Virus record (IMG/VR): IMGVR_UViG_3300047678_000431
Coordinates: 21,174-85,173 of that record
DNA from: a virus
Reading direction: 5' to 3' (one strand)
DNA: 64,000 nucleotides
Shown here: in pieces, positions 1 through 64,000 of the stretch
Position numbering within the stretch: position 1 is the first letter of the stretch
Layout of the letters: every line of letters starts with the position of its first letter
Program-made: the position numbers and the translations under genes
Notes under the pieces: model-generated
The model's database searches: none
Told to the model about the DNA's origin: nothing
Seen by the model: only the letters and a program-made list of their open reading frames with translations

Positions 1-56
1 TGCAAGCACCTATTCCGCAACTAAAAGAAGGCGCATTCCCTCGGTTTGTCGACGGA

Positions 57-395
57 ATGACCGGCGAAGAGTACATTGCCGCGCTCGCTGATGGAAATCC
101 CGGCGCCGTGGACGCAATAGTCAATATGGTGTCAATTACGCAAAAGGCGTTTCCGAATGCGCCCGGCGGGGCACTCTGCGGCGTTCTCTTGCTCGATGAT
201 TTTGGAATTTATGGTCCCGACATATGGCGGTTGTTCAAAGATTGGTCGGATCGAAACCCTGTGTATATGCTCGGGATATTGACGCTCGCAAAGGTCGGTT
301 TGTTGAAGATTGATCTTGACGCGAAAGGCCCGAACCTCGACAATTTACTCGAAGCAGTTCGTGAAGTGATCCCGGAATTTGCGGGTTTGCACTAA
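57..395 (+). CDS. Hypothetical protein, 5' end possibly upstream of window
   Basis: A 112-residue protein from the first ATG. The same frame is open back to the left edge of the window with no stop, and no clear ribosome-binding site precedes this ATG, so the true start may lie outside and the gene may be partial. The sequence is mixed alpha/hydrophobic with no recognised motif. It is followed after 2 bases by the next gene, so the two are probably co-translated. Function unknown. Confidence 0.6.
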   Translation: MTGEEYIAALADGNPGAVDAIVNMVSITQKAFPNAPGGALCGVLLLDDFGIYGPDIWRLFKDWSDRNPVYMLGILTLAKVGLLKIDLDAKGPNLDNLLEAVREVIPEFAGLH

Positions 396-397
396 TT

Positions 398-724
398 ATG
401 ACGGAACCGAATTCAATAGATGATCAATTCGAGCGCGAACTCGCAAAAATGATTCCTATTGTCGATGCTCTTCAAAAGATCGAACAATATGCCGAACAAG
501 AAAACAATCATTTCCTCGCGGCGGTTTTTTATCTCATTCGCTGCGGTGATTGCGAAGCAGCGCAAAAGGCGATTGCACTAATGGAGTTAGCGGACGATTT
601 TTCCGGGGAGCCGCCGCATTCCGAAACATACCGAAAAAATCTTATTGATCAACGCGATGAACTCACGCGTGATCGCATCCCGATTTTCGGGATACTCATG
701 TTCGAGGGCGAAGGTCGTGTATAA
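398..724 (+). CDS. Hypothetical protein
   Basis: A 108-residue acidic, largely helical protein. It begins 2 bases after the preceding stop and ends directly at the GTG of the next gene, a typical co-translated phage arrangement. Two cysteines (in RCGDCEA) are not enough to call a zinc site. No family recognised. Confidence 0.7.
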   Translation: MTEPNSIDDQFERELAKMIPIVDALQKIEQYAEQENNHFLAAVFYLIRCGDCEAAQKAIALMELADDFSGEPPHSETYRKNLIDQRDELTRDRIPIFGILMFEGEGRV

Positions 725-1024
725 GTGAAGTCACCGTTTACGCGCGAAGAAGTTGACACTCGAAGCATCCACATCGAAACGCTTTATTCTCTCGAAAAGG
801 GCAAAGGTTTTGTCGGTATTCTTTGGGGCGATAATGTCGCGCAATTAACACCGAACGAAGCGCGCGAACACGCATTGAAAATCATTGAAGCCGCAAGCGT
901 TGCCGAACAAGACGACATCACAATGAAATGGTTGCAGCAACGTGTCGGCGTTGACGATATGGACGCCGCGCGAATGTTGCAAGACCTTCGCGCCATTCGC
1001 ACCGGCATACGCGAGAAGGAATGA
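725..1024 (+). CDS. Hypothetical protein
   Basis: A 99-residue protein starting with GTG immediately after the previous TAA. The C-terminal third is helical and charged. Its TGA overlaps the ATG of a 42-residue membrane ORF (ATGA). No family recognised. Confidence 0.7.
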   Translation: MKSPFTREEVDTRSIHIETLYSLEKGKGFVGILWGDNVAQLTPNEAREHALKIIEAASVAEQDDITMKWLQQRVGVDDMDAARMLQDLRAIRTGIREKE

Positions 1025-1149
1025 ATCGCGTACAAAAAATTTGCGTTTGCATCATGATATGGTGCGCGATCATGTTTTGTTGGTCGGCGATGATGTGCAT
1101 GCGATCTCTCGTGTTATTGCAACACGAGTCGCTCCTTCACGAAAAATAG
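1021..1149 (+). CDS. Very small membrane protein candidate
   Basis: A 42-residue ORF that starts in an ATGA overlap with the upstream gene, so it could be made by translational coupling. Residues about 6-27 are strongly hydrophobic and unusually rich in Cys, Met and Trp, followed by a short polar tail with an acidic/basic end. This fits a single-pass membrane peptide. A role (lysis, superinfection exclusion or other) cannot be assigned. The main support is the overlap plus composition. Confidence 0.45.
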   Translation: MNRVQKICVCIMIWCAIMFCWSAMMCMRSLVLLQHESLLHEK

Positions 1150-1227
1150 AAAACGCCCTTAATCTTTTTTCCTAATTGCCGATAGCTTTTAGAAGAGAAC
1201 CGCAATAAGTTCTTCACTGCTTAGGAT

Positions 1228-1470
1228 ATGGGAGATTCGTACATCATGGCCTCGACAATGACACCCGATCGCACGACGATGAAATTCTCGATAAACGTCG
1301 GGACGGACGTCGGTTCGATCGTTCGCAACGCGGCATTCCACATGCGTCTTTCCGAGAGTTCGATTTTTGAAGTCGCGCTCAAACAGATTTTTCACGGTAA
1401 GACCGAGGCGCAACTCGAGAAGTTTTTGCGCGACAATGGTGCATCGTTGCGCCGAAATGCGCAGGGTTAA
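1228..1470 (+). CDS. Small ribbon-helix-helix-like protein
   Basis: At most 80 residues. ATG codons at 1228 and 1246 are both possible, and even a later Met before KFSINV could serve. The core shows a beta-strand-like stretch (MKFSINV) followed by two helices, the general pattern of ribbon-helix-helix proteins, but the match is weak. It lies 3 bases before the next gene. A DNA-binding role is inferred only. Confidence 0.55.
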   Translation: MGDSYIMASTMTPDRTTMKFSINVGTDVGSIVRNAAFHMRLSESSIFEVALKQIFHGKTEAQLEKFLRDNGASLRRNAQG

Positions 1471-1473
1471 ACG

Positions 1474-1932
1474 ATGAGCCGGTTCGATGATGGTGATTAT
1501 GACACCGACGACTATGGTGAATTGCGCATGTATGGATGGGAAAACGCAACGAACCGCGCGTTTAACGGAAAGCGCGGCCTCGTCGTGTTGCAAGAGATGG
1601 AACGCGCGCTCCTTGCGTTGCCCCAACCTCGTTTGATTGCGAATTATGTCGCCCATGAGGGTGAAGTCTGCGCGGTTGGCGCTTTTGCAAAATACAAAGG
1701 CGTCGACCTCGCGGAATTTGAGGCACTAGATGAAGACGAAGCCGATTCAAACGATACAGCAAATCTCGGCATTCGTGCCGGTATGCAACGCACAATCGCA
1801 TGGACGCTCGCACATATGAACGATGAAGTTTGTTCGAGAAAAACGCCGGAAGAACGATTCGAATATGTTCTTGGATATGTGCGCAGCATGATTCTACAGA
1901 ATCCGCATCATCTTTCGCCGGTAGACGCGTGA
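1474..1932 (+). CDS. Hypothetical acidic phage protein
   Basis: A 152-residue protein with an Asp-rich N-terminus and a helical C-terminal half. Its TGA overlaps the ATG of the glycosidase-like gene (TGATG), indicating coupled translation. No domain recognised. Confidence 0.75.
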   Translation: MSRFDDGDYDTDDYGELRMYGWENATNRAFNGKRGLVVLQEMERALLALPQPRLIANYVAHEGEVCAVGAFAKYKGVDLAEFEALDEDEADSNDTANLGIRAGMQRTIAWTLAHMNDEVCSRKTPEERFEYVLGYVRSMILQNPHHLSPVDA

Positions 1933-3212
1933 TGTTCGCATTTGCACCGATCCTCGCAACCCTTATCGCCGGTCAATCGGCGTTTGGATATTCGCAGTCG
2001 ATCGGTGAGAATATTCACATCGACGACCCGGTTGGTCAGTGGCAAAATTATGATTTCATCGAGCGCCTTCTGATCGGCATGGGCGTGCGATCGGTGCGTT
2101 CAAGTCTCACGATCCTTCCGGGTCCATCGAACGCATATGCTTCGTTCATGACAAAACTCGCCGCCGATGGCATCACATCCGATAATATTGTCGGGCCGAA
2201 TATCACGACGACGGCGCAGATTCAAACGCTTTTGAGTTATGCGCCGGGCGTGATCTCGCTTGAAGGGCCGAACGAGCAGGACATCTGCTGCAACGATTCC
2301 GCGTGGATTGCGCACGATCAGGCGACGACCGCCGCGATGGCGCCGATACACGGAGAGAATCCGGCGATGACCATCATCGCACCGTCGGTCGCAAGCAACG
2401 ATCCGGCCCTTCTCGGCAATCTCGCCGGTGAAGTGCAATCGGGCAACATGCATCCGTATCGCGGATCGTTTATTCCTGAATCGCTCGGGTGGGGCGGTGT
2501 TTTTTACGGACAAGTGTACGGGAGTCTCGCATATAATATTGCGGCCGCGCAACGCAGCGCCGTCGGCCTGCCGGTCATATCAACGGAAGAAAGTTACACG
2601 ACCGGGACGGTGTCCGAATCGACGCAAGCATCGTACGACGAACGGTTCACCCTTTGGGCGTACATGCACGGCATTTTGAAGCAATATCTGTATGATCTCC
2701 TCGATGATAGCGAGAGCTTCGGGGTCGCGCGTCTTGACGGTAGCTTGAAGCCGTCGGCGTACGGATTGCAGGGACTTTTCAGGATTCTTGCCGACTCGCA
2801 ACCCGCCTCCGGTATGTGTTCTCTCGACGTGAGTATCACGACGACGGTGCCCTATGATGCTCTTCTTCTCTGCAAGAGTAATGGCGAGCAAGATCTCGTT
2901 CTCTGGCAACCCGCACAACTGCAAGATCCGCAAACCCTCGCGTCAACTCCGGCCACGCCCGCGCCGGTCACGGTTACCGCAAACACAACGGGACCGGCGA
3001 TCGTCTATCTTCAATCGGCATCCTATCAATGGTCAAATGCAGTGCCGACGTCAAGTGGTAACGTGTCCGGCCGACTCACCGAGCGTCCCTTGATCATTGC
3101 GTTTCATGCGGCTTCTCCCGTCGTGATTCCGCCGTTGCCGATCATGGGCACGGGGTTGATCCACGGGCACCCGATACCACCCGGCCGCATCCACGTATCG
3201 CCGGGGGCTTGA
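1932..3212 (+). CDS. Secreted clan-A-like glycoside hydrolase
   Basis: 426 residues from the ATG that overlaps the preceding stop. The N-terminus is a short hydrophobic signal peptide (about residues 1-20). The body reads as a TIM-barrel glycosidase: a GPNEQD motif places the likely acid/base Glu at about residue 115, and STEES gives the likely nucleophile Glu at about 219-220. This is the two-glutamate pattern of clan GH-A families such as GH5, GH39 and GH79. A C-terminal beta-rich domain (about 330-426) follows. It is far from the tail genes. It may act on a polysaccharide outside the cytoplasm, but the substrate is unknown. The family call is by motif and length only. Confidence 0.65.
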   Translation: MFAFAPILATLIAGQSAFGYSQSIGENIHIDDPVGQWQNYDFIERLLIGMGVRSVRSSLTILPGPSNAYASFMTKLAADGITSDNIVGPNITTTAQIQTLLSYAPGVISLEGPNEQDICCNDSAWIAHDQATTAAMAPIHGENPAMTIIAPSVASNDPALLGNLAGEVQSGNMHPYRGSFIPESLGWGGVFYGQVYGSLAYNIAAAQRSAVGLPVISTEESYTTGTVSESTQASYDERFTLWAYMHGILKQYLYDLLDDSESFGVARLDGSLKPSAYGLQGLFRILADSQPASGMCSLDVSITTTVPYDALLLCKSNGEQDLVLWQPAQLQDPQTLASTPATPAPVTVTANTTGPAIVYLQSASYQWSNAVPTSSGNVSGRLTERPLIIAFHAASPVVIPPLPIMGTGLIHGHPIPPGRIHVSPGA

Positions 3213-3246
3213 AAGATCGCGCCCGTGCGCGGCTAAGAATGAAAAC

Positions 3247-3486
3247 ATGAAGAATCCGTTTGATTTCCACAAGCCGACGAGTGAAAGCAAAAAGAAAATG
3301 CAATCTATACGCGTGAGGTGTGTCGGATTGCATAAAGCTCTTTTAGAGCATGTTCCCGAGTCGCGAGAACGTAGTCTTGCGATTACGAATCTTGAGCAGG
3401 CGGCGATGTGGGCAAATAAGGCGATCGCGTTTAATCAACCCGAAGAGGTGGTCGAGGTTTCCCCGGATTCCCCGGTGTCAACCTAA
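3247..3486 (+). CDS. Acb2/Tad1-hairpin family protein, putative anti-CBASS/anti-Thoeris sponge
   Basis: 79 residues. It matches the small phage family typified by Acb2 and T4 Vs.4: an HKP motif near the N-terminus, then an IR...L...VP segment, and the hallmark SRERSLAITNLEQAAMWANK-type helix ending in an AIA motif. Known members form hexamers that bind cyclic di- and trinucleotides and so block CBASS, and related proteins block Thoeris. Assignment is by motif recognition, and binding by this protein is inferred. The C-terminal ~15 residues are a disordered acidic tail. Its 3' end overlaps a convergent minus-strand gene by 9 bases. Confidence 0.75.
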   Translation: MKNPFDFHKPTSESKKKMQSIRVRCVGLHKALLEHVPESRERSLAITNLEQAAMWANKAIAFNQPEEVVEVSPDSPVST

Positions 3487-3675
3487 CCCGTTTCGCTGCA
3501 TCGCTTCGACCTGTTCGCGGACGGTCGTATATTGCTCGCCGGGGCCGTATCGCCACACGTAGCCGGTGACGATCGACTTCTTGCACCGATAGATGTCGAA
3601 CTGACCGTCACGCTTCACGAATTTGCAACACTGATCGCTTGGGTATCGCGGCCCGGCGTCTTTCTCCGTCAGCAT
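3478..3675 (-). CDS. Hypothetical small protein
   Basis: 65 residues with three Cys and many basic and aromatic residues. It is the last gene of a leftward cluster. Its ATG follows directly on the TAA of the upstream 80-residue ORF, and it converges on the Acb2-like gene with a 9-base overlap. No family recognised. Confidence 0.55.
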   Translation of the reverse strand: MLTEKDAGPRYPSDQCCKFVKRDGQFDIYRCKKSIVTGYVWRYGPGEQYTTVREQVEAMQRNGLG

Positions 3676-3918
3676 TTAGGGCGGATACCGCCGGGCGGTC
3701 TTTCCTTCGCAATTTCCGCGCAAGGCCGCACGCTTGCAATGCGTGCGAATGGCGGTTCGCGGCCGGATATGCCGCGCGCTTCGGTGAGATCGCGGCGCGC
3801 TGCACATGCGCGAATCGGGTATCTTCGGTGACGAGATTGCAAGGATAGGGGTCGAGCGTTGTGACATACGCAGGATTCTCCGATCGCTGGCGGCCCGTAC
3901 GGCGATGATGTCGATCAT
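3676..3918 (-). CDS. Possible small basic protein (doubtful)
   Basis: An 80-residue ORF that fits the gap exactly: it starts in an ATGA overlap with the upstream gene and its TAA abuts the next ATG. Composition is very rich in Arg and Ser, like a shadow frame, with three Cys and several His in the C-terminal half. An overlapping frame (3608-3976) is equally long but lacks these junctions. The call rests on position, and protein evidence is lacking. Confidence 0.35.
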   Translation of the reverse strand: MIDIIAVRAASDRRILRMSQRSTPILAISSPKIPDSRMCSAPRSHRSARHIRPRTAIRTHCKRAALRGNCEGKTARRYPP

Positions 3919-4244
3919 GTCGACGCGGAAGGTTTTTCCTTTCTCTTGCGTTCACTCCTTTCCGCAAATTCTTCAAGTACGCGATTCGGTATCGTATCAG
4001 CTGGCCGAAGGAAACACATCATGCACGTGTCGATGTCGCACAGGCTTCCGCGTTTGTCGACTTCTAGATAATGGGAGTAGGTTTTCGGGCTCACAAAATG
4101 TATGGGCGGTCGAGTCTCTTGGGGCGTCGTTAGGTATTCGATGGATTTTTCAAGGTCTTCGCGGGTAAGGGGTAAGGTTCTGAAATTGTTTTGAAATGTG
4201 TACGGATGCAACATCCCCTCGAACTGGTTCTCCGCATCGCTCAT
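3915..4244 (-). CDS. Hypothetical protein
   Basis: 109 residues with normal protein composition, including a CDIDTCMMC cysteine cluster and a highly basic C-terminus. It starts within a 4-base overlap with the upstream gene. No family recognised. Confidence 0.7.
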   Translation of the reverse strand: MSDAENQFEGMLHPYTFQNNFRTLPLTREDLEKSIEYLTTPQETRPPIHFVSPKTYSHYLEVDKRGSLCDIDTCMMCFLRPADTIPNRVLEEFAERSERKRKEKPSAST

Positions 4245-4618
4245 TCGTTTAACTCCATGCCTTTATCGTCGCATCGCGCAAGGAATCCGCCCTCACCGAA
4301 ATCAGCGGGATTACCATTATAATCGCAATTTAGATCGTGCTGCGCGGCCTCTTCGTCTTTGCATTGCATGCAGTCGATCGGGTTGCATCCGAAGCGCAAT
4401 TTGTGGAACGCAATCATGATGCGCGTCTCGATCATGTTGAATTTCTTCGCTTCGTTTGCGGTAATAATCCCCGCTCGTTTTTCCGAGAGGTTGTTCAGCG
4501 CCTCATTATGCAGTGATGGCATATAGTAGAGCGCGGTGAGCGTTGTCCCGAGCGCAAATCGGCGATAATCGCCATGCGTGATTGTTTCGGGTTCGGCATT
4601 GGCAATATCAAAGGCCAC
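4241..4618 (-). CDS. Hypothetical protein, cysteine-containing
   Basis: 125 residues starting with GTG about 6 bases after an AAGGGG ribosome-binding site. A cluster CNPIDCMQC plus later Cys/His residues could bind a metal. It is first in a leftward four-gene set and is divergent from the lytic transglycosylase-like gene. No family recognised. Confidence 0.7.
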   Translation of the reverse strand: MAFDIANAEPETITHGDYRRFALGTTLTALYYMPSLHNEALNNLSEKRAGIITANEAKKFNMIETRIMIAFHKLRFGCNPIDCMQCKDEEAAQHDLNCDYNGNPADFGEGGFLARCDDKGMELNE

Positions 4619-4700
4619 GGGTACCCCTTTCAGGTGCGTTTTTTCTTTTTATCGTCCGATAGCTCAAAAAGAACACACCGTCTCGGAAGGACGCTCTCGC

Positions 4701-5618
4701 ATGAATCTCCGCCCGATCCTCGCTGATCTCCTCACGTTTATCGCCGAGGAAATCGGCAAAGTCGGCAGTGTGCTTCACACGCCGAAGAACGCCGTCACCC
4801 CTTCGCCTGTGAAGCACGTCATGAATGTGACGCCACCCGATCCCCTCGTCGTCGGGCCGTTTAAGAATACGCCCGCATTCCCGCTCGTGCATGGGACGAT
4901 TCCGCTGATCATTCCCGACCCCTCACGTATCGTGCAATCCGATCAACAAACGACGCTCGCGTACGCGATTCTCGCGCATAACTCGGCATTGCCATTCGGG
5001 CCGGACGGATTGGTTCCGAACCCGCTACGCGGCACGCCGCTCGATAACGGATCGGTCATTCATAAGATCGACTTCGCGACCGCAACAAAGATCGCGCAAG
5101 CGATCATCGCGACGACAAAGAATGAGATCGACCTCGTTTTCGCGATTGGTCAAATCGCCATCGAATCGGTTTTTGATCCCCTTGCGGAAAACGGCAACTT
5201 CCAAGGGTCGAACAAAGAGAAAACGCTCGATGGATACGATCTTGGTCTTTGCCAACTCAAAGACCGTTACGTCATCGGCGCGCACGTCACGAACCCGAAC
5301 GGCGTTCAGTGGATCGTGACAACGGCTGAAGAGGCCCGCACCGTTTCTCTCGACCCGGTCACGGCGCTTCCGATCTTCGTGCAGAAGCTCGCGGGCTTAT
5401 TAGCTTGGGCGGATAAGACGATCCCGCAACTTTCATCGAACATCAACCCGAAATTCAGAAACCGCTATTATCTCGCGGCCGGTGCATACAATTTCGGCGA
5501 GAACGGCGTTCTCTCGGAGATCGCAAGCGGTGGGGATCTTGCCCATTGCGCGCACGTCGCTTCCCTGTCGGGAAGTTTTGCCCGTATCCTTGCACTGCCG
5601 AACCCGTTCGCGCCGTAA
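4701..5618 (+). CDS. Lytic transglycosylase/lysozyme-fold protein
   Basis: 305 residues from the ATG 10 bases after GGAAGG. The N-terminal ~130 residues are Pro-rich and not recognised. Residues ~145-300 carry SLT-like signatures: an AIESVFDP segment with the likely catalytic Glu at ~155, a YDLGLCQLK block in the place of GLMQ, and an AAGAYNFGENGV block resembling AYNAG. It should cleave the glycan strand of peptidoglycan. No signal peptide is seen, so it could be a virion enzyme or an endolysin needing a holin. It is divergent from the minus-strand genes. Confidence 0.65.
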   Translation: MNLRPILADLLTFIAEEIGKVGSVLHTPKNAVTPSPVKHVMNVTPPDPLVVGPFKNTPAFPLVHGTIPLIIPDPSRIVQSDQQTTLAYAILAHNSALPFGPDGLVPNPLRGTPLDNGSVIHKIDFATATKIAQAIIATTKNEIDLVFAIGQIAIESVFDPLAENGNFQGSNKEKTLDGYDLGLCQLKDRYVIGAHVTNPNGVQWIVTTAEEARTVSLDPVTALPIFVQKLAGLLAWADKTIPQLSSNINPKFRNRYYLAAGAYNFGENGVLSEIASGGDLAHCAHVASLSGSFARILALPNPFAP

Positions 5619-5629
5619 GGCCGGACGAC

Positions 5630-6583
5630 ATGGCGGACCTCTATGAAACGACCTTGCGGCTCGCGTGGACGAAGGATGAAGATACCCTTCTTCTCCTGGC
5701 CGCAAAGTCGTTACCGCGCAAAGATCTTGCGACGCTTTTTGAAAATCGGACGTTTGGGGCGTGCATTTCCCGATTGCAAAAGCTCAAGCACGGCGATCCG
5801 AAGCCGACTTCACGATGGTCGGCGGATGAGCAATCTATTCTGATCGAATCATATACGCACGGGGGCATTCAGGCCGCAAAATCGGCCCTTCCCGGCCGGT
5901 CGGCGTGGTCGATACAGTGCCGCCTGACTGCGCTACATTTGTACGAGAAAGTCCCGCCCGTGCCGAAAGAAGACCTCTGGACGATCGAGGAAGACATCGC
6001 GATCTCGATCGGATATAATACCGGCGGTTCGCGTGGGGCGCGGGAAGCGGTACCACACCGGACGCCCGGTGCGGTATCCGCGCGCATATCACTGCTCAAA
6101 TCGCGCGGCGTGACGATCAAATACGCCATGCACGCCCCGATTGAACACGTCGACGTATCGGTCGCCGTATCAGATCCTAAACCTGACGCGCCTACGATTG
6201 AAGATCCGCCGACCGAGCCAGGTTCGGTTCTGTATGATCTTCGCCGGAATCAACCCGCGACGAAATATCACGTATGGCGATCAGCTGCGCAGCCCGCTCG
6301 AGTGCCTCATGAGAATGATGCCGATCCGCAAGATCTTCCCGTCGAACGTGAGCCGCTTGCGGAATCGGGTCAGTCGAGCGTTATTGATCGCCTATCCGAT
6401 CCGCGATGCGCGGAACACATGGAATATATTCGACGTCGATTGCAGTATCTGATCAGTTCGCTCGCCGTCCAACTCGATTGGCGGCCGGTCGTGATCGCGC
6501 GCGCGGTTCAGGTGATTGCGGCGCGGAATTTCCGCCAAGAGATCCCGATCCTTGACCGAAAAGCGTCGATCGAGAACCGTTAA
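5630..6583 (+). CDS. Three-repeat SANT/Myb-like DNA-binding protein
   Basis: 317 residues from ATG 5630, 11 bases after the previous gene. Three successive repeats begin with WTKDED, RWSADEQ and LWTIEED and end in an A..ISRL/QCRL/SARISLL helix: the tryptophan-started tri-helical SANT/Myb pattern, at about residues 13-55, 64-108 and 116-160. A Pro-rich linker and a helical C-terminal region follow. DNA binding is inferred from the repeats. A two-repeat relative lies at 47949. The 3' end overlaps the convergent gene by 4 bases. Confidence 0.6.
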   Translation: MADLYETTLRLAWTKDEDTLLLLAAKSLPRKDLATLFENRTFGACISRLQKLKHGDPKPTSRWSADEQSILIESYTHGGIQAAKSALPGRSAWSIQCRLTALHLYEKVPPVPKEDLWTIEEDIAISIGYNTGGSRGAREAVPHRTPGAVSARISLLKSRGVTIKYAMHAPIEHVDVSVAVSDPKPDAPTIEDPPTEPGSVLYDLRRNQPATKYHVWRSAAQPARVPHENDADPQDLPVEREPLAESGQSSVIDRLSDPRCAEHMEYIRRRLQYLISSLAVQLDWRPVVIARAVQVIAARNFRQEIPILDRKASIENR

Positions 6584-6777
6584 GGATTCCTTGACAGTTG
6601 CCGCTCGGCGCGCTTCTTCTCGCGTGATCGTTTTCTGCGCGCGGCGCCCTTCTTGGAACACTCGGCGCAATACCCGCTCGGCGTGGTCGCCGGAACCTGG
6701 CAACAGTCACGGCAATGGCCTTTTTCCTCGGCTTTTGCGCGGTACACCCTCTGATGGATTGCTTGTTTTCCTGGCAT
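6580..6777 (-). CDS. Small zinc-ribbon-like protein
   Basis: 65 residues starting at the ATG just after a GGGGGAG ribosome-binding site. A longer frame exists upstream but that start lacks such a site. A CRDCC...CAEC four-cysteine arrangement (about residues 22-41) suggests a zinc ribbon, followed by a strongly basic tail. Probably nucleic-acid binding, by composition. Confidence 0.6.
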   Translation of the reverse strand: MPGKQAIHQRVYRAKAEEKGHCRDCCQVPATTPSGYCAECSKKGAARRKRSREKKRAERQLSRNP

Positions 6778-6838
6778 AACTCCCCCGATCCGTCGATTGC
6801 CTGCTCCTATTGTACGCCTCGGAGAGAATGGATGCAAT

Positions 6839-7108
6839 TCATCGACCGTCAATCTTCAGACAAAAGGACGGCCGACGACGCGAACTCACGCAACTCGAAT
6901 CGGACGCCGGGGCTTGCCCCAAAGACGGCCGCAACTGTTCAAAGATCTTTTCGCCGAGTGATCGACTCGTGACGATGACCGGGGACGGGCCGCCGAGGCC
7001 AAGATCAAAAGCGGGGATACCTTCTCCGAGTTTGGGATCGACCGCGATGATCGCATAGAGTTTTTTGGCACTCTGGCCGGGTTGAATGCCGTCGAGGGGC
7101 GAGGTCAT
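6839..7108 (-). CDS. Hypothetical protein
   Basis: 89 residues. The start at 7108 is favoured because it overlaps the upstream stop as ATGA and has GAAAGGA upstream. Central hydrophobic strands (KKLYAIIAVD, SPVIVTS) suggest a small alpha/beta fold. No family recognised. Confidence 0.65.
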   Translation of the reverse strand: MTSPLDGIQPGQSAKKLYAIIAVDPKLGEGIPAFDLGLGGPSPVIVTSRSLGEKIFEQLRPSLGQAPASDSSCVSSRRRPSFCLKIDGR

Positions 7109-7461
7109 GGGTGAAGATATTCCTTTCGCGCGTCGCCGTTTGGTCGGCGTCGATGCGTCGTCGGGTTTCGATGCCATCCGTCGGGCTCGCGTTGTTCAGG
7201 GTAATTCCACGTATTCAGGGCGACGAGGGCCTTAAAGACGTTCGCATAGTCGAACATATCATCGTAAACGCCCCATGTGGTCCCGGGGCGTACCACGCAA
7301 AGGCGCGCAACGTCGTAGGACATTGATTCGATATAGAGTACCGTACCGTCGGCGAACTCGCGCGAGGCGACCGATTGCGGCACGATTCCAGGCGTTTGCA
7401 GGATGGACCCGTCGTCGAGCGTCTCGCGCTCACCGGGTTCTTTCTCTCCCCACGCTACCAC
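7105..7461 (-). CDS. Hypothetical protein
   Basis: 118 residues, strand-rich in the first two thirds, with a basic, probably disordered C-terminus. It overlaps both neighbours by 4-7 bases, consistent with an operon. No family recognised. Confidence 0.65.
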   Translation of the reverse strand: MVAWGEKEPGERETLDDGSILQTPGIVPQSVASREFADGTVLYIESMSYDVARLCVVRPGTTWGVYDDMFDYANVFKALVALNTWNYPEQREPDGWHRNPTTHRRRPNGDARKEYLHP

Positions 7462-7949
7462 GAGACGGTGAAGATCTTCTTGCCGAGATGCGCATCGAGA
7501 AACGCCGCAACGTTTGTCACCTGGGCGACGCTATACATGCTCGATCCGTGTGGTTGATTAAAGGCGGCGAGAATTTGATTTCGCAATTCCGGCGTGAGTT
7601 CGGGATGAGGATAGTCGGGAATGAGGTCGTGAATTCGCTGTACGGGCGCCGGGATGAAGGCGCTTTCTTGGTCCTCTTCGTTTTCGAAAAGGGCTGATTT
7701 TAACCAAGAGACTTCCCCGACCCATACGCTCGGCGTTTCCGCAAACTTCTTGAATGTATCAAGATCGTCTCGGGCACCTGTCGAGAGAATATGCAACCGG
7801 TTGGTTCGATTTAACATCTCTTGAGGTGAATCATTCGGCGTGCCGAGCCCGCAGAAGTAATGCGATCCGAGTGAATTCCCGAGAAAGAGAAGAAAGTCGT
7901 CTTCGGTTAGATCTTCGGTTACGACGTGAATGTGGAGATCGGCGGACAT
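7455..7949 (-). CDS. Conserved-looking phage hypothetical protein
   Basis: 164 residues from the ATG preceded by GAAAGG. It opens ADLHIHVVTEDLTEDDF, a pattern I associate with phage proteins of unknown function. The HxH in it could suggest a metal site but no other motif supports this. It lies 56 bases after the HAD gene in the same leftward operon. Confidence 0.65.
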   Translation of the reverse strand: MSADLHIHVVTEDLTEDDFLLFLGNSLGSHYFCGLGTPNDSPQEMLNRTNRLHILSTGARDDLDTFKKFAETPSVWVGEVSWLKSALFENEEDQESAFIPAPVQRIHDLIPDYPHPELTPELRNQILAAFNQPHGSSMYSVAQVTNVAAFLDAHLGKKIFTVSW

Positions 7950-8005
7950 ATGCAACCGGCCTTTCGTCGATGGGATCAAGATCCTTGCGCCCGTCGGTCC
8001 TGTTT

Positions 8006-8590
8006 CTAGAAGTCTCCGGGGGCGACTTGGCAACAGAGAAACCCTTGCGATCTCCAAAGATCGACAACGGAATCCCGATCGTCAAAAAAACAGAGGATGC
8101 GATCGCGATCCTCGGTGAGCATATTGTTCAACCATTCGCGTTTGATCTCTACGTCCGGGCGAAAATCTTTGTGATCGCGCATCATAAACAGATCGAAATG
8201 AATGTCGTGCATTGCTAACCAGGCAAGCGTTTGCGACTTGACCTCATCACTTCGCCCCGACCATATCCAAACCTCGACGCCTTGACGTTTGAGGATATGG
8301 AAGATTTCAATGAGTTTGATATTCGGGGTATCGCGCGTGTATGCGAGGTAGAAATTGCTCCATCGCGTGTCGTCATCGACGCCTTCTTCATCAAGGAGAT
8401 GTCTACGATGCGTGACATCCGCGAGCGTGCCGTCGAGATCAAAGATGACGATCGGTCGACGTAATCCTTGGCAATCATAATGATTCGGGATTGATTGTTT
8501 CGCAGCGATCTTGAGAAGATCTCGCTCATGACGCAAGAGATTTAACTCGTTTCGGAGTCGGGCGTTCTCATCTTTAAGGGGTTCAATCAT
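8006..8590 (-). CDS. HAD-superfamily phosphatase (polynucleotide kinase 3'-phosphatase-like)
   Basis: 194 residues from the ATG at 8590, after GAAAGGA. The first ~40 residues form a probable coiled coil. HAD motif I is FDLDGTLAD (two catalytic Asp), motif II is the Ser in IWSGRS, and motif IV is the FFDDRDS acidic pair. This arrangement resembles the phosphatase domain of T4 PseT-like enzymes, which remove 3'-phosphates from nucleic acid. No kinase Walker motif is present, so it is phosphatase only. It overlaps the upstream gene by 8 bases. Confidence 0.75.
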   Translation of the reverse strand: MIEPLKDENARLRNELNLLRHERDLLKIAAKQSIPNHYDCQGLRRPIVIFDLDGTLADVTHRRHLLDEEGVDDDTRWSNFYLAYTRDTPNIKLIEIFHILKRQGVEVWIWSGRSDEVKSQTLAWLAMHDIHFDLFMMRDHKDFRPDVEIKREWLNNMLTEDRDRILCFFDDRDSVVDLWRSQGFLCCQVAPGDF

Positions 8591-8858
8591 TCGAAAGATT
8601 CCTTTCGCATTGTTCAAGAATCTCGTCGATAGTTAAACACGTTTCGTTTGGCCCTGCGCGATTGAATTTCACGTATGACGCATCATCGCAATCGACTGCA
8701 CTTGTGCCTTTCTCAATTACCCTCGCGATTCGAGGATCAGTTGAATACGGCGGGGGCGTCCATCTCTTGCATGAAACGGGAGCGTCGCAGATTGACGACC
8801 ATTCTAATAGATATGACCGGCCGTCGGAGTGCGTCAGATGAACGAGGGTTCTACCCAT
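8583..8858 (-). CDS. Hypothetical protein
   Basis: 91 residues. The start at 8858 is set by the 8-base overlap with the upstream DUF3310 gene. The longer frame upstream is Arg/Ser-rich and looks like a shadow. Cys residues are scattered and no motif is seen. Function unknown. Confidence 0.6.
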   Translation of the reverse strand: MGRTLVHLTHSDGRSYLLEWSSICDAPVSCKRWTPPPYSTDPRIARVIEKGTSAVDCDDASYVKFNRAGPNETCLTIDEILEQCERNLSND

Positions 8859-9291
8859 TCGATTCGCGCATTCTCTTTGAAATTTCTCGCTCGATATACC
8901 ATCGAGCCTTTTGCAAGTCTTCGATGTCCTTGCCTTTTTCGTCAGCGCGCCAGATATATTTGATCGCATTTCCGATATTGAATCCCATATGTTCTGTAAT
9001 GTCGATGCATTCAACGCCGCTCGGATGCGTATTGTAATGCTTCGGATGATGGATTTTCTCACCCTCGGGATTGCATCGGTGCGCTTCATGTGAATCGTAC
9101 CCGGCGCCGCACTCATCGCATCGTTTGGTAGTTAACGGAGAAACTCTATTTGACTTTTGCGCATCTTTGATCGGCGGCTTCCGAATCGAATCAAAGTACT
9201 CTTCGCAATTATGATCATTTTCCAAAACAGAGACGTAAGGTCCGCCGCACCTCATGCATCGCACGGCGCCTTTGACGAATGCTTCAGTCAT
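8851..9291 (-). CDS. DUF3310-family protein with N-terminal zinc-finger-like region
   Basis: 146 residues. The C-terminal ~70 residues match the DUF3310 pattern: HPKHYNTHPSGVECIDI, then FNIGNAIKYIWRADEK, then DLQKARWYIE. This domain also occurs in phage nucleotide-kinase proteins of the T7 gp1.7 type. The N-terminal half has two CxxC pairs (CMRCG, CDECG) likely to bind zinc. A role in nucleotide metabolism is inferred from the family. It starts within a 4-base overlap with the upstream membrane protein. Confidence 0.75.
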   Translation of the reverse strand: MTEAFVKGAVRCMRCGGPYVSVLENDHNCEEYFDSIRKPPIKDAQKSNRVSPLTTKRCDECGAGYDSHEAHRCNPEGEKIHHPKHYNTHPSGVECIDITEHMGFNIGNAIKYIWRADEKGKDIEDLQKARWYIEREISKRMRESNG

Positions 9292-9791
9292 AGCGGCAAA
9301 TCACCCCGTTTCTGTTTCTCATTGATCGCCTCAACGTATTCATCTATCTGCCTTTGCAAGATCGAGGCGCTGGCTAACTCGAGCGCATACATGACCAAGG
9401 TCGCCATGAAGAAAAATGCAAGGGCTAATCCGCCTTGAGATTTCACAATGTCGCTTGCGTGTGCAAAAGCCGTTCCGAGGCCCGCGATCGCAATCGTGAT
9501 CAGGTACATCACCCCCGTCATCGCGCCATTACGAAGCCGGTTGCGCCATTCTTCGAAGAGATGGCCGGACGAGAGGGCGCTCGTCCGTTCGAGGAGCTTG
9601 ACCTGTGGGAAAAGTGAGCAAAACGCCTGCGAGACATCGGCCGGAAAGAAATATGCTCTTTGCCCGAGTTCGCGCAGGCGAGCGGCCTCCTCGTCGCCGT
9701 CGACGGTCGGATCGAGGTTGCGCATGCTCCAACATTTCCGAAATCGGTCTTGAAATAAGAGAACCGGCTTCGCGAAATTCCTACCGTGCAT
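9288..9791 (-). CDS. Two-pass membrane protein
   Basis: Up to 167 residues. A start at 9725 is the alternative. Two hydrophobic segments (about residues 92-112 and 121-142 of the long form) are separated by a short loop, with a polar N-terminal region and a charged C-terminal tail. The ATG at 9791 lies inside a GCGCATTTTTTATGCAC motif that recurs at 11008. Function unknown. Confidence 0.6.
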   Translation of the reverse strand: MHGRNFAKPVLLFQDRFRKCWSMRNLDPTVDGDEEAARLRELGQRAYFFPADVSQAFCSLFPQVKLLERTSALSSGHLFEEWRNRLRNGAMTGVMYLITIAIAGLGTAFAHASDIVKSQGGLALAFFFMATLVMYALELASASILQRQIDEYVEAINEKQKRGDLPL

Positions 9792-9815
9792 AAAAAATGC
9801 GCGAAAGGGAAGCTA

Positions 9816-9844
9816 TTGAAACGCGAGGCGCGCCCGTGTACGAT
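9816..9844 (+). promoter_or_regulatory. Sigma70-like sequence of unclear use
   Basis: TTGAAA, a 17-base spacer, then TACGAT on the plus strand, in a 99-base gap between two leftward genes. It reads against both neighbours, so it may be fortuitous or drive an antisense RNA. The TTGAAA is part of a block that also occurs near 52.5 kb. Confidence 0.25.
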
Positions 9845-9890
9845 TGTATCCGTGAGAATTCCCGAACGGGTATTCCCCGCATGGCGGCCG

Positions 9891-10331
9891 TCAAAACGGG
9901 ATCTCCCCGTCAATCTCATCGTCGCTCGGTTGGTATTGCGACGCATACTCGCTCGCGGTTGCATGCTCACGATGTCCCTGATCGTAACTCGATCCTCCCG
10001 CTGACCCGCTTTCTTTGCGGTCGAGCATTTGCATCGTGTCGATGACGATCTCGGTTGCCTTGCGTTTGTTTCCGTCTTTATCTTCGTAGTTACGGATGAC
10101 CAGGCGCCCCTCGACGAGAACGCTCGATCCTTTTTTCAGATACGTGTTGCACGTCTCGGCGAGTTTTTCCCAAGCCGTAATGTCAATGTATGTCGTTTCG
10201 TCGCCGTTTTTCGTGCGGCGATTGACGGCAAGGGTAAACTTTACGACCCCGGCGCCTGACTGCACGTACCGAATTTCGGGATCACGCGTGAGGTTACCGA
10301 CCAAGATGACGCGGTTGAAACTTCCGGCCAT
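9891..10331 (-). CDS. ssb: Single-stranded DNA-binding protein
   Basis: 146 residues with the bacterial-type SSB OB fold: FNRVILVGNLTRDPE at the N-terminus, then the GVVKFTLAVNR strand, TYIDITAWEKLAE, and the GSSVLVEGRL strand. A Gly/Ser/Gln-rich linker leads to an acidic tail ending DGEIPF, the usual partner-binding tip. It coats single-stranded DNA during replication and recombination, and RecT encoded at 40980 is a natural partner. It is the second gene after a strongly initiated 100-residue gene and overlaps it by one base. Confidence 0.95.
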   Translation of the reverse strand: MAGSFNRVILVGNLTRDPEIRYVQSGAGVVKFTLAVNRRTKNGDETTYIDITAWEKLAETCNTYLKKGSSVLVEGRLVIRNYEDKDGNKRKATEIVIDTMQMLDRKESGSAGGSSYDQGHREHATASEYASQYQPSDDEIDGEIPF

Positions 10332-10633
10332 TATCCGTTTTTCTCCAATTTCTCCGGCATGCCGCGAAATACGCGGACCCCTTGCTCGTCTTCTAGGCGA
10401 ATAAGTACGGCGTCCCGTTGCATGCCGCGCGCCTTGATTGTAATACCGACAACGCCGTCCGCGTTTGGGATCTCCACGAGGTCGATCTCGATACGATGGC
10501 GGTCGCCGCCCTGGTCGCGAAAGCTAAACTCGGCGCTTGATTTCTCGTGCGAGTGAATGACGGAGGTCGACAAGTCGATCTCGGTCGGACCCGCGACGGT
10601 GATATATTTCGGCTCGCTCGTATCGGTACCCAT
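10331..10633 (-). CDS. Hypothetical beta-rich protein
   Basis: 100 residues with an excellent AAGGAG ribosome-binding site. Alternating charged and hydrophobic strands suggest a beta barrel or sandwich. It is the immediate upstream neighbour of ssb with a 1-base overlap, hinting at a DNA-metabolism role. That is inference only. Confidence 0.65.
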   Translation of the reverse strand: MGTDTSEPKYITVAGPTEIDLSTSVIHSHEKSSAEFSFRDQGGDRHRIEIDLVEIPNADGVVGITIKARGMQRDAVLIRLEDEQGVRVFRGMPEKLEKNG

Positions 10634-10684
10634 GCCGCTCCTTTAGGTCTTCGGGGATGTTAAGTTTTACATCGGCGAAATTCT

Positions 10685-10966
10685 TTAGACCATGAGCGAT
10701 GCGCGCGTTTTTTTTCCGATTACACGAGGCGCATCGCTCTCGTGCATCGCCTGAAGTTCGACGTCCTCGATACAGTATTGCAGACTCTCCGGGCGACCGG
10801 ATTTTGCATATTCGGCCTGAAGCTCCCTTGCTTGCCGGACAACCTGCGGCGGGTAGCGCCGCTCGGCAATTTGATCCGGCTTAGGCGAAGACCGCGCGAT
10901 CTCATAGCTCGCGAATCCAAGACCCCCGATTCCGACTGAACCTGCGAACAAGGCGAATACACGCAC
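10685..10966 (-). CDS. Membrane-anchored small protein
   Basis: 93 residues if started at the GTG preceded by GAGGG. The upstream frame lacks a good site. Residues ~2-22 (VFALFAGSVGIGGLGFASYEI) form a signal anchor, followed by a charged helical region. The topology resembles an inner-membrane spanin but no partner is seen, so the role is open. Confidence 0.5.
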   Translation of the reverse strand: MRVFALFAGSVGIGGLGFASYEIARSSPKPDQIAERRYPPQVVRQARELQAEYAKSGRPESLQYCIEDVELQAMHESDAPRVIGKKTRASLMV

Positions 10967-11050
10967 GAAACGAGCCCTCGTTTGATAAGTAGGCGCCGCA
11001 GCACATTGCGCGTTTTTTATGCACTTTACCTCTAGGCATCCGAGGTTTTC

Positions 11051-11794
11051 ATGAGATCGTACGGCGTCAAGTCTCGGGACTTTCATACCGAGCGTTTTGG
11101 CCTTTTCGTCCCGGATCGTCCGGCCGTCGGATTACTCCCGACGACGGTTGAATATCAATATCTCTTTTCGCCCGTTGACGATCAAGGCGATTTTTCCAGT
11201 TGTATTTTCCACGCGAGCAAAGGCATTCTCGACGCGATCATTCGGAAGCGATCGAAGGTCGATCCGGGTGTATCTTGGCGCGCGTTATATTCCGCAACGA
11301 AGCATCTGTTCGAATCGAATGATCTTGCCGATGACGGTGCGGTTATCGAACACGGCCTCAATTTGCTCATGCAATACGGATACGTCGAAGAATCCGCGTG
11401 GACCGATGTCGACGTCACCCCCGACAATGTGTTGACTCCGGTGCCCGATGATCTCTTCGTGAAAACCGATACGGTCACAAGTATTCTTCGCGTCGGTATC
11501 AACGAAGAAAGCTTTTGTCACGCGTTATATGGTCACGGCCCGATTATCATCGGCGTGAATTGGCCGAGTGCGTGGGAATTTCCAACCGATGCGAGCGGCA
11601 TTCTTGATCCGAATGTCTCCGACATTGCGGGCGGTCATTGTGTCGTCATCACCGGGTATCGCCGACAGTCGAACGTCACGTATTATCACATTCGCAATTC
11701 GTGGGGCACTGCATGGGGTGATCGCGGTTATGGGTGGATGCCCGCAAGCGGACTCGGGTTCGTCACAAACGCCTACACCGTTCAAATTCCCTAG
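11051..11794 (+). CDS. Papain-like (C1 family) cysteine peptidase
   Basis: 247 residues, with ATG 5 bases after GAGG. The full papain signature is visible: Gln45 (oxyanion hole) six residues before Cys51 in QGDFSSC, His196 in GGHCVVITGYR, and Asn216 in RNSWGTAWGDRGYGW. The domain spans nearly the whole protein and there is no signal peptide or obvious propeptide. It ends 17 bases before the portal gene and is probably co-transcribed with the head genes. It could process a virion protein or be delivered into the host. C1 peptidases are uncommon in phages. Confidence 0.85.
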   Translation: MRSYGVKSRDFHTERFGLFVPDRPAVGLLPTTVEYQYLFSPVDDQGDFSSCIFHASKGILDAIIRKRSKVDPGVSWRALYSATKHLFESNDLADDGAVIEHGLNLLMQYGYVEESAWTDVDVTPDNVLTPVPDDLFVKTDTVTSILRVGINEESFCHALYGHGPIIIGVNWPSAWEFPTDASGILDPNVSDIAGGHCVVITGYRRQSNVTYYHIRNSWGTAWGDRGYGWMPASGLGFVTNAYTVQIP

Positions 11795-11811
11795 CACGAA
11801 GGAGCGCCGCG

Positions 11812-13548
11812 ATGCCGTCATTGATTTCCTCAATACAAAAAAGCGTCGCGCGCATCCTCGCCGGTCCCGACATTAACATTCCGCGTAAAGGTGCGATCTC
11901 TCCGGTTTCAATCAAACAAGATCGTCAGTTTATGGACGGCGGTCGGATCGAGCCGCGCAACATCATTGCGCGCAATAACCTGCAATCGCTTGCCGAGCGT
12001 GATGATGTGATCGTCGCCCTTCGCCGCGTGTTGCGCAACGGTATCGGAAATCTCAAATGGCACATAGTCCCCGATATTGACGCAATCGAAGCCGACATCA
12101 AGCGATGGAAATCGACCGTTGCGCTGAACCTTGCCATGCCGGGCATGCACATGACGTTTCATCCGCAGGCGATGACGCATGAGTTTTATGCTGGTGCAAC
12201 CGGTGAGTTGCGCGATCTTCTCGTTTCTGAAGCTGAAACAGGTGCCGAGTTCGAAACCTCGACGCGATTGCATCAATTTTTCGAAAACATTCTCGCCGCG
12301 CATAGCGTGATCGCGGAAAGTCACGTCGCCGAGGTGAAGTCCCTCTTCGATAAACCGAACGCAAATGACACCTGGAGAAGTTTCATTTCGCGGGTTGTTG
12401 ATCAGTTGTCGCTCTTCGATGCCGCTGCAATCGTGAAGAATCCGATGATGAACGAAGATCGCATCGGTGAGATCTATCTTCTGCCCGGCGAAGACGTGCG
12501 CGTCTATCGTCGGCGCGATCTTCTCCAACCGATTCCGCCCTTTACGGCGTTTGATTGGTCGGTCAATGATCGGATCTTCGCGTATTTCAATGCGTTTGAA
12601 ATGTGCTATATTACCGCGAACCCGCAGCAGAACGGATACGGGAAACCGCCGCTTGAGGCGCTCGTACAACAAATGCTCGGATCAATTTCCGGTGATCAGT
12701 ATCTTCTCGAATTCTTCGCAAATAATAACATGCCCGCCGGTATCTTTGACCTCGGCCCGAACGTTGATCAAGGTGAACGAGACGCAGTCGAAACGCACGT
12801 GAACAATCAAGCGCGCAAAGGTTTGCGGCGCATTATGTTCGTGTCGAACATGGATGGCGTCAAGGGATTTATGCCCATGCCGCAGCAGCCGATGAAAGAT
12901 AATGACATCGTCAACATGTTCGACATGTGGACGAAGCGAAAAGCTGCCGTCTTTGGGCTTTCTCCGAATGACATCGGACATACGCAAGATATGCATCTTG
13001 CAAATGCGGATAATCAAGCCGAACTGACGCAATCTCGCGGCATTGATTCGATCGCCAAAGCAATCGAGAACGAACTCAATGTCCATATCGTCAAAGGTAC
13101 GATGTGGCGCCGTAATAATCCCGAAGACGTCAATGATCCGACCGGTATTCCGATGCCGGTCTTTCCCTTTCAAGACGTACGATTCGAATTTATTACCGGC
13201 GAGAAGGATGAGAACGCCGATCTCTCTGATCGTGATCTCAAACTTTGGGGCATGGGCGCCCTGTCGACAAACGAGATTCGCAAGTCGCATGGATTGCCGC
13301 CGGTCCCCGGCGGTGATACGCATGTCGTCAATCAGCAGGTGACGATGAAAGTCGATGACCTGCCGAATCTTCCCGCGCCGACGCAAATGGACACTGAGGT
13401 CCGCTTGCCCGATGGCCGCGAGCGTGATGAACGTCCAGGCGCAAACGCGCAGCAAAACGAGCAAAGACCGCCGACGCCGTCACCGGAACAGGCGGAAAAA
13501 AACCTTACCGCGTTAGCTCATAAGCTCGCGCAGATCGTCAAAGGGTGA
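11812..13548 (+). CDS. Portal protein
   Basis: 578 residues from ATG 11812, after GGAGCG. Portal-like features: an N-terminal region with RDDVIVALRRVLRNGIGNLKW, a long central helical stem region, and a late QAELTQSRGIDSIAKAIENELN helix typical of the portal clip/wing in Mu-like and SPP1-like proteins. A Gln/Pro-rich tail (~535-578) follows. It forms the dodecameric vertex through which DNA is packaged. The next downstream proteins are Mu-F-like and protease genes, as expected. Confidence 0.85.
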   Translation: MPSLISSIQKSVARILAGPDINIPRKGAISPVSIKQDRQFMDGGRIEPRNIIARNNLQSLAERDDVIVALRRVLRNGIGNLKWHIVPDIDAIEADIKRWKSTVALNLAMPGMHMTFHPQAMTHEFYAGATGELRDLLVSEAETGAEFETSTRLHQFFENILAAHSVIAESHVAEVKSLFDKPNANDTWRSFISRVVDQLSLFDAAAIVKNPMMNEDRIGEIYLLPGEDVRVYRRRDLLQPIPPFTAFDWSVNDRIFAYFNAFEMCYITANPQQNGYGKPPLEALVQQMLGSISGDQYLLEFFANNNMPAGIFDLGPNVDQGERDAVETHVNNQARKGLRRIMFVSNMDGVKGFMPMPQQPMKDNDIVNMFDMWTKRKAAVFGLSPNDIGHTQDMHLANADNQAELTQSRGIDSIAKAIENELNVHIVKGTMWRRNNPEDVNDPTGIPMPVFPFQDVRFEFITGEKDENADLSDRDLKLWGMGALSTNEIRKSHGLPPVPGGDTHVVNQQVTMKVDDLPNLPAPTQMDTEVRLPDGRERDERPGANAQQNEQRPPTPSPEQAEKNLTALAHKLAQIVKG

Positions 13549-13552
13549 AAAC

Positions 13553-13879
13553 ATGGCTAATACTTGGAACGTTGCGGCAAACGGGGCCGTCACACTCAAC
13601 GGAACCGCAATTCCGAACACGTATTTCGTCAAGGTCGCCCTTGAATGGAATACCGAGTTGAGCAAGATCGAAACGTATATTGAAGTCGAGGCCCCGAACG
13701 TTTCGGAAGACAATGCGATCGACCAAGTCCTTGCGGTCTTGCCCGGATCGCCGACGTACGCTTCACTCGGCGGATACACGCCGCGCACTCTGTATCGTTC
13801 GGCGCTTGGCGATACGATCTCGCTTGCCGCGATTAGTGTCGTGCAGCAGAATACGCGCCCGGATAAGCTCGGCGTATAA
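13553..13879 (+). CDS. Small head-module protein
   Basis: 108 residues, beta-rich, four bases after the portal stop. No signal peptide and no motif recognised. A terminator-like hairpin follows it. Probably a minor virion component, judged from position. Confidence 0.65.
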   Translation: MANTWNVAANGAVTLNGTAIPNTYFVKVALEWNTELSKIETYIEVEAPNVSEDNAIDQVLAVLPGSPTYASLGGYTPRTLYRSALGDTISLAAISVVQQNTRPDKLGV

Positions 13880-13964
13880 ACAACGTGCTGCCCCTCGAGT
13901 TTCGGCGAGGCGCGGCGGCTCGGAGAACGCGCAGCGGCGGTGCCTCCTGCGTCCCCTGACGCGT

Positions 13965-14012
13965 GGTCGCGATCGCCGTCGCTTCTCCGGTGATCGCGAC
14001 CTTTCTCTCTCT
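13965..14012 (+). terminator. Hairpin terminator before the Mu-F-like gene
   Basis: A 10-bp perfect stem (GGTCGCGATC with GATCGCGACC) extended by three more pairs across a mismatch, followed by a T-rich run TTTCTCTCTCTTT. It lies in the 144-base gap between the 108-residue gene and the head morphogenesis gene. Confidence 0.65.
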
Positions 14013-14023
14013 TTCGAGGCGCT

Positions 14024-14917
14024 ATGCATACACTCGAATTCGACCTCGGCATGATTGCGATTAAGAGTCGCAAGCCGGTTCGCGAAGTCATCAAAGCGTT
14101 GCAAGATCACTGGAATCTTCCGCGATACGCCCCAAACCTGCGCAAGGCGGCGGGGGATGACGACGGTTCGAGTACGGCTGGAAATCATGACATCCCGGAG
14201 ATCGGACGACAAGAGGCCGCTTTTTATAACGCTCTCACCGCCGGTCAAAAAGAGGCGTATGCCGCCATCCGGGAACTTGTCAATCGTTTGCATGAAAGCA
14301 AGGGCGGATGGGCCGGGATTAACCCCTGGGACATCGACGAACCGATTGATCAGTGGAAAGACAACGCATTTTATGAACTCGCAACGCATCCGATGCGTGC
14401 GTATATGGTCGGTCAGATGCTTGCGACCGATGCAATCGACAATGGCCTCGCGCGGCCAGTTTTGCCGACCGACACGCAAGCGATCGAATTCTTAAATTCA
14501 TATGCGTTCAACGAGATTCAATCGGCATTCGATAACATGAAGTCGGATCTTCGCAACGCGCTCATTCAGGGGATGCAACGCGGGGACAACCCGCGCGAGG
14601 TTACGCGTGCGCTTCATGACACGATCAGCGGATACGAAATCGACTGGGATCTCATCGCAATCACCGAAACCGCGCGCGCCGAGAGTCAAGGCCGACTTAA
14701 CGAACTTACCGATCAAGGTTATGAGTACGCAATCGGATCAAGTGCGCACGACTCGCGCACCTGCGAAGATTGTTTGCGCCTGGTCAACGATGTGGTCGTC
14801 GATGTGAAAGATACTGTCGGCGTTTCAAATTATGGGCGCAAAAAAGCTGACTGGGTGACATGCATACCGCTACATCCGCGATGCCGTTGCGTATGGCTCC
14901 CCTACTCGCAACCGTGA
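14024..14917 (+). CDS. Mu gpF-like head morphogenesis protein
   Basis: 297 residues. The C-terminal half carries the Phage_Mu_F pattern: GMQRGDNPREVTRAL, ITETARAESQGR, then SAHDSRTCEDC and HPRCRC cysteine/histidine blocks. Family members are minor capsid proteins bound near the portal. It follows a strong hairpin, so its level may depend on read-through. Confidence 0.8.
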   Translation: MHTLEFDLGMIAIKSRKPVREVIKALQDHWNLPRYAPNLRKAAGDDDGSSTAGNHDIPEIGRQEAAFYNALTAGQKEAYAAIRELVNRLHESKGGWAGINPWDIDEPIDQWKDNAFYELATHPMRAYMVGQMLATDAIDNGLARPVLPTDTQAIEFLNSYAFNEIQSAFDNMKSDLRNALIQGMQRGDNPREVTRALHDTISGYEIDWDLIAITETARAESQGRLNELTDQGYEYAIGSSAHDSRTCEDCLRLVNDVVVDVKDTVGVSNYGRKKADWVTCIPLHPRCRCVWLPYSQP

Positions 14918-14925
14918 GGAATACA

Positions 14926-15441
14926 ATGCCAACACTTTTAGAAGTTTTACAGCCGAACCCGACGGCGGCGGACATTATGATCAAGGCACGCACGGTCGGC
15001 GAACTCGTTTTGAAATCAGAAGACGAAGTTTCGATTGATAGCGGAACCGGCGGTCATGACATGCCGAACGGGTCGTATGAACGAGCGATCTCCCTCGCCG
15101 GTGGCCCGACGATCAAGGCAACGCCTTGCCCGAGCAGTCAATCCGGCCCGTATTACGACGATTATTCGCCGAATGGCGCATACCATTCGCCGCACGTCGT
15201 CGGCACGTTCCCTGATCATACGATCGTCGGATGCGACGCGTGCGATCGGTACTGGAAAGTGCCCTATGAAATCAAAGATGACGAGGGTCGTGCGACCGTG
15301 ATGACGGGTGAGCCCGAGGCGCGCGTCCGCGCATTTATGGACCCCGCCGCTGCGAAGGACGCCCTTTCCGATCCGCCATTTAACCCGGCATCTGCCGTCG
15401 ACGATCCGACCCCGTCCGCCGAGGGCGGCGAAACCGTATAA
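14926..15441 (+). CDS. Hypothetical head-module protein
   Basis: 171 residues starting after GAGGAA. It contains CDACDRYW, a CxxC pair, in the middle and an acidic Pro-rich C-terminus. No family recognised. Position suggests a minor capsid or assembly role. Confidence 0.65.
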   Translation: MPTLLEVLQPNPTAADIMIKARTVGELVLKSEDEVSIDSGTGGHDMPNGSYERAISLAGGPTIKATPCPSSQSGPYYDDYSPNGAYHSPHVVGTFPDHTIVGCDACDRYWKVPYEIKDDEGRATVMTGEPEARVRAFMDPAAAKDALSDPPFNPASAVDDPTPSAEGGETV

Positions 15442-15466
15442 CCGCTCTCACGAAGGGGACTTTGCA

Positions 15467-16186
15467 ATGTATCAATCAGCTTTTACCTCGCAAGAACTCA
15501 CGGATCACTATCCGGTCAGCACGACCCCGCTTCTGCTCAAGACGATCGCGCAGGTCGACGACCTTATTCAGCAGGGCGTGATCAGTGACAACGAACTTCG
15601 CCAACTCTTGCCGATTATCGGGGCCGCAATGGACCCGAACGTCGAGAAGGTCACCGTCGGCGGCGCAACCTATACCGGAACGGCTGGCGGCGTCACGCGC
15701 ACGTATTTCGCGATTCCGCTCTATCCTCTGCCGACCGGCAGTGCGGCAAATCCCCGTGGCGTCTATTTGAATCAATATCCGCAGAATCCGCCGGGCGGCC
15801 GTCTGACGCAAACGAATTACATTAGTGAAAACGACATGGTCAAGAATTACGTCGGGGGATCGGCCGCAAACCCGCCGACCGGCCACGTGGTCACCGATAC
15901 GCAAACCGAACTCGATCAATCGAATTACGTGACCTTAGTCGCGCCGGTTGCGAGTGCAAGCGTGATCCCGAATGTCTTGTTTGAAATCTATTGCGAAGCG
16001 ACCACGACCGCCCCGTCGACGCTCATGCGATACCTAGTCGCAACGCGCGTCGCTCCGGGCGCAACCGTCATCGACGGGAACCAAGTCGCTCGCGCCTACA
16101 CGTTGCCCGCGCATACCGGGTTTGCGGTCGACAAGTCCGGTTCGACGCCGGTTGCAATCCCCGGACCTCGTTCGTTCATCATCTAA
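15467..16186 (+). CDS. Probable head decoration or minor capsid protein
   Basis: 239 residues from the ATG 6 bases after AAGGGGAC. After an N-terminal helical segment the protein is rich in Gly, Thr, Val and Pro, typical of beta-rich capsid-surface proteins. No specific family. The assignment is by position and composition. Confidence 0.55.
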   Translation: MYQSAFTSQELTDHYPVSTTPLLLKTIAQVDDLIQQGVISDNELRQLLPIIGAAMDPNVEKVTVGGATYTGTAGGVTRTYFAIPLYPLPTGSAANPRGVYLNQYPQNPPGGRLTQTNYISENDMVKNYVGGSAANPPTGHVVTDTQTELDQSNYVTLVAPVASASVIPNVLFEIYCEATTTAPSTLMRYLVATRVAPGATVIDGNQVARAYTLPAHTGFAVDKSGSTPVAIPGPRSFII

Positions 16187-16192
16187 ATTCAT

Positions 16193-16489
16193 ATGGAATT
16201 TGAGATCGGGCGACAAGATCGGGCGACGCTGCCAATGGCACGCGATAAGATGGGATCTAAAGATTCGGTTGTCGTGCATGTAAAAGTCTTAAGCGATGAT
16301 TTACGTGAAATTCAGGAGACGACGCGTGCGGTCACACGCGCCGTCGCTGATGCTCGCGTTCATGGCAAACAGATTAGCGTCGTCGTGACGGACGAAAAAG
16401 TTCAAATGAGCATCGGCGACATGAAGCAACTTGCTTCGTATGTCACGGCTGAAGTTATGAAAGCCCTGCACATCCCCTCGCCGACTTAA
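16193..16489 (+). CDS. Hypothetical protein
   Basis: 98 residues. The ATG at 16193 follows the previous stop by 6 bases without a clear ribosome-binding site, and an internal Met at ~16250 is the alternative. It alternates strand and helix (SVVVHVKVL, helix, SVVVTDEKV, helix). Function unknown. Confidence 0.6.
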   Translation: MEFEIGRQDRATLPMARDKMGSKDSVVVHVKVLSDDLREIQETTRAVTRAVADARVHGKQISVVVTDEKVQMSIGDMKQLASYVTAEVMKALHIPSPT

Positions 16490-16521
16490 AACATCCTTTA
16501 CCGAGTGAAAGGGTTCCCGCG

Positions 16522-17868
16522 ATGCAATTACAGCATCGCCGATTTTTCATTCCCTTTGCTAAGGAAAAGATCGACAAAGAACGTCGTATCGTCTGGGGCA
16601 TTGCGCAAGAAGAATCGGTTGATACACAAGACGACCGCCTCATGTACGATGCGTCAGTCGCCGCGTTTTCTGCGTGGGCCGGAAACATTCGCGAGCAACA
16701 CGATGATAGTAAAGCCGTAGGTCGAGCGATTGAGATTATCGCCGATCCAAAAGCGAAGACCATCACCGTCGGCGCGCGTATTTCGCTCGGTGCCGAGGAT
16801 ACGTGGCAAAAGGTTCTCGATGGTACGCTTACCGGTTATTCAATCGGCGGCGTTCTTCAGGAATTTGCGCTCGACTATGATCCTGAATATCAGAGAAATA
16901 TTCGCAACGTGACAAAGTACGAACTGTACGAGCTTTCGCTCGTCGACGTTCCGGCGAATTCAGGTTGCGTGATTACCGCCGTGCAGAAGCGCGGTACACA
17001 TCTCGTCGCGACCGACGTGCTTGCGCACAGTCTCGGCGCGCTAACTGCGAGCGACGTGCTCAACATGAAGAAAGCGAGTCAACCCATGCCAAACGCAAAG
17101 CGCGCCAAGGTACAAACGATCGTCAGCTTCGCCAAATCACTCGGCGCGAACGATGAGGTTATTCTTCTTCGCACAAGCGACCTAAGCAAAGCAAAAGACG
17201 GAAGCATCGTCTTGAAGTCGACGGCTCCCGTCTCGGGCATTATTCGCAAAGATGATCTCGACGCCGACGGTTATACCGATGAATCCGATGACACAAGCAG
17301 CGAGAACGAACCCGAACAAATCGACTTTGAGCAACATGCCGAGAACGCCGCAAAGATGCATAAAGCATTTTGCAAGATGGGCGGCATTGACGACAACGAA
17401 GGCCATTATCTCGAATCGACCAAGGAAGACGGCGATGACGATATGGCTATGGGTGACGAGCCAAAGGATGACCCGTCGGGCATGAAGTCGCGTCGTTTAC
17501 GCCGCGAAAAAGCGCGTCGCATCGAGGCCGCAAAATCGGCAACGCAAAGCAAACTTGAAGCGCAAGTCGCGGCGTTGAGCGATCAAGTTGTTGCCTTGAC
17601 GAAGACCCTTTCCTCCGGCGGATCAACGACAGCCGTGACCCCGCGCGTCGGCGCCGGTCAAGCTGGTACCGTGGTCGAGAAGGGCGGCGTCGCCGTCGCG
17701 AATTCGCAAGAAGCGCGCCTCGCCGAACTCAAATCCAAGGCCGCCGAGATGGTCAAGTCCGGTTCTAAAGGTCTTACCCAAAAAGATCGCGCCGAACGCG
17801 ACGCAACGCTTAACGAGATTCTATCTCTTGAGACGGCGATCCGCGCAGGTTTCGACCCGAAAGCCTAA
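16522..17868 (+). CDS. XkdF-like prohead protease fused to scaffold-like C-terminus
   Basis: 448 residues after GAAAGGG. Residues ~1-160 resemble the XkdF/HK97-type prohead serine protease: IVWGIAQEESVD, then IREQHDDSKAVGRAIE with the likely catalytic His, TGYSIGG with a candidate Ser, and YELYELSLVDVPANSG. The region after ~165 is polar and acidic, with coiled-coil stretches typical of scaffolding proteins. This self-removing protease-scaffold layout fits its place immediately before the capsid gene. Confidence 0.8.
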   Translation: MQLQHRRFFIPFAKEKIDKERRIVWGIAQEESVDTQDDRLMYDASVAAFSAWAGNIREQHDDSKAVGRAIEIIADPKAKTITVGARISLGAEDTWQKVLDGTLTGYSIGGVLQEFALDYDPEYQRNIRNVTKYELYELSLVDVPANSGCVITAVQKRGTHLVATDVLAHSLGALTASDVLNMKKASQPMPNAKRAKVQTIVSFAKSLGANDEVILLRTSDLSKAKDGSIVLKSTAPVSGIIRKDDLDADGYTDESDDTSSENEPEQIDFEQHAENAAKMHKAFCKMGGIDDNEGHYLESTKEDGDDDMAMGDEPKDDPSGMKSRRLRREKARRIEAAKSATQSKLEAQVAALSDQVVALTKTLSSGGSTTAVTPRVGAGQAGTVVEKGGVAVANSQEARLAELKSKAAEMVKSGSKGLTQKDRAERDATLNEILSLETAIRAGFDPKA

Positions 17869-17876
17869 GTCCGCTG

Positions 17877-17911
17877 ACGCGCGCGCCGTGTAAGAACGCG
17901 CGCGCGTTTCC
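17877..17911 (+). terminator. GC hairpin upstream of capsid gene
   Basis: A 9-bp stem of alternating CG (ACGCGCGCG with CGCGCGCGT) followed by TTTCCC. The T run is short, so it may attenuate and not fully terminate. Confidence 0.45.
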
Positions 17912-17922
17912 CGTCCCTTTGT

Positions 17923-17959
17923 AGTCGCAAGCGATCGTTTAGATCCTGCGGCTTTTTTT
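17923..17959 (+). terminator. Second hairpin with T run upstream of capsid gene
   Basis: CGCA/TGCG outer and GATC/GATC inner pairs around a five-base loop, followed by GGC and seven T residues. Together with the preceding hairpin it separates the protease-scaffold gene from the capsid gene. Confidence 0.5.
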
Positions 17960-17984
17960 GTTGCCCGCCCGTGGGAGATAAACC

Positions 17985-19046
17985 GTGTCAACATCGCAAT
18001 TAACTGCGGATTATGTGCTTCAGAGCCTGCAAGGCGTCGATGCTCTTATCCGTAAAAGTGCAACCCCCGTTCTCGGCCTCGAAGTCGTTCGCCAGGATTT
18101 AGAGAACGAACTCAAACTCGCTGCAAACCTTGATACGCCGCTTCGTAATCGAATGAAGCGTATCAAAGGCGAAGGCAAAGCGCACGCATTCTATCAGCTG
18201 CAATCGAATCTCGATTCGACCGGCCAAGTTCGATTCTTAGGAACCGACGCAACGAACGGCGTGTTCGCAAAGGGCGGCCTTCCGAACTCTGTCGATGCGC
18301 AATACAATTACATCGCCCGGCCGTACGCAAACGTCGGCGACGTAATGACAATCCCGTTCCAAGACATTGCGCAAGATGCTTCGTATATCGAAATCAAGGC
18401 GCAGCAGAAACGCGTGAAGATGCTCAACACCGGGTTGATTGAAGAATACTTAATCATCAACGGAAATAGCGACACGACAAGCGGTCTTGAGTTCGACGGT
18501 CTGCTCACTCAGATCTTAAACGGCGGATATAATATCCTCGACGTGAGTGCCGCCGGTGGTTCGCCCCTGCGATACTCTTTGATCACGCAAGAGCTTTTCC
18601 GCATCAAGAAGGCGGGCGGACGTACGCGCGCGCTGATCATGTCTTACTCGATGAAAGCAGCGTTGACTGAGCTTCTCGGTTTGTACTACGCAATTCGCCA
18701 AGTAGGCACCGGCGGCGGTACGAACTACGCGGGCGGCTTCTCGACCGAATCGTGGGACTTCGGAACCGGATCGGTCGACCTCATTGACGATCAGTATATG
18801 ATCCCCGATCCTGTGACCGGTCTTGAGCGCATCATCTTCATCGACGATGAAACGCCCGATGACAAGAACGGCGGAAACGTCATTCAAATGGTCGACGTCG
18901 ATCCGATTCATTATCAGGATCTTGCGACCATCGCGACCGCAGAACGCGGCATCGTGTATGAAACGACTCAGCTGATGATCGGCATCCTGCAATTTCAGGG
19001 CCTTATCACCGGATTCAATCTGTCGTTAACTCCGACGATCGCCTAA
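17985..19046 (+). CDS. Major capsid protein
   Basis: 353 residues with a GTG start after GGGAGA. It has the look of a HK97-fold major capsid protein of contractile-tailed phages: a helical N-terminal arm, a MTIPFQDIAQDASYIEIKAQ segment, the spine-like ELFRIKKAGGR helix region, and an A-domain LIMSYSMKAALTEL block. It follows the protease-scaffold gene and is bracketed by hairpins on both sides, as for a highly expressed gene. Identification rests on position, size and general pattern. Confidence 0.8.
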   Translation: MSTSQLTADYVLQSLQGVDALIRKSATPVLGLEVVRQDLENELKLAANLDTPLRNRMKRIKGEGKAHAFYQLQSNLDSTGQVRFLGTDATNGVFAKGGLPNSVDAQYNYIARPYANVGDVMTIPFQDIAQDASYIEIKAQQKRVKMLNTGLIEEYLIINGNSDTTSGLEFDGLLTQILNGGYNILDVSAAGGSPLRYSLITQELFRIKKAGGRTRALIMSYSMKAALTELLGLYYAIRQVGTGGGTNYAGGFSTESWDFGTGSVDLIDDQYMIPDPVTGLERIIFIDDETPDDKNGGNVIQMVDVDPIHYQDLATIATAERGIVYETTQLMIGILQFQGLITGFNLSLTPTIA

Positions 19047-19055
19047 TTGCAACAC

Positions 19056-19088
19056 GCGCGCGGCGAATCACTTCGCCGCGCGCCCTTT
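19056..19088 (+). terminator. Strong hairpin after capsid gene
   Basis: A 12-bp perfect stem (GCGCGCGGCGAA with its complement) and a TCAC loop, followed by CCTTTCT. It directly follows the capsid stop codon and probably defines the 3' end of a capsid transcript or protects it. Confidence 0.75.
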
Positions 19089-19104
19089 CTGTATTGGGGC
19101 CGCA

Positions 19105-20088
19105 ATGAGTCTTCCGTCCGTTTCTCCGGCGACTCCGATTATCCCGACGCTCGGGTCGTTTAATAAACCATTACCGCATACGAATTTGAAGACGGTCAAA
19201 CGATTGCTTCTCGGCTTGCCGCTGGACGTATTCAAAGACGAAGACGGCCGCCTCACAACGTTTTATGAAATGATCGAGGAGACGCTTATCCCTGAAGCGT
19301 CAAATCGCATCGCGCGGTTCTGTCGGACAAATTTCGATTACACCCGCGAGACATGGTTTTTCAACGGCACATATTCGCATGAGTTGGTTCTTCCTCGGCG
19401 GTTTATCGTCGCGGTGAATCTCGTCATGTTGCGGTATTTGCCCTCGGCGATATGGTATCGGTTTGTGCGTCCGCGTTTCCTTGACGGAAGTGAATTCACC
19501 GCGATCGGCGGCATCGAGCCCGCCCTTCCGGGACCTGAAGAGCTTCCACCGGCGCCGACCGGTGTGACGTACGAACAAACGGTTCAAGATATTATTTATA
19601 CTGGTATCGAGGACGCGGATCTCTTTGTCGATCGACGTCGGCGAACGATTACGATCCCGCCGCGTGTCCTTTACGCGTCCGTACAAACCCCCGAATGGAA
19701 TTACACGTTTTTCAACGCGACGATGAATGTTGAAACCCATTTCACTTATGGGTTCCCCCCGATTGCATACACCGACGGCCGACCGTTGATTTTTGATCCG
19801 GTGACCGGTGTCATGTCACTGACGTCGCCCCCGACGGAAAGTTGTCCCGGTGGCGCGCCGGTTGATTGGTCATCGGGCATGCCGAAGGCGATTCAACAGG
19901 CCTGCGCGCGCATTGTTCTCGCCGATATTCTTCGGCGTCTATGGCGCGGCATTTCCGGCGGCCTTTCGTCGATTTCGGTCGACGGCGCGTCGGAGTCTTA
20001 TGGAAATTCGCCCTTTGGTGGCGAGGCGGAGCGCGAAGAAGCGCGCGCTTTCGAACAACTCAAACCCTTCGCGATTCTCATGCTCTAG
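19105..20088 (+). CDS. Head-tail connector-like protein
   Basis: 327 residues. Located directly after the capsid gene, where the gp6/gp15-type adaptor normally sits. It has an N-terminal helical region (MIEETLIPEASNRIARFC) and a C-terminal helix (IQQACARIVLADILRRL) as in adaptors, with a beta-rich insertion between. Longer than simple HK97 gp6-like adaptors. Function inferred from position. Confidence 0.6.
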   Translation: MSLPSVSPATPIIPTLGSFNKPLPHTNLKTVKRLLLGLPLDVFKDEDGRLTTFYEMIEETLIPEASNRIARFCRTNFDYTRETWFFNGTYSHELVLPRRFIVAVNLVMLRYLPSAIWYRFVRPRFLDGSEFTAIGGIEPALPGPEELPPAPTGVTYEQTVQDIIYTGIEDADLFVDRRRRTITIPPRVLYASVQTPEWNYTFFNATMNVETHFTYGFPPIAYTDGRPLIFDPVTGVMSLTSPPTESCPGGAPVDWSSGMPKAIQQACARIVLADILRRLWRGISGGLSSISVDGASESYGNSPFGGEAEREEARAFEQLKPFAILML

Positions 20089-20098
20089 GAGGCACCAA

Positions 20099-20596
20099 AT
20101 GCAAGCCAAAGTAAAAGTTTTCTCCGCTCACCGCGAAGTTCGCGCGTGCGTCGGTCGCACATGGGACAAAGACGGCAAGCTCACGATGTTCTATCGTGAT
20201 TTCGTTCCGAAGAATGCAAAAGCGACCACCGGTGAAGCATATCTGACACCGGAGGAAGCAACGTTTTTAGTCGATTCGAAAGAGAATCAAAAACGCGCCG
20301 CGAGCGGTTCGCCTCATTATTGGTACCCGGCCGGTGTTCCGCTCGGAATTCCCCTTGATAAGGACGGTTATTTTACGCCCGCACTCAACGATACCACGAC
20401 GAATATCAACGATTCTCGTCAATCCGAGGCGGCCGAAATCGTCAAACGCGAGATGGAACAAAAGATCGCCGAAGCGCAAGCGCGCCACGATCAAAACCTG
20501 ATCACGGCGACTGCCGATGCCGAAGAGAAACGCGCGAAAACAAAAACGACAAAAGAGAAAGTTTCGCAAGAAACACCTTCGCACGAAACGGAGTAG
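20099..20596 (+). CDS. Hypothetical head/neck protein
   Basis: 165 residues with an ideal AGGAGG ribosome-binding site. The N-terminal ~100 residues are compact. The last ~55 residues are a charged Ala/Lys/Glu helix, probably coiled coil. Unknown function within the connector region. Confidence 0.65.
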   Translation: MQAKVKVFSAHREVRACVGRTWDKDGKLTMFYRDFVPKNAKATTGEAYLTPEEATFLVDSKENQKRAASGSPHYWYPAGVPLGIPLDKDGYFTPALNDTTTNINDSRQSEAAEIVKREMEQKIAEAQARHDQNLITATADAEEKRAKTKTTKEKVSQETPSHETE

Positions 20597-20600
20597 ATTC

Positions 20601-21104
20601 ATGAATGCACAGAGGGCCTCGAGGTTATACGCGGACCTCGGGTCTGTGCTTTTATGGGAACATGCTATTCCCGCCGATCCTGAAACGGTCGACCGGGCAA
20701 CCGGCACGCCGCGCCTTACGGCTGGCGGTCGTCGGCACGGCAAGGATGAAGGCCATTTCGGCGAGACGTTTCATCCGCCGTATTCGGTGTATGGATATTT
20801 GCAGAATAAGATCACGACAACGTTCTCCGAAGTGTACGGCGTTGTCGACGATCACACGATGCAACTGACGGTTCCCGCAATCATCGTTCCGAGTGTTGCG
20901 GATGGTATTCGCGCGCTCCCGGTCGACCTCAATATCGCGTACGAGAACGGCCAGTTCGTCACGCATAAGAAGGGTGAGACGTGGGCGCGCGATCGCTTCC
21001 GTCACTTAAAGATCACGTACATCGTTAAGAGTACCGCCGTCCCGATTATCTGTCGCAATGCAACGGTCGCATGGCGCATGCTCGTCGCGGCGGACACGCT
21101 GTAA
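20601..21104 (+). CDS. Probable head-tail joining protein
   Basis: 167 residues, four bases after the previous stop. Alternating strands and an aromatic middle region. Placement between the adaptor and the gp10-like protein suggests a stopper/neck role. No family motif identified. Confidence 0.5.
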   Translation: MNAQRASRLYADLGSVLLWEHAIPADPETVDRATGTPRLTAGGRRHGKDEGHFGETFHPPYSVYGYLQNKITTTFSEVYGVVDDHTMQLTVPAIIVPSVADGIRALPVDLNIAYENGQFVTHKKGETWARDRFRHLKITYIVKSTAVPIICRNATVAWRMLVAADTL

Positions 21105-21114
21105 GGGTGAAAAT

Positions 21115-21747
21115 ATGGGCCTCGATGACTTTTCGGGAATCGCAGGCTATGAAGTAACGGCGGATGTGAAAGGCCTCGACGGCGTCGTGACGACGGTTGA
21201 AAAAGGCCTCGACGCGATCCTCGACCTTCGTCGCGTTGTTCGACAATATCTTGCCGAAGCGCAATCGCAGGCCGTACGCAACGTATCCGGGATTGAAGTG
21301 CAATATAGCGGCGGCACGTTTACGATCAACCGGCAAACCGGCAAACTCGTGCGATCTATTCAGATTTATGATAGCGGCCCGCTTTCCGGTTACGTTGTGG
21401 CCGGTGCGAATTACGCATCCGCACTCGAAAACGGATCACCCGCGCGAGATATGAAGCCGTCTCTTCTTGGGAAAATCATTCCCTTTCCAGTTACCGGGAC
21501 GACAAAAGAAAAGAAACAGGCGGTCGCCGACGGCAACGCGACTGCGATTCAGAAATACGGTAGCACCGGCCGAAAAACGCGTGTCGAGTATATCGCGTTC
21601 CGCAAAGTCGGACCAAATTCAAAAGGGTTTATTATTCCCGCGCAGCCCCCGCGTCCGTTCATGCAGGCCACGGCCGAAGTGATCGGGCCGAAGTTTTCGC
21701 GCGCCGTTGCCGACGCATTCGCGAAATTCATTACCGATAACCCATAG
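21115..21747 (+). CDS. HK97 gp10-like tail-joining protein
   Basis: 210 residues. The pattern resembles HK97-gp10-type proteins: helix LRRVVRQYLAEAQSQAVRN, then GKLVRSIQIYDSGP, NYASALENGSPARDM and a final PRPFMQATAEV segment. These proteins act at tail completion. It lies directly before the tail terminator-like gene. Confidence 0.65.
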   Translation: MGLDDFSGIAGYEVTADVKGLDGVVTTVEKGLDAILDLRRVVRQYLAEAQSQAVRNVSGIEVQYSGGTFTINRQTGKLVRSIQIYDSGPLSGYVVAGANYASALENGSPARDMKPSLLGKIIPFPVTGTTKEKKQAVADGNATAIQKYGSTGRKTRVEYIAFRKVGPNSKGFIIPAQPPRPFMQATAEVIGPKFSRAVADAFAKFITDNP

Positions 21748-21756
21748 GGGCAAGCT

Positions 21757-22464
21757 ATGCCGGTTCAAGTTTCGATCGACTCGCCGACGACCGATTATCG
21801 TCAACGCGATCTTCGTGATCCGAATAATAAAGAAACCATATGGCCGGTTCCCCACGATGCGAAAATCGACATTGGTGCGGTCATTGATTCCGGCCTAAAG
21901 ATTCTCGGTATCGACGACGTGCCGGTCATTCAAGACGGTGCGTTTGACGATTCACTTCTCACGAATAAACACGGACAATCGGTGCCCGTCGTGTCGATCA
22001 TGCGCACGGCCGACATCACCGCGCGCGAGGCGCTGGGTGGTCGCATTGGCACGTTTATCGGCGGCGAAAGTCCGCTTCTTGATCCGTGCGGGATCGTGCC
22101 TGATGGCGAACCGGTTGATCTCTTCGCAGAATTCTCCGTCGTAACGCTCGACGTGACGATCACCGATTTCATCGGGTACCGCGCAAATCAAATGTATCTC
22201 ATCATTAAGTACGTCATGATGACCGCGCAATCGGTTTTGCATAAGCTCGGATACGTTGATCTCAAACGCCTTAACGGTGTTGATCAAGTGCAATCAATCG
22301 ACGCCCCCGCTGGCGGATTATTACATACGCGAACGCTCACGTACCAAATGAAACACCCCGATTTCGTTGCCTCGCTTCCGACCCTTGTCGAGCTAGTTAA
22401 GCAACGCGTCGAGACGCTGCCTGTCGGCGTGTCTACTGGACCGACTCTCGGCACCGACATCTAG
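21757..22464 (+). CDS. Tail terminator/completion-like protein
   Basis: 235 residues immediately before the sheath gene, the canonical position of the tail completion protein in myoviruses. It contains helical segments (MTAQSVLHKLGYVDL) and a C-terminal strand-helix unit. Assignment from synteny. Confidence 0.55.
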   Translation: MPVQVSIDSPTTDYRQRDLRDPNNKETIWPVPHDAKIDIGAVIDSGLKILGIDDVPVIQDGAFDDSLLTNKHGQSVPVVSIMRTADITAREALGGRIGTFIGGESPLLDPCGIVPDGEPVDLFAEFSVVTLDVTITDFIGYRANQMYLIIKYVMMTAQSVLHKLGYVDLKRLNGVDQVQSIDAPAGGLLHTRTLTYQMKHPDFVASLPTLVELVKQRVETLPVGVSTGPTLGTDI

Positions 22465-22507
22465 TCGCTGCCTCGTTTTTGCATCCCTCTACAAAGGAGC
22501 ACGCTCG

Positions 22508-24100
22508 ATGGGGATCTTTTCTTTCAACGGCCAGAACGTTTATGCGCCGCAAGTTCTTGTACGCACGGAGATCGGCGCGAATCGCGCGTTGACGTTGCTT
22601 CCGAACGGTGTCATCTGTTTCGTCGGCGCCTCCGACGGCGGTCGGCAAAACGGGATATATCAATTCAATGACCTACCATCCGCGCAGCGTCTACTACGAT
22701 CGGGCGACTTGCTCGATGCAATCGTCGCCGCCGTAGGCGAAGGTGCGAGCGCCGGTTTCGTTGCCGTGGTCGCGAACACGAAGACGAGCGCATCGAGTAC
22801 GATCGACGGGTCGACCGGTGAAGTCGCGACCTTATCTTCGGGCGATCAAGGATTCTACACGAACTCGATTTCATATAAGATCGCCGCCGGAACAAATAGC
22901 GGTTTTGTCTTCACGCTCACCTATCTCGATCAGAACAATAACACGATCACCGTCGGCGGCCCGGGTACCGCATACGATAATCTCGTCGACATGGTCGCAT
23001 TGCAGACGCTGCTCGTGAATAATTCCGTTGTCACGCCTCCGGCATCGACGAACTTGCCTCCGGTTGTGACGTTGACCATTACGACAAACGGTGTTCCGAG
23101 TAGCACGGTCGGATTCGTGACCCTGGCGGGCGGCACCGGCACCGGTACCGATGCGCTGACGCAACCGGAGGTCGAAGCAGCCGTTGACGAGCTTGCAGAC
23201 GTCCCCTTCGACATCGGCCATCTTGTGAAGTGCTATAGCTTCGCGATGCATAATTACGCCGACACGTTCGGCGGTCAGAAGATTGCGCCGTTTGGAAAGT
23301 TGCGCCGGTGGATTCATCAAGCGCCGCTTACCGGCGCCTCGGCAACGAATTCAAAGGCGGTCAATTCAGAGGCCGTCGCAAACTCCGTCATCGCGGCCGC
23401 GAACGCGATCAATTCGATTCGTTCGAGTTCGATGGTGCAGCAGGCACTCGTTTACAATAGCGGCACCGGAAAGCAGGCGTGGATGGATTTCGCGCCGCTC
23501 GTGTGCGGACGTGCATCCTTCGTCGGCGCAAATGACAACTGGGGACCGGCCTCACCGCTCACCAAGGTCGCGTTTCAAACCGTCCTCGATGTCGATTATG
23601 TTGCGCTTGCCACAACCGGCGACGTCGATCGCGCACTTGAGGCGGGCGGATGGATATTCGAACGGAATAGCCGGGTCGCGACGCTTGGTTCCGTGCAGAC
23701 GATTCAGTCGGTTACGACCGCACCGGTCGACCCGAACACGGGCCGTCCTTGGTTGTATTCCGAGTTCTCGATCGTGCGCGTTGCCGACGCGGTTCTTGCA
23801 AACGTCAAGGCCACGATTGAAACGCAAACGCCGCGCGCAATCGGCGGCGGTAATACGCCGAAGACGATGGCCGCGATCCTCTCTGATGTCGTCGACGTGC
23901 TCGAAGCGGCGAAAGATAATCAATGGATTATCTCTTATGATCGGTCCTCGATCACGATCAGTACGATCGGCAACCTTGGCGATGCCGACATCGTCAATTA
24001 TTCAATGGTACCGACGCCGCCGCTCAATCATATCGGCGTCACGCAAACGCTTCTCGCCTTCTCCGCGCAATTAACTGCCGGGAATACGGTCAGCAGCTAA
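22508..24100 (+). CDS. Tail sheath protein
   Basis: 530 residues with an AAAGGAG ribosome-binding site. Shows the sheath layout: an early GVICFVGASDGG block, a Ser/Thr/Gly-rich variable middle domain, and a conserved C-terminal core (VDVLEAAKDNQWIISYDRSS through NYSMVPTPPLNHIGVTQ). The sheath surrounds the tube and contracts to drive it into the cell. Followed by a strong terminator and then the tube gene. Confidence 0.85.
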   Translation: MGIFSFNGQNVYAPQVLVRTEIGANRALTLLPNGVICFVGASDGGRQNGIYQFNDLPSAQRLLRSGDLLDAIVAAVGEGASAGFVAVVANTKTSASSTIDGSTGEVATLSSGDQGFYTNSISYKIAAGTNSGFVFTLTYLDQNNNTITVGGPGTAYDNLVDMVALQTLLVNNSVVTPPASTNLPPVVTLTITTNGVPSSTVGFVTLAGGTGTGTDALTQPEVEAAVDELADVPFDIGHLVKCYSFAMHNYADTFGGQKIAPFGKLRRWIHQAPLTGASATNSKAVNSEAVANSVIAAANAINSIRSSSMVQQALVYNSGTGKQAWMDFAPLVCGRASFVGANDNWGPASPLTKVAFQTVLDVDYVALATTGDVDRALEAGGWIFERNSRVATLGSVQTIQSVTTAPVDPNTGRPWLYSEFSIVRVADAVLANVKATIETQTPRAIGGGNTPKTMAAILSDVVDVLEAAKDNQWIISYDRSSITISTIGNLGDADIVNYSMVPTPPLNHIGVTQTLLAFSAQLTAGNTVSS

Positions 24101-24113
24101 ACCGATACCACAT

Positions 24114-24150
24114 ACGCCCGCAGGTGATACTACTGCGGGCGTCTTCTTTT
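24114..24150 (+). terminator. Strong terminator after sheath gene
   Basis: A 10-bp perfect stem (ACGCCCGCAG with CTGCGGGCGT) and a 9-base loop, followed by CTTCTTTTG, between the sheath and tube genes. Confidence 0.8.
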
Positions 24151-24166
24151 GTTTAGGAGATTTCCT

Positions 24167-24688
24167 ATGGCTGGACTCGGTTCGCTCTCGAGCCAAATTT
24201 CCCAACAGCTCGGCAGTTTTTCGCTACCCGGCGCGCTCGGTTCGAGCATGCAAGCAGACGGTTCAAAAACAACGACCGCCGTCAATATTGCAATCGTCAT
24301 CAATGGCGTCGTGCAAGGCCTCATACGATCGTTACGATTCGAAGAAAGCTTCGATCAACATCCGGTCAAGGTTGTGGGAGGCGCGGTCGCGGCCGCAATT
24401 ATCCCCGGCGTCTATACCGGTTCGGCAAGCGTGTCGAAAGTGTTTCTCTTTGGCGTCGATCTCAACACGGCATTCGGCGGAAACGTCCGACCGATTAGCG
24501 GCAAGTCGCAAACGACACAAGACTTCACGAAGTTGTATTTCAATATCGTCGTGTTAGATAATCAAGGCAATCCCTTGCAAATCTTCCACGATTGCGCACT
24601 TAACTCAGTTTCAACGTCCGTCGAAATTGACGGTGTGATCATCATGGAAGAAGCGTCCGTTGTGATCCGTTGGAGCGAAAAGGACTAA
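24167..24688 (+). CDS. Tail tube protein
   Basis: 173 residues after TAGGAGA. A beta-rich protein with a single helix, in the tube position directly after the sheath. Features GVYTGSASVSKVFLF and a late DGVIIMEEASVVIRW strand pair. Identification from synteny and size. Confidence 0.7.
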   Translation: MAGLGSLSSQISQQLGSFSLPGALGSSMQADGSKTTTAVNIAIVINGVVQGLIRSLRFEESFDQHPVKVVGGAVAAAIIPGVYTGSASVSKVFLFGVDLNTAFGGNVRPISGKSQTTQDFTKLYFNIVVLDNQGNPLQIFHDCALNSVSTSVEIDGVIIMEEASVVIRWSEKD

Positions 24689-24699
24689 CAGGACACGAA

Positions 24700-24729
24700 G
24701 GGGGCCGGGCAACCGGCTCCCTTTTCTTT
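24700..24729 (+). terminator. Terminator after tube gene
   Basis: A 9-bp stem (one G-T pair) closed by a GCAA tetraloop and followed by TTTTCTTT. It separates the tube gene from the chaperone gene. Confidence 0.75.
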
Positions 24730-24739
24730 GGGAGGCATC

Positions 24740-25486
24740 ATGTCTAAGTCGGCACTTATGGAAAAGAATTACGCCGCAGATATTTCACGGCTCGCAGCAG
24801 CGGCGGAAAACATCGGCAATCAGTTACAGAGTGGCAACGTTGCAATTCGCGAGATCGAAATCAAGACCGCTGACATTTCCGTCGGCGATGAAGTTCCGGT
24901 TGAAATGCAAGGGGCACCCGAAGCGGCTCCTGTTCAAAAGATTTCAAACGCGGATGAGTCTCTTCCGAAAACAGATATAAAGACGACCATACCGCGCAAA
25001 CGCGCGACCAAGAAAACGCCCGAGCCTGCACCGGCGCGCACGCTTACCGATGCCGAAATCATCGAACGCGTGCGGCCTTTTGTCGATTCGAGTTACCTCC
25101 GACCGATCTTCATTTCAAAACCGGTTATGGGACGCGTATTTATTGCGATGTATCCCTCGTATGGCGAACTTGTCGGGGCGGAAAAGTTGCTCGGAACTCC
25201 ATCGGGTGACGAGAATTCCGTGCAAGAGTATATGGTTCTCGCCGAGTTTTCCGCCGCATTTAAGGGATGGCTCCCCGAACATGATCAAGGCGTCATGACG
25301 ATTCTTTCCTATCCGGGCGATCTTGAAAAATGGCCGAAGCTCAACAAGGTCGAGTTCCTCAATAACATATGGCCCGCAATGCGATCGGTTATCATTCCCG
25401 AACTCGTGCAGCAGTATTACACATGGAAACATGACGTCACGCCGACGGATGATGAAATGTCAAAATTCTTCGGTCTGGTGAAGTAG
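24740..25486 (+). CDS. Tail assembly chaperone (gpG-like)
   Basis: 248 residues with GGAGG four bases before the ATG. An N-terminal helical and disordered region (to ~95) is followed by a ~150-residue core (LTDAEIIERVRPFVDSSYLRP, then EYMVLAEFSAAFKGW). It lies between the tube and the tape measure, the gpG position. A second reading frame overlaps the end and continues downstream, see next entry. Confidence 0.7.
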   Translation: MSKSALMEKNYAADISRLAAAAENIGNQLQSGNVAIREIEIKTADISVGDEVPVEMQGAPEAAPVQKISNADESLPKTDIKTTIPRKRATKKTPEPAPARTLTDAEIIERVRPFVDSSYLRPIFISKPVMGRVFIAMYPSYGELVGAEKLLGTPSGDENSVQEYMVLAEFSAAFKGWLPEHDQGVMTILSYPGDLEKWPKLNKVEFLNNIWPAMRSVIIPELVQQYYTWKHDVTPTDDEMSKFFGLVK

Positions 25487-25524
25487 CGTCTTTTTTCCTT
25501 GGACTCTATCAGACTTGGAATCGC

Positions 25525-25701
25525 ATGCACGACTTTCCGTGGAGCGCCAAGGAAATGACGGCCGTGCATTTTCTGTATATGCAAAAGTGTGAAGAGGCAA
25601 TCGGGCATCGTTCCGGTGCTGGCGGAACGCGATCGCGACATATTCAGGGAAATGCGGCGTTGTATGACACGCTCGAACGGAAGATACAGGCAAAGGGATA
25701 A
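25525..25701 (+). CDS. T-domain-like short frame after the tail chaperone
   Basis: From ATG 25525 a 58-residue protein (start MHDFPWSAKEMTAVHF). The frame is open from 25453, overlapping the last 34 bases of the chaperone gene in the -1 frame, so a G-T fusion by -1 frameshifting is possible. The nearest candidate slip site (TCAAAATTC) is weak, and independent initiation at 25525 lacks a clear ribosome-binding site. The DFPW...MT...Y motif and position are typical of gpT-like domains before a tape measure. Confidence 0.6.
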   Translation: MHDFPWSAKEMTAVHFLYMQKCEEAIGHRSGAGGTRSRHIQGNAALYDTLERKIQAKG

Positions 25702-25710
25702 GGGTTTTTC

Positions 25711-28047
25711 ATGGCTGAAGCGATTGTCAAACTCGCGATCGCGGACGCTGCGACGGCTCGCATTCGCACGATTGCCGGTGAACTCAAAGACCTTGCAAAA
25801 GCGGCAAAAAGTGCCGGTATGCCGGACGCGGCCGTCCTCGGACGAGGCGCCTCGCAGTTGCGCAATGTTGCGGACAACTTCGGTTCGGCAAAACGTGAGG
25901 CCGACGCCGCCGCTGGCGGATTCTCGAAGGCGAAAGAAGCTCTCGGCGCGTTTACGAATTCTGCCGGTCTTGGTTTTGCGAAGAGTTTCATCGGTCTTGG
26001 TGGCGCGGTTGCGTTTGCGGCCGCTGCCGGTAAGGTCATCGCTGATTCAATACGCCTCGCATCGGAATTTGAACGCGTATCGCAGCGCGCAACATATTCC
26101 CTTGCATTAGGTCGCGGAAATCTTGCGGCGCAAGTGCAGCAGTTGCAACGCGCGTCGATGGGTTACTCGGCGTATGGCATGAACGGCATTCAGGCCGCCG
26201 AGATGATCGGGACCTACGGACAGGCATCCGGTGCGACACAAGGTCAGTCGATTGCCGCCGGACGGGGCATCGCGACGTTCTCGCGCATCATGGGCATGGA
26301 CCCGAGTGTCTACGCCGGGCAAATGGGCCTTCTCTCGCAATATGCGGGAAAAGACGTCGACGCGAATTCCCGCGCCATTTTCGGCGCGGCGCAATCGGCT
26401 GGTGATGCCGGTCGGCGTCCGACGGAGTTGCTCGGAAACGTTGTCAATCTTTTGACGCAAATTCAGGCATCGAACCCATACGGGAAAGATGGATTGAAAT
26501 CGGCTCTTTCCGAAGTTGTCGGGATTTCGAATCTCGGTGGTTTCTATCAATCAACGCAAGGTCAACAAAACGCGATGGCAGGTGCGAACGCACTCGGTTC
26601 ATCAATCGGCGGAAGTCCATACCTTACGCGCCTTGCGTTGCGTGCCGGTTTGAGTCTTGAAGACATCCAAATGGGCACCGGCAACATCGCCGACATCTCA
26701 AAGATCACGCAAGCGATGTATAAGGACACCGGCGGAAATCGTGCGATCATGGGCGCGCAGTTTTCGAAGATGGGTATCACCGGAAATAACGGCCGAGCGT
26801 TGCTCGATTGGGCGATGGCGCATCAAGGCAATCTCATGGGCGCATCGAGTCCGATGGCGCCCGCCGCCGTGCAAAAGGCCTTAAAGCAGTACCAGGATTC
26901 TATTCCCGGTCAGCAAGACCGCATCAAAGCGAAGTTCGAAAACGGCGAGATCACCGCCGGTGACGCAATCCTCAAGGCAATCATTCCAAAACTCGCGGCG
27001 TTGACGGATGCTTTCTCGAATTTCGTGCATACCTACCCGGTCGCTATGGGCGCGGTCGCTGCCGGTCTTGCGGCCGTTGCGCTCGCTCTTGCATTGCGAG
27101 GCAAAGGCGGCCCGGGGCTACCGAGTCTTCCCTTTGGGGGGAAACCTCCTATAATCCCGGGGGCTGGCGGCGCGGGAGCAGCTGCCGCCGACGGTGCGGC
27201 GGGCGGCGGTGTGATTTCAACCGTTGCCGGTTTTGTATTAAAGCGACTCGTGCCCGTTGTCGGCCTGGTCTTGGCGTTGCGTGGTAATACGGAAACGCAA
27301 GCGGAAGATGATTCAGCAATCGCGCAAGATTCTGCGCGTCGCGATAAATCATTTCGCATGCACCTGAATTCTCCAAGTAGCTCGAAGATAGATCTCAAAC
27401 GATGGCTGTATGCAATTCGCTCGCGGGAGTCGGCGAACAAAGCGCATCCGTATGGCGATTATGGCGTCGTCAATAGTATCGGGGCGATGGGTGCCTATCA
27501 GTTTATGCCCGACACGCTCATGGGCGGATACGATTCAAAACACGTCTGGCATAATGGATATGCGCAGAGCATGGACCCGAAGCTCCTGCAAAAGCTCGGG
27601 CGCGCAGGGTTCGCAAAACATTTCCTTGCCGATCACGACATGCAAGACCGTTATGCCGCGAACATGATACAAAACGGGTTCGCGCAAGGCGTCCGCAATC
27701 TTCACGATTACGGTGCGTATCATCTCGGGGGATATGGCGGCCTCCTAAATCTGCGGCGTGGTCGCGGTGACGATCCGAGATATGGTGACGGTCAGTCGAC
27801 CTTGAACCAAGAGGGCGACGCGATGGACTACGGTTACGCGCACGCTCCTTCGCAATTCATCTCTTATCAGGCGCCGAGTGCTGCGAAATCAAACGCGCAT
27901 CATCCGGCACATCAAAACGGTCAACATCATTCGGCCGCAACCGTTGCGCCCGGTCACGCACATGTCACGGTTCCGGGTGGTCATAAGATCAAGCTCACCG
28001 CAACGCTTGAGCCGTCACGTACCAAGGCAACAACCTATCGCAATTAA
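25711..28047 (+). CDS. Tape measure protein with C-terminal lytic domain
   Basis: 778 residues after AAGGG. N-terminal helical region rich in Ala, then long Gly/Ala-rich helices, with hydrophobic segments at ~443-465 and ~497-525. Residues ~560-690 resemble a transglycosylase-like domain: AIRSRESANKAHPYGDYG with a candidate catalytic Glu, GAMGAYQFMPDTL, and MQDRYAANMI. The C-terminus is His-rich. It sets tail length and may open peptidoglycan during DNA entry. It is the third peptidoglycan-active candidate in the window. Confidence 0.85.
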   Translation: MAEAIVKLAIADAATARIRTIAGELKDLAKAAKSAGMPDAAVLGRGASQLRNVADNFGSAKREADAAAGGFSKAKEALGAFTNSAGLGFAKSFIGLGGAVAFAAAAGKVIADSIRLASEFERVSQRATYSLALGRGNLAAQVQQLQRASMGYSAYGMNGIQAAEMIGTYGQASGATQGQSIAAGRGIATFSRIMGMDPSVYAGQMGLLSQYAGKDVDANSRAIFGAAQSAGDAGRRPTELLGNVVNLLTQIQASNPYGKDGLKSALSEVVGISNLGGFYQSTQGQQNAMAGANALGSSIGGSPYLTRLALRAGLSLEDIQMGTGNIADISKITQAMYKDTGGNRAIMGAQFSKMGITGNNGRALLDWAMAHQGNLMGASSPMAPAAVQKALKQYQDSIPGQQDRIKAKFENGEITAGDAILKAIIPKLAALTDAFSNFVHTYPVAMGAVAAGLAAVALALALRGKGGPGLPSLPFGGKPPIIPGAGGAGAAAADGAAGGGVISTVAGFVLKRLVPVVGLVLALRGNTETQAEDDSAIAQDSARRDKSFRMHLNSPSSSKIDLKRWLYAIRSRESANKAHPYGDYGVVNSIGAMGAYQFMPDTLMGGYDSKHVWHNGYAQSMDPKLLQKLGRAGFAKHFLADHDMQDRYAANMIQNGFAQGVRNLHDYGAYHLGGYGGLLNLRRGRGDDPRYGDGQSTLNQEGDAMDYGYAHAPSQFISYQAPSAAKSNAHHPAHQNGQHHSAATVAPGHAHVTVPGGHKIKLTATLEPSRTKATTYRN

Positions 28048-28058
28048 AGGGGGAATTT

Positions 28059-28868
28059 ATGCCGGTCGTTCCTGGCCTTACGGGCGCCATTCCCTCACCT
28101 TTGCAGGCAATCGACGACGTCGTCTCGGTCTATACGACCCGGGCGACGGAGTCGAAGGCGATTATGAATGCGCAGAGCGAGGCGCTCAACAATCGCATCG
28201 GACAGGTTGCGTCGATTCTCAATGCGACGCCCGTCAATCCACGAATCACACTCACGCTCGAAGGTACGGCGGCAAATAAGAACACGAACGTCGTACCGTT
28301 TGCGCCACGCGCACCCGGATCACCCGGACGTATCCCGCTTGTGTCGGCAAAGAATCAAGCGGCGCCGAGTATCAATGCGACCCTCGTCTTTGACGTCGTG
28401 ATGGGTTTCAATGGGTTTGCTCAGAATATTTCGTACACGTTTTCGCCGAGACAAACAACGCACCAAACCGCAGGCGGTTTCTATGTCGACGAGTTTGGTC
28501 TTGCGCCGGGGTCACTCGCAATCGACGTACTCGTCGCGACGACAAACGATCTTCAATCCCAACTTTCGCAATTCACCGCAATCCTAGAGACTGCAAAGAA
28601 GGCAAATCCGCTTTCGCCTTCCTTTGCGCAGGTGTTGCGGTATGTGAATGCATTCGACGGGCGCGCGTTTTTGCTCACGCAAACGCGTCTCGATGTGCGC
28701 ATGCAAAACGACCGCCCGAATCAATTACTTATTTCGCTTTCCGCCGACATCCTCACCGATTACTCGGCATCGCAACAACCCGGCGGCGCCTCACAGGTGG
28801 CGACGACAATCAACGGCAGTCAACAAACGCAGATTTATCAGTCGATCGCGGATTACGTTTCGGTGTAG
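28059..28868 (+). CDS. Baseplate/tail tube initiator-like protein
   Basis: 269 residues with GGGGGAA upstream of the ATG. Directly follows the tape measure and precedes the hub gene, the position of XkdP/gp53-like proteins. Beta-rich in the middle (INATLVFDVVMGF, then NISYTFSPR) with a helical segment. No LysM motif seen. Function from synteny. Confidence 0.6.
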   Translation: MPVVPGLTGAIPSPLQAIDDVVSVYTTRATESKAIMNAQSEALNNRIGQVASILNATPVNPRITLTLEGTAANKNTNVVPFAPRAPGSPGRIPLVSAKNQAAPSINATLVFDVVMGFNGFAQNISYTFSPRQTTHQTAGGFYVDEFGLAPGSLAIDVLVATTNDLQSQLSQFTAILETAKKANPLSPSFAQVLRYVNAFDGRAFLLTQTRLDVRMQNDRPNQLLISLSADILTDYSASQQPGGASQVATTINGSQQTQIYQSIADYVSV

Positions 28869-28891
28869 AAGAAAAGAGAAGGAGTCGCATT

Positions 28892-30301
28892 ATGACGATG
28901 GATTCGTCGATTGACCGTACGCAGGCGCGCGTAATCGCTATTTGTTTTGACGGAACGGTTCTGCAATTAAACGAGATTGAACAAATCAACGTTACGAAGT
29001 CTGATACCGGCGACGCGGGTGAGTTTACGATCTCCCTTGCGCTCGGCCTAAATCTTCCCGCTGCCGTGAAATTGCAGCCGATGGATTATATCGCAATCTT
29101 TGTCGGCCGCAACTCGACATCGACCGGTGGTTCAAAGGCGGCGGGCACGAATTCTGATCCGTTTCCGGCCCTTGGTCCGAGTAACGTGCAAGGCCTTACC
29201 TATGGGGCCGAAGGCGCGCAGATTACCAAGACCCTCGGCGCATTCTCCTCGTGTCTCATGATCGGGATGCTTGACGTCGTCCATGAGACGCAAACGTTCC
29301 AAGGGCAACCGACGGCGACGCTCGAGCTTCGGGGACGTGACCTCACGAAGATCTTCCTCGACAACGATACCTTCGTACAATATTCGATTCCCGCGAGTGA
29401 TCCGAATAATGATAACGGCGTCGCGAGCCTTTTGCAGATTCCGCTACGGACCGCAACGAGCGGAACGCGTCTTCTCCTCGACATCTTAAACGTCTTTTGT
29501 AAAAAGAACCCTCCCTCGATCATCCCGTATTCGGGCGCAGGCGGCGCGCAAGCCGTTAACACGGCCGGGTATCTCACTGGTGATGCACTTGCGCAAGTGC
29601 AGGCGTACGGGTATAACTGGGACCGGTTTATTTCGACCGCACATCTCGACATCAATTTCGTGAGTCTCTCGTCGGACTTCTTCCCGACGTATTCCGTACA
29701 AAGCGGAAGCGTGTGGGCGAATTGCCTTGAACTTCGGAACTTTCCCGTCTGCCGACTCTATGTCGACGAACTCGGTAATCTCATCTATGACGATCAATAC
29801 ACCGTATGGACGAATCCTGCGATCGCCGGAACGATTGAAGCGGCCGATGTGCGCAGTTCTGAGTTTTGGCAAACCGACGAAGATCTTCTCACCGCGATCA
29901 CGGTAATTCCCGCGCTTGCGAACTGCGCCGTCAGTGAGATCGCGGCATTGTTATCGACGGCGCGATCACGCGTCCCGGTTGACAAGGATACTATCCAGCG
30001 ATTCGGTTACCGATGGACTTCGTTTGTTTCGCAATATGATTCCGTCAAGGCATTTCAGACGCTCGATAAACGTTTCAAGGCCCTTTGGCTATTGCATAAC
30101 ACGTTGACGCGCGGGCGCGTTATCGTCAAAGGTGATGCGAAGTTCCGAGTCGGTCAACGGTATCAGCTGAATTTCGGAGGGGCAAACGCTGCAACGCAAT
30201 TCCGTTCGTGGTATGTGACAAACACTGATCACAATTATCAGTTTGGTTCCGATTACACGACGACCCTTGAATTGCGTTACCCGTTGCCGGTCGCAAAATG
30301 A
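28892..30301 (+). CDS. Baseplate hub protein (gp27/gpD-like)
   Basis: 469 residues. The N-terminal beta region (VIAICFDGTVLQLNEIEQI, then TGDAGEFTISLALG) and a MLDVVHETQTFQGQPTATLE section resemble hub proteins of the gp27/XkdQ type. It overlaps the spike gene start by 4 bases. It forms the ring that holds the spike at the end of the tube. Confidence 0.7.
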   Translation: MTMDSSIDRTQARVIAICFDGTVLQLNEIEQINVTKSDTGDAGEFTISLALGLNLPAAVKLQPMDYIAIFVGRNSTSTGGSKAAGTNSDPFPALGPSNVQGLTYGAEGAQITKTLGAFSSCLMIGMLDVVHETQTFQGQPTATLELRGRDLTKIFLDNDTFVQYSIPASDPNNDNGVASLLQIPLRTATSGTRLLLDILNVFCKKNPPSIIPYSGAGGAQAVNTAGYLTGDALAQVQAYGYNWDRFISTAHLDINFVSLSSDFFPTYSVQSGSVWANCLELRNFPVCRLYVDELGNLIYDDQYTVWTNPAIAGTIEAADVRSSEFWQTDEDLLTAITVIPALANCAVSEIAALLSTARSRVPVDKDTIQRFGYRWTSFVSQYDSVKAFQTLDKRFKALWLLHNTLTRGRVIVKGDAKFRVGQRYQLNFGGANAATQFRSWYVTNTDHNYQFGSDYTTTLELRYPLPVAK

Positions 30302-31215
30302 TAGAACAAGGTCGATATAAGAATCAAAGCTGTTTCAATTATACTGAGACGATTGCCGCGCGCGTGCTGTACTGTTATCAGCTTCCCGATAGTGATACGA
30401 AATCACGTGTCTTATATGCGCAATGTGCCGCCCTCGATGGGCGATCCACGTGGAAGGCACGGGTCGCATCCAGTTTCGGCGTCTCGCGCAATGTTCGCCG
30501 TGGCACGATCGTCGCGTTGAGTTTCATCTCGGGTCTTTCAAATTACCCCGTCATTATCGGGCACATGCCGAACGAAGAAACGAATCCGGGTTCTGCGAAT
30601 CCGCTTCCCCCTCCGCATATGACGCCCTCGGATCAAGTCTACTACCATCCCGAAACCGGCGCGTTTCTCAAGATGAGTTCCGCAAAGGCGACGCCGACGG
30701 ACCCTGGCCCCGATAACGCTCCCGGGTTGATCGACATCGAACTTGCGTCGGGCGCTGCTTTCCATTTGAGCGAAAGCGACGATCGGACATACGGGAGCGT
30801 GACGCTCAATATGCCGTCGGGTGCGACCTTGCAGCTTGCGGACGCGAGTTCGAGTTCGTCGGCGTTCACGTTGACTTTGCCGTCGGGCTTCTCGATGCAA
30901 GTCGACGCAAGCGGAAACCTGATGATGCAATCCCCCGGCACGGCGCACATTGAATCGACCGGCCCGATGACGATTGATTCTTCGGCGAGTGTTGAGGTTT
31001 CCGCGCCGTCGGTTGCCTTGAACTCGGCGAACGTTGCGCTCGGCGGGACCGCCGGATCGGGTCGTCAGCTTGCGTTTCAAGATCAACTGCAAGAAGTGCG
31101 AGACTTTCTCGCGGTTCACAATCATAGCGGCGTGCAGGGCGGCCCGGGAAACACCGGTCCGCCGGTAGGCGCGCCGATCGAGCCGACCGGTACGACGAAT
31201 ACAAAAGCCGTTTAA
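30298..31215 (+). CDS. Baseplate spike protein (gpV/gp5-like)
   Basis: 305 residues. An N-terminal OB-fold-like region (RVLYAQCAALDG, then GTIVALSFISGLSNYPVIIGHMPNE) is followed by repetitive beta strands (SGATLQLADASS, SGFSMQVDASG, ESTGPMTIDSSA) typical of the triple beta-helix. A C-terminal VHNHSGVQGG holds the HxH that binds iron at the spike tip of P2 gpV-like proteins. It pierces the outer membrane or cell surface. Confidence 0.85.
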   Translation: MIEQGRYKNQSCFNYTETIAARVLYCYQLPDSDTKSRVLYAQCAALDGRSTWKARVASSFGVSRNVRRGTIVALSFISGLSNYPVIIGHMPNEETNPGSANPLPPPHMTPSDQVYYHPETGAFLKMSSAKATPTDPGPDNAPGLIDIELASGAAFHLSESDDRTYGSVTLNMPSGATLQLADASSSSSAFTLTLPSGFSMQVDASGNLMMQSPGTAHIESTGPMTIDSSASVEVSAPSVALNSANVALGGTAGSGRQLAFQDQLQEVRDFLAVHNHSGVQGGPGNTGPPVGAPIEPTGTTNTKAV

Positions 31216-31224
31216 GGGGATGCC

Positions 31225-32787
31225 ATGAGGTCACTTCGCGCAGCACTCTTTTTGATCTTTCTCCTTGCGGCCGCAATCCCGGCGACGCTCGTCAATGCGC
31301 AATCGGCGACGTATGTCTATGCGCCGCAGTTTGTCGATGCGAACAATCACCCGCTCGCGGGCGTGACCGTCATTCTCTATAATCACGGCGCAGCGCAAAA
31401 CCCGGGTAATGTCATCGCATCGGGAACAACCGATTCGACCGGTCATCTCTCCCCCGGCGTAACGCTTGAGATCGGCAGTGTGTATGATTTCACAACGTCC
31501 TCACCGGCTGTGCCGCAAGGACAGTTCACGGCGACGGCTCCGCGTCAATTAGTCTTGATCCCCGGTCCTGCCGGTCCGACCGGGCCGCCTGGTCCGGCGG
31601 GATCTCCTGGTCCGACGCTTCCCCCGATCACCATTACCGGCACCGGCGGCGCGACGGTCACGCAACCGACACCCGGCGCGTATGTCATTAACGCCCCGAC
31701 GGCCGCGCCTGCGGGTGCGGGCGTGCCGACCGGCGGTGGATGCGTCTCGCTGAACGGATCAACGAATCCGAACACGCTGACGAATACCGGATATACATGC
31801 GGTGCGTATAACACGGGCGCGTTCTATATCCCGGCCGTCGGATCGTCTGTCGGGATCACGACCGAGCCCGGGAACGCCGCGTTTAATGCGGGTACACCTC
31901 TTACGATTACCGATGGTACAAATATCATCGACGGGCACGTGACGACCTCGACCTCAAGCTATAGCGCGCAATCGTTTACCTTTACCACCGACCGCATTAT
32001 CCACGGCACGGCCGGGCAGTTCATGGGCGCATATTCGCAAATCTCGAGCGGATCGTATTCGTCCGGTATGCCCTTTACCGCCGGTGATGCGAATATCGTT
32101 TTCGGAGGCACGCCCGCCGCGCCGACGTTGTCTCTGGCGACAAGCCCGTCGATCACTGGCACATATTTTGCCCTCGCCGGTTCAAGTGGGACGTTGAACT
32201 ACGGTATCTATATCGGTGGACCGTCAACGGCGAATTTCCCGCATGCAATCGGCATCACGAATGACGCGGGAAACAATACAACGATCGGCGTCGATGATAC
32301 GCACTCGGTTGCCGGAACGTCGGGAAGATGTCTTTCGATTGCGCAAGACAATTCCGGTACTTACAAGGGCGAGTTACTTGGCCTTGATTGTTCGGGGAAT
32401 CTTGGTATCTTGGGTGCGTACACATCGGCGTCGAGTCGTCATCTCAAAGACAATATTTCACCCTTTAGCACGGATGAATTGCAACGCGTTCTTCATTCGA
32501 CCAAGATCGTGAAGTATTGCTATAAGTCAGAACATTGCAAATCGCATGAAACACGTGAAGTCGGAATCATCGCAGAAGATACGAGTTCACTGATTGCCGG
32601 TTCGAAACACGATCATCTTGACGTCGGCACGATGGCGAGCGTCTCGTTCTCGGCGTCGCAATACAACGACCGGCGAATTGTCGATCTTGAATCCGTCATT
32701 CACTATCTTCGCATCGCGATTTTTGGTCTATTGATCATAAATTGCGCGATCGTCTTCCATCTCTTTTATCGCAATCGAGGTCGCTAA
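31225..32787 (+). CDS. Fibre-like protein with signal peptide, collagen repeat, S74 domain and C-terminal TM anchor
   Basis: 520 residues. Order: signal peptide ~1-25 ending in an A-x-A-like site; an Ig-like carboxypeptidase-regulatory region (DANNHPLAGVTVILYN); a short collagen run (GPAGPTGPPGPAGSPGP, ~113-130); a long Gly/Ser/Thr-rich fibre region; then an S74 intramolecular chaperone with SSRHLKDN, giving the self-cleaving Ser403/Lys408 dyad, and later NDRRIVDLESVIHYL. A final hydrophobic helix at ~495-515 is followed by RNRGR. Signal peptide and C-terminal anchor are unexpected for a tail fibre. The last base overlaps the next ATG. Confidence 0.75.
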   Translation: MRSLRAALFLIFLLAAAIPATLVNAQSATYVYAPQFVDANNHPLAGVTVILYNHGAAQNPGNVIASGTTDSTGHLSPGVTLEIGSVYDFTTSSPAVPQGQFTATAPRQLVLIPGPAGPTGPPGPAGSPGPTLPPITITGTGGATVTQPTPGAYVINAPTAAPAGAGVPTGGGCVSLNGSTNPNTLTNTGYTCGAYNTGAFYIPAVGSSVGITTEPGNAAFNAGTPLTITDGTNIIDGHVTTSTSSYSAQSFTFTTDRIIHGTAGQFMGAYSQISSGSYSSGMPFTAGDANIVFGGTPAAPTLSLATSPSITGTYFALAGSSGTLNYGIYIGGPSTANFPHAIGITNDAGNNTTIGVDDTHSVAGTSGRCLSIAQDNSGTYKGELLGLDCSGNLGILGAYTSASSRHLKDNISPFSTDELQRVLHSTKIVKYCYKSEHCKSHETREVGIIAEDTSSLIAGSKHDHLDVGTMASVSFSASQYNDRRIVDLESVIHYLRIAIFGLLIINCAIVFHLFYRNRGR

Positions 32788-33164
32788 TGTCCTCACCGCA
32801 AATTGACGTCGATCCGAATATTACGATCATCACACCCGACTCGGCACTTCCACTGCCGCCGGTGATTTCGCAAATCGGTCAGATCACGACGAACGTCATT
32901 TGCGTGATCTATCCGCCGACGGTGACGACGGCCGCCGCGATCGGTCAGATTTTGCTTTATCGCGCACCGACGCCGCATGGTCCTTGGACCCTCGTCGATC
33001 AACGGACGATTTCCGACATCTCTCGGAAAAACAACCTTTTCGACACCGATCCCCTTTTCGGTATTACGTCTTACTATGGGGCGACGGTCATTGATACCGT
33101 CGGAAACGCTTCGACGTTGTCCGTTCTTCAGCAGATTTCACCCGCCGCATCTTCGGGGTCTTAA
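32787..33164 (+). CDS. Fibronectin-like small tail protein
   Basis: 125 residues starting in a TAATG overlap. Beta-sandwich pattern (ILLYRAPTPHGPWTLVDQR and SYYGATVIDTVGN resemble a fibronectin type III fold). The N-terminal part of the next protein has similar wording, so the two may be related modules. Probably a baseplate accessory. Confidence 0.55.
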   Translation: MSSPQIDVDPNITIITPDSALPLPPVISQIGQITTNVICVIYPPTVTTAAAIGQILLYRAPTPHGPWTLVDQRTISDISRKNNLFDTDPLFGITSYYGATVIDTVGNASTLSVLQQISPAASSGS

Positions 33165-33169
33165 CGTCT

Positions 33170-33982
33170 ATGTCGTTTTTTTATGCGACCGATCCGACGG
33201 TCATTGCGGGGATACCGGCCGCAACGACGACGGTCGAAAGTCCGATGCTCTTGTCCGTCGGGCAGGCAAGCGGGATCGGGGTTGCCTCGGCGCTCCTTCC
33301 TGATCAAGTGACGAATGCGTCGGTTGCGTCGATGCAGCTTTTGCGTACGCTTCCCGGCGGGATGCAAATGCCGGTGGATACCCGAGACGTCGATCGCAAT
33401 TCGCGATGGATGAACCTCTTCGATCAAAACCCGGCCGATGGTCAGATTGCGACATACGCGGTCGTCGCCATTTCTGAAGACGGCACGCAATCGAGTGAAT
33501 CAAATTCGATTACATACACGGCGTACGGAAATCCGCCGCCCCTCGCGTCGGCCGGTGGTATTTCAGCGGGGGCGCTTGGGACCTACCCGCTTCTCGGGAG
33601 TGATGTCTATATCAACCCGATTTCCGGTGAGGCCGTCATCGGTCCGAATGGTGACCTCTTGACGGTCAACGGCCTCGCACTCCTCGGCCAGGATCTCAAT
33701 ACGCGCATTCGCACGAAGATCGGCGAACTCGTGTTTCACCCGGATTTCGGCCTGTTTGGTGGCCTGATCGGAAGCGGTCAATCCGATCCCGCGACGATGG
33801 CAAACACGCTGCGCACGCGGGTCATTGACGCGATCACGGCTGACGCGCGTGTCTATCAGCTTGACGAGGTTATCATTGCGCACCCGTATTTTGACGGGTG
33901 GCAAATCTCATACCTTGTGTATGCGATCGGCGTCGAGGACCCGCTACGCGGAAACCTTGTGTATCCCTATTTGAACGGCTAG
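33170..33982 (+). CDS. Baseplate wedge protein with C-terminal gp25-like domain
   Basis: 270 residues. The first ~125 are Ig/FN3-like (LLRTLPGG, then ATYAVVAISEDGTQSSESN). The C-terminal ~125 match gp25/W-like lysozyme-fold wedge proteins: GPNGDLLTVNGLALLGQDLNTRI and IGELVFHPDFGLFGGLIG. Fusion to an FN3-like domain is less usual. Precedes the J gene as in other myoviruses. Confidence 0.75.
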   Translation: MSFFYATDPTVIAGIPAATTTVESPMLLSVGQASGIGVASALLPDQVTNASVASMQLLRTLPGGMQMPVDTRDVDRNSRWMNLFDQNPADGQIATYAVVAISEDGTQSSESNSITYTAYGNPPPLASAGGISAGALGTYPLLGSDVYINPISGEAVIGPNGDLLTVNGLALLGQDLNTRIRTKIGELVFHPDFGLFGGLIGSGQSDPATMANTLRTRVIDAITADARVYQLDEVIIAHPYFDGWQISYLVYAIGVEDPLRGNLVYPYLNG

Positions 33983-34000
33983 GCTTCGCGCTTTTTCTCC

Positions 34001-34040
34001 CGTGCTTGCGTGCGTGCGTGTATGCGTGCGTTCGTGTTTT
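34001..34040 (+). repeat. TGCG-tract element a
   Basis: CGTGCTTGCGTGCGTGCGTG then TATGCGTGCGTTCGTGTTTT, in the gap before baseplate J. It shares the CCCGTGCTTG lead with element b and the GTGTATGCGTGCGT core with element c. Confidence 0.7.
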
Positions 34041-34067
34041 TGCGTACCTTCGAAAGGCGGCGCCCGG

Positions 34068-35375
34068 ATGTCGACATCCACCGTTTCAACGACGTTTTCG
34101 ACGACGAATCCATCGGCGTCGCTGCCGTCCTATCCGACGGCTGCCGAGATTCTGATCGGTATTCAACAATCGGTTCAAAAACTCAATGGACTTATCACAA
34201 ATTTCAATGCGGGCGGCGTGACGGAAACCTACCTTGAAGGACTCTCGATCCTTTTAGGTTCGGATTCTTCGACGTTGCCGAATGTGACGATCGAGGGGGC
34301 TTATGAACTTCTCGCAACCGTGGCCGAATCGGCCTATGCATCCACCGCAAAAGGACCGGCACTTGATCTCAAGGGCCTCGATGTCGGCGTTGAACGCAAG
34401 CAGGCGACCACCGCGACGGCACCATTGCAATTCGCTCTTCCCCAACCGGCGACCGCGCCCGGTTATGTTATAGCGGCGAATACCATTTGCAGCGCAAACC
34501 CGGCCGACCCGACGCAAGGCCCGATTCTCTTTCAAACGACCGAGGCCGTCGTCGTCCCGACGGGGCAAACGCTTGCCCCGAATACCGTGCCGAGTGTGGC
34601 GATGGTCGCCGGTTCAAACGGTAACGTCATCGCCGGTGCGATCAATACCTGTATCACAAACGGTCAGTTGATTGTCACGAACCCCGGCAAGGCAAGCGGC
34701 GGGACCGATACCGAGATTGACGACGGCAATGATGGGGGGTATCGCAAGCGCGTCCTTGCCGCGATCCCAAACTCCTCACAATGCACGATCGCGGCCATCG
34801 AAAACGATGCGCTCGCGTTTCCGATTACCTCGGCCGTTCTCGTAGAAAATACCGCTGACGACGGCGTCACGCGGGAGCTTGGGCGCGGACAACTCTACAT
34901 CGACGACGGGTCGGGTGATCTCGGCAGTAGCTCAAACCCAAATTATGCATCGTTTGTCGCATTGCAAAACGCGTTTGATACGGGACTTTACCGCGCGGCC
35001 GGAACGCAAGTGCATGTTCGGGGTTCCGAATCGGTTGCGGTGGTTATTTCGCTTTCCATTACCGCAAGTACGCAAGCGATTACCCTCGGCGCATCCGAGG
35101 CGAGTATTGCATCCGATGTGCAGTCGGCGATTTACTCCTATGTTCAATCGCTTGTGATGGGGCACCCTGTTGACGTTGCGTCGATCGTTGCAATCGCAAA
35201 GAATGTCTTGTATAACGGCGGCGATACGAATGAGGTCGCAAACGTCAACGTTTCAAGCGTGCTCATCAATGGATCGAATTCTGATTTCACGCCGCAAGTG
35301 TATCAGCTTCCGCGCGTGCTCCCGAACATCTCGTCGATCACGGTCAACGTGACCGGCGTGTCTTCCTACGTGTAA
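34068..35375 (+). CDS. Baseplate J-like protein
   Basis: 435 residues from ATG 34068 (GAAAGG upstream; the longer frame runs through the TGCG tract). Typical gpJ features: TYLEGLSILLGSDSS, AYASTAKGPALDLKGLDVGVERK, the GGTDTEIDDGNDGGYRKRVL segment, and a C-terminal ASIVAIAKNVL helix region. It is a wedge component holding tail fibres and linking hub to periphery. Confidence 0.85.
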   Translation: MSTSTVSTTFSTTNPSASLPSYPTAAEILIGIQQSVQKLNGLITNFNAGGVTETYLEGLSILLGSDSSTLPNVTIEGAYELLATVAESAYASTAKGPALDLKGLDVGVERKQATTATAPLQFALPQPATAPGYVIAANTICSANPADPTQGPILFQTTEAVVVPTGQTLAPNTVPSVAMVAGSNGNVIAGAINTCITNGQLIVTNPGKASGGTDTEIDDGNDGGYRKRVLAAIPNSSQCTIAAIENDALAFPITSAVLVENTADDGVTRELGRGQLYIDDGSGDLGSSSNPNYASFVALQNAFDTGLYRAAGTQVHVRGSESVAVVISLSITASTQAITLGASEASIASDVQSAIYSYVQSLVMGHPVDVASIVAIAKNVLYNGGDTNEVANVNVSSVLINGSNSDFTPQVYQLPRVLPNISSITVNVTGVSSYV

Positions 35376-35390
35376 TCAGAGGGGCGCCGT

Positions 35391-36053
35391 ATGAGCTTTC
35401 TTTCGAGCCCGGCATCGTTGCTCGCGCAATTCTATCCGATCGCGCCATTCAATTTCGAAGCGCCGGTCGATCCCGGTGCAAACGTGCCCCCGATGCAGGC
35501 GATCTTACGTGTTGCTTCTGAGCGCCTCGCGCAAATGGAAAGCGACATTCTGCTTCTCCTCTCGCAAATGACGGTACAAGAGGCCGCCGGTCGGTATCTC
35601 GATTTACATGGCGTTCTCTATGGCATCCCGCGCATCATTGCGCCGAATTATGAACTCGATGGTCATTATCGCGCGCGCATTCTTGCCGGAACAAAGAAGC
35701 TCACGATTCCCGCAATTCGCGCCGTCGTGCAATCGTATTATCGGTCGATCTTACCGGCAAATCAGCAACCGACGGTCGACGTGTATGACTTGCAGAGTAA
35801 CCCAACAAAGTCGGCCGCCGCAAATCTCGTCATTTTTCAATTTTGCATCGACGTCGATTTTCAGGTTCTTGCATCAACGGCGTTCTTCTTCGATCGTTCT
35901 TATCTTGATACGAACGATTTTCTTATGGACTCGGGTGCTACGAAAAACACGCCGAGCGACCCGATCCTTGCCGCGATTGTGAACGCGACAAAGGCCGCAA
36001 ACACGGAACCCGTGTGGATTCAACGTTTTCACTTTGTCGATTCATACTCTTAG
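35391..36053 (+). CDS. Baseplate wedge protein (P2 gpI-like)
   Basis: 220 residues after GAGGGG. Directly after J. Contains AAGRYLDLHGVLYGIPRI, typical of gpI/YmfQ-like wedge proteins, followed by HYRARILAGTKKLTIPAI. It connects the baseplate to fibre proteins. Confidence 0.7.
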   Translation: MSFLSSPASLLAQFYPIAPFNFEAPVDPGANVPPMQAILRVASERLAQMESDILLLLSQMTVQEAAGRYLDLHGVLYGIPRIIAPNYELDGHYRARILAGTKKLTIPAIRAVVQSYYRSILPANQQPTVDVYDLQSNPTKSAAANLVIFQFCIDVDFQVLASTAFFFDRSYLDTNDFLMDSGATKNTPSDPILAAIVNATKAANTEPVWIQRFHFVDSYS

Positions 36054-36062
36054 GGGGAGCCG

Positions 36063-37427
36063 ATGCCTGCACTGCGCACGTTTTATCAGTTCGGCATGCA
36101 AGGCCGTTCGCAAGACTGGAACAACGACGGATATAACGTCGGTACCCTTGTCGGCGAAGTTATGGCGGCGTTCGTCGGCGAGACGGAAGTTCGCCCGTCG
36201 GTCAACGCGATCACCGTCGTTCCCGGATCGGGCCTTTCGGTTGTGGTTGGCGGTACCGGTCAAACGGTATTCGTCCGCGATTCAAATGGGAATTTGCAGC
36301 TTGCCGATTATCTCCCGGCGGATACGATCACCCTTGCGGCGGCCGACCCTTCGCAAACACGCATCGACCTTTTGAGTTTCGTCTACCTTGAAGGCGATGG
36401 CGGCGATTTCAATGTCGCATATGAATCGCCATCGGGGACGATAACCCAACCCCCGAATGGTGTCGAGACGCATTACGTCGCGCGGGGCGTTCAAATTACG
36501 TTAACCGAGGGAACGCCCGGGCAACCGGCCCCGGCAACCCCTGCGGGAAGCTACCCGCTCGCACATATTCAAATTCTCGCAAACGCAACATCTCTCACGA
36601 CGGCGAATATCAATGTCGTCGTGCCGACGCTCTCGCAGGCGTTACAGAGTGCCGGGTCCGCATCGAATACGACGTATTCGTCAGTGGATAATTATATCGC
36701 GTTTGACAACGTCGGGCCGAATCAAATCGGCCTGCGACTTGTAAAACCTTATCCAACGTTTTATCAGTCCGACGATGGGTCGATCAAGTTTTCAATAACT
36801 CCGGCAACCGTCACCGAACCCGCGCTCGGTGACCCGATCACCTTACACGCAACGGTCGACCTCGCCGCCGCCACCGCCGCCACGACAATCGGATCGTCGA
36901 GTTCCCTTGCATTTAATGCCGGGGTCGTCTTTTACCGGCAACGCGGCAACGCTGGCACGAATGAAGCGGGGCTTGAACCGGGAACGCCTCTCGCACCGTA
37001 TCCAAGCGGCGGCACGCAGTCGCCGAGCCCCGGCGACGCCTCGATCTCGCCGGTCGGGTGCTTTAATGGTGCCGTCGCGTTTAATTCGTCATATACGGGG
37101 CCGCAAACGATTCAAGCCGAGTTTGTCGTCATGGTCAAACCCGGTGCCGGTGCGCAAACCGTCGGCGGCGCGAATAGTAATAATGCGACGTTAAGCAATG
37201 GAACGTGCGCGGTGTATTTTGACAATACCGCCGTGTCGACGCTCACCGGGCCGACCAATAATACGTTCACGTGGTCCGCAACAATTCCCGATGATGGTCA
37301 TCCGCATATCATCGTTTTTCATATCAACTATAATGGGCCGATCACCGCGCAGTGGAATGTTTGGTTGCCGCTTAGTGCGGGCGGGGGCGTTGACGCAACC
37401 AAGATCGGAATGGTAGGGCCGACATAA
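36063..37427 (+). CDS. Tail fibre/receptor-binding candidate
   Basis: 454 residues after AGGGGGAG. An N-terminal baseplate-attachment-like domain (~1-200) with GSGLSVVVGGTGQTVFVRDSNG is followed by a lectin-like or jelly-roll-like Gly/Thr-rich region. Position after gpI makes it a probable fibre or adhesin. Its stop overlaps the next ATG (TAATG). Confidence 0.65.
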   Translation: MPALRTFYQFGMQGRSQDWNNDGYNVGTLVGEVMAAFVGETEVRPSVNAITVVPGSGLSVVVGGTGQTVFVRDSNGNLQLADYLPADTITLAAADPSQTRIDLLSFVYLEGDGGDFNVAYESPSGTITQPPNGVETHYVARGVQITLTEGTPGQPAPATPAGSYPLAHIQILANATSLTTANINVVVPTLSQALQSAGSASNTTYSSVDNYIAFDNVGPNQIGLRLVKPYPTFYQSDDGSIKFSITPATVTEPALGDPITLHATVDLAAATAATTIGSSSSLAFNAGVVFYRQRGNAGTNEAGLEPGTPLAPYPSGGTQSPSPGDASISPVGCFNGAVAFNSSYTGPQTIQAEFVVMVKPGAGAQTVGGANSNNATLSNGTCAVYFDNTAVSTLTGPTNNTFTWSATIPDDGHPHIIVFHINYNGPITAQWNVWLPLSAGGGVDATKIGMVGPT

Positions 37428-37930
37428 TGACGTTGCAAGAAGAAATCAGCGATCTTGTCGATGATGGAGAAAAGCGCGGTCGCATGTATAGCGATCTCGC
37501 AAAACAATCGCGCGATCTTTATCACGCGACCAAACTTGCATTGAGCGTCGCCGATAATCTCGATATTCCCGGATGGCATATCGAACGTGTGCCGATCCCT
37601 CTCTTCGGGGTCGAAATGCGATTATGCGAGGCGACTGAAGTCGGCGTGAAATACCATTTAAGCCGTGATGAAGCGTATGACATCACGATCGTCGTGCAAC
37701 GTGGTCTTTTGCACGTGGAGTATCCCGACGCAGGCGAAGCCGGTACGTTCGAAATGGATGCTGGCCGCATGTGGTATTTGCCCGCAAATGTCGCGCGAAC
37801 GACCTTCTCCGCAGAAGTGCCGACCACGCTCTTCGCGATACTGTACGGAAGGCCTCAAGATCGTGGAAGAACCGATGCCCCAAAGTGGCCCTTTGTCGCT
37901 GAGCCCTTGGATAGCAGAAAAGATCATTAA
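37427..37930 (+). CDS. Cupin-like hypothetical protein
   Basis: 167 residues. N-terminal helix, then a strand-rich core (VGVKYHLSRDEAYDITIVVQRG, GTFEMDAGRMWYLPAN) that reads like a cupin barrel, though no metal-binding histidine set is complete. Overlaps the next gene by 56 bases. Function unknown. Confidence 0.55.
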   Translation: MTLQEEISDLVDDGEKRGRMYSDLAKQSRDLYHATKLALSVADNLDIPGWHIERVPIPLFGVEMRLCEATEVGVKYHLSRDEAYDITIVVQRGLLHVEYPDAGEAGTFEMDAGRMWYLPANVARTTFSAEVPTTLFAILYGRPQDRGRTDAPKWPFVAEPLDSRKDH

Positions 37931-38237
37931 GCTTTCTGAGGCGACTTCGCAACTTGCGGCGCTGGGGCAAGCGACGAATGAACGGGTGAATTCGAATTCA
38001 AGCCAACTGATAAAGCTCGAATCCGAAATCGACCAACTCGATAATCTCCCCGATCGCGTTAAGGCGCTCGAAGACTATAATGCGGCGGACGTCGCGCGCG
38101 CGAATAAACGCAAAGAAGATCGCGAAGCGCGTCAGTCCGACATTCTCAAAGAATCCGCAAAGGGCCTCGCTACGGCGGCCGGTGGATACCTTGTCGCGCA
38201 ATGGCCGACGATTTACAAATGGTTTATGCATCACTAA
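37875..38237 (+). CDS. XhlA-like coiled-coil protein
   Basis: 120 residues from the ATG after GGAAGA. A long heptad-rich helix (~12-95) is followed by GLATAAGGYLVAQWPTIYKWF, which could sit at a membrane. The arrangement resembles hemolysin XhlA, a lysis-associated membrane protein, and the neighbour is the amidase-like endolysin. Inferred. Confidence 0.5.
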   Translation: MPQSGPLSLSPWIAEKIIKLSEATSQLAALGQATNERVNSNSSQLIKLESEIDQLDNLPDRVKALEDYNAADVARANKRKEDREARQSDILKESAKGLATAAGGYLVAQWPTIYKWFMHH

Positions 38238-38246
38238 GGGGACGAC

Positions 38247-38993
38247 ATGAGTATCATCACCGCGCATTGGTCTGCGACGTCGCCCGATGATTCGGGCGTG
38301 TATCACCGGCTCGGCGATTATCATGCTGAGTTCGGATTGATCAAACCGTTGTCAAACACGGTCTTGACGCATTGCCGAAATGCAGTCCACCCGGCCGATG
38401 TGCCGTGGAGTGATCTTTCACATATCTTCGCGGTTTGGAAGAATTACAATTTCGATACGGCGACATCATACGGGACGTGGATGTGGAATCACGATTTCCG
38501 TGATAATACTCCGAATATTGAAGTCGCCGCGTTGTGTATGGGTGGGTCGGATGTTTGCACGACCGATTTCGGCGCGCATCCGTTTACAAAGGCGCATGCG
38601 TGGATGATGGCCGGTGTCATTGCGCGGATCGCAAAACTCAAAGGCATTGATCCGATGCAATCATTCGAGGCGGTCAATGGGTACATGAACGGGCCGCTCT
38701 TTGCGGTTTCCACGCATGGCGAGCGTGCGTACCAAACGGAGAATATGCAAGTCGAGAACGCCGATCGTGGATACTCCGGGTATCGCGGATACGGCGCGTA
38801 TTCTGCCGACCCCGACATGCGATGGGATCTTGACGTCCTCGACGTTGCCGATCTCAAGGCGCTCGGAAGTTTTCAAACCGCATACGCTGCGACGAAATCT
38901 TCGGCGGCATGGCTACGCAACGCGGCCGCGTCGATTATTCACGCAAACTACACGGCCGACATGTGGGGCCTTGACGTGGCCGTCGCGCGTTAA
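38247..38993 (+). CDS. N-acetylmuramoyl-L-alanine amidase-like endolysin
   Basis: 248 residues with AAGGGGA upstream. Pattern matches amidase/PGRP-like phage endolysins: an ITAHWSA zinc-ligand-like start, the FGAHPFTKAHAWMMAGVIARIAKLKGI block, STHGERA in the position of THAE, and DMRWDLDVLD near the end. It would cleave the amide bond between muramic acid and the stem peptide. No signal peptide. Its stop overlaps the convergent ribbon-helix-helix gene by 4 bases. Confidence 0.6.
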   Translation: MSIITAHWSATSPDDSGVYHRLGDYHAEFGLIKPLSNTVLTHCRNAVHPADVPWSDLSHIFAVWKNYNFDTATSYGTWMWNHDFRDNTPNIEVAALCMGGSDVCTTDFGAHPFTKAHAWMMAGVIARIAKLKGIDPMQSFEAVNGYMNGPLFAVSTHGERAYQTENMQVENADRGYSGYRGYGAYSADPDMRWDLDVLDVADLKALGSFQTAYAATKSSAAWLRNAAASIIHANYTADMWGLDVAVAR

Positions 38994-39268
38994 ACCTTCG
39001 AGCGATGATTCGCGAGCATGTCTGTGATGGCGTGCTCGATGAGTGTTTGCTTCTTTACCCCGGTCCGTTTGTAGAGGGCATCAAGCTCGAGCCAAACGGA
39101 TTCACTCAAACGCACGGACATGGGTACGGTGGCTTTTGGCCCCGTGCTTGTTTGCGTGCGTGCGTGCGTGCGTTCTTGTATGTGTGTTTTCGGACTCGTG
39201 GCGAGGTCTTCTAACGAGACAGCGCCGCTTGAGTTCTGGGCATGTTGACGGGACGCACGCGCGCTCAT
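38990..39268 (-). CDS. Ribbon-helix-helix DNA-binding protein
   Basis: 92 residues. The C-terminal half is a clear RHH domain: VPMSVRLSESVWLELDALY followed by VKKQTLIEHAITDML. The N-terminal half is low complexity and includes QERTHARTQT encoded by TGCG-tract element b, so the start may be later. It begins in a 4-base overlap with the AAA+ gene. A regulator of this pair is a fair inference. Confidence 0.7.
   Translation of the reverse strand: MSARASRQHAQNSSGAVSLEDLATSPKTHIQERTHARTQTSTGPKATVPMSVRLSESVWLELDALYKRTGVKKQTLIEHAITDMLANHRSKV
39142..39190 (-). repeat. TGCG-tract element b
   Basis: Long TGCG tract inside the 5' part of the RHH gene. Positions 39149-39178 are identical, on the opposite strand, to 57446-57475 in the terminase small subunit gene. 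Confidence 0.75.
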
Positions 39269-40131
39269 GGTGTTTCTCCGTGCCCGAGGGCGTGAGCGGC
39301 ACGGGTGACGTGCCGGATGTGAATGCGGGTCGACTCAAGATCGGCCGCGTAGGACATGGCTCGGTTCGCGATCGTACATGCAATACGCGGCACGCCTCGC
39401 GAATATTCGTAGAGTAAGGCGATTGCGCCATCGTCGAAAAGGTTCTTCTTCGCCCCGGCGACTTTAAGCCGGTGCGCAATCATTTCTTCAAGGTCGTGAG
39501 CATCGAGGCGACTGAGTTGCGTGTGCATCGTCAAACGCGAATGAAACGCGGCATTGCCTTTGAGCACGTCGATCATTTCGGGATTCTGTCCGAACAGAAG
39601 AATTTGCACAAGCGGTCGGTCGACGGCGGTCATGTTACAAATCGACAAAAGCGCGTGAATGCCGGTCGGTCGTAAGAGATGCGCGTCGTCGAGTAAGATC
39701 ACGACGGTATCGCCTTGCTCATGCTGCCGCCACGCTTCGGCCTCGAGCTTGCGTAGGGACGTTTCACTTTTTGCCCGCTCGCGCGTTTCAATCCCGAGAT
39801 CGCGATTGATTTCGAGATGTATTTGCGCCTCGGTTTGCCGGGCGCCGCCGGGAACCCGGTAGAGTGACGCAACAGAATTGCGCTCCCCTGCTTCGCGGGC
39901 GAACAGCGATGCGAGCGTCGTTTTGCCTGTACCGATTTCGCCTGAAATACAGGCGATACCGAGGCGTCCGTTTATGACGTCGCGGCCGTGCTCGAGCGCC
40001 TCGCGCATCGAGCTTGTCACGTATGCGAATTTCGCATGCGGTGAAATCCGAAACGGATACTCTTTGAGATCGAACCATGTGGCGTAGGGCGAGAGCGTTT
40101 CCTCGCAGGGGGTCGTTTTGAATGTATCCAT
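39265..40131 (-). CDS. AAA+ ATPase, ExeA/TnsC-like
   Basis: 288 residues from the ATG after GGAG. The longer frame only adds repeat-encoded residues. Opens with PYATWFDLKEYPFRISPH as in ExeA-like AAA_22 ATPases. Walker A is GEIGTGKTT, Walker B is VVILLDDAH, with a sensor-like ILLFGQNPEM. The C-terminal region has SRGVPRIACTIANRA. Family members drive DNA transposition targeting or secretion-related remodelling. Paired with an RHH protein and divergent from a membrane protein. The phage role is unknown. Confidence 0.8.
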   Translation of the reverse strand: MDTFKTTPCEETLSPYATWFDLKEYPFRISPHAKFAYVTSSMREALEHGRDVINGRLGIACISGEIGTGKTTLASLFAREAGERNSVASLYRVPGGARQTEAQIHLEINRDLGIETRERAKSETSLRKLEAEAWRQHEQGDTVVILLDDAHLLRPTGIHALLSICNMTAVDRPLVQILLFGQNPEMIDVLKGNAAFHSRLTMHTQLSRLDAHDLEEMIAHRLKVAGAKKNLFDDGAIALLYEYSRGVPRIACTIANRAMSYAADLESTRIHIRHVTRAAHALGHGETP

Positions 40132-40138
40132 CTTCTCC

Positions 40139-40182
40139 GCTTGCGTGCGTGCATTCGTGTATGCGTGCGTGCGTCTCTTTTT
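40139..40182 (+). repeat. TGCG-tract element c
   Basis: Two TGCG runs separated by CATTCGTGTA in the 74-base divergent gap between the AAA+ gene and the membrane protein gene. Closely resembles element a. Its place fits an operator for both genes. Confidence 0.7.
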
Positions 40183-40205
40183 CCTCAAAGTAAGGAGTCC
40201 TCGTT

Positions 40206-40577
40206 ATGAACGCGACCACATCGCAGGCCCTCGGGTTCTCGCTCAATTTCGTCATCGGTATCGTCGTCGGCGCGCTTGCGTCAAAGTTCACGCCGATCGC
40301 AAAAACGCAAGGCGCAATCGTCGGCAATGAAGTCGGAACGGTCGTCGTCAATTCGGTCAATGCGGATATGGCGCCCGAATTGCGCCCGGCGGTTCTCGCG
40401 GAATTGAAGTCGATCGCGACGACCCTTGAGGCGAAGTCGCAAACCGTCGCGCAAACAGCCTCGCAGATTCTCACGAAGGTCGCCCCCTCGATTCCAACGG
40501 CGACTTCGGATCAGATTGCGCAAGTGCTTGCCGATTTCGTACTCACCTTTGAGGCCGGGTTCATCGCCGAACTCTAA
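40206..40577 (+). CDS. Membrane-anchored helical protein
   Basis: 123 residues with TAAGGAG upstream. A hydrophobic segment at ~8-27 (ALGFSLNFVIGIVVGALAS) anchors it, then a long Ala-rich amphipathic helix region. Near the amidase, so a lysis or envelope role is possible. No family recognised. Confidence 0.65.
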   Translation: MNATTSQALGFSLNFVIGIVVGALASKFTPIAKTQGAIVGNEVGTVVVNSVNADMAPELRPAVLAELKSIATTLEAKSQTVAQTASQILTKVAPSIPTATSDQIAQVLADFVLTFEAGFIAEL

Positions 40578-40621
40578 ACGCACGCATGCATGAAAGCAAG
40601 AACGCACGCATGCATACACAC
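40577..40621 (-). repeat. TGCG-tract element d
   Basis: Two direct copies of AACGCACGCATGCAT separated by GAAAGCAAG, immediately after a stop codon. In the opposite orientation to elements a and c. Confidence 0.7.
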
Positions 40622-40751
40622 CCTAAAGTTCGTTTCTCGGGCGCCGATAGAGAGGTATCGCCGTTTTCCGCACGATGCACGTTCCGTACTGACGCGCTTC
40701 GTGCGCAGAAGCGAGCGGCGATCCATGAGCGGCGCACGGAAGCGTAGCACT
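40622..40751. other. Non-coding stretch before tandem terminators
   Basis: Part of a 402-base gap (40578-40979). No ORF with a ribosome-binding site and no tRNA-like fold was found. It has GC-rich self-complementary patches such as GCGCTTCGTGCGC. It may be an untranslated leader or a short RNA, but nothing proves that. Confidence 0.3.
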
Positions 40752-40800
40752 GCCCGCCTGTTTTCTCTCTCCGTGGGAACAGGCGGGCGTTCTTTCTTTT
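40752..40800 (+). terminator. First of two tandem terminators
   Basis: An 11-bp stem (GCCCGCCTGTT with AACAGGCGGGC) and a 15-base loop, followed by GTTCTTTCTTTT. Confidence 0.8.
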
Positions 40801-40850
40801 GAGCCGTGAGAAAACGCGTGATGACGTTGTTTTCTCACGGCTCTTTTTTT
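40801..40850 (+). terminator. Second tandem terminator
   Basis: A 15-bp perfect stem (GAGCCGTGAGAAAAC with its complement) and a 13-base loop, followed by eight T residues. One of the strongest intrinsic terminators in the window. It insulates the tail/lysis region from the replication operon. Confidence 0.9.
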
Positions 40851-40893
40851 GTCTCTTCCGCCTTGATTTTCCGGGGTTTTTCGTGCAAATGGG

Positions 40894-40922
40894 TTGATCT
40901 TACGTCATATGTTTGTTATACT
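40894..40922 (+). promoter_or_regulatory. Sigma70-type promoter of the recombination/replication operon
   Basis: TTGATC, a 17-base spacer, then TATACT preceded by TG at the extended position. It lies just after two terminators and 58 bases before recT, so host RNA polymerase very likely starts the early operon here. Confidence 0.75.
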
Positions 40923-40979
40923 TTACAAAGCCGATGGTTATAGGGTTTTCCATTGGTTTTCGGAAGGGAATTTTCACAC

Positions 40980-42326
40980 GTGGCGATCTCAGAACTTAAA
41001 GCCGTATCCGCGAAATCAGCGTGGGATCAAGCGGTTGCGTGGAAGGCCTCGGCGCCTCCGCAACTGCTTGCGCGATTCATCGAAAAGGCGACCGACGGAA
41101 AGGTCAAAGGCGATCAGCTTTTGCAACTTTTGGCCGAATATTTTCGGCTCGGTATAGCGCCCGAAACGCATTTCATCGTCGGCAATCTACGCGGGAAAGA
41201 CGAGAAGGCAAAGCTCGTCATCACGATCACGCTCAATGCGATGCTCGTGCTCGCCGAGCGCGATCCGAATTTCGGGTCGATTCAAGATGGCGAAGTCGAA
41301 TTTGAATCCGACGGCCTTGCGCCGAAATGGGCGACCGCCTACGTCCGGCGGAAAGACATCGCCGAGCCGTTTGTCGCTCGGTTGCTTTATCGCGAATATG
41401 TCGGCAAAGATTTCAACGGCAAAGTCTCCGGCGTGTGGCGTGACAAGCCCGTCTCGATGCTGTGCAAATGCGCCAAGGCGGCCGCGTTGCGTCTCGCGTA
41501 TCCGACGGCGCTCGCCGGAATCTTCATCCCCGAAGAACTCGAACGCGAGGCCGTCGACGCGGTGGATATGATCCGCGATACCTTCGCGCGCCACGAACAC
41601 GCGGGCGCCGTGGTCAACACGGGAACGGGTGAAGTCATCAAACGGGCCGAGGCCGTGCCGTCCGCGCAATCCGAAAAACCGCCAGTAGAAACGCCGAAGG
41701 ATTCTGATCCGGTACAAACACCCGCCGAGGCGGCAAAACCCGCGCCATCGCCAAAGGACGCGCCGGAAACGGCACCTGCGAAGCCTGCCGTGCCCCTGGT
41801 TTTCCGAGGCATCGACTCGCAAGATATGCGCGGCCCGCTTATCCGTAAGGCATACGAGCTAATGGGCGTGCCGATTGCCAAACAATCGCACGAGCAACAT
41901 CTAGCGGTCATCCGCCAGGTTTCGCACGCGATCGGTCGTCCCGATGGGGCGGTCCCGACAGAATGGGCGGATTTTGAACTCGCCGAGCTTCGCAAGTATG
42001 TCGATTACCGGACCAAAGCGCAATCTGCGATCGCGGCCGATTCGGTCAAGTCTGCGGAAGAACCGCCGAAAACCGAATCACGCTCAAAAACGCAATCTCG
42101 CCGCGACCCGCACGCAATGACGGCCGTGATGGCGCAGATGATCGAGCGCGACACGGAGATTTACGGCCTCGATGAACACACGATCGCCAATATGTGCAAA
42201 GATATATCAAATGGCGCCCTCTCCGATTGGCGAGAATTCTCTCGCGAGCAGGCGGCGCATCTTTTGGACACGATCCGCGCCTTCGCCGAATCGCGCGGTC
42301 TACAGAACAACCGACGGACGGGGTGA
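40980..42326 (+). CDS. RecT/Bet-family recombinase with long C-terminal extension
   Basis: 448 residues from the GTG after GGAAGGG (a TTG at 40953 is the alternative). Residues ~45-190 match RecT/Bet: YFRLGIAPETHFIVG, KLVITITLNAMLVLAERDP, AEPFVARLLYREYVGKDF, then KPVSMLCKCAKAAALRLAYP. A Pro/Lys/Ala-rich linker (~215-275) leads to an extra C-terminal region (~280-448) absent from short RecT proteins. It anneals single strands for recombination. SSB and RusA-like proteins are encoded elsewhere in the window. No partner exonuclease is adjacent. Confidence 0.85.
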   Translation: MAISELKAVSAKSAWDQAVAWKASAPPQLLARFIEKATDGKVKGDQLLQLLAEYFRLGIAPETHFIVGNLRGKDEKAKLVITITLNAMLVLAERDPNFGSIQDGEVEFESDGLAPKWATAYVRRKDIAEPFVARLLYREYVGKDFNGKVSGVWRDKPVSMLCKCAKAAALRLAYPTALAGIFIPEELEREAVDAVDMIRDTFARHEHAGAVVNTGTGEVIKRAEAVPSAQSEKPPVETPKDSDPVQTPAEAAKPAPSPKDAPETAPAKPAVPLVFRGIDSQDMRGPLIRKAYELMGVPIAKQSHEQHLAVIRQVSHAIGRPDGAVPTEWADFELAELRKYVDYRTKAQSAIAADSVKSAEEPPKTESRSKTQSRRDPHAMTAVMAQMIERDTEIYGLDEHTIANMCKDISNGALSDWREFSREQAAHLLDTIRAFAESRGLQNNRRTG

Positions 42327-42642
42327 TCGCCACGATCTAACCCTTCCCGGCCGTCGGTCAGCAAAGGCGTACTCTCTTCAAAGGGTGCGTTTTTTGCCAT
42401 CTGCGGGAAACTTTCTTCCCCGAAAGTCTTGCCGAAATCAACCCTTTTGCGTTACGATTGCGCGTACACGTCCCAATCCAGGCAAAACAAAAGACCCCGG
42501 TGTACCAAGCCGGAGTCTTTTGCGGAAAACGTTGCTCCCTCTGGCGATTCGAAGCCGAAATTCTTCGAACCGTTGCCGAGAGCGATGGAGCCCGGAACCG
42601 GGACAAACAATCATCCATATAGCTTTTTTCGAGGAAACCCAT
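42327..42642. other. Non-coding region between recT and replication genes
   Basis: A 316-base gap. It contains a bidirectional hairpin (next entry) and a promoter-like TTGCCG, 18-base spacer, TACGAT at 42429-42458 upstream of the hairpin. The rest shows no ORF with a ribosome-binding site. It could hold a leader or a short regulated RNA. Confidence 0.4.
42488..42522. terminator. Bidirectional terminator
   Basis: CAAAAGAC pairs with GTCTTTTG and an inner CCGG with CCGG around a short loop. The T-rich arm is present on both strands. Confidence 0.65.
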
Positions 42643-42786
42643 ATGATCGTTCGCCGTCGGCGCAGCGTCGCCGCTGCATTACCCGAGCGCCATCTACAAG
42701 ATACCATTTCGAGGCGCCGGACGCAAGAACTTTACAAAAATTTGCGCCTCCCCGCCCGGCAAGTAACCGGAGGGTCGCAGGCATGA
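42643..42786 (+). CDS. Small basic protein coupled to the replication initiator
   Basis: 47 residues with GAGGAAA upstream and a stop that overlaps the initiator ATG (ATGA). Very rich in Arg (RRRRS and SRRR). It may be a true small DNA-binding protein or a leader peptide that regulates initiator translation. The coupling is clear, the function is not. Confidence 0.5.
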   Translation: MIVRRRRSVAAALPERHLQDTISRRRTQELYKNLRLPARQVTGGSQA

Positions 42787-43784
42787 GCTACGGGACCTAT
42801 ACGGCCGCGATGCTTTCCATCGAACCGGCCGAAGCGCGACACATGGCGTTCACGCTCAATTTGTTCCGCAATCTTGAGACGGGGGAATGCTGGCCCTCTC
42901 AAGAGACGCTTGCCAAAACGGCCGCAATGCACCCCGCAAATGTGCGTCGGGCATTGCGGTCGCTTGAACATCAAAGAATCATCAAACGCGTCGGCGTGAG
43001 CAAATCTCGGACGACGATCTATGTGATCGACCCGATTTTTATTCATAGCCCCGGAACGCAAAGCCCCTCGATTGCCGCCTCGATCGAGACGGCTTCTCGC
43101 AAGCTTACGACTAAGAAGAAGACCCGATCACACCGATCGGTTGACCCGATCACACCGATCGGTTCAACCCGATCACACGGATCGGTATATACCGATCACA
43201 CGGATCGACAACAAGACGATAGACAAGACGATATGACAAGACGAAAGACAACCGGAGTTTTTGTCGCGGCGAAATCAGACGAGGCCGCCGTCGGAGACGT
43301 CGTCTCGTCGGTCGAAGAGATTGCGACAAAAGTCAAAAAAATCGCGAAGAAGAAACCCGAACGGACGTATCACCCCGAGGCATTCGGGATCGTCGATTTT
43401 TTTGCGACCCTTCGCGCCGAGCTTTTGCCGACGGCCGCCGTCGACCAAAAGTTTCGCTTCGCAACGCGCACCGTCGCCGACCGATTGCTCAAACGCGCCT
43501 CGGTCGCCGAGGTCAAGCAACGCATCTTGCGCATGCGGGCGAATATCCCGGATTCAAAGCCGAATCTTTTCGCGAGCCTTGCGCAACTCGAACACCAATG
43601 GGACCGGTGGGGGCCGGGCCGGGAAGAGGCCGCCCGCCTCGCCGGTTTTCAGGCCAAGCTTCCCGAGATCGCGCCGGTCGTCGCATCGGTTCCCGACGAC
43701 GTCCTTGCCGAGATTCGCGAGCGTAAGGCGGCAATGTGGTCGAGTGATCGGAAATCCGAGGCATCGAAGGCGGTGGCGGCGTAA
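42783..43784 (+). CDS. Replication initiator with winged-helix domain (lambda O-like)
   Basis: 333 residues after GGAGGG. N-terminal winged helix (~10-95): FTLNLFRNLETGECWPSQETLA, MHPANVRRALRSLEHQRII, as in helix_turn_helix_36 replication proteins. A low-complexity linker (~110-160) is encoded by the iterons. A C-terminal helical region (~195-333) probably contacts the helicase loader. It is followed by a DnaC-like gene in a TAATG overlap, the lambda O-P order. It likely binds the iterons in its own gene and recruits host helicase. Confidence 0.75.
   Translation: MSYGTYTAAMLSIEPAEARHMAFTLNLFRNLETGECWPSQETLAKTAAMHPANVRRALRSLEHQRIIKRVGVSKSRTTIYVIDPIFIHSPGTQSPSIAASIETASRKLTTKKKTRSHRSVDPITPIGSTRSHGSVYTDHTDRQQDDRQDDMTRRKTTGVFVAAKSDEAAVGDVVSSVEEIATKVKKIAKKKPERTYHPEAFGIVDFFATLRAELLPTAAVDQKFRFATRTVADRLLKRASVAEVKQRILRMRANIPDSKPNLFASLAQLEHQWDRWGPGREEAARLAGFQAKLPEIAPVVASVPDDVLAEIRERKAAMWSSDRKSEASKAVAA
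43123..43208 (+). repeat. Four iterons inside the initiator gene, candidate origin
   Basis: Four copies of CGATCACAC[C/G]GATCG begin at 43125, 43147, 43170 and 43193, spaced 22-23 bp, each with an inner dyad and two GATC sites. The first two copies are nearly identical over 20 bases. Direct repeats of this spacing in an initiator gene are the hallmark of a lambda-like origin. Confidence 0.75.
43209..43249 (+). repeat. Three ACAAGACGA repeats next to the iterons
   Basis: ACAAGACGA occurs three times in 40 bases (from 43210), with AT-richer spacers (TAG, TATG). It lies directly downstream of the iterons, where a DNA-unwinding element is expected. Confidence 0.6.
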
Positions 43785-44695
43785 TGGACGGGAACTTCAA
43801 GCCTTTGGGGGATTCTCTCGCTCGTGATCTTGGTGCGAAATTTAGCAAAACCCGCATGGTTCCGCGCGGTGTCAAGTGCGATGATTGCGGCGCCGAACTC
43901 GAAGAGCAACACGTCCCGGGCCTTAGCCGTGTCATTCCCGTGCCGTGCATTTGCGTTCGAAATCGCGTGACCGAAGCCGAAGAGATCCGCCGATTGAACC
44001 AGGCCGAGGCCGAGACGCTCGAACGATTGCGGACCCAAGGTGCGGCCCGTCGGGAACGCCTGAAATCCCTCGACCTGATGCCCGACATGATGTCGAAAAA
44101 ATGGACTTTCGAAACCTACGAGGTCGAGCCCGGCAATGCATTGGCCTTTGTCATGGCGGAAAATTTCGTCAACCAAACGTTGCGCGACCGCACGACCTAC
44201 GAGGTTCCCGGGTTCGGCCTCTATGGCGACCACGGCGTCGGGAAGTCGCATCTCACGACCGGCCTCGCGAAGATCCTGATCGAAAAGGGCATCGACGTCG
44301 TGCAGATTTACGAGTACGACATCCGGTCGGTCTTGAACCGTATCCGCAATGGGGAAATCAGCTTTTCCGAGGACGTCTTCGCACAAGACCTGATCTCGGT
44401 GCCGGTTCTCATCATCGAAGATTTCATGAAAAGCCGAGTCAAGAATGCGTCCGGCGCAAACCTCGAATACGTTCACGAGTTTCTCTTCCGTGTCGTACAA
44501 AAACGGATCATGAAAAGTCTCCCGATCATCGTCACGAGTAATCACTCGTACGAAGACCTCCGGGATGTGTATCTCAAGGGGCTCGAATTCGGCCCGGCGA
44601 TCCTCGATCGTTTTGCCGAGAGTTTCGGGTGCGACGAACGCCGGTGGTTACGGATCACGGCGGAAAAAAGCCATCGCCTGCATGGTGCGAAATGA
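43784..44695 (+). CDS. DnaC/IstB-like helicase loader ATPase
   Basis: 303 residues. A CDDCG...CICV cysteine set (~26-46) may bind zinc. Walker A is GDHGVGKSH (~148-156), Walker B is VPVLIIEDFM, and the sensor region is SLPIIVTSNHSY, followed by the arginine-rich DERRWLRI end. Loads replicative helicase at the origin. No helicase of the DnaB type was found in this window, so host helicase is probably used. Confidence 0.85.
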   Translation: MDGNFKPLGDSLARDLGAKFSKTRMVPRGVKCDDCGAELEEQHVPGLSRVIPVPCICVRNRVTEAEEIRRLNQAEAETLERLRTQGAARRERLKSLDLMPDMMSKKWTFETYEVEPGNALAFVMAENFVNQTLRDRTTYEVPGFGLYGDHGVGKSHLTTGLAKILIEKGIDVVQIYEYDIRSVLNRIRNGEISFSEDVFAQDLISVPVLIIEDFMKSRVKNASGANLEYVHEFLFRVVQKRIMKSLPIIVTSNHSYEDLRDVYLKGLEFGPAILDRFAESFGCDERRWLRITAEKSHRLHGAK

Positions 44696-44907
44696 CGTGG
44701 ACATCCGATTCGGATTGCATTTACGTTCTCCCGAACGATCTTTGCCAGTGTGGACACCCGTGCAGTGCTCATAAAGGCATACAAGGCTATATGACGTGCT
44801 CAAAAAACAAATGTTCATGCGACGTATTCCGACACATTTCGAAGGAGATCGAAAATCAACGAAAGTCGGAGCTGATGCGTATTGCTCACGATCTCACGAG
44901 ATCATGA
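44692..44907 (+). CDS. Small cysteine-rich protein
   Basis: 71 residues starting in an ATGA overlap. CQCGHPCSAH and CSKNKCSCD give about seven Cys plus His, a probable zinc-binding module of a type common in phages. Function unknown. Confidence 0.65.
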   Translation: MTWTSDSDCIYVLPNDLCQCGHPCSAHKGIQGYMTCSKNKCSCDVFRHISKEIENQRKSELMRIAHDLTRS

Positions 44908-44911
44908 TTTC

Positions 44912-45154
44912 ATGACCGACGGCAAACATGCGTTTTTCAACATGTATAAATATCCGCAAGTCGGCGACCGCATTCGCGACCTTGATCTTCGATCACGGCC
45001 GCTTGCGACGATCATTAGAATCGAGGTTTTAAGTAGTGGTCATGCGATGGTGACGGTCGAGTATGACGACCCTTCGATTGCCTCTACCGGCTTCAATTTC
45101 TGTAATCACAAATCGACGTGGGAATTACTCTACCCGAACGAGATTGCGGCGTGA
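44912..45154 (+). CDS. Hypothetical beta-rich protein
   Basis: 80 residues from ATG 44912, four bases after the previous stop. The upstream part of the frame is probably not translated. Strand-rich (RPLATIIRIEVLSSGHAMVTVEYDD), resembling a small SH3-like barrel. Its stop overlaps the next GTG. Confidence 0.6.
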   Translation: MTDGKHAFFNMYKYPQVGDRIRDLDLRSRPLATIIRIEVLSSGHAMVTVEYDDPSIASTGFNFCNHKSTWELLYPNEIAA

Positions 45155-45660
45155 ACGCGATTAGCGAATCCGAATGGGAAGACACGGCGTTTCTCAAGTT
45201 TCGAGACGCCCTTAGCGAAGTCGATGACCCCGGAGACGGCACTCGTATTTATGCGATTGACGCGTACGTCCGAGTCTCCGAGGCCGAAGTCTTGGCCGCT
45301 CGAGATAATGCACGCGATTCCGATGCTGTTGTTGACAGATCATCGGAAATACTTATGAGCCGTAGCAATCAGCGCGTCTTAATGGTCAAAGATGCGATGG
45401 ACCCGTTGTTATTTGAGTATGTCGATGCTTGGACGCAATTCGACACAACTCGAGGCGCGACGGCGCTTATCGCCATCGCGAAAGCGGCGATTGCGACGTC
45501 GGACAAAACGTTCATCGTAACCGAAGAATTTCTCAATGCTGTTTTCGAAAGACTGTGGCAATATTCGCCGGAAGATCAAGAGGATGGCCTTCAACGCGAG
45601 CACTTGCGCACGTCGTTAAAGTATGCGATTTCTAAGTCTAATCATGAAAAGCCGTTATGA
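45151..45660 (+). CDS. Hypothetical acidic helical protein
   Basis: 169 residues starting with GTG in a GTGA overlap. Mostly helical and acidic. Ends in a 3-base overlap with the next gene. No family recognised. Confidence 0.6.
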   Translation: MNAISESEWEDTAFLKFRDALSEVDDPGDGTRIYAIDAYVRVSEAEVLAARDNARDSDAVVDRSSEILMSRSNQRVLMVKDAMDPLLFEYVDAWTQFDTTRGATALIAIAKAAIATSDKTFIVTEEFLNAVFERLWQYSPEDQEDGLQREHLRTSLKYAISKSNHEKPL

Positions 45661-46049
45661 TGGTTGACCTACTCAAAAGTCAGATTCTTGACGAGGTCCT
45701 TGCGGCCGCATCGGTCAGCGTCCTCTCGTACCAAGAGGTGATCGACCATACGTTCAAGCGGATTTTCGAGGAACGGATCGCATGCTGTGTCTGTGCCGAC
45801 ATTATTCCCGAGGATGATAAGCGATTCATACTTTCGACGCATTCGTTCTGTGCGGATACCCTTGCCAGAAGTCTCGAACGGCATGTCCGCATGATCGAGT
45901 TTGAGGCAATCGTCGACCGCATGAATAATCTTCGATCCATCGCGGGCGAAGACTGCGACCATGCGGGAAACTATATCGACGCGCTCGAGTTCACGGCCGC
46001 TATGGACGGCATAAGCGTCGAGGATGCGCGGCGAAAATACATCCGGTAA
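45657..46049 (+). CDS. Hypothetical protein
   Basis: 130 residues. The ATGATG start leaves one residue uncertain. CCVCADIIPEDDKRFIL could be part of a metal site. Last gene before a 209-base gap. Function unknown. Confidence 0.65.
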   Translation: MMVDLLKSQILDEVLAAASVSVLSYQEVIDHTFKRIFEERIACCVCADIIPEDDKRFILSTHSFCADTLARSLERHVRMIEFEAIVDRMNNLRSIAGEDCDHAGNYIDALEFTAAMDGISVEDARRKYIR

Positions 46050-46147
46050 TAATTTGAGGGCGATTCCGATCTCGCGCTCGAGATAAGAATCGCTTCGCGT
46101 TTCAAAATACACGTGGCCGACGTCTCGACCGGCCCCAGGCACGCCTA

Positions 46148-46213
46148 TGGTTGGACGCAGGGATTCGAACCCCCTCAAATATTTTTACTACGCGACCCGG
46201 GAGCTACCCGGCC
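46148..46213 (-). other. Degenerate tRNA-like sequence, possible attachment site
   Basis: On the minus strand the segment reads like pieces of a tRNA: GGGTAGCTC (D-arm-like) upstream, GGGGGTTCGAATCCC (T-arm-like) and a 3' CCA. It is only ~66 bases, the acceptor halves do not pair, and the anticodon arm is absent, so it is not a working tRNA by eye. It could be a decayed tRNA or an attP that copies a host tRNA 3' end. A CCGGG/CCCGG hairpin lies at its upstream end. Confidence 0.4.
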
Positions 46214-46220
46214 GCCGTTA

Positions 46221-46229
46221 TGGTATCAT
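46221..46229 (+). promoter_or_regulatory. Extended -10 promoter before helicase gene
   Basis: TGGTATCAT: a TG extension and a near-consensus TATCAT, 30 bases before the helicase ATG. No good -35 is visible, which extended -10 promoters do not need. Confidence 0.5.
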
Positions 46230-46258
46230 AAAGAAACATCTCACGGAAGACGTTTCTA

Positions 46259-47956
46259 ATGATTGAATTACGCCCCTATCAACGCGCGGCGATCGACGCA
46301 GTCAAGGACGGCATCCGGCGCGGCCTGCGATCCATGCTCATCGTGTTACCGACCGGCGCCGGGAAGACCGTCGTCTTTTCAGAACTGCCTCGTGAAATCG
46401 ACGCACGCTTCGTCCTCATCCTCGCGCACCGCGACGAATTGATTGACCAGGCGGTCGCGAAGTATCAGCGATCGAACCCCAACGCCGTCGTCGGCAAAGA
46501 GGCGAACGTCTTTCGGGCCGATGCCGCGTGCGCGGTCGTGGCCGCATCGGTGCAAACCCTTCAGGGTGACCGCCTGCGCGAATTCCTTGCCCGCAAGGGC
46601 ATTCCCGACCTCATCGTGACAGATGAGGCACATCATGCCGTTTCCCCCTCGTACACGGCAATCTATGAGGCGATAGGGGCATCCGCAACACACGTCGGCG
46701 TCACGGCGACCCCGAATCGCGGCGATAAGATCGGCCTCGACACCGTCTTCGAGGAAATCGTCTATGCGATCTCGCTGCCGGAACTCATCGCGCAGGGGTA
46801 TCTCGTCGACCTTACCGGCTACGTCGTTCACACAACGACGACCCTCACGGGTATCAGCCGGACGAAAGGCGATTTTGCGCAAAAACAACTCGCCGAAGCG
46901 GTGAACACCGAAGAACGCAATGCGCAGGTCGTGCGCGCGTACCACGACCTCGCTGGAGGGAAGAGGGCAATCGTGTTCGGGGTCGACGTCGCGCATTCAC
47001 TCGACCTCTGTGATGGATTCCGCGCAGCCGGATACCGTGCGGCGCATATCGACGGCAAGACTCCGAAAGATCAACGCGCGCAGATTCTCGCCGAATTCGC
47101 GCGCGGGGCGGTCGAGGTCTTGTGTAATTGTGCGGTTCTCACCGAGGGGTTCGACGAACCCGCGATCGAGTGCGTGATCCTTGCCCGGCCGACCATGTCC
47201 GCCGGATTGTATGCGCAGTGCATCGGGCGCGGCACGCGACTCCATCCGGGAAAAACCTCGTGCATCGTGATCGACATGCACGACATCTCGCGCACGAAAT
47301 CATGTTATGCCCTCCCGGCGCTTTTCGGTATGCCGCCAAACTTTGACCTCGCGGGTCGGGCGGCACTCGGCGCCGCGCGTAAACTCGCGGCCATTGCCCC
47401 CGATTGCGATCTCGTCGGCGAGGTTCTGCTCGACGCCTACTCGCTCGATGCGCTCGAAGGATGCCCCCCGGAATTGCGTCTCGCGATGCTCGTGCAGGCG
47501 ATCAAAGAGCAAAACGACTTGCGATATGTGCCGGTCGAACTGTTGCGTCCGCGTCCGGTGCCGCAATACGTCAAGGACACGGCGACCTTGAATTGGTTCG
47601 CATCGGATGAAACGCGCTTTTGTTTGCGCTTGCCTGCCGAAATGATAACCGTGGAAGAAAATCAACTCGGCGCGTGGGACGTGATTCTCGCGCCTTCAGG
47701 ATTGCAACCGATGCACATCGGGACGCATGCCGGTATCGCCAAGGCGATCGCGCAGGCGGAATCCTGGGTCCGCACGCAGCGCCCGAAGGATCTCCCGGGC
47801 GTCGACCTTGCCGCCCCCTGGCGCGCGGCTCCGGGTACCGGCGCGCAACGTTCGCGCCTGAAGAAACTCGGCGTCTATACGCCCCGGAAACACGATCTTT
47901 CCCGAGGGGAGATGTCCAACATGATCGAGGCCCTCTCAGTGCTCTACCATGCCTAG
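46259..47956 (+). CDS. SF2 DEAH-box helicase
   Basis: 565 residues. All core motifs are visible: LRPYQRAAIDAV (Q-like), LPTGAGKTVVF (I), LAHRDELIDQ (Ia), TDEAHHA (II, DEAH at ~122), GVTATPNRGD (III), TEGFDEPAIECV (V) and QCIGRGTRLHPGK (VI). Similar to UvsW/RadD-like helicases of phages and bacteria. It would unwind branched DNA in recombination or replication. Overlaps the next gene by 8 bases. Confidence 0.9.
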   Translation: MIELRPYQRAAIDAVKDGIRRGLRSMLIVLPTGAGKTVVFSELPREIDARFVLILAHRDELIDQAVAKYQRSNPNAVVGKEANVFRADAACAVVAASVQTLQGDRLREFLARKGIPDLIVTDEAHHAVSPSYTAIYEAIGASATHVGVTATPNRGDKIGLDTVFEEIVYAISLPELIAQGYLVDLTGYVVHTTTTLTGISRTKGDFAQKQLAEAVNTEERNAQVVRAYHDLAGGKRAIVFGVDVAHSLDLCDGFRAAGYRAAHIDGKTPKDQRAQILAEFARGAVEVLCNCAVLTEGFDEPAIECVILARPTMSAGLYAQCIGRGTRLHPGKTSCIVIDMHDISRTKSCYALPALFGMPPNFDLAGRAALGAARKLAAIAPDCDLVGEVLLDAYSLDALEGCPPELRLAMLVQAIKEQNDLRYVPVELLRPRPVPQYVKDTATLNWFASDETRFCLRLPAEMITVEENQLGAWDVILAPSGLQPMHIGTHAGIAKAIAQAESWVRTQRPKDLPGVDLAAPWRAAPGTGAQRSRLKKLGVYTPRKHDLSRGEMSNMIEALSVLYHA

Positions 47957-48308
47957 GCGTCGCCGGTGGACGCCTGCGGAAGATCAGCGTCTCAAGGATC
48001 TTTGGCTCGACGGCCTCACGTATGCCGAGATCGGCAAGGTCATCAAACGCACCGAGGTCGCCGTCCGTCAGAAGATCGCGAAAACCCGGATGACCTCGCG
48101 TCGTGCCCCGGATTGGCCGAAAGAGGAAGAAGCCCTTATCGACGACCTTTGTGCAAGGTTCGTCGCTGATATGCTCGTTCGGTTCCCGCGTTCCCCGGCC
48201 GCGATGTGTAAGCATATCGTCGCGCACATTGTCTCTCGCAAGACGCTGGAAAAAGCTTCTGCACTTGCCGAAAGAAAGAAAACCCACGATGCCGCCCTTC
48301 CGAGGTGA
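47949..48308 (+). CDS. Two-repeat SANT/Myb-like DNA-binding protein
   Basis: 119 residues. The first repeat, RRWTPAEDQRLKDLWLDGLTY then AEIGKVIKRTEVAVRQKIAK, is a good SANT/GcrA-like tri-helix. A second, weaker repeat starts at WPKEEEALIDDLC. A relative of the three-repeat gene at 5630. It follows the helicase by an 8-base overlap. Confidence 0.65.
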   Translation: MPRRRRWTPAEDQRLKDLWLDGLTYAEIGKVIKRTEVAVRQKIAKTRMTSRRAPDWPKEEEALIDDLCARFVADMLVRFPRSPAAMCKHIVAHIVSRKTLEKASALAERKKTHDAALPR

Positions 48309-48312
48309 CACC

Positions 48313-48687
48313 ATGTTATCCATCGACGATGCGACCCGTCTCGCACCGATCGCTTTTGCGTTTTCCTTCGGGGATGAAGAGTTCATCGTCGTGCCGGTTG
48401 CCGATACCGAACCCCGGCCCATGTGGAACAGTCGCGTCCTTTGCCCGATCGCCTTTGCGCGCGGTGCGAATAGTAGCGACGTCAGCCTTGATCTCCTCGC
48501 CGATATGGGGGCGGGTGCTTTACTTTCGGGCGCATGCCAACAATGCGAAGGCCTGTGGATGTTTGCCCATGATACGGCCGTACATATCGCCGGTGATCGC
48601 CTTGCACAATTTCAGCATGAGCGATACCCCGACCTCAATGCCGCGTTCGAGTATTTCGTCCGCCGTGGCCCGGGTACCGACGCATGA
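48313..48687 (+). CDS. Hypothetical protein
   Basis: 124 residues after GAGGTGA. A compact alpha/beta-like sequence with a CQQC pair. Overlaps the HD gene by 4 bases. No family recognised. Confidence 0.6.
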   Translation: MLSIDDATRLAPIAFAFSFGDEEFIVVPVADTEPRPMWNSRVLCPIAFARGANSSDVSLDLLADMGAGALLSGACQQCEGLWMFAHDTAVHIAGDRLAQFQHERYPDLNAAFEYFVRRGPGTDA

Positions 48688-49247
48688 GCGCCCCGATCGG
48701 CGATCATTGGATTCAAACCTATACGGGGGCGATCGTGCATGTCGATGACCCGCAGCCCGAAACGATTCACCTTTCCGACATTGCGCACGCCCTCTCGCTC
48801 ATCTGCCGGTTTAACGGCCACGTCAGCCGGTTTTACCCGGTGGCCTCGCATTCGATCCATGTCGCGCAACTCGTCCCGCCAGAACAAGCCCTCGCGGCCT
48901 TGTTTCACGATGCGTCCGAGGCGTATATCTGCGACATTGCGCGGCCGGTCAAAATTTCAGGCGCCTTCGACGCGTATCGCCGGATCGAAGCGAAAATCAT
49001 GGAGGTCATTCGCGCGAAGTTCGGCCTCGGTGATACGGAGACGCCCGAGATCAAACGCGCCGATCACATTGCTCTTGCGACCGAGACGAAGGCGCTCGTG
49101 AAAGATCCGCAACCCGGCTACTGGACGGAGATCGCCCCCGATTTCACCTATGAGATCAAGCCGACAAGCCCGCGCGAAGCCGAGATGTCCTTCATTCGCA
49201 AATACGAGGAACTTTGCGTGTACCAGGCGCAGACGAGTTTTTTCTAG
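48684..49247 (+). CDS. HD-domain phosphohydrolase (YfbR-like)
   Basis: 187 residues. HD signature: FYPVASHSIHVAQL gives the first His, ALFHDASEAYICDI the HD pair, and a later DHIALATETKAL the final Asp. Most like 5'-deoxynucleotidases of the YfbR type, which phages use to tune nucleotide pools. Substrate not proven. Confidence 0.8.
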   Translation: MSAPIGDHWIQTYTGAIVHVDDPQPETIHLSDIAHALSLICRFNGHVSRFYPVASHSIHVAQLVPPEQALAALFHDASEAYICDIARPVKISGAFDAYRRIEAKIMEVIRAKFGLGDTETPEIKRADHIALATETKALVKDPQPGYWTEIAPDFTYEIKPTSPREAEMSFIRKYEELCVYQAQTSFF

Positions 49248-49281
49248 GGTGGTACATCATTGCCCGTAAGCCGTACCACCC
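49247..49281. repeat. Perfect 9-bp inverted repeat
   Basis: GGGTGGTAC and GTACCACCC flank a 17-base loop directly at the HD gene stop. No T run follows, so it may be an operator or an RNA stem and not a terminator. Confidence 0.5.
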
Positions 49282-49299
49282 TGCAAATGTTCCACAAAA

Positions 49300-49315
49300 T
49301 GTTTCACATCGAACA
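49300..49315. promoter_or_regulatory. parS-like site
   Basis: TGTTTCACATCGAACA matches the bacterial parS consensus TGTTTCACGTGAAACA at 13 of 16 positions, but is not palindromic. A related half-site, TGTTCCAC, lies just upstream. No ParB is visible in the window, so host ParB binding is only a possibility. Confidence 0.25.
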
Positions 49316-49413
49316 AAATCGCCCGGATTCGGGTATTCGCCACCGCCTAAATGTTAAGAGTTTCCGGCCGAAGAGAATGGTAGTTCACTCCGCCGTTCTT
49401 GAAGGGTCGCCTC

Positions 49414-50082
49414 ATGTCGCCGACGATCACGCCGTACCTTGCGATCTATAAAGCCATGAACCTCGACCCGGGCGACTTCAGTGCATTGAATTTTTCCGTG
49501 TCGATCATGATCGACCTTGCGAATATCCGCGATGCCAAATTTGAAGAGGCCGATCGCACGACGATGTTCCGCTCGATGCGCCGGGCTCATATGGCGATGT
49601 CCGAGTTGCAGCTGTATTTTCTGCTTTTTGAGAAGATGGCCGACGCCGATGTGATTGACCTCGGGATTCTGCCGACGCTCACGACCTATCACCTCGACAC
49701 GCTCGGTGCGATGTTGCAGCTGATGGCCCTGCAAGCAGAATCGGCCGTGTGTTCGTTGACGGCGTTTCCGAGTACGCTTCCCAAAGAAACCGGCGATGCC
49801 CTCAAGGAACAACTTGCCGCCTTTGCCGATGCCTCGAAGATTTTGACCGCCGTCCGGCGAGCCGTCTCGAGTATTCTCGACCTTGAGGATCGCAATGACC
49901 CGATCCAAGAGGCGGTCGCGCAGGCGCATGATGACCTTGTCGCCGACGCCGTCGATGCGATTATGCAGTTGATCAAAAAACGATACCCGGCCGATACCGA
50001 TCCCTCCGTCCTTATTAGCGCCTTGATCAAGGATCTCGAAGAGTTCACTCGCGCCACGAGTCCCGGCGAGATTCACGCCTAA
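49414..50082 (+). CDS. Helical hypothetical protein
   Basis: 222 residues after GAAGGG. Almost entirely helical with many Leu and Ala. No transmembrane segment. No family recognised. Single gene with its own 166-base upstream gap. Confidence 0.65.
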   Translation: MSPTITPYLAIYKAMNLDPGDFSALNFSVSIMIDLANIRDAKFEEADRTTMFRSMRRAHMAMSELQLYFLLFEKMADADVIDLGILPTLTTYHLDTLGAMLQLMALQAESAVCSLTAFPSTLPKETGDALKEQLAAFADASKILTAVRRAVSSILDLEDRNDPIQEAVAQAHDDLVADAVDAIMQLIKKRYPADTDPSVLISALIKDLEEFTRATSPGEIHA

Positions 50083-50114
50083 AGGCGGACGCCCTCAGTA
50101 CCGATCGATTCGAT

Positions 50115-50513
50115 ATGAGTAAACCTCTGGGAGGCCGCCCCGAACACCGGCTCGGCAGTCAAGAATTTCATCGGGCCGTATTCGCCGCGCACGGGCGCGA
50201 GTGTTACTTTCGCGGGCCGAAATATCGCAAGGTTCGGGTGAGTATCTTCACCGAGGAACTCCGGCCGCGTCTGCCGCATGAGCGATGCCTTCGCGACGCA
50301 ACCGATGCGATGCATATCTACGCGCGCGCGGAACTCGGCGGGAAGAACAACCGGTTCGCGTTTCCCGAACTCAATGGTCGGCCGGGATGCCGTCCGTGCC
50401 ACGAACTCCAAGGCGCAAAGCTCATTGCCTTTGAGTATAAGGACGAGATTGCGGCCTATGAGGCATTACGGGCGATATGCAAACATCGACTGCGTGAGCC
50501 CTATCCTCGATGA
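50115..50513 (+). CDS. HNH-like nuclease
   Basis: 132 residues. DAMHIYARAELGGKNNRFAF followed by LNGRPGCRPCHEL resembles phage HNH enzymes, with a DAxH motif, an Asn-Gly-Arg turn and CRPCH ligands. An early HGRECYF gives another Cys/His. A role in DNA processing is likely. Ends in an ATGA overlap with the next gene. Confidence 0.6.
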   Translation: MSKPLGGRPEHRLGSQEFHRAVFAAHGRECYFRGPKYRKVRVSIFTEELRPRLPHERCLRDATDAMHIYARAELGGKNNRFAFPELNGRPGCRPCHELQGAKLIAFEYKDEIAAYEALRAICKHRLREPYPR

Positions 50514-50794
50514 CGGAAACCGGCCTTTTCCGCCTGATTTTTTTCGGTGGTCCGAAAGACGGCCTCGAAATTCTCGCAGCTGAAATGCCGGACACGTGGG
50601 AGTTCTGTCACGCCGCACCCGGACGCCAACCGGGCGCGAAGATCTTTGATTTCCTTGCGCGTACCGGGTCGATGAATCATATCAGTTTCGAGTGTTATCA
50701 TCGCCGCTGGACGACGATCGTCCCGGGAGATCAACCGATCGGCCGGTATTACTACACCGAAACAATCGAACTCGACGAGGTCCTCGCACGATAG
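50510..50794 (+). CDS. GGPxDG-family protein 1
   Basis: 94 residues. FFGGPKDGLEI near the N-terminus is the motif shared with genes at 50931, 59990 and 60294, followed by strands and a Tyr-rich YYYTETIEL end. Likely a small beta domain. Function unknown. Confidence 0.65.
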   Translation: MTETGLFRLIFFGGPKDGLEILAAEMPDTWEFCHAAPGRQPGAKIFDFLARTGSMNHISFECYHRRWTTIVPGDQPIGRYYYTETIELDEVLAR

Positions 50795-50863
50795 GGATCG
50801 AACGCGAGATTCCGTCCTCCTGGACAGTACTCCGCAAGATACTCCTTTCATGACAATGCCCCG

Positions 50864-50905
50864 GCCCGACATTGCGGCAAAACGATGTCGGGCTTTTCAT
50901 TTTCC
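50864..50905 (+). terminator. Terminator after GGPxDG gene 1
   Basis: A 9-bp stem (GCCCGACAT with ATGTCGGGC), 12-base loop, then TTTTCATTTT. Confidence 0.7.
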
Positions 50906-50930
50906 GGCGTCAGTTGCCGATGATATGTGC

Positions 50931-51236
50931 ATGAATGATCCGCAACGGAATTGCATATATCTTATCGATGGACCGGCAAACGGTCAGCGGTTTGCGATCG
51001 ACCCGCAACATATTCCGGGGACCTGGCTCATCACCGAATCGTTCCTCGGGATGAAACCCGAAAACGGCGATTCTGTGCCGTGGCATATCGAACGGACTCA
51101 TTTTTATCGCATCGTCTATGCCGTCGATCAAAATTCCGGTCGAAACGTGTTTCCCGGATACCATGTCCCGATCGAACTGCCGGACGATGTCGCTGCGATC
51201 TATATGTACGATGCTCGTCTATGTCGGACGCGCTGA
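50931..51236 (+). CDS. GGPxDG-family protein 2
   Basis: 101 residues from ATG 50931 (ATG 50925 also possible). A longer frame would run back through the terminator, so it is rejected. YLIDGPANGQRFAI corresponds to the family motif. Overlaps the RusA-like gene by 16 bases. Confidence 0.6.
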   Translation: MNDPQRNCIYLIDGPANGQRFAIDPQHIPGTWLITESFLGMKPENGDSVPWHIERTHFYRIVYAVDQNSGRNVFPGYHVPIELPDDVAAIYMYDARLCRTR

Positions 51237-51799
51237 TCGTCACGGTCGTCTTCCCCGATCAGACGTACCCGAGTAAGAATCACGAGGGCAAAGATGCCCG
51301 GCGCGATGGGGCAAAGTCCGACGCCTACAAATGGGTGTTCCGGGAAGTGAAAAAGGCTGCCGAGCAATCTATCCGCGATGCAAAATGGACGACGGCGCAA
51401 GGCGCATGCCTCTTTGTTCTTACGCTGATCGTGCCGAACCGGCGCCGCCGCGATGCGATCAATCTCGGAACCGCAGAGGCAAATGCACTGACGGCGGCCG
51501 GGGTATGGCATGATGATACGCTCGCAAATCCCGCGATCAAGCAAATCCGCGTCGACCCCGGATCGCCGATGCGCGTTGTGATGATGATCCAGCAGTTGTA
51601 CGAAAATTTAGAATCTTATCCGAAAACGGTGTTGCGGGTAAAAAAACCGCCGAAGCATGTAAAAGAGGATACTTCGGTCACGGTTTCACCGTCTCGGAAA
51701 TATCGAGGCATCTACATACCGCCCGGAATGGCCTTGTGTAATGGGGAGCTAGTCCCCGAAGCCTTTGTCCGTGAAAAATTATCGAAGGCCCGCAAATGA
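51221..51799 (+). CDS. RusA-like Holliday junction resolvase
   Basis: 192 residues. Resembles RusA: early hydrophobic strand (LIVTVVFPDQTYPSKN), a basic middle, then RRRRDAINLGTAEANALTAAGVWHDDTL in place of the D-x-DN-x-K...DAL...V-x-DD catalytic pattern, and IKQIRVDPG after it. The central Asp/Asn set is partly changed. It would resolve recombination intermediates. C-terminal ~60 residues are an extra basic region. Confidence 0.7.
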   Translation: MSDALIVTVVFPDQTYPSKNHEGKDARRDGAKSDAYKWVFREVKKAAEQSIRDAKWTTAQGACLFVLTLIVPNRRRRDAINLGTAEANALTAAGVWHDDTLANPAIKQIRVDPGSPMRVVMMIQQLYENLESYPKTVLRVKKPPKHVKEDTSVTVSPSRKYRGIYIPPGMALCNGELVPEAFVREKLSKARK

Positions 51800-51999
51800 G
51801 GGAGATGGTTCGATTTTACCTGTCGTTTCTTCGCGTTCGCCTTCCGCGTCTATGGATGCTCGTCGGCCGGTGTCCGCAATGCCGACGCCGGTTCGTGAAA
51901 CTTCCGCCTGTCGGATTCATCGAGAGAAAGGGTTGTCCGTATGAGCACGTCGTCCGGTTTAACGCTCGCCCGCCTCGTCGCGAAATCGACCGTTCATAG
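51796..51999 (+). CDS. Small CxxC protein
   Basis: 67 residues starting in an ATGA overlap. A hydrophobic, basic N-terminus (VRFYLSFLRVRLPRLWMLV) and CPQC. Overlaps the next gene by 59 bases, so its last third could be a shadow. Function unknown. Confidence 0.45.
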   Translation: MREMVRFYLSFLRVRLPRLWMLVGRCPQCRRRFVKLPPVGFIERKGCPYEHVVRFNARPPRREIDRS

Positions 52000-52543
52000 T
52001 CACGCCGCCGCGCGAATCCGGGCATACGAGCCGGAGTTCGCCACGGTTGCGACCGCAATCCGGTCGTTCTTCCGCACCGAATATGCGGCGTATCTCAGTA
52101 ATGACGAAGAGATCCCCATGCGCACGAGCACCTATTCCGGTAAAGGGGTCGGGTTTTACGCGACGTCCGAAGACGGCCGTCCCGATTGGACGGTTGCGAT
52201 GAAGCGGTTCATCTTCGGCCGGACCGATTCGCATAAGGGGTTTGAATTCACCCTCGAAACCTTCGCCCGCGCAATGAAAGACCTCGAACAATCGCATCCC
52301 CGCTGGCACGCGGCGACAATCGCCTTCGATGTGGAGAGCCTGCCGATCTTAACGGTCGCAAAGGCCCTCAATGTGCATACGGCAACCGTGCATCGGTACC
52401 GGAACAACGTCATTCATTTTCTCTACCCCTATATTTTGCACGGAGACGCAAGTCAACGGCGTCCGATCTTCGCAAAATACCTTCCGCGCATAAAAAACAC
52501 GCCCGAGGGAAGCTACTTGAAACGCGAGTCCGCCTTCGCGTAG
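51941..52543 (+). CDS. Hypothetical protein with helix-turn-helix-like region
   Basis: 200 residues with AAAGGG upstream. ILTVAKALNVHTATVHRYRNNV (~136-157) reads like a helix-turn-helix. It ends IKNTPEGSYLKRESAFA. A near-copy of the DNA encoding that end lies at 9786-9827. Probably a DNA-binding protein. Confidence 0.6.
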   Translation: MSTSSGLTLARLVAKSTVHSHAAARIRAYEPEFATVATAIRSFFRTEYAAYLSNDEEIPMRTSTYSGKGVGFYATSEDGRPDWTVAMKRFIFGRTDSHKGFEFTLETFARAMKDLEQSHPRWHAATIAFDVESLPILTVAKALNVHTATVHRYRNNVIHFLYPYILHGDASQRRPIFAKYLPRIKNTPEGSYLKRESAFA

Positions 52544-52610
52544 TGTGTACCTAGGGCGCATAGGCACCGACTTGCCGACGCGCCCTCGCACGTTCTAAGG
52601 ATACCCTTGC

Positions 52611-52871
52611 ATGACGCATACGACCGACCTCAAACCGCGCTTATTGGCGCGGATTTCCGTCGTTATCGGACACGCCGATCCGGCAAACGACCCGCGTCCT
52701 GAGATGGATGCGCACATCCTTCCGATCGACATTGAAGCCGATTCGATCGACTCGCTTCGTATCCGCGCCGTCCGGTGCGTCGATCGAGCGATTAAAGCCG
52801 TCGGCGATCCGGGGGCCGGTGTCCTCGGCATTGCATATGATCCCCATGCCCGAGAAACGGAATCCGCTTGA
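52611..52871 (+). CDS. Hypothetical protein
   Basis: 86 residues, compact and acidic. Preceded by a 67-base gap with a nested GGGCGC/GCGCCC and GGCA/TGCC hairpin. Overlaps the next frame by a few bases. No family. Confidence 0.6.
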   Translation: MTHTTDLKPRLLARISVVIGHADPANDPRPEMDAHILPIDIEADSIDSLRIRAVRCVDRAIKAVGDPGAGVLGIAYDPHARETESA

Positions 52872-52873
52872 TC

Positions 52874-53287
52874 ATGCGTCAGCAGCGAACCTCGCATCTT
52901 CGGCGTCGCCCGATGCTTCCTACTCATCCCGACGTGACGGCCGCAATGCGTGTCGCCCTCGGCGAGGAATACGCGCAAATTCTCGACTGGGCCGTTCGCG
53001 CCGCCGTCGAAGAAATGCTCGCCGTACAACGCCGGTCGATCGTGCGTTTCCGGGGGTCGGTCCGATCAGACCTCGATCAAGATACCATCGGATCGCAAAC
53101 GTTCGCGAAATACCACCTTCGCGGGCAATACGCCGCATGTGACGGCATGATCGACGTGATCAACGGCATTGAAAGCCGAGACATCGTCCGATCGGTCGCG
53201 ATGCGCATGCAGGCCGTACGATTGCGCCGGGAAGCGCAAAATCTTCCGTGGGTCGCAACCTATCATCGTCCGAGTATCGCCGCATGA
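52874..53287 (+). CDS. Hypothetical protein
   Basis: 137 residues from ATG 52874 (a TTG at 52868 and an ATG at 52913 are alternatives). Helical, positively charged. Its stop overlaps the next ATG. Function unknown. Confidence 0.6.
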   Translation: MRQQRTSHLRRRPMLPTHPDVTAAMRVALGEEYAQILDWAVRAAVEEMLAVQRRSIVRFRGSVRSDLDQDTIGSQTFAKYHLRGQYAACDGMIDVINGIESRDIVRSVAMRMQAVRLRREAQNLPWVATYHRPSIAA

Positions 53288-53451
53288 TGGAATCGCTCAT
53301 GCCTCGGATGCATTGTCCCGATTGCGATCAGACATATCGCGCGACCAAGGAGCACGAACTGCGCACCTGCCGTCTCTGTGGCGGCCGCGACGTCGTCGAA
53401 ACGCAGGCCGTCAATGTGACGTCAACCGTGTCCGTGAGTCCAAACCCGTGA
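53284..53451 (+). CDS. Small zinc-ribbon protein
   Basis: 55 residues in an ATGA overlap. CPDCDQTY and CRLCGGRD form a classical two-knuckle zinc ribbon. The rest is a polar tail. Next gene starts in a GTGA overlap. Confidence 0.65.
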   Translation: MMESLMPRMHCPDCDQTYRATKEHELRTCRLCGGRDVVETQAVNVTSTVSVSPNP

Positions 53452-53669
53452 CGAGTTTCGGACCGGTGACGCTTTCCGTTGAATCCATCGACGGACTATC
53501 AAAGCTCACCATACGACGGGAATCGGGATCGACTCGGGTGCGTGTCGAGATTGCCCGAGAAGAGGTCGACGGATTACGTCGCCGGATCATCGAAGTCGTC
53601 GACGGCCTCGATATTGACCGGCGCTCGTTACTTGATTTCGCGCATTCGATCACGGATGGTTTGCTTTAG
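53448..53669 (+). CDS. Hypothetical beta/alpha protein
   Basis: 73 residues with GTG start in an overlap. Strands (FGPVTLSVES, STRVRVEIA) then a helix. Converges with a minus-strand gene over 4 bases. No family. Confidence 0.55.
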   Translation: MTSFGPVTLSVESIDGLSKLTIRRESGSTRVRVEIAREEVDGLRRRIIEVVDGLDIDRRSLLDFAHSITDGLL

Positions 53670-54079
53670 GCGTTTCTCGCTCCGAGAAATTCCAGCAGCG
53701 CGATTTCGATCGCAGTGCTTTTGGAAGATCCGATGCGCTCGGCCCATTCACAGATACGATCATGAACTTCCGGCGGAAGGGTGATGCTCGTCCGCACGCG
53801 CTTTTGTGCAAGAGGCGGACGACCGGTGGACACCGATATGCTGACGCCTTCGTGTAATGCATGCTCATACGCGCGATACGCCTGGCGCCATGCTCGGTTT
53901 TTGATCATGTCGTCATCGGCATGGTGTTGATAAAGATGTTCTTGAATGGCGCGAAAGGTTTTCGCCCGAACTTCGTGTCGGCATTTCTGATCGAGCCAAC
54001 CGACGAGTGTTGCGTACGTGATTCTCTGGGTCGGATGTTTAATCCATTGCACGAAATGCGGCGTGATGTTCTTGCGCAT
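53666..54079 (-). CDS. Ribbon-helix-helix protein with N-terminal extension
   Basis: 137 residues if started at ATG 54079; the longer frame uses a TTG lying inside a palindrome. C-terminal RHH: KRVRTSITLPPEVHDRICEW then SSKSTAIEIALLEFL. The N-terminal ~85 residues are helical and basic. Possible repressor. Palindromes directly upstream are candidate operators. Confidence 0.65.
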   Translation of the reverse strand: MRKNITPHFVQWIKHPTQRITYATLVGWLDQKCRHEVRAKTFRAIQEHLYQHHADDDMIKNRAWRQAYRAYEHALHEGVSISVSTGRPPLAQKRVRTSITLPPEVHDRICEWAERIGSSKSTAIEIALLEFLGARNA

Positions 54080-54087
54080 GATGTGGG

Positions 54088-54124
54088 GGAAAAGGCGCCT
54101 TTCGTCTTGGTACAAAAGGCGCCT
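54088..54124 (-). repeat. Paired GGCGCC palindromes between two minus-strand genes
   Basis: AAAGGCGCCTTT-type palindromes centred near 54095 and 54119, 11 bases apart. Each is self-complementary and they can also pair with each other. It can act as an intrinsic terminator for the upstream gene (54137-54532) or as an operator for the RHH gene. Confidence 0.55.
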
Positions 54125-54136
54125 TTTCGACGAACC

Positions 54137-54532
54137 TTATGAGTGCGGAAGTGATTCGGTAACCGTCTCAGTCGAGGTCTTTTCGGTTGCCGTGATGGTG
54201 TTCGGTGCGAGTGTCGCCGGTGGCGTCGAAGGCACGAGACTATTGAGTAAGTCACGCGCATGCACGATCGCGATGGCGATTTCGCTTGTGGCGAAGGCTT
54301 CGATCGGGGCTTGAAATCCGGTCGAAATCTCGTCGAATACCTTGAGCGCGGCGGTTGCCGTTTGCGGAATGTAATTTCGTGCAAACGAGACAATATCGGT
54401 TTCAACGGTCGGAACAATGCCGGTCGCCTGAGAGGCGATCAAATCCAGGATGTTCTGAAGATATTGTTTTGCGGCAAGGCGATCGGTAATCGCATCCTGC
54501 TCGACTTGGGCGATAGTTTTGTCAAACGACAT
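54137..54532 (-). CDS. Hypothetical helical protein
   Basis: 131 residues from the ATG 8 bases after GAGG. Helical first 100 residues with LDLIASQATGIVPTVETDI and a moderately hydrophobic EIAIAIVHARDLL stretch, then a Thr/Pro-rich tail. Not a clear transmembrane protein. Function unknown. Confidence 0.6.
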   Translation of the reverse strand: MSFDKTIAQVEQDAITDRLAAKQYLQNILDLIASQATGIVPTVETDIVSFARNYIPQTATAALKVFDEISTGFQAPIEAFATSEIAIAIVHARDLLNSLVPSTPPATLAPNTITATEKTSTETVTESLPHS

Positions 54533-54546
54533 AGAGAAAGCCTCAC

Positions 54547-54585
54547 AAAAAAGGGCGTTCCGTGCTGTGCGCACGGGATCACCCT
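54547..54585 (-). terminator. Terminator between two minus-strand genes
   Basis: On the minus strand a CCGTGC/GCACGG stem, extended by AGGGTG/CGCCCT pairs, is followed by six T residues. It lies between the 50-residue gene and the 131-residue gene. Confidence 0.65.
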
Positions 54586-54613
54586 GTTTGCATCGGCTGA
54601 CGTCTTGAAAACT

Positions 54614-54766
54614 TTACAATGCGAGGGTTGCAATTTCCGCTTTCACCCGCTCGATCGTATCCCACGCCTGGCGGTATTCCTCATCTGTCGGGTTGCATTC
54701 GGCTTTTGCGTAGGCGCTCATAAGTTCGTTTTCAAGTGCGCGTTTGCGGTCTTTTCCGTCTTGCAT
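54614..54766 (-). CDS. Small helical protein
   Basis: 50 residues with AAGGGG upstream of the ATG. Composition is normal for a real, charged helical protein (residues include DEEYRQAWDTIERVKAE). It is first in the minus-strand cluster and is divergent from the gene at 54886. Function unknown. Confidence 0.65.
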   Translation of the reverse strand: MQDGKDRKRALENELMSAYAKAECNPTDEEYRQAWDTIERVKAEIATLAL

Positions 54767-54885
54767 GATCGTACCCCTTGGAAAAAGGCGTTTGGTTAGC
54801 TGGTCCCCTTATTTTACCCGAACTGCCTAGAAGAGTCGACGCGGCGATGGTAAAGAATCACCGAGGCAACCCCTAAAGAGGGCAC

Positions 54886-55152
54886 ATGTCACACGATGCA
54901 CCGTACCCGACGAGTATCCTCACGACGGCCGTCATGCCCGAGTCGATTGTTCATGACGTCCTAGCTTCTCATGATGCCTCGTTCGAGGCCGCGCAAACGC
55001 ATTTCGAGCGATTGCTCGAAGCCTGCAACGGCGATCCGGCGCGTGCGCTTGGGATCTCGCTCATGGTTTCGGAATTACTCCTCACCATTTGCCACACGGT
55101 CGACCAGAAAAGCGAGGCGCCCGCTGAAGACAAGGAAATCCCCCGCACATGA
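54886..55152 (+). CDS. Hypothetical protein
   Basis: 88 residues with AAGAGGG upstream. Helical. First gene of the rightward cluster of small proteins. No family. Confidence 0.6.
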   Translation: MSHDAPYPTSILTTAVMPESIVHDVLASHDASFEAAQTHFERLLEACNGDPARALGISLMVSELLLTICHTVDQKSEAPAEDKEIPRT

Positions 55153-55162
55153 AACCTTCGCC

Positions 55163-55384
55163 ATGCTCGAGCCGCGAGATCTTTGCGCAAGTAATATTCG
55201 ATGCAAGGAATGCGGCAAGCGCCTCTATTTTGGCGCCTTCGCAAGCGCGCATCTCGAAACCGTCGTGATGTATGGTCAGAATCTTTTGACGCTCATGATG
55301 ACGACCCATATCATGAGTGGTCACATTGTCGGCACCGAGGAAGAACTCGAACGCTTCCACGTCCCGATACCGAGCCCGGTATGA
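55163..55384 (+). CDS. Small protein with CxxC pair
   Basis: 73 residues. NIRCKECGKRLYFGAF is a half zinc-ribbon. The later part has no second CxxC. Its stop overlaps the next ATG (ATGA). Confidence 0.55.
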   Translation: MLEPRDLCASNIRCKECGKRLYFGAFASAHLETVVMYGQNLLTLMMTTHIMSGHIVGTEEELERFHVPIPSPV

Positions 55385-55596
55385 ACGAGATGTCACAAGA
55401 CGCAAGGCTCGCGGAAGTGCGGCGATTGCGGGAAAACTTTCTGCAAACGAAGACTGACGTCGTTAAATATATCGACGAATATACCGAACGAAAGATACGT
55501 GAGTTACAAGATCATTGCCCACATGGCGATTGGTTCGAGATTTCGCATGACCGATTTTGCAACGCATGCGGATACCGTGAATGCATCCTGGAATAA
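55381..55596 (+). CDS. CPH...CxxC family protein 1
   Basis: 71 residues. A long helix ends in LQDHCPHGDW, then CNACGYRE. Same plan as the genes at 55778, 56011 and 56304: a coiled-coil helix, then Cys-Pro-His and a CxxC pair, presumably one zinc site. Function unknown. Confidence 0.7.
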   Translation: MNEMSQDARLAEVRRLRENFLQTKTDVVKYIDEYTERKIRELQDHCPHGDWFEISHDRFCNACGYRECILE

Positions 55597-55787
55597 TCGA
55601 ATCGGCGGCGTTCTTTAACTTGCTCGCGACGTTGTATATCGGGATTCTCTTTCTCGCAAATACACTGCCGCGATCGAATAAGAAGACGATTCTCGTCTGG
55701 GGCGTGCGATTATGGGTCTTTCTCGTTTGTTCAGAGGTGTTCGTGTTTGTAGCGATGTCGATACGGTTTGCGCACTCGTGCCGGTAG
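55581..55787 (+). CDS. Two-pass small membrane protein
   Basis: 68 residues. Hydrophobic segments ~8-27 (AFFNLLATLYIGILFLANTL) and ~36-60. Overlaps the previous gene by 16 bases and the next by 10. Could be holin-like, but it is inside the CPH family array and away from the lysins. Confidence 0.6.
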   Translation: MHPGIIESAAFFNLLATLYIGILFLANTLPRSNKKTILVWGVRLWVFLVCSEVFVFVAMSIRFAHSCR

Positions 55788-56014
55788 ATTTCACGAAAGT
55801 CTTCAACGATGCCGCTGAGGCGCGCAAGGTGCGTGCGGATGAACTTGCCGCATATAATATGCTGATCGCTGAATCCGAAAAGCGATATAAAGAGAAGATG
55901 AAACGGCTTCAGGATTCATGCCCGCATGATTTTCAATCTCATGTCGGATATTCGAAAGAAGATGTCTGTCGCGCATGTGATTATGCAAAGCCGGAATCCG
56001 GTCGATACCGATGA
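55778..56014 (+). CDS. CPH...CxxC family protein 2
   Basis: 78 residues from GTG 55778, which overlaps the preceding membrane gene (an earlier in-frame ATG at 55712 is less likely). LQDSCPHDF then CRACDYAK. The helix before the motif is acidic/basic and long. Its stop overlaps the next ATG. Confidence 0.65.
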   Translation: MPVDFTKVFNDAAEARKVRADELAAYNMLIAESEKRYKEKMKRLQDSCPHDFQSHVGYSKEDVCRACDYAKPESGRYR

Positions 56015-56304
56015 CTATCGACATTGAGATTGCGCGGAAAATTCGCATCGAAGCCGACGAATCGCATGCGATGAATAAAGCGCGACTCATGGACGATCTT
56101 TCAATCGTGCAGCAACGATTCGCAGAGAACGATCGGCGATATGAATGCGTGTTGCAAAAGATTCGCCGCGAATGTCCGCACGATTTTCGCCTTCGAGAAG
56201 AGGCGCGACATGTACTCGGCGATGGTTTATCGGCCGTGTACGATCATTCGGTCGAGATCAAAAGATGCGCGATATGCAATTACACGGAGGAGCGAAAATT
56301 GTGA
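56011..56304 (+). CDS. CPH...CxxC family protein 3
   Basis: 97 residues in an ATGA overlap. IRRECPHDFRLREE, then CAICNYTEE. Longer spacing between the two halves of the metal site than in copy 2. Confidence 0.7.
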   Translation: MTIDIEIARKIRIEADESHAMNKARLMDDLSIVQQRFAENDRRYECVLQKIRRECPHDFRLREEARHVLGDGLSAVYDHSVEIKRCAICNYTEERKL

Positions 56305-56555
56305 TGACGCTCGAGGAAGTGAAAGATCGCGTTGCGATTGCGAATCGCCAACGGTGGGCGACGATTGACGAATGTCATCGGTTTTATCAAGTAACCCTTG
56401 CCGCATTTCAGCGGGAATGCCCTCACGAGTGGTCTGAATTCCAAGTTGATCATTGGACCGAAGATTTTCCCGGTGGAACGGCGACGCTTGGTAGTATGAG
56501 CCTGCGAAAATGCAATGTCTGCGAATTTCAAGAAAAGATCACGAATGAGAACTGA
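56304..56555 (+). CDS. CPH...CxxC family protein 4
   Basis: 83 residues from ATG 56304 (GTG 56301 possible) with GGAGGAG upstream. FQRECPHEWSEFQ, then CNVCEFQE. The last member of the array. Overlaps the exonuclease gene by 11 bases. Confidence 0.7.
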   Translation: MTLEEVKDRVAIANRQRWATIDECHRFYQVTLAAFQRECPHEWSEFQVDHWTEDFPGGTATLGSMSLRKCNVCEFQEKITNEN

Positions 56556-57126
56556 ACGGCATGTGTATGTCGGATTCGATCTCGAAACGACAGGCCTCGA
56601 TCCCCTGCGGCACGGCATATGTGAAATCGGCGCCGTCGCGACCTCTTCGCGGGGTGAGATTGTCGGACGATTCCGGGAAGATTGCAATCCCGGCCTCGAG
56701 TTCGGTATCGAGGTCGATCCGTCTGCCCTGGCGGTGAATAAGTTCACGCTCGATCGTATTGAAGATGCCCCGTATATCGGCAGTGTCCTCACGCGATTCT
56801 TCACGTTCTTGCACGATCTTCGTGATCAACCGGTCATCGTTTCGCAAAACTCGCCGTTCGATACGGGATTCATGCTCGCGGCTATGCGCCGGGAGCGTAT
56901 GGACATCGCCGAGATTGGCCGCCCCTTCCGGCGTGGCCTCGATACGATTTCGATCGCCTTCGCTACCCTAGGCGACGGCCTGCTCCATTCGCAATCTTCC
57001 CTCTCGAAGGTCATGGGATTTCCCCCGGACCCGCGCGCCCATACCGCAGAGGCCGACGCCGAGCGTTGCATCATGCTTTTTCATGCGTTGTCCGATATGA
57101 ACGAAAGACGGCGAAAAAAGATCTAA
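56545..57126 (+). CDS. DnaQ-like 3'-5' exonuclease
   Basis: 193 residues. DEDDh motifs: VGFDLETTGLDP (Exo I), SQNSPFDTGFM (Exo II), and HTAEADAERC (Exo III with His and Asp). A stand-alone exonuclease; no polymerase domain. May act in proofreading, repair or end processing. Confidence 0.85.
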   Translation: MRTERHVYVGFDLETTGLDPLRHGICEIGAVATSSRGEIVGRFREDCNPGLEFGIEVDPSALAVNKFTLDRIEDAPYIGSVLTRFFTFLHDLRDQPVIVSQNSPFDTGFMLAAMRRERMDIAEIGRPFRRGLDTISIAFATLGDGLLHSQSSLSKVMGFPPDPRAHTAEADAERCIMLFHALSDMNERRRKKI

Positions 57127-57151
57127 GATCTCGCACCTTGCCCGCATTGCG

Positions 57152-57187
57152 CCCGCGCCGTCACCGGCTTGCGGGTGTTTTGTTTTT
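57152..57187 (+). terminator. Terminator after exonuclease gene
   Basis: CCCGC/GCGGG with an inner GCCG/CGGC stem, followed by TGTTTTGTTTTT. Confidence 0.6.
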
Positions 57188-57198
57188 GGAGTGCTCGC

Positions 57199-57381
57199 AT
57201 GTTATCGACTACCCTGATGCTCGTCTTACACATCCTGAATCCGAATGCCCCACCGATCGCCGATATGGTCGCGGTCGAAATGGCCCGTTCCACTGAACTC
57301 GCCGTCTATATGAGCGAGCCGAGGAGTTTCACAGATGACCCCCGAGACGCCGAAGCCCCCAAAATCAACAAAGTCGCCTAA
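57199..57381 (+). CDS. Small protein with hydrophobic N-terminus
   Basis: 60 residues after GGAG. MLSTTLMLVLHIL at the start could be a short membrane segment. The rest is polar. Overlaps the small terminase gene by 47 bases. The evidence for expression is the ribosome-binding site only. Confidence 0.45.
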   Translation: MLSTTLMLVLHILNPNAPPIADMVAVEMARSTELAVYMSEPRSFTDDPRDAEAPKINKVA

Positions 57382-57988
57382 AACCGAAAAATCCGGCGAT
57401 TCTCCGCAACCTACGCGCGCGCGCACGCGCGAGGGTGAGAAGAATCAAGAACGCACGCACGCACGCACGCAAACACGCAAACAATCAATTCCCCCTGATG
57501 AGGATGCCGATCGACGAAAGTCGCTTTCCGGCCCGATTCCGCTCGACTCGCCGCTCAAAGAACCCTACATCGAAAAATCTTACGACATGTACGTCCGCAA
57601 GCAGATGAGCTTCTCGCGCATCGCCGAGGCGCTCGGTATCAACCGAGACACGGTGTCGGCGTATGTGAAGTTCGAGTCGACCCGTCGCAGTGAAGAAAAC
57701 GCCGCTATGCGCACGGCCAACATCGAGCGCAACCTCGAGTCGCTCGCGATCGTGGAGGAGACAAACATCTCCCGTATGTTCGCCGCCGACCGCCGGGGTG
57801 ACGAGGCGCGATACGTCCTCGAAGCGTGCAAGCAGCGGATGATGCTACTCGGCCTCGATGAGGGCGTCGTGATCAAGGATGAACGCAAACATGCAAACCC
57901 CTTCGAAGGACTCGGGAGAGACGAACTCGTCGCCATCCTCAAAAACGCCCCAACCGGCGGCGCATTCCACCGACCCGACTCACGATGA
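57335..57988 (+). CDS. Terminase small subunit candidate
   Basis: 217 residues. A Pro/Lys/Thr-rich N-terminus includes QERTHARTQT from TGCG element e. Residues ~80-115 contain a helix-turn-helix: MSFSRIAEALGINRDTVSAYVKF, as in small terminases that recognise the packaging site. Helical oligomerisation region after it. Directly overlaps the large subunit by 110 bases. Confidence 0.65.
   Translation: MTPETPKPPKSTKSPKTEKSGDSPQPTRARTREGEKNQERTHARTQTRKQSIPPDEDADRRKSLSGPIPLDSPLKEPYIEKSYDMYVRKQMSFSRIAEALGINRDTVSAYVKFESTRRSEENAAMRTANIERNLESLAIVEETNISRMFAADRRGDEARYVLEACKQRMMLLGLDEGVVIKDERKHANPFEGLGRDELVAILKNAPTGGAFHRPDSR
57446..57475 (+). repeat. TGCG-tract element e (30-base exact repeat)
   Basis: A run of ACGC units in coding frame of the small terminase gene. 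Identical over all 30 bases to the complement of 39149-39178 in the RHH gene, where it is also in the frame giving QERTHARTQT. Confidence 0.8.
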
Positions 57989-59594
57989 ATTTGAAACGGA
58001 TGATTCGGTAGTCGACAACTGGGATCGCGCGATTCCGGCGGCCGATCTCCCGGAAACCGGGCTCCCGGAAATCGGCGGCGATCCGGCCGAAGCGGACGAT
58101 CACCTGCTCGGCCTCTGGGAACAGGCGAAGAAAGTCCTCATCTATCAGCGGCCGGAAACCGACGACGAACTGCACGATTATATTCGGGTCTTTCTCGGTG
58201 TCGACATTCCACGCGTCGCCGTCTGCCCGGGTCATCAATCGAGCTTTCAGGCGATTTCCGACCTGTTTTTCATGCGGTATCCGCACGAGAATTTGCTTCT
58301 CATCGGCGGACGCGGCACCGGTAAGACGCTCGGGTTCGCCCTTGTCGAGCACCTGCTCATGTTCTTTGATAAGGACACGATCGCAAACGTCGGCGCGGTC
58401 GAGGCGCAGGCCCTCAAGTGCTATTCCTACATTCAGCGTATCAACCGTGACCCGCTTTTCGCCGAGCACGTGCAGAGTTCGATGCTCTCGAAAACCGTGT
58501 ATAAGAACGGCGGCGAGATCGAGATTCTCCCCGGCACGATGGCGCGCGTGAACTCGCCGCATCCCCGGCTTGCCTGCCTTGACGAGGTCGACCTCTTACC
58601 GTGGCCGATTCTGCAAGAGGCGCTCTCGATGCCGATCAGAACGAACGGCCGCCCCCCGCAAACCGTCTACACATCGAGCCTCAAAAAACGATACGGGCCG
58701 ATGGTCAAACTCCTTGAGGAATCGACCGAGCGCGCGATCCGCACGTACACCTTTTGCGTGTTTGAGGTCATCCAAACGTGCGAACCTGAGCGTCATCAAA
58801 ACGGTGAAGGTTGCTTCACGTGCCCGCTTGCGAAAGAATGCCTCGACTCGATTACGCACGCCGACGGTACGACGGAATATATGCCCGGACCCGGCAAGGC
58901 CGCACGCGCGAAAGGGTTCATGCCCGTCGACGACGTGATCAAACAATTCAAATCGCTCGACAAAGATACATGGGACTCGCAGTGGCGATGCAAGCAACCC
59001 TCGGCGAAAAACCTCGTGTATCCGACGTTCGATCCGAATATTCACGTCATCGACTACGAATGGCAACCGAACCTTCCCGTGTATGCCGGGTTCGACTTTG
59101 GGTTCACGAACGCGTCGGTCGCGGTCTATGTGCAGCAGTTGCCGACCGATGAATTCGTCGTCTTCGCCGAGGACTTTGCGACCTTGCGCGACGCCGTGCA
59201 GTTTGCGGAATCGGTCAAGTCGGAACCCTGGTTCTCGACGACCCTGAATCGACAGGGTGATCCGGCGGCCGCCGACGCGCGCGCAACCTTCAACCGGCTC
59301 GGCATTGCGATCGCGGCCGCGAACAACTCGAAGGACGTTTCGCGTGACGATTCCGGCATCTCAAAAATCCGCTGGCTTCTTGCTCCACCGGGAAGCGTGC
59401 GGCCGCTTTTATATATCTCGCGGAAGTGTGTGAACCTCATCCGCGAGATCAAGAGTTATCACTTCGCGGAATTAAGTGCGACGGCCGATAAGAACAGTAG
59501 AGAAGATCCGGCAAAGGTCGACGACCATGCGCTCGACGCCCTGCGGTATATCATCTCGAAACTCGTCAAGCACAAAGAGCCGAGGAGAGATTAG
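57879..59594 (+). CDS. Terminase large subunit
   Basis: 571 residues (Met5 also possible as start). ATPase: Walker A GGRGTGKT (~142-149), Walker B LACLDEVDLL (~233). Nuclease: AGFDFGFTNASV (first Asp), and VDDHALDALRYI near the end. A four-cysteine insertion, C-x10-C-x2-C-x5-C (CEP...CFTC...EC, ~301-324), may bind zinc and is not usual in terminases. It cuts and pumps DNA into the prohead. It lies ~46 kb from the portal gene in this linear window. Confidence 0.9.
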   Translation: MNANMQTPSKDSGETNSSPSSKTPQPAAHSTDPTHDEFETDDSVVDNWDRAIPAADLPETGLPEIGGDPAEADDHLLGLWEQAKKVLIYQRPETDDELHDYIRVFLGVDIPRVAVCPGHQSSFQAISDLFFMRYPHENLLLIGGRGTGKTLGFALVEHLLMFFDKDTIANVGAVEAQALKCYSYIQRINRDPLFAEHVQSSMLSKTVYKNGGEIEILPGTMARVNSPHPRLACLDEVDLLPWPILQEALSMPIRTNGRPPQTVYTSSLKKRYGPMVKLLEESTERAIRTYTFCVFEVIQTCEPERHQNGEGCFTCPLAKECLDSITHADGTTEYMPGPGKAARAKGFMPVDDVIKQFKSLDKDTWDSQWRCKQPSAKNLVYPTFDPNIHVIDYEWQPNLPVYAGFDFGFTNASVAVYVQQLPTDEFVVFAEDFATLRDAVQFAESVKSEPWFSTTLNRQGDPAAADARATFNRLGIAIAAANNSKDVSRDDSGISKIRWLLAPPGSVRPLLYISRKCVNLIREIKSYHFAELSATADKNSREDPAKVDDHALDALRYIISKLVKHKEPRRD

Positions 59595-59598
59595 CGAT

Positions 59599-59922
59599 AT
59601 GGGGTCACGTAGGCGATACGTTTCCGGCACCAAGGCGATCGCCTACACGCGCGAGCCGTTTTGTTTTGCTGCCGCTCATCCGGTCGTCTTTCTTCGGTCG
59701 ATTCGAACGTTCGATTCCTTTGCGATCTTCGATCCCTCTGGAAATGACATCGTCAGTACTTTTGACGTCGACCCTAGGTTGTACCGCACCGAGAAAAAAT
59801 CGGTCGAGCGCCTAGCACTGGAATGCTTGCGGGAACTGGGCGTATTGCCCGAGGCGCTCCCCGATATGAAGATTCGAGCCGTTTACATGGGCATGCAAAC
59901 GCATCGCCTTCGTCAGATGTAG
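59599..59922 (+). CDS. Hypothetical protein
   Basis: 107 residues, five bases after the terminase stop with GAGGAGA upstream. Basic N-terminus, then strands and a helix (SVERLALECLRELG). No family. Confidence 0.55.
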   Translation: MGSRRRYVSGTKAIAYTREPFCFAAAHPVVFLRSIRTFDSFAIFDPSGNDIVSTFDVDPRLYRTEKKSVERLALECLRELGVLPEALPDMKIRAVYMGMQTHRLRQM

Positions 59923-59989
59923 GAAACGACGTCGACACATGCTTCCGGCATGATATGGATTCCATCTCTTTCTTGCCGAGGTATATACT

Positions 59990-60262
59990 ATGCGACCACG
60001 CCGATCATATCGACGCCGTCTCAACTTGCCACGTCTGCGACGCCGTTTCGTTTGCATGTGCAGCGATCAACCGCCGGAGGAGAAGGTCGTCGAGTTGATT
60101 GGCGGTCCGGCCGACGGCACGTATGCGCAATTCGACGGCGAAGGCATTATCGTGAAAGACATTTGCGAGAAGCCGCATCTCTATGTTTACGATAAGGCGA
60201 CGATACATGAGCCCCTGGTTCGCGCGATCTATCGCGGCCCGTATGAATATGCACCCGAATAA
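59990..60262 (+). CDS. GGPxDG-family protein 3
   Basis: 90 residues from ATG 59990 (GAGG upstream) or about 68 from ATG 60056. A very basic N-terminus of RRxRR type if the first start is right. VVELIGGPADGTYAQFD is the clearest form of the family motif, with a YRGPYEYAPE end. Confidence 0.6.
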   Translation: MRPRRSYRRRLNLPRLRRRFVCMCSDQPPEEKVVELIGGPADGTYAQFDGEGIIVKDICEKPHLYVYDKATIHEPLVRAIYRGPYEYAPE

Positions 60263-60293
60263 CTCATCCGCTACACAGAGGACACCCCCCGAA

Positions 60294-60536
60294 ATGATGG
60301 CGACAATACCCGACATAAGACCAAACGGATTCTCGAAATTCGATGCAATCGAACTCGTCGGCGGCATCGGTGACGGACATCGCGACACGATCGACATCGT
60401 GCATACGGATCATTACTATTTCAACCCAAACAATATTGACCCCGTTCTGTACGAAGTGACCGAAGAACTCGCCGCCGATGGATCGTTTATCGCTCGGCCG
60501 TGCGCGTGCTCGATCGTTTCGATTCAGCCCGGCTAA
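60294..60536 (+). CDS. GGPxDG-family protein 4
   Basis: 80 residues from ATG 60294 (GAGGAC upstream; ATG 60243 is the alternative). DAIELVGGIGDGHRDTI is a variant motif with Ile instead of Pro. Adjacent to copy 3. Confidence 0.6.
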   Translation: MMATIPDIRPNGFSKFDAIELVGGIGDGHRDTIDIVHTDHYYFNPNNIDPVLYEVTEELAADGSFIARPCACSIVSIQPG

Positions 60537-60540
60537 TCGC

Positions 60541-60795
60541 GTGCGCACGCTGCCGATTGCGCTGCAAAGTAGTTTCGACCTTGGCATATACCGGGTTCAC
60601 ACGCAATCGAGTGACGCGCTCAAGACGCATCGGTTCTTCGTGCGATATGCAGGTCGTCTTATTACGATCTATCGACTCGCATATGATGAACCGCTTTCGA
60701 GAGTCGTTCCCGATGAAACGGTCATTCGCGACCTTATTTTGGGAGCAATCAATCGCGCGCCTGTCCTAGAGATTATCGACGGCGGGCGCGCCTAG
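60541..60795 (+). CDS. Hypothetical protein
   Basis: 84 residues with GTG start four bases after the previous stop. Strands (DLGIYRVHTQ, RFFVRYAGRLITIYRL) then a helix. It may be a distant relative of the GGPxDG genes but lacks the motif. Confidence 0.5.
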   Translation: MRTLPIALQSSFDLGIYRVHTQSSDALKTHRFFVRYAGRLITIYRLAYDEPLSRVVPDETVIRDLILGAINRAPVLEIIDGGRA

Positions 60796-60818
60796 AATTC
60801 ACGCCTCACCTTTCAACC

Positions 60819-60849
60819 GGCTCGCATGGTATGCGGGCCTTTTTCTTTT
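60819..60849 (+). terminator. Terminator before gene at 60859
   Basis: A 9-bp stem (GGCTCGCAT with ATGCGGGCC, one G-T pair), a 3-base loop and TTTTTCTTTT. The downstream gene starts right after it, so it must have its own promoter or read-through. Confidence 0.75.
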
Positions 60850-60858
60850 GGGGGCTTC

Positions 60859-61188
60859 ATGGCAAACGTCATTTTTGACCCGTTCACCGTGGGGGATTCG
60901 AAGCCCGTGAGCGTGCGCGTTCATCCGGGCGACGAAATCACCGCACTGTCGGTCACCTATGAGATTACGCGATACAAAGATCCGTGCGGCGTGATCTATG
61001 ATCCCGGCGGCGCGTGTCATGTCGTCAACGACAATTTCGGTACGACGATCACGACGCCGGACTTTATCGACTTTCCCACGGTCGACACGTATTTCGTGCG
61101 ATTCAAGATTTATTGGTCAGACGGACAGATCGACAATTCCGTTGTCGCGCAAATTCCCGTCGACTCTGTTACGGGCGAATGCTGCTAA
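60859..61188 (+). CDS. Hypothetical beta-sandwich protein
   Basis: 109 residues after GGGGG. Strand-rich (ITALSVTYEITRY, TYFVRFKIYWSDG), as an Ig-like or decoration domain. Between two terminators, so expressed as a single unit. May be a virion decoration protein. Confidence 0.55.
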   Translation: MANVIFDPFTVGDSKPVSVRVHPGDEITALSVTYEITRYKDPCGVIYDPGGACHVVNDNFGTTITTPDFIDFPTVDTYFVRFKIYWSDGQIDNSVVAQIPVDSVTGECC

Positions 61189-61228
61189 TCGCCCCCTAAA
61201 GTTTCCGGTGTGGCCGCACCGGGATACA

Positions 61229-61252
61229 TGCGCGCATTCTATGCGTGCGTGA
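61229..61252 (+). repeat. TGCG-tract element f
   Basis: CGCGCATTCTATGCGTGCGTG in the gap after the gene ending at 61188; a short and weaker copy of the family. Confidence 0.4.
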
Positions 61253-61273
61253 ATTCACTTGCGCAAAACACGA

Positions 61274-61304
61274 GAGCCGTCCGGCATATCCGGGCGGTTC
61301 TTTT
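61274..61304 (+). terminator. Terminator before gene at 61334
   Basis: GAGCCGTCCGG with CCGGGCGGTTC (11 pairs incl. G-T), 5-base loop and TTTT. Confidence 0.6.
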
Positions 61305-61333
61305 GTGCGCGCTCCTCGCGAGGATCTTACATC

Positions 61334-61852
61334 ATGGGCGCACCTACCCTAGTCTTCTCGGAGACGAATGGAGCCGTCGGCTCACAAGTCACAACCGACA
61401 ACTTGACGACCATCAATTTCGCCAGTGCCGACCTCGCGTCGAACACGGCGAACATCTTGGTGAATAACCCGGTCGCTGCCGGTTCGAATTCGTTCGAAAA
61501 ATACTATCGCATGAAAGTCACGACCGCGTCGACGAATACCCTCTCGGCGTTTTCGGTGTACTTCTCGGCGACCGCTCCGACCGACGGCGGCGGCGCATCT
61601 TCAACTCTCACCGCATACTACGGCGTGACCGCAACCTATGCGGCCCCGACCGCTTCCCCGAACTCAACTGTCGCAACGACCTTGTGTTCGGCAACGACCA
61701 CCGGTCCGGGAACGACCTTCGCGTCGCCGACGAATACCGTCGGATCGTACTCGGGGTATTTCGTGCAACAGCTTCGCGTCGCCGCAAATGCGACCGGCGG
61801 AAATTGTACGTTCGCATCGAGCTGGGTCACGATTCAGTACACGTATTCCTAA
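61334..61852 (+). CDS. Probable decoration or minor structural protein
   Basis: 172 residues after GAGGATC. Thr/Ser/Ala/Gly-rich, few charged residues, two Cys (ATTLCSA, GNCTF): typical of an exposed beta-rich virion protein. Flanked by terminators on both sides. Confidence 0.5.
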   Translation: MGAPTLVFSETNGAVGSQVTTDNLTTINFASADLASNTANILVNNPVAAGSNSFEKYYRMKVTTASTNTLSAFSVYFSATAPTDGGGASSTLTAYYGVTATYAAPTASPNSTVATTLCSATTTGPGTTFASPTNTVGSYSGYFVQQLRVAANATGGNCTFASSWVTIQYTYS

Positions 61853-61876
61853 GATTAGGCATACGATTAAGCATGT

Positions 61877-61906
61877 GGCGGCGCCGTGTATTCGGTGCCG
61901 CCTTCT
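61877..61906 (+). terminator. GC hairpin after structural-like gene
   Basis: GGCGGC(G)CCG pairs with CGG(T)GCCGCC around a 6-base loop, then TTCT. T tract is weak. Confidence 0.5.
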
Positions 61907-61928
61907 CGTTCATGGATGAAGGTTCGAT

Positions 61929-62648
61929 GTGAAAATATTCTTCTCGTACTATGGAGGAAAATACCGATGCGCGCCCCATTACTCGGCGCCTGAATTCGAT
62001 ACGATCATTGAACCCTTCGCCGGAAGCGCGGGATATTCGGTGAGGCATTATGCGAAAAATGTCATTCTCGTCGACAAAGATGAGAAAGTCGCAATGTTAT
62101 GGGATTACCTCATCAACGTATCGAGCCAAGAAATAATGTCTCTCCCGGACATTGCATCGGGCACAACCGTCGATGAATATAATCTTTCAGAAGAACAAAA
62201 ATATCTCGTCGGATTCTGGTTGAACAAAGGATCGGCGGCGCCTTGTAAAATGCCGTCAAAATGGATGCGAACCGGCTCCGGATTGTTTTGGGGCGCAAAT
62301 GTACGCGATCGCATTGCATCAAATGTCGAAAACATCCGACACTGGAAAATTATTCACGGATCATATGAAGACGCGCCGGATATGCCTGCGACTTGGTTTG
62401 TCGATCCACCGTATCAGGCGGCCGGAAAACACTATCGCCATTCGTCAAACAATATCGACTTCGCCGCGCTCGGTGATTGGTGCCGGTCGCGCACCGGGCA
62501 GGTGATGGTTTGCGAGAACGAGGGCGCTTCGTGGCTCCCGTTTATCCCGTTCCGATCAATCAAAGGTACGCACGGCAAGACCCGATCGGGCGTGAGTGTC
62601 GAGGTCCTTTGGACAAACGATCCGCCCCTTCAATCCGCCGCCCTTTAG
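61929..62648 (+). CDS. D12-class DNA adenine N6-methyltransferase
   Basis: 239 residues with GTG start after GAAGG. FFSYYGGKYR is the N-terminal GGK element, IEPFAGSAGYS the AdoMet-binding motif I, and WFVDPPYQ (~158-162) the catalytic DPPY. This order (alpha-class, Dam-like) is typical of enzymes that methylate adenine, often in GATC, though the site is not readable from sequence. No restriction gene is adjacent, so it may protect phage DNA or mark its origin. Confidence 0.85.
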   Translation: MKIFFSYYGGKYRCAPHYSAPEFDTIIEPFAGSAGYSVRHYAKNVILVDKDEKVAMLWDYLINVSSQEIMSLPDIASGTTVDEYNLSEEQKYLVGFWLNKGSAAPCKMPSKWMRTGSGLFWGANVRDRIASNVENIRHWKIIHGSYEDAPDMPATWFVDPPYQAAGKHYRHSSNNIDFAALGDWCRSRTGQVMVCENEGASWLPFIPFRSIKGTHGKTRSGVSVEVLWTNDPPLQSAAL

Positions 62649-62672
62649 CGACATCTAAGAAAGAGGTCATCC

Positions 62673-62867
62673 ATGATTCATCTTCTGATCAAGATTGTCA
62701 TCATTTCGATCATCTTCGGTTGGATTGGTCAATTCGTGCCGCAGACGCGAGGATACTACGCGACATCGCCGGTCATCGTGCCGGGGCTCAATACCTTACT
62801 CGGTTTGATCGTTTTGATTTACGTCCTTCGGTATCTCTCCGGCGGCGGATATAGTCTCGGCCTGTAA
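62673..62867 (+). CDS. Small two-pass membrane protein
   Basis: 64 residues with AAGAGG upstream. Hydrophobic ~2-22 and ~38-57, separated by a YYATSPVIVPG loop. Holin-like size, but no neighbouring lysin. Function open. Confidence 0.65.
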   Translation: MIHLLIKIVIISIIFGWIGQFVPQTRGYYATSPVIVPGLNTLLGLIVLIYVLRYLSGGGYSLGL

Positions 62868-62898
62868 GACTTTCGCGATTCATGTCGATGTATGAGGC

Positions 62899-63177
62899 AT
62901 GGAAAATGAAATCACCCGAGACGCGCCCGTCGGCAGTCACGAATATTTCGAGCGCGTGAACGCTCGGTCGCAGTCGAAGCAACTTCGCGATCGCAATGCC
63001 GCGATCGCGATGGACTTCGACTCGCGGCCGAATTGTTCGCAATTTACATTGATCGCATGGGCGGCATACAAGGCCGCTCACCGCATTCTCGACGTGAAGA
63101 TGACCGACGTGCCGTGCGAAGAGATTCGTCGCGTACAAGGCATCGAGGCGGCAATCCGCGCGATCTTCGCGGAATGA
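62899..63177 (+). CDS. Hypothetical protein
   Basis: 92 residues, helical, with a WAAYKAAHRILD segment. Its stop overlaps the next ATG. No family. Confidence 0.6.
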   Translation: MENEITRDAPVGSHEYFERVNARSQSKQLRDRNAAIAMDFDSRPNCSQFTLIAWAAYKAAHRILDVKMTDVPCEEIRRVQGIEAAIRAIFAE

Positions 63178-63686
63178 AATTCGTCAATCCGCGCGCCGTT
63201 ATCTTCGGAGGCGACTTCGGCGACGTCGAGAGTAGGGCGATCTTTTACGTCGACGCATTCGGTAAACTTTACGACGCGACCGCCGATCATGAAATCATGA
63301 GCGTCTTACCTATCGTCGAACGTGATCCCCGTGACCCGTACCTCTATCCGCAAGCGGTCGGATACCTCAAAGAATGGGCATCGGCCTTTGACATTCCGAT
63401 CGCGATGATTGACGAGATCGAGGTCGAAGCATATGCCGAAATCCCGGGCGATCGTGTCGGATTAGTTCGATACCGGCATGCCTTGACGGGCAATTTTTGG
63501 TTTCATGCGATGTATGCTCGGCCGGATGATGAATCAATGATCGAACGAACGGCCATCGAAGTTCTCGCGTGTATGTGTTCGGCCTTGAACCTTGGTATCG
63601 CTCAGGAATCTTCCTATTCAGCTTCGCGTCAAATTCTCGCAAAGGCGCTTGTTGAATTCAAACGCGAAGCTCAGTCGCATGTCTAA
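63174..63686 (+). CDS. Hypothetical protein
   Basis: 170 residues in an ATGA overlap. Mixed strand/helix. No motif recognised. Overlaps the next gene by 8 bases. Confidence 0.6.
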   Translation: MKFVNPRAVIFGGDFGDVESRAIFYVDAFGKLYDATADHEIMSVLPIVERDPRDPYLYPQAVGYLKEWASAFDIPIAMIDEIEVEAYAEIPGDRVGLVRYRHALTGNFWFHAMYARPDDESMIERTAIEVLACMCSALNLGIAQESSYSASRQILAKALVEFKREAQSHV

Positions 63687-64000
63687 CGCGGTGATGATTA
63701 TCGAACGAGTCGCATTGCGACTCGATCAATCATGCGCGCAGATTGCAGAAGAATTCTTTAAGGGAATCGACGTGCCCGTCTTGAGCGCGGTCGAGATCCC
63801 GATCGTAGAAGCTCCGAACCCGTATGTTGCGTTCGTCGAGCTACGTGAAAAGCCGCCCGGGGCGAAATATCATCCCCGGGCGGCGGTTCTCGATCCGACA
63901 TACGATCGCGGCCTGAGCATCGAACGTGCCGTCTTCGCGCATTTCACTTATGCAAAATTTGCGCGAGGTGAAGGGTTGTCGGAAACGTTTCAACTGTTGC
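63679..64000 (+). CDS. Hypothetical protein, truncated by window edge
   Basis: From ATG 63679 the frame stays open to the last base (107 codons seen). It begins MSNAVMIIERVALRLDQS. No motif recognised in the visible part. Confidence 0.55.
   Translation, partial: MSNAVMIIERVALRLDQSCAQIAEEFFKGIDVPVLSAVEIPIVEAPNPYVAFVELREKPPGAKYHPRAAVLDPTYDRGLSIERAVFAHFTYAKFARGEGLSETFQLL

Follow-up and report, generated by a model that had tools for sequence, protein, structure and literature searches.

A contractile-tail phage carries, among its baseplate genes, a gene for a fibre-like protein of 520 amino acids (31225..32787, + strand) whose S74 domain is predicted to lie between an export signal and a C-terminal membrane anchor. 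The architecture is real; it is uncommon for a phage, and bacterial genomes offer precedents for it. The reading we prefer, in which our confidence is about even, is that the product is a Sec-exported, trimeric fibre protein anchored in the inner membrane, made with the late baseplate genes, whose stalk would release itself and whose role would lie outside the virion.

The window, meaning the whole 64,000-nucleotide stretch analysed here, is taken from a linear viral contig of 85,173 bases, of which it covers positions 21174-85173; coordinates refer to the window unless the contig is named. Its contractile-tail gene set runs in the order portal, head protease, sheath (phrog_279 match, E 3e-25), tape measure, spike, gp25-like, Baseplate_J and gpI-like. 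No close relatives were found in viral contigs using single-sequence patterns for the S74 protein, baseplate J, sheath and terminase, and the terminase is ~23% identical over its length to those of the closest public phages. The phage SSB (9891-10331, - strand) is 65-69% identical to the SSBs from three Candidatus Eremiobacterota genomes and from one further genome, while the next-best match, from a Peptococcaceae MAG, reaches only 51-52%, so that on the basis of this one gene Eremiobacterota, a soil phylum, is the probable host phylum. Since genome work on WPS-2 describes Eremiobacterota (WPS-2) as diderm (PMC6664022), the host of the phage is likely diderm as well. A search of 149 Eremiobacterota genomes for baseplate J gave no match. 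Two hits of a spike search (L194 and L195) were judged on inspection to be chance.

The placement of the S74 gene within the baseplate operon, which the original prediction had asserted, is confirmed. Directly upstream is a gpV-like baseplate spike gene (30298..31215, +), recognized by baseplate PHROGs and a weak GpV apex motif (E 0.03). The S74 gene starts with an ATG at 31225, 9 nt past the end of the spike gene, and AAGGGG (31214-31219) lies 6 nt upstream of this ATG, at ribosome-binding distance. At its 3' end, TAATG combines the TAA stop with the start ATG of a small ORF (125 aa; 32787..33164, +) that had no Pfam or PHROG family match. There follow genes for a gp25/W-like baseplate wedge protein (33170..33982, +; phrog_975, E 4e-9) and a Baseplate J-like protein (34002..35375, +; PF04865, E 2.6e-15; phrog_6, E 6e-31), with a gpI-like gene also downstream; sheath, tape measure and portal are elsewhere in the window. 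The reading frame of the S74 gene is intact, and a frame error was ruled out as the sole explanation of the ORF, its codon score and gene overlaps being normal.

This setting gives rise to the main rival reading, that the protein is a virion component, a fibre or spike attached to the baseplate, with its hydrophobic ends buried in the trimer or contacting the host membrane during injection. The gene lies between spike and gp25, abutting its neighbours in a block where virion proteins are expected, and phage tail fibres commonly contain collagen, a beta stalk and S74; a signal peptide, however, would take the chain out of the cytoplasm, the site of virion assembly, and we consider this reading rather unlikely. 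We favour an envelope or extracellular role, given the cytoplasmic assembly of virions and the presence of further candidate fibre genes in this phage (window 36063-37427, and two encoding long repeat/LamG proteins at contig 7187-13243). The first of these genes, located after the gpI-like gene, encodes a 454-aa protein that is likely an ordinary tail fibre, its family matches being only marginal. The other two (contig 7187-10357 and 10382-13243) encode very long proteins with many short IGAAMxI-type repeats, probable long fibres, and the second of these proteins has two laminin-G/ConA-like lectin stretches.

The S74 (intramolecular chaperone auto-processing) domain was found as a PF13884 match at residues 403-453 (32431..32583; this and all other features within the gene are on the + strand), with E 2.1e-4 and 21.9 bits, just below the curated cut-off of 22; by alignment it extends to ~490. 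The protein also matches phrog_17524, 'tail protein' (E 8e-7). The Ser-Lys dyad is intact, as claimed earlier: Ser403 (codon 32431..32433) and its partner Lys408 (codon 32446..32448) are both invariant across 32 aligned S74 sequences. Their equivalents are S587 and K592 in MyRF and S911 and K916 in endoNF, where cleavage falls directly before the serine (PMC8326128); the cleavage predicted here lies between residues 402 and 403. An AlphaFold2 model of residues 321-520, built with 29 sequences, has S74-like secondary structure and a C-terminal helix, and a Foldseek search with it returned viral S74 proteins at probability 1.00. The best PDB match, by sequence and by fold, is the MyRF ICA domain (7dc3), non-significant in either case (fold E-value 0.27). 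Given the marginal profile matches, the invariant S403 and K408, and the fold matches to viral S74 proteins, we regard the S74/ICA assignment as secured at the level of alignment and model.

Upstream of the S74 domain we distinguish a beta domain (residues 27-112; 31303..31560) that by eye is carboxypeptidase-regulatory/transthyretin-like, a collagen-like run of six GPx triplets (residues 114-131; 31564..31617), and a beta-rich stalk (residues 132-402; 31618..32430), in which an alignment with S74 lipoproteins of the probable host phylum covers residues 346-402, the rest being assigned by inspection. Modelled alone by single-sequence AlphaFold2, the N-terminal domain had a low-confidence pLDDT of 56.5, and the hits of a search with it (L058 and L059) were judged on inspection to be chance.

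Both ends of the protein bear out what had been proposed for them, an export signal and a membrane helix, by the simple rules on which these two calls rest. Residues 1-25 (31225..31299; MRSLRAALFLIFLLAAAIPATLVNA, followed by QS) form a predicted Sec signal peptide, with R2 and R5, an uncharged hydrophobic core, and an SPase I site VNA/Q, the cut being predicted after VNA25; no lipobox is present at the N-terminus, there being no Cys near the predicted SPase I site. Of the 82 genes called in the window, 2 satisfy the signal-peptide rule; when the S74 protein was shuffled at constant composition 5000 times, the rule fired 118 times. At the other end, the best 19-residue hydropathy window (residues 497-515; 32713..32769) is charge-free, is followed by the basic tail RNRGR, and has a mean Kyte-Doolittle value of 2.33, among the three highest in the called gene set. 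An equally hydrophobic C-terminal window arose in 5 of 5000 shuffles, which rules out a chance hydrophobic tail as the sole explanation. In the AlphaFold2 model a continuous helix of 52 residues (467-518; 32623..32778) leads from the S74 coiled coil into the membrane helix, with pLDDT of 86-98 per 10-residue block and 95-98 across the greater part of its membrane half. No motif of a C-terminal sorting signal (LPXTG or PEP-CTERM like) was seen, the S74 helix continuing straight into the membrane segment. Signal peptide and membrane helix are thus, as far as sequence can tell, real features, and since a signal peptide is combined with a C-terminal helix and a basic tail, the protein is predicted to be a type I inner-membrane protein, with residues 26 to ~496 outside the cytoplasm and the S74 domain in the periplasm.

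Two other readings turn on these ends. Translation from an internal start would skip the signal peptide and give a cytosolic fibre; in-frame GTG codons do occur at residues 47, 86 and 96, but no recognisable ribosome-binding site precedes them, whereas the ATG at 31225 has its well-spaced AAGGGG, and we hold such a start to be highly improbable. The protein might instead act in lysis like a unimolecular spanin, linking the inner membrane to the outer envelope, since in T1 gp11 too an N-terminal export signal and a C-terminal membrane helix flank a beta-rich periplasmic part (PMC6139136). Compared with that layout, the phage protein has the C-terminal helix but not the N-terminal lipobox; at 520 aa it is much larger, its gene lies in the baseplate block and not in a lysis cassette, and cleavage by its S74 domain would sever the membrane-envelope link, making a spanin role very unlikely.

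Further candidates for export are encoded on the contig. Upstream of the window (contig 14845-16743) is a gene for a 632-aa predicted lipoprotein (lipobox LASC) in which a long linker of Pro-Thr repeats is combined with a C-terminal part that looks enzyme-like; it has no Pfam match and is predicted to be a second exported protein on the phage contig. A 426-aa protein encoded at window 1932-3212 has a hydrophobic, possibly exported N-terminus and enzyme-like sequence, and likewise lacks a Pfam match.

To place the architecture among phages, S74 proteins were sought in several ways. A tblastn search of the phage collection with the S74 protein gave no match at E 0.01, an alignment of diverse S74 domains (A1) was too divergent for pattern search, and a search with a motif-only alignment (A2) gave no confirmed match. 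Scanning viral contigs with the S74 region of the phage protein yielded 44 phage loci, of identity comparable to that of the Eremiobacterota matches described below. At these loci the ORFs finish with the usual coiled coil, for example VGVLIKAIQQLEARIKELESK; a C-terminal membrane helix was found in 0/44, and a signal peptide in 0/38 of the ORFs with complete 5' ends. When Bacteroidota S74 proteins served as seeds in a second scan, 80 loci were returned, again with no C-terminal membrane helix (0/80); a signal peptide was found in 4 of the 40 with complete 5' ends, two of these four looking identical. Signal peptide and C-terminal helix occurred together in none of the 124 phage S74 loci from both scans. 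Since no C-terminal membrane helix was found in the 44 + 80 loci, the predicted combination of signal peptide, S74 and C-terminal helix is unmatched among the sampled phage S74 proteins. The absence of the signal peptide from the 38 first-scan relatives, and of the helix from all 124 loci, also counts against a virion component. Several viral-contig S74 proteins (L197, L198, L264 and L271) have a signal peptide without a C-terminal membrane helix, and phages or prophage flanks may encode exported S74 proteins more widely.

Bacterial genomes give a different picture. It had been supposed that S74 domains normally end a fibre protein, which is too strong a statement: bacterial S74 proteins often have a signal peptide, as do many in Bacteroidota, and five Bacteroidota S74 ORFs (L130, L134, L136, L137 and L139) have a C-terminal membrane helix, with YadA-head-like repeats preceding S74 and a signal peptide evident in four. 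The predicted architecture therefore exists in cells and is not unique in biology. Among the Eremiobacterota, S74 domains were found in 9 of 149 genomes, and several of the proteins are lipoproteins that combine GGGxxN repeats with S74 and a coiled coil. Two short Eremiobacterota lipoproteins (L056 and L057) are the best matches to the C-terminal third of the phage protein, with 30-32% identity and E near 1e-14 over residues 346-502; their genes lie near those for a nucleotidyltransferase, an epimerase and other sugar-biosynthesis-like genes (loci L081 and L082). A search of 379 Myxococcota genomes gave no match. Eremiobacterota also have an expanded set of exported S74 proteins (L061-L080) carrying GGGxxN repeats, several with a lipobox, including nine S74 loci in a single genome (G121); no description of this set was found in the literature searched.

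These relatives raise the question of host-derived cargo (a moron), in which the phage would have captured a cellular exported S74 protein whose surface function is unrelated to the timing of infection. Such an origin would fit the presence of two chromosomally encoded Eremiobacterota lipoproteins among the closest S74 relatives found, and the frequent occurrence of exported S74 proteins in Bacteroidota. The similarity, however, is only ~30% and does not extend beyond the C-terminal third, comparable identity is reached by 44 phage loci, and the position of the gene suggests late expression with structural genes, so that we judge cargo of this kind distinctly unlikely.

The favoured reading, a late, exported and anchored fibre protein, can be laid out in five steps. 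First, the gene would be co-expressed with the spike and wedge genes; their packing is observed, and common transcription is taken from it. Second, the chain would be exported through Sec, and the signal peptide is predicted to be removed after residue 25. Third, the S74 domain and a C-terminal three-helix coiled coil, such as the S74 C-terminal helices form in MyRF (PMC8326128), are predicted to trimerise the chain in the periplasm, the coiled-coil helices continuing as three inner-membrane helices. Fourth, as the conserved residues suggest, correct folding of the trimer would trigger the Ser403/Lys408 cut before Ser403, so that the trimeric collagen-like and beta stalk (residues 26-402) comes free and the S74 trimer remains membrane-bound; such self-cleavage and stalk release are plausible. 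Fifth, and least certain, the stalk would have its place of action in the envelope or beyond the infected cell; its most likely role would be that of an adhesin-like element or of one occupying receptors or glycans, in superinfection exclusion or surface modification, and not that of a virion part. This last step is suggested by export, and the adhesin-like or occupying function is a guess. The export signal, C-terminal anchor, intact dyad and baseplate location together mean that the protein is probably exported and membrane-displayed late in infection, much as the original prediction proposed.

Should the predicted topology hold, this would be a tail-fibre chaperone adapted to serve in a protein that is exported, anchored in the membrane and encoded within a baseplate gene block, and the fibre-like genes in such a block would not all encode virion parts. 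The protein would also be a prokaryotic analogue of the order stalk, S74, membrane helix, of which MYRF/MrfA is, to our knowledge, the only established example. The finding points as well to exported, sometimes membrane-anchored S74 proteins in Eremiobacterota and Bacteroidota, of which the literature searched held no description.

Among known systems, phage S74 fibres and tailspikes (endosialidase NF, the T5 L-shaped fibre and GA-1 gp12) share with the phage protein the Ser-Lys dyad, the collagen or beta stalk and the C-terminal helix, but have neither signal peptide nor C-terminal membrane helix. The Eremiobacterota lipoproteins are likewise exported S74 proteins, two of them similar in sequence as noted, but are mostly anchored by an N-terminal lipobox and end in a soluble coiled coil. 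The Bacteroidota ORFs resemble the phage protein in layout, with S74, a C-terminal membrane helix with a basic tail or flank, and in four of five a signal peptide; they are cellular genes, with YadA-head-like repeats in place of collagen and a longer coiled coil between S74 and membrane, and the likeness is one of layout.

MYRF/MrfA offers a parallel in order, an ICA (S74) domain followed by a single membrane helix being found in the phage protein as well, and in both the expected self-cleavage leaves S74 in the membrane. The proposed identity with MyRF topology therefore stands for domain order and cleavage chemistry. It is wrong for orientation, since MyRF has no signal peptide and is type II, with the N-terminus and ICA in the cytosol and the C-terminus in the ER lumen (PMC3742443), while the phage protein is predicted to be type I. 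MYRF further has an Ndt80-like DNA-binding domain, and Pfam found no Ndt80 domain in the phage protein. A MYRF-like device in the phage is in our view unlikely: here a folding-sensing S74 trimer tethered in the host inner membrane would cut itself late in infection, and the trimeric fibre thus set free into periplasm or medium might, for instance, occupy receptors or glycans and block superinfection or progeny re-adsorption. The phage protein is not a MYRF-type membrane-bound transcription factor; only the logic of cleavage and release is alike.

What the first reader, a model, noticed from the sequence alone, without database searches (positions are those of the whole stretch)
55381..56555. 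Tandem array of four CPH...CxxC small proteins
Genes at 55381, 55778, 56011 and 56304 share a helix, a CPH[D/E/G] turn and a CxxC end but little else, with overlapping starts and stops. A membrane protein is inserted between copies 1 and 2. This looks like repeated duplication and fast divergence, as seen in host-interaction genes.
Basis: seen in the sequence. Interest (0 to 1): 0.6.

Follow-up and report, generated by a model that had tools for sequence, protein, structure and literature searches.

The report
Four diverged phage zinc-ribbon gene copies
A phage of uncultured origin carries four neighbouring small genes that look like strongly diverged copies of one helix-plus-zinc-ribbon protein; such small proteins of unknown role occur in other phages, and the unusual part is only the tandem run of four.

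Summary
Four ORFs (55381-55596, 55778-56014, 56011-56304, 56304-56555) each carry a predicted helix, CPH and a CxxC, in overlapping, same-strand order. They are the only CPH..CxxC ORFs in the 85,173-base virus record, against 0.095 expected per simulated window. With the motif left out, the 30 residues before CPH still relate neighbouring copies (p 0.0008, 0.0002, 0.009) but not non-neighbours. This fits stepwise tandem duplication with deep divergence. AlphaFold gives copy 4 as a long helix plus a beta hairpin with CPH and CxxC at its ends, a zinc-ribbon layout (mean pLDDT 91); copy 2 has the same helix but a weaker ribbon. No family matches at significance and no orthologue was found. The same helix-CPHE-CxxC layout occurs singly in other phages, for example PHROG 25683 and 4837, function unknown. 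'Fast divergence' and 'host interaction' are untested, because no orthologue gives a rate. Best reading: co-translated small zinc-ribbon adaptor or binding proteins in an operon that runs into a DnaQ-like exonuclease and terminase. Ordinary to moderately interesting.

The parts
55381..55596 (+). copy 1: 71 aa, helix, CPHG at 55516, CNAC; short hairpin
   Evidence: aligns with copy 2 over 57 residues, BLASTP E 1e-7 for the single pair
55581..55787 (+). small ORF with two hydrophobic stretches between copies 1 and 2; no family match
   Evidence: membrane character by inspection only
55778..56014 (+). copy 2: 78 aa from GTG 55778 (start uncertain), helix, CPHD at 55919, CRAC
   Evidence: AlphaFold2 helix 5-47, mean pLDDT 83.7, ribbon less sure
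56011..56304 (+). copy 3: 97 aa, helix, CPHD at 56173, long loop, CAIC
   Evidence: own-genome tblastn finds copies 2 and 4 (E 7e-5 and 2e-4)
56304..56555 (+). copy 4: 83 aa from ATG 56304, helix, CPHE at 56418, long hairpin, CNVC
   Evidence: AlphaFold2 helix 3-38, strands 43-52, 61-70, 76-78, mean pLDDT 91.3
56545..57126 (+). DnaQ/RNase T-like 3'-5' exonuclease overlapping copy 4 by 11 nt (same run of genes)
   Evidence: Pfam RNase_T 1.5e-16, PHROG 192 5.9e-31
55163..55384 (+). preceding small ORF with one CxxC, ATGA overlap with copy 1; no CPH
57879..59594 (+). terminase large subunit, downstream landmark
   Evidence: PHROG 10250 2.5e-19

Best explanation
The four genes are paralogues made by successive tandem duplication of one small gene whose product is a long alpha helix followed by a four-ligand (Cys, His, Cys, Cys) zinc ribbon. 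The overlapping genes are translated in a coupled way from one message that continues into an exonuclease and the terminase. The conserved ribbon keeps each product folded, while the helix and hairpin, which have diverged, form the binding surface. Each copy probably acts as a small non-enzymatic adaptor that binds a different phage or host protein, or nucleic acid. Shown: four copies, relatedness of neighbours, overlapping genes, predicted helix and ribbon. Inferred: zinc binding, translational coupling, adaptor role and targets.
For: All four CPH..CxxC ORFs of the record lie in 1.2 kb (null 0.095). The helix, compared with CPH as anchor but left out of the score, is similar between neighbours at p 0.0008, 0.0002 and 0.009, but not between non-neighbours (0.25, 0.25, 0.095); a homologue pair from other phages (L041/L075) scores p<0.0002 as a positive control. 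Motif-masked local alignment agrees for 1-2 (p 0.006) and 2-3 (p 0.002). The profile of copies 1+2 aligns to that of copies 3+4 over 49 columns including the helix; with other phages' proteins the alignments shrink to 26 and 11 columns around the motif. AlphaFold2 gives helix plus a hairpin with the C/H and C/C pairs at its ends. Helices of copies 1-3 have a hydrophobic stripe (moment p 0.004, 0.09, 0.06). Predicted pI is 5.1-7.7, which argues mildly for protein rather than DNA partners.
Against: Copies 3-4 are not significant in the motif-masked alignment (p 0.11) and six pairs were tested. Copy 1 lacks the genome's codon bias. AlphaFold ran on nine sequences that I chose by the motif, without zinc; copies 1 and 3 were not folded; ligand geometry was not measured. 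No significant fold match. No experiment or family names a function.
Confidence: 0.55

Rival explanations
1. Convergent recruitment: four unrelated small genes of the common phage helix-CPH-CxxC type were collected side by side, and the shared motif reflects only the zinc site.
For: The motif is widespread: other phages carry single genes with it, and full-length alignments between copies and outside phage proteins score well because of the motif (for example copy 1 with L029, z 9.3).
Against: With the motif removed, neighbouring copies stay similar far more than outside proteins do. All four in 1.2 kb of 85 kb is unlikely for independent arrivals.
Confidence: 0.17
2. Counter-defence or host-takeover cassette: each copy blocks a different host defence or host enzyme, and duplication diversified the targets.
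For: Small, diverged, overlapping genes ahead of replication and packaging genes; a repressor-like gene lies just upstream on the other strand (53666-54115, PHROG 876 E 0.0026).
Against: No rate of divergence could be measured; expression time unknown; defence library not searched with these ORFs; no target.
Confidence: 0.2
3. Accessory nucleic-acid factors: the copies are small subunits or partners of the exonuclease and terminase encoded next to them.
For: Gene overlap with the exonuclease and terminase 1.3 kb downstream.
Against: Neutral to acidic proteins; overlap is general in this run of genes; no co-occurrence data.
Confidence: 0.2

Closest known systems
PHROG 25683 / 4837 small phage proteins (L073)
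   Same: long N-terminal helical part, FQEECPHE, aromatic residue, long spacer, CxxC; unknown function
   Different: array copies do not match these families; the outside protein has an extra N-terminal part and is a single gene in the stretch read
PHROG 9150-like proteins (L075; weakly L041, L029)
   Same: helix, LQxxCPHE or LKxxCPHE, CxxC near the C-terminus
   Different: very short spacer between CPH and CxxC; alignment with array copies covers mainly the motif
Duplicated CPHEW proteins of L031
   Same: two paralogous CPH..CxxC genes in one phage contig
   Different: nearly identical copies 2.8 kb apart; residues before CPH are GGE/NGE rather than a helix end
Haloferax C(P)XCG zinc finger micro-proteins (PMC6562870, PMC11241148)
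   Same: very small proteins with one predicted zinc site, many per genome; most tested ones bind zinc but several do not, per the title of PMC11241148
   Different: two C(P)XCG knuckles, not CPH plus CxxC; archaeal. Compared from titles and abstracts only

Membership tests
PHROG 25683 / 4837 | significant match to the family profile | tested here: not met
   no hit listed for any copy up to E 10
PHROG 9150 | significant match to the family profile | tested here: not met
   no hit listed for any copy
zinc ribbon (structural class) | beta hairpin with two metal-ligand pairs at its ends | tested here: met
   copy 4 model: CPH at 39-41, strands 43-52 and 61-70, CxxC 70-73; copy 2 weaker; copies 1 and 3 not folded
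zinc ribbon (structural class) | binds zinc | not testable with these tools
   four conserved potential ligands only
zinc ribbon (structural class) | significant structural match to a solved zinc ribbon | tested here: inconclusive
   no PDB match at E <= 0.001; small query, low power
tandem gene-duplication array | neighbouring genes homologous beyond the shared metal motif | tested here: met
   for all three neighbouring pairs (3-4 borderline after correction); motif-masked alignment for two of three
fast-evolving host-interaction genes | high substitution rate against orthologues | not testable with these tools
   no orthologues found
anti-defence proteins | match to a known family or tested activity | not tested
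   no activity data; Pfam, PHROGs and NCBIfam give no significant match

The most novel reading that the evidence does not exclude
The array is a small diversifying module: a phage keeps one zinc-ribbon scaffold in several tandem copies and varies helix and hairpin so that each copy blocks or redirects a different host factor.
Probability: 0.15. Interest if true: 0.6.

Novelty: new member of a known kind. Interest (0 to 1): 0.28.

Why it matters
Small phage genes of unknown function are many. A run of four diverged copies on one scaffold is a compact natural set for asking what the scaffold binds: what is constant is the fold, what differs should mark the target surface. If the copies do hit different host factors, the array would show how a phage widens its toolkit by duplication.

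Tried and rejected
Two collection scans used a pattern that encodes C-x-C instead of C-x-x-C; their hits are out of frame or meaningless and were discarded; one search repeats the second correctly. The profile of the four copies hits eukaryotic ribosomal protein S27a first among solved structures, at E 0.13: not significant, dropped. Weak phage hits of single copies (PAK_P1, S-T4; E about 2) were read: the PAK_P1 protein shares only helix and has no CPH, the S-T4 stretch is cysteine-rich without CPH. DUF3427 with copy 2 (E 0.0066, below its cut-off) is taken as chance. Searches for close relatives by terminase, exonuclease, copies 3 and 4 gave none. The terminase neighbourhoods of Mx1 and Mvi-JY20 and the Tunturi_3 and Tunturi_4 genomes show no CPH..CxxC ORF of this type. 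DNA-level repeats between copies: only 15-16-base matches. Hits of the motif scan in cellular genomes (L079-L082) lack a CxxC downstream.

Full report
What is there. The window lies in an 85,173-base virus record at 21174-85173. Portal, terminase, helicase and a nucleotide phosphatase mark it as a tailed phage. Its terminase has no near relative among 50,697 phage records (about 23% identity for the two hits that cover most of it); its helicase is nearest to phages of the acidobacterium Tunturiibacter (34% over 98%), so an acidobacterial or other soil host is a guess, not a result. They belong to a dense run of same-strand, mostly overlapping small ORFs from about 54886 that leads into a DnaQ-like exonuclease (56545-57126) and, after one more gene, the terminase (57879).

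Is it more than chance? A frame with CPH, 5-50 residues and CxxC appears four times in the record, all in this stretch. In 200 windows simulated with a second-order Markov model of the same sequence the mean is 0.095 and the maximum 2. Codon usage supports the frames of copies 2-4 and is neutral for copy 1; for copy 3 one antisense frame scores higher than its own.

Are they copies of one another? The metal motif alone makes unrelated proteins look alike, so I compared with the motif left out. In the 30 residues before CPH, aligned without gaps, neighbours score p 0.0008 (1-2), 0.0002 (2-3) and 0.009 (3-4); non-neighbours 0.25, 0.25 and 0.095. Of 20 comparisons with five motif-sharing proteins of other phages, five fall below 0.05 and the lowest is 0.014: a mild likeness of the helix end (LQD before CPH), weaker than between neighbours. 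A homologue pair from other phages scores p<0.0002. After correction for six pairs, 1-2 and 2-3 stay significant and 3-4 is borderline (0.054). Motif-masked local alignment agrees for 1-2 and 2-3, not for 3-4, though 3-4 align over 64 residues when the motif is kept and share the long spacer. Profile comparison of copies 1+2 with 3+4 spans helix and ribbon (49 columns); comparisons with outside proteins shrink to the motif. A chain in which each gene is most like its neighbour is what serial tandem duplication leaves. The membrane-type ORF either came in later between copies 1 and 2 or was part of a larger duplicated unit; the data do not decide.

What do the proteins look like? AlphaFold2 on a nine-sequence alignment gives copy 4 as helix 3-38, CPH, strands 43-52 and 61-70, CxxC, short strand (mean pLDDT 91.3). 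Copy 2 has the same long helix and a less certain ribbon (83.7). Cys and His before the first strand and Cys-Cys after the second is the layout of a zinc ribbon. Foldseek finds nothing significant among viral or solved structures, as expected for so small a shape. Zinc was not modelled.

What is known? No Pfam, PHROG or NCBIfam family matches at significance. Yet the layout is not unique: scans of viral contigs gave small genes with a helix running into CPHE and a CxxC behind it (L029, L041, L047, L073, L074, L075, L076). These were selected by the motif, so they show that the layout exists elsewhere, not how common it is. L073 belongs to PHROG 25683 and 4837, L075 weakly to PHROG 9150, all of unknown function. 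One contig has two near-identical CPHEW genes (L031), so duplication of a CPH..CxxC gene has a precedent. I found no paper on tandem arrays of this protein type, but the library is partial.

How does it work? The likeliest account is four small binding proteins on one zinc-stabilised scaffold, made together from one message. The helix has a hydrophobic stripe in copies 1-3 and the proteins are neutral to acidic, which suits protein partners, or pairing with one another, better than bare DNA. Whether partners are the phage's own exonuclease and terminase or host proteins is open. I put the duplication at about 0.8 and the adaptor role at about 0.5; the joint statement is scored 0.55 because the adaptor part is worded broadly. 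The rival readings of function overlap with it and with one another.

Verdict. The thing is a new, diverged array of a known but uncharacterised kind of phage protein.

Noticed in passing
window 46259-47956: Helicase nearest to Tunturiibacter (Acidobacteriota) phages Tunturi_3 and Tunturi_4 (34% and 29% over nearly full length): a lead on the host.
   Followed up: partly
window 53666-54115 (-): Minus-strand gene with a weak match to a transcriptional repressor family (PHROG 876, E 0.0026), just before the plus-strand run of genes that holds the array.
   Followed up: no
window 53248-53451 and 55163-55384: Two more small cysteine-pair ORFs near the array (CPDC..CRLC; CKEC), without CPH.
   Followed up: partly
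L031 1499-1738 and 4303-4665 (-): Two near-identical CPHEW..CxxC genes 2.8 kb apart in one viral contig.
   Followed up: partly
L085 9264 and 10579 (+), Tunturi_3: Two related CNH-KGG..CxxC proteins in the structural gene region of Tunturi_3, another doubled CxH..CxxC type.
   Followed up: no
window 11734-13548 and 57879-59594: Portal and terminase genes lie about 44 kb apart in the record instead of side by side as in many tailed phages.
   Followed up: no
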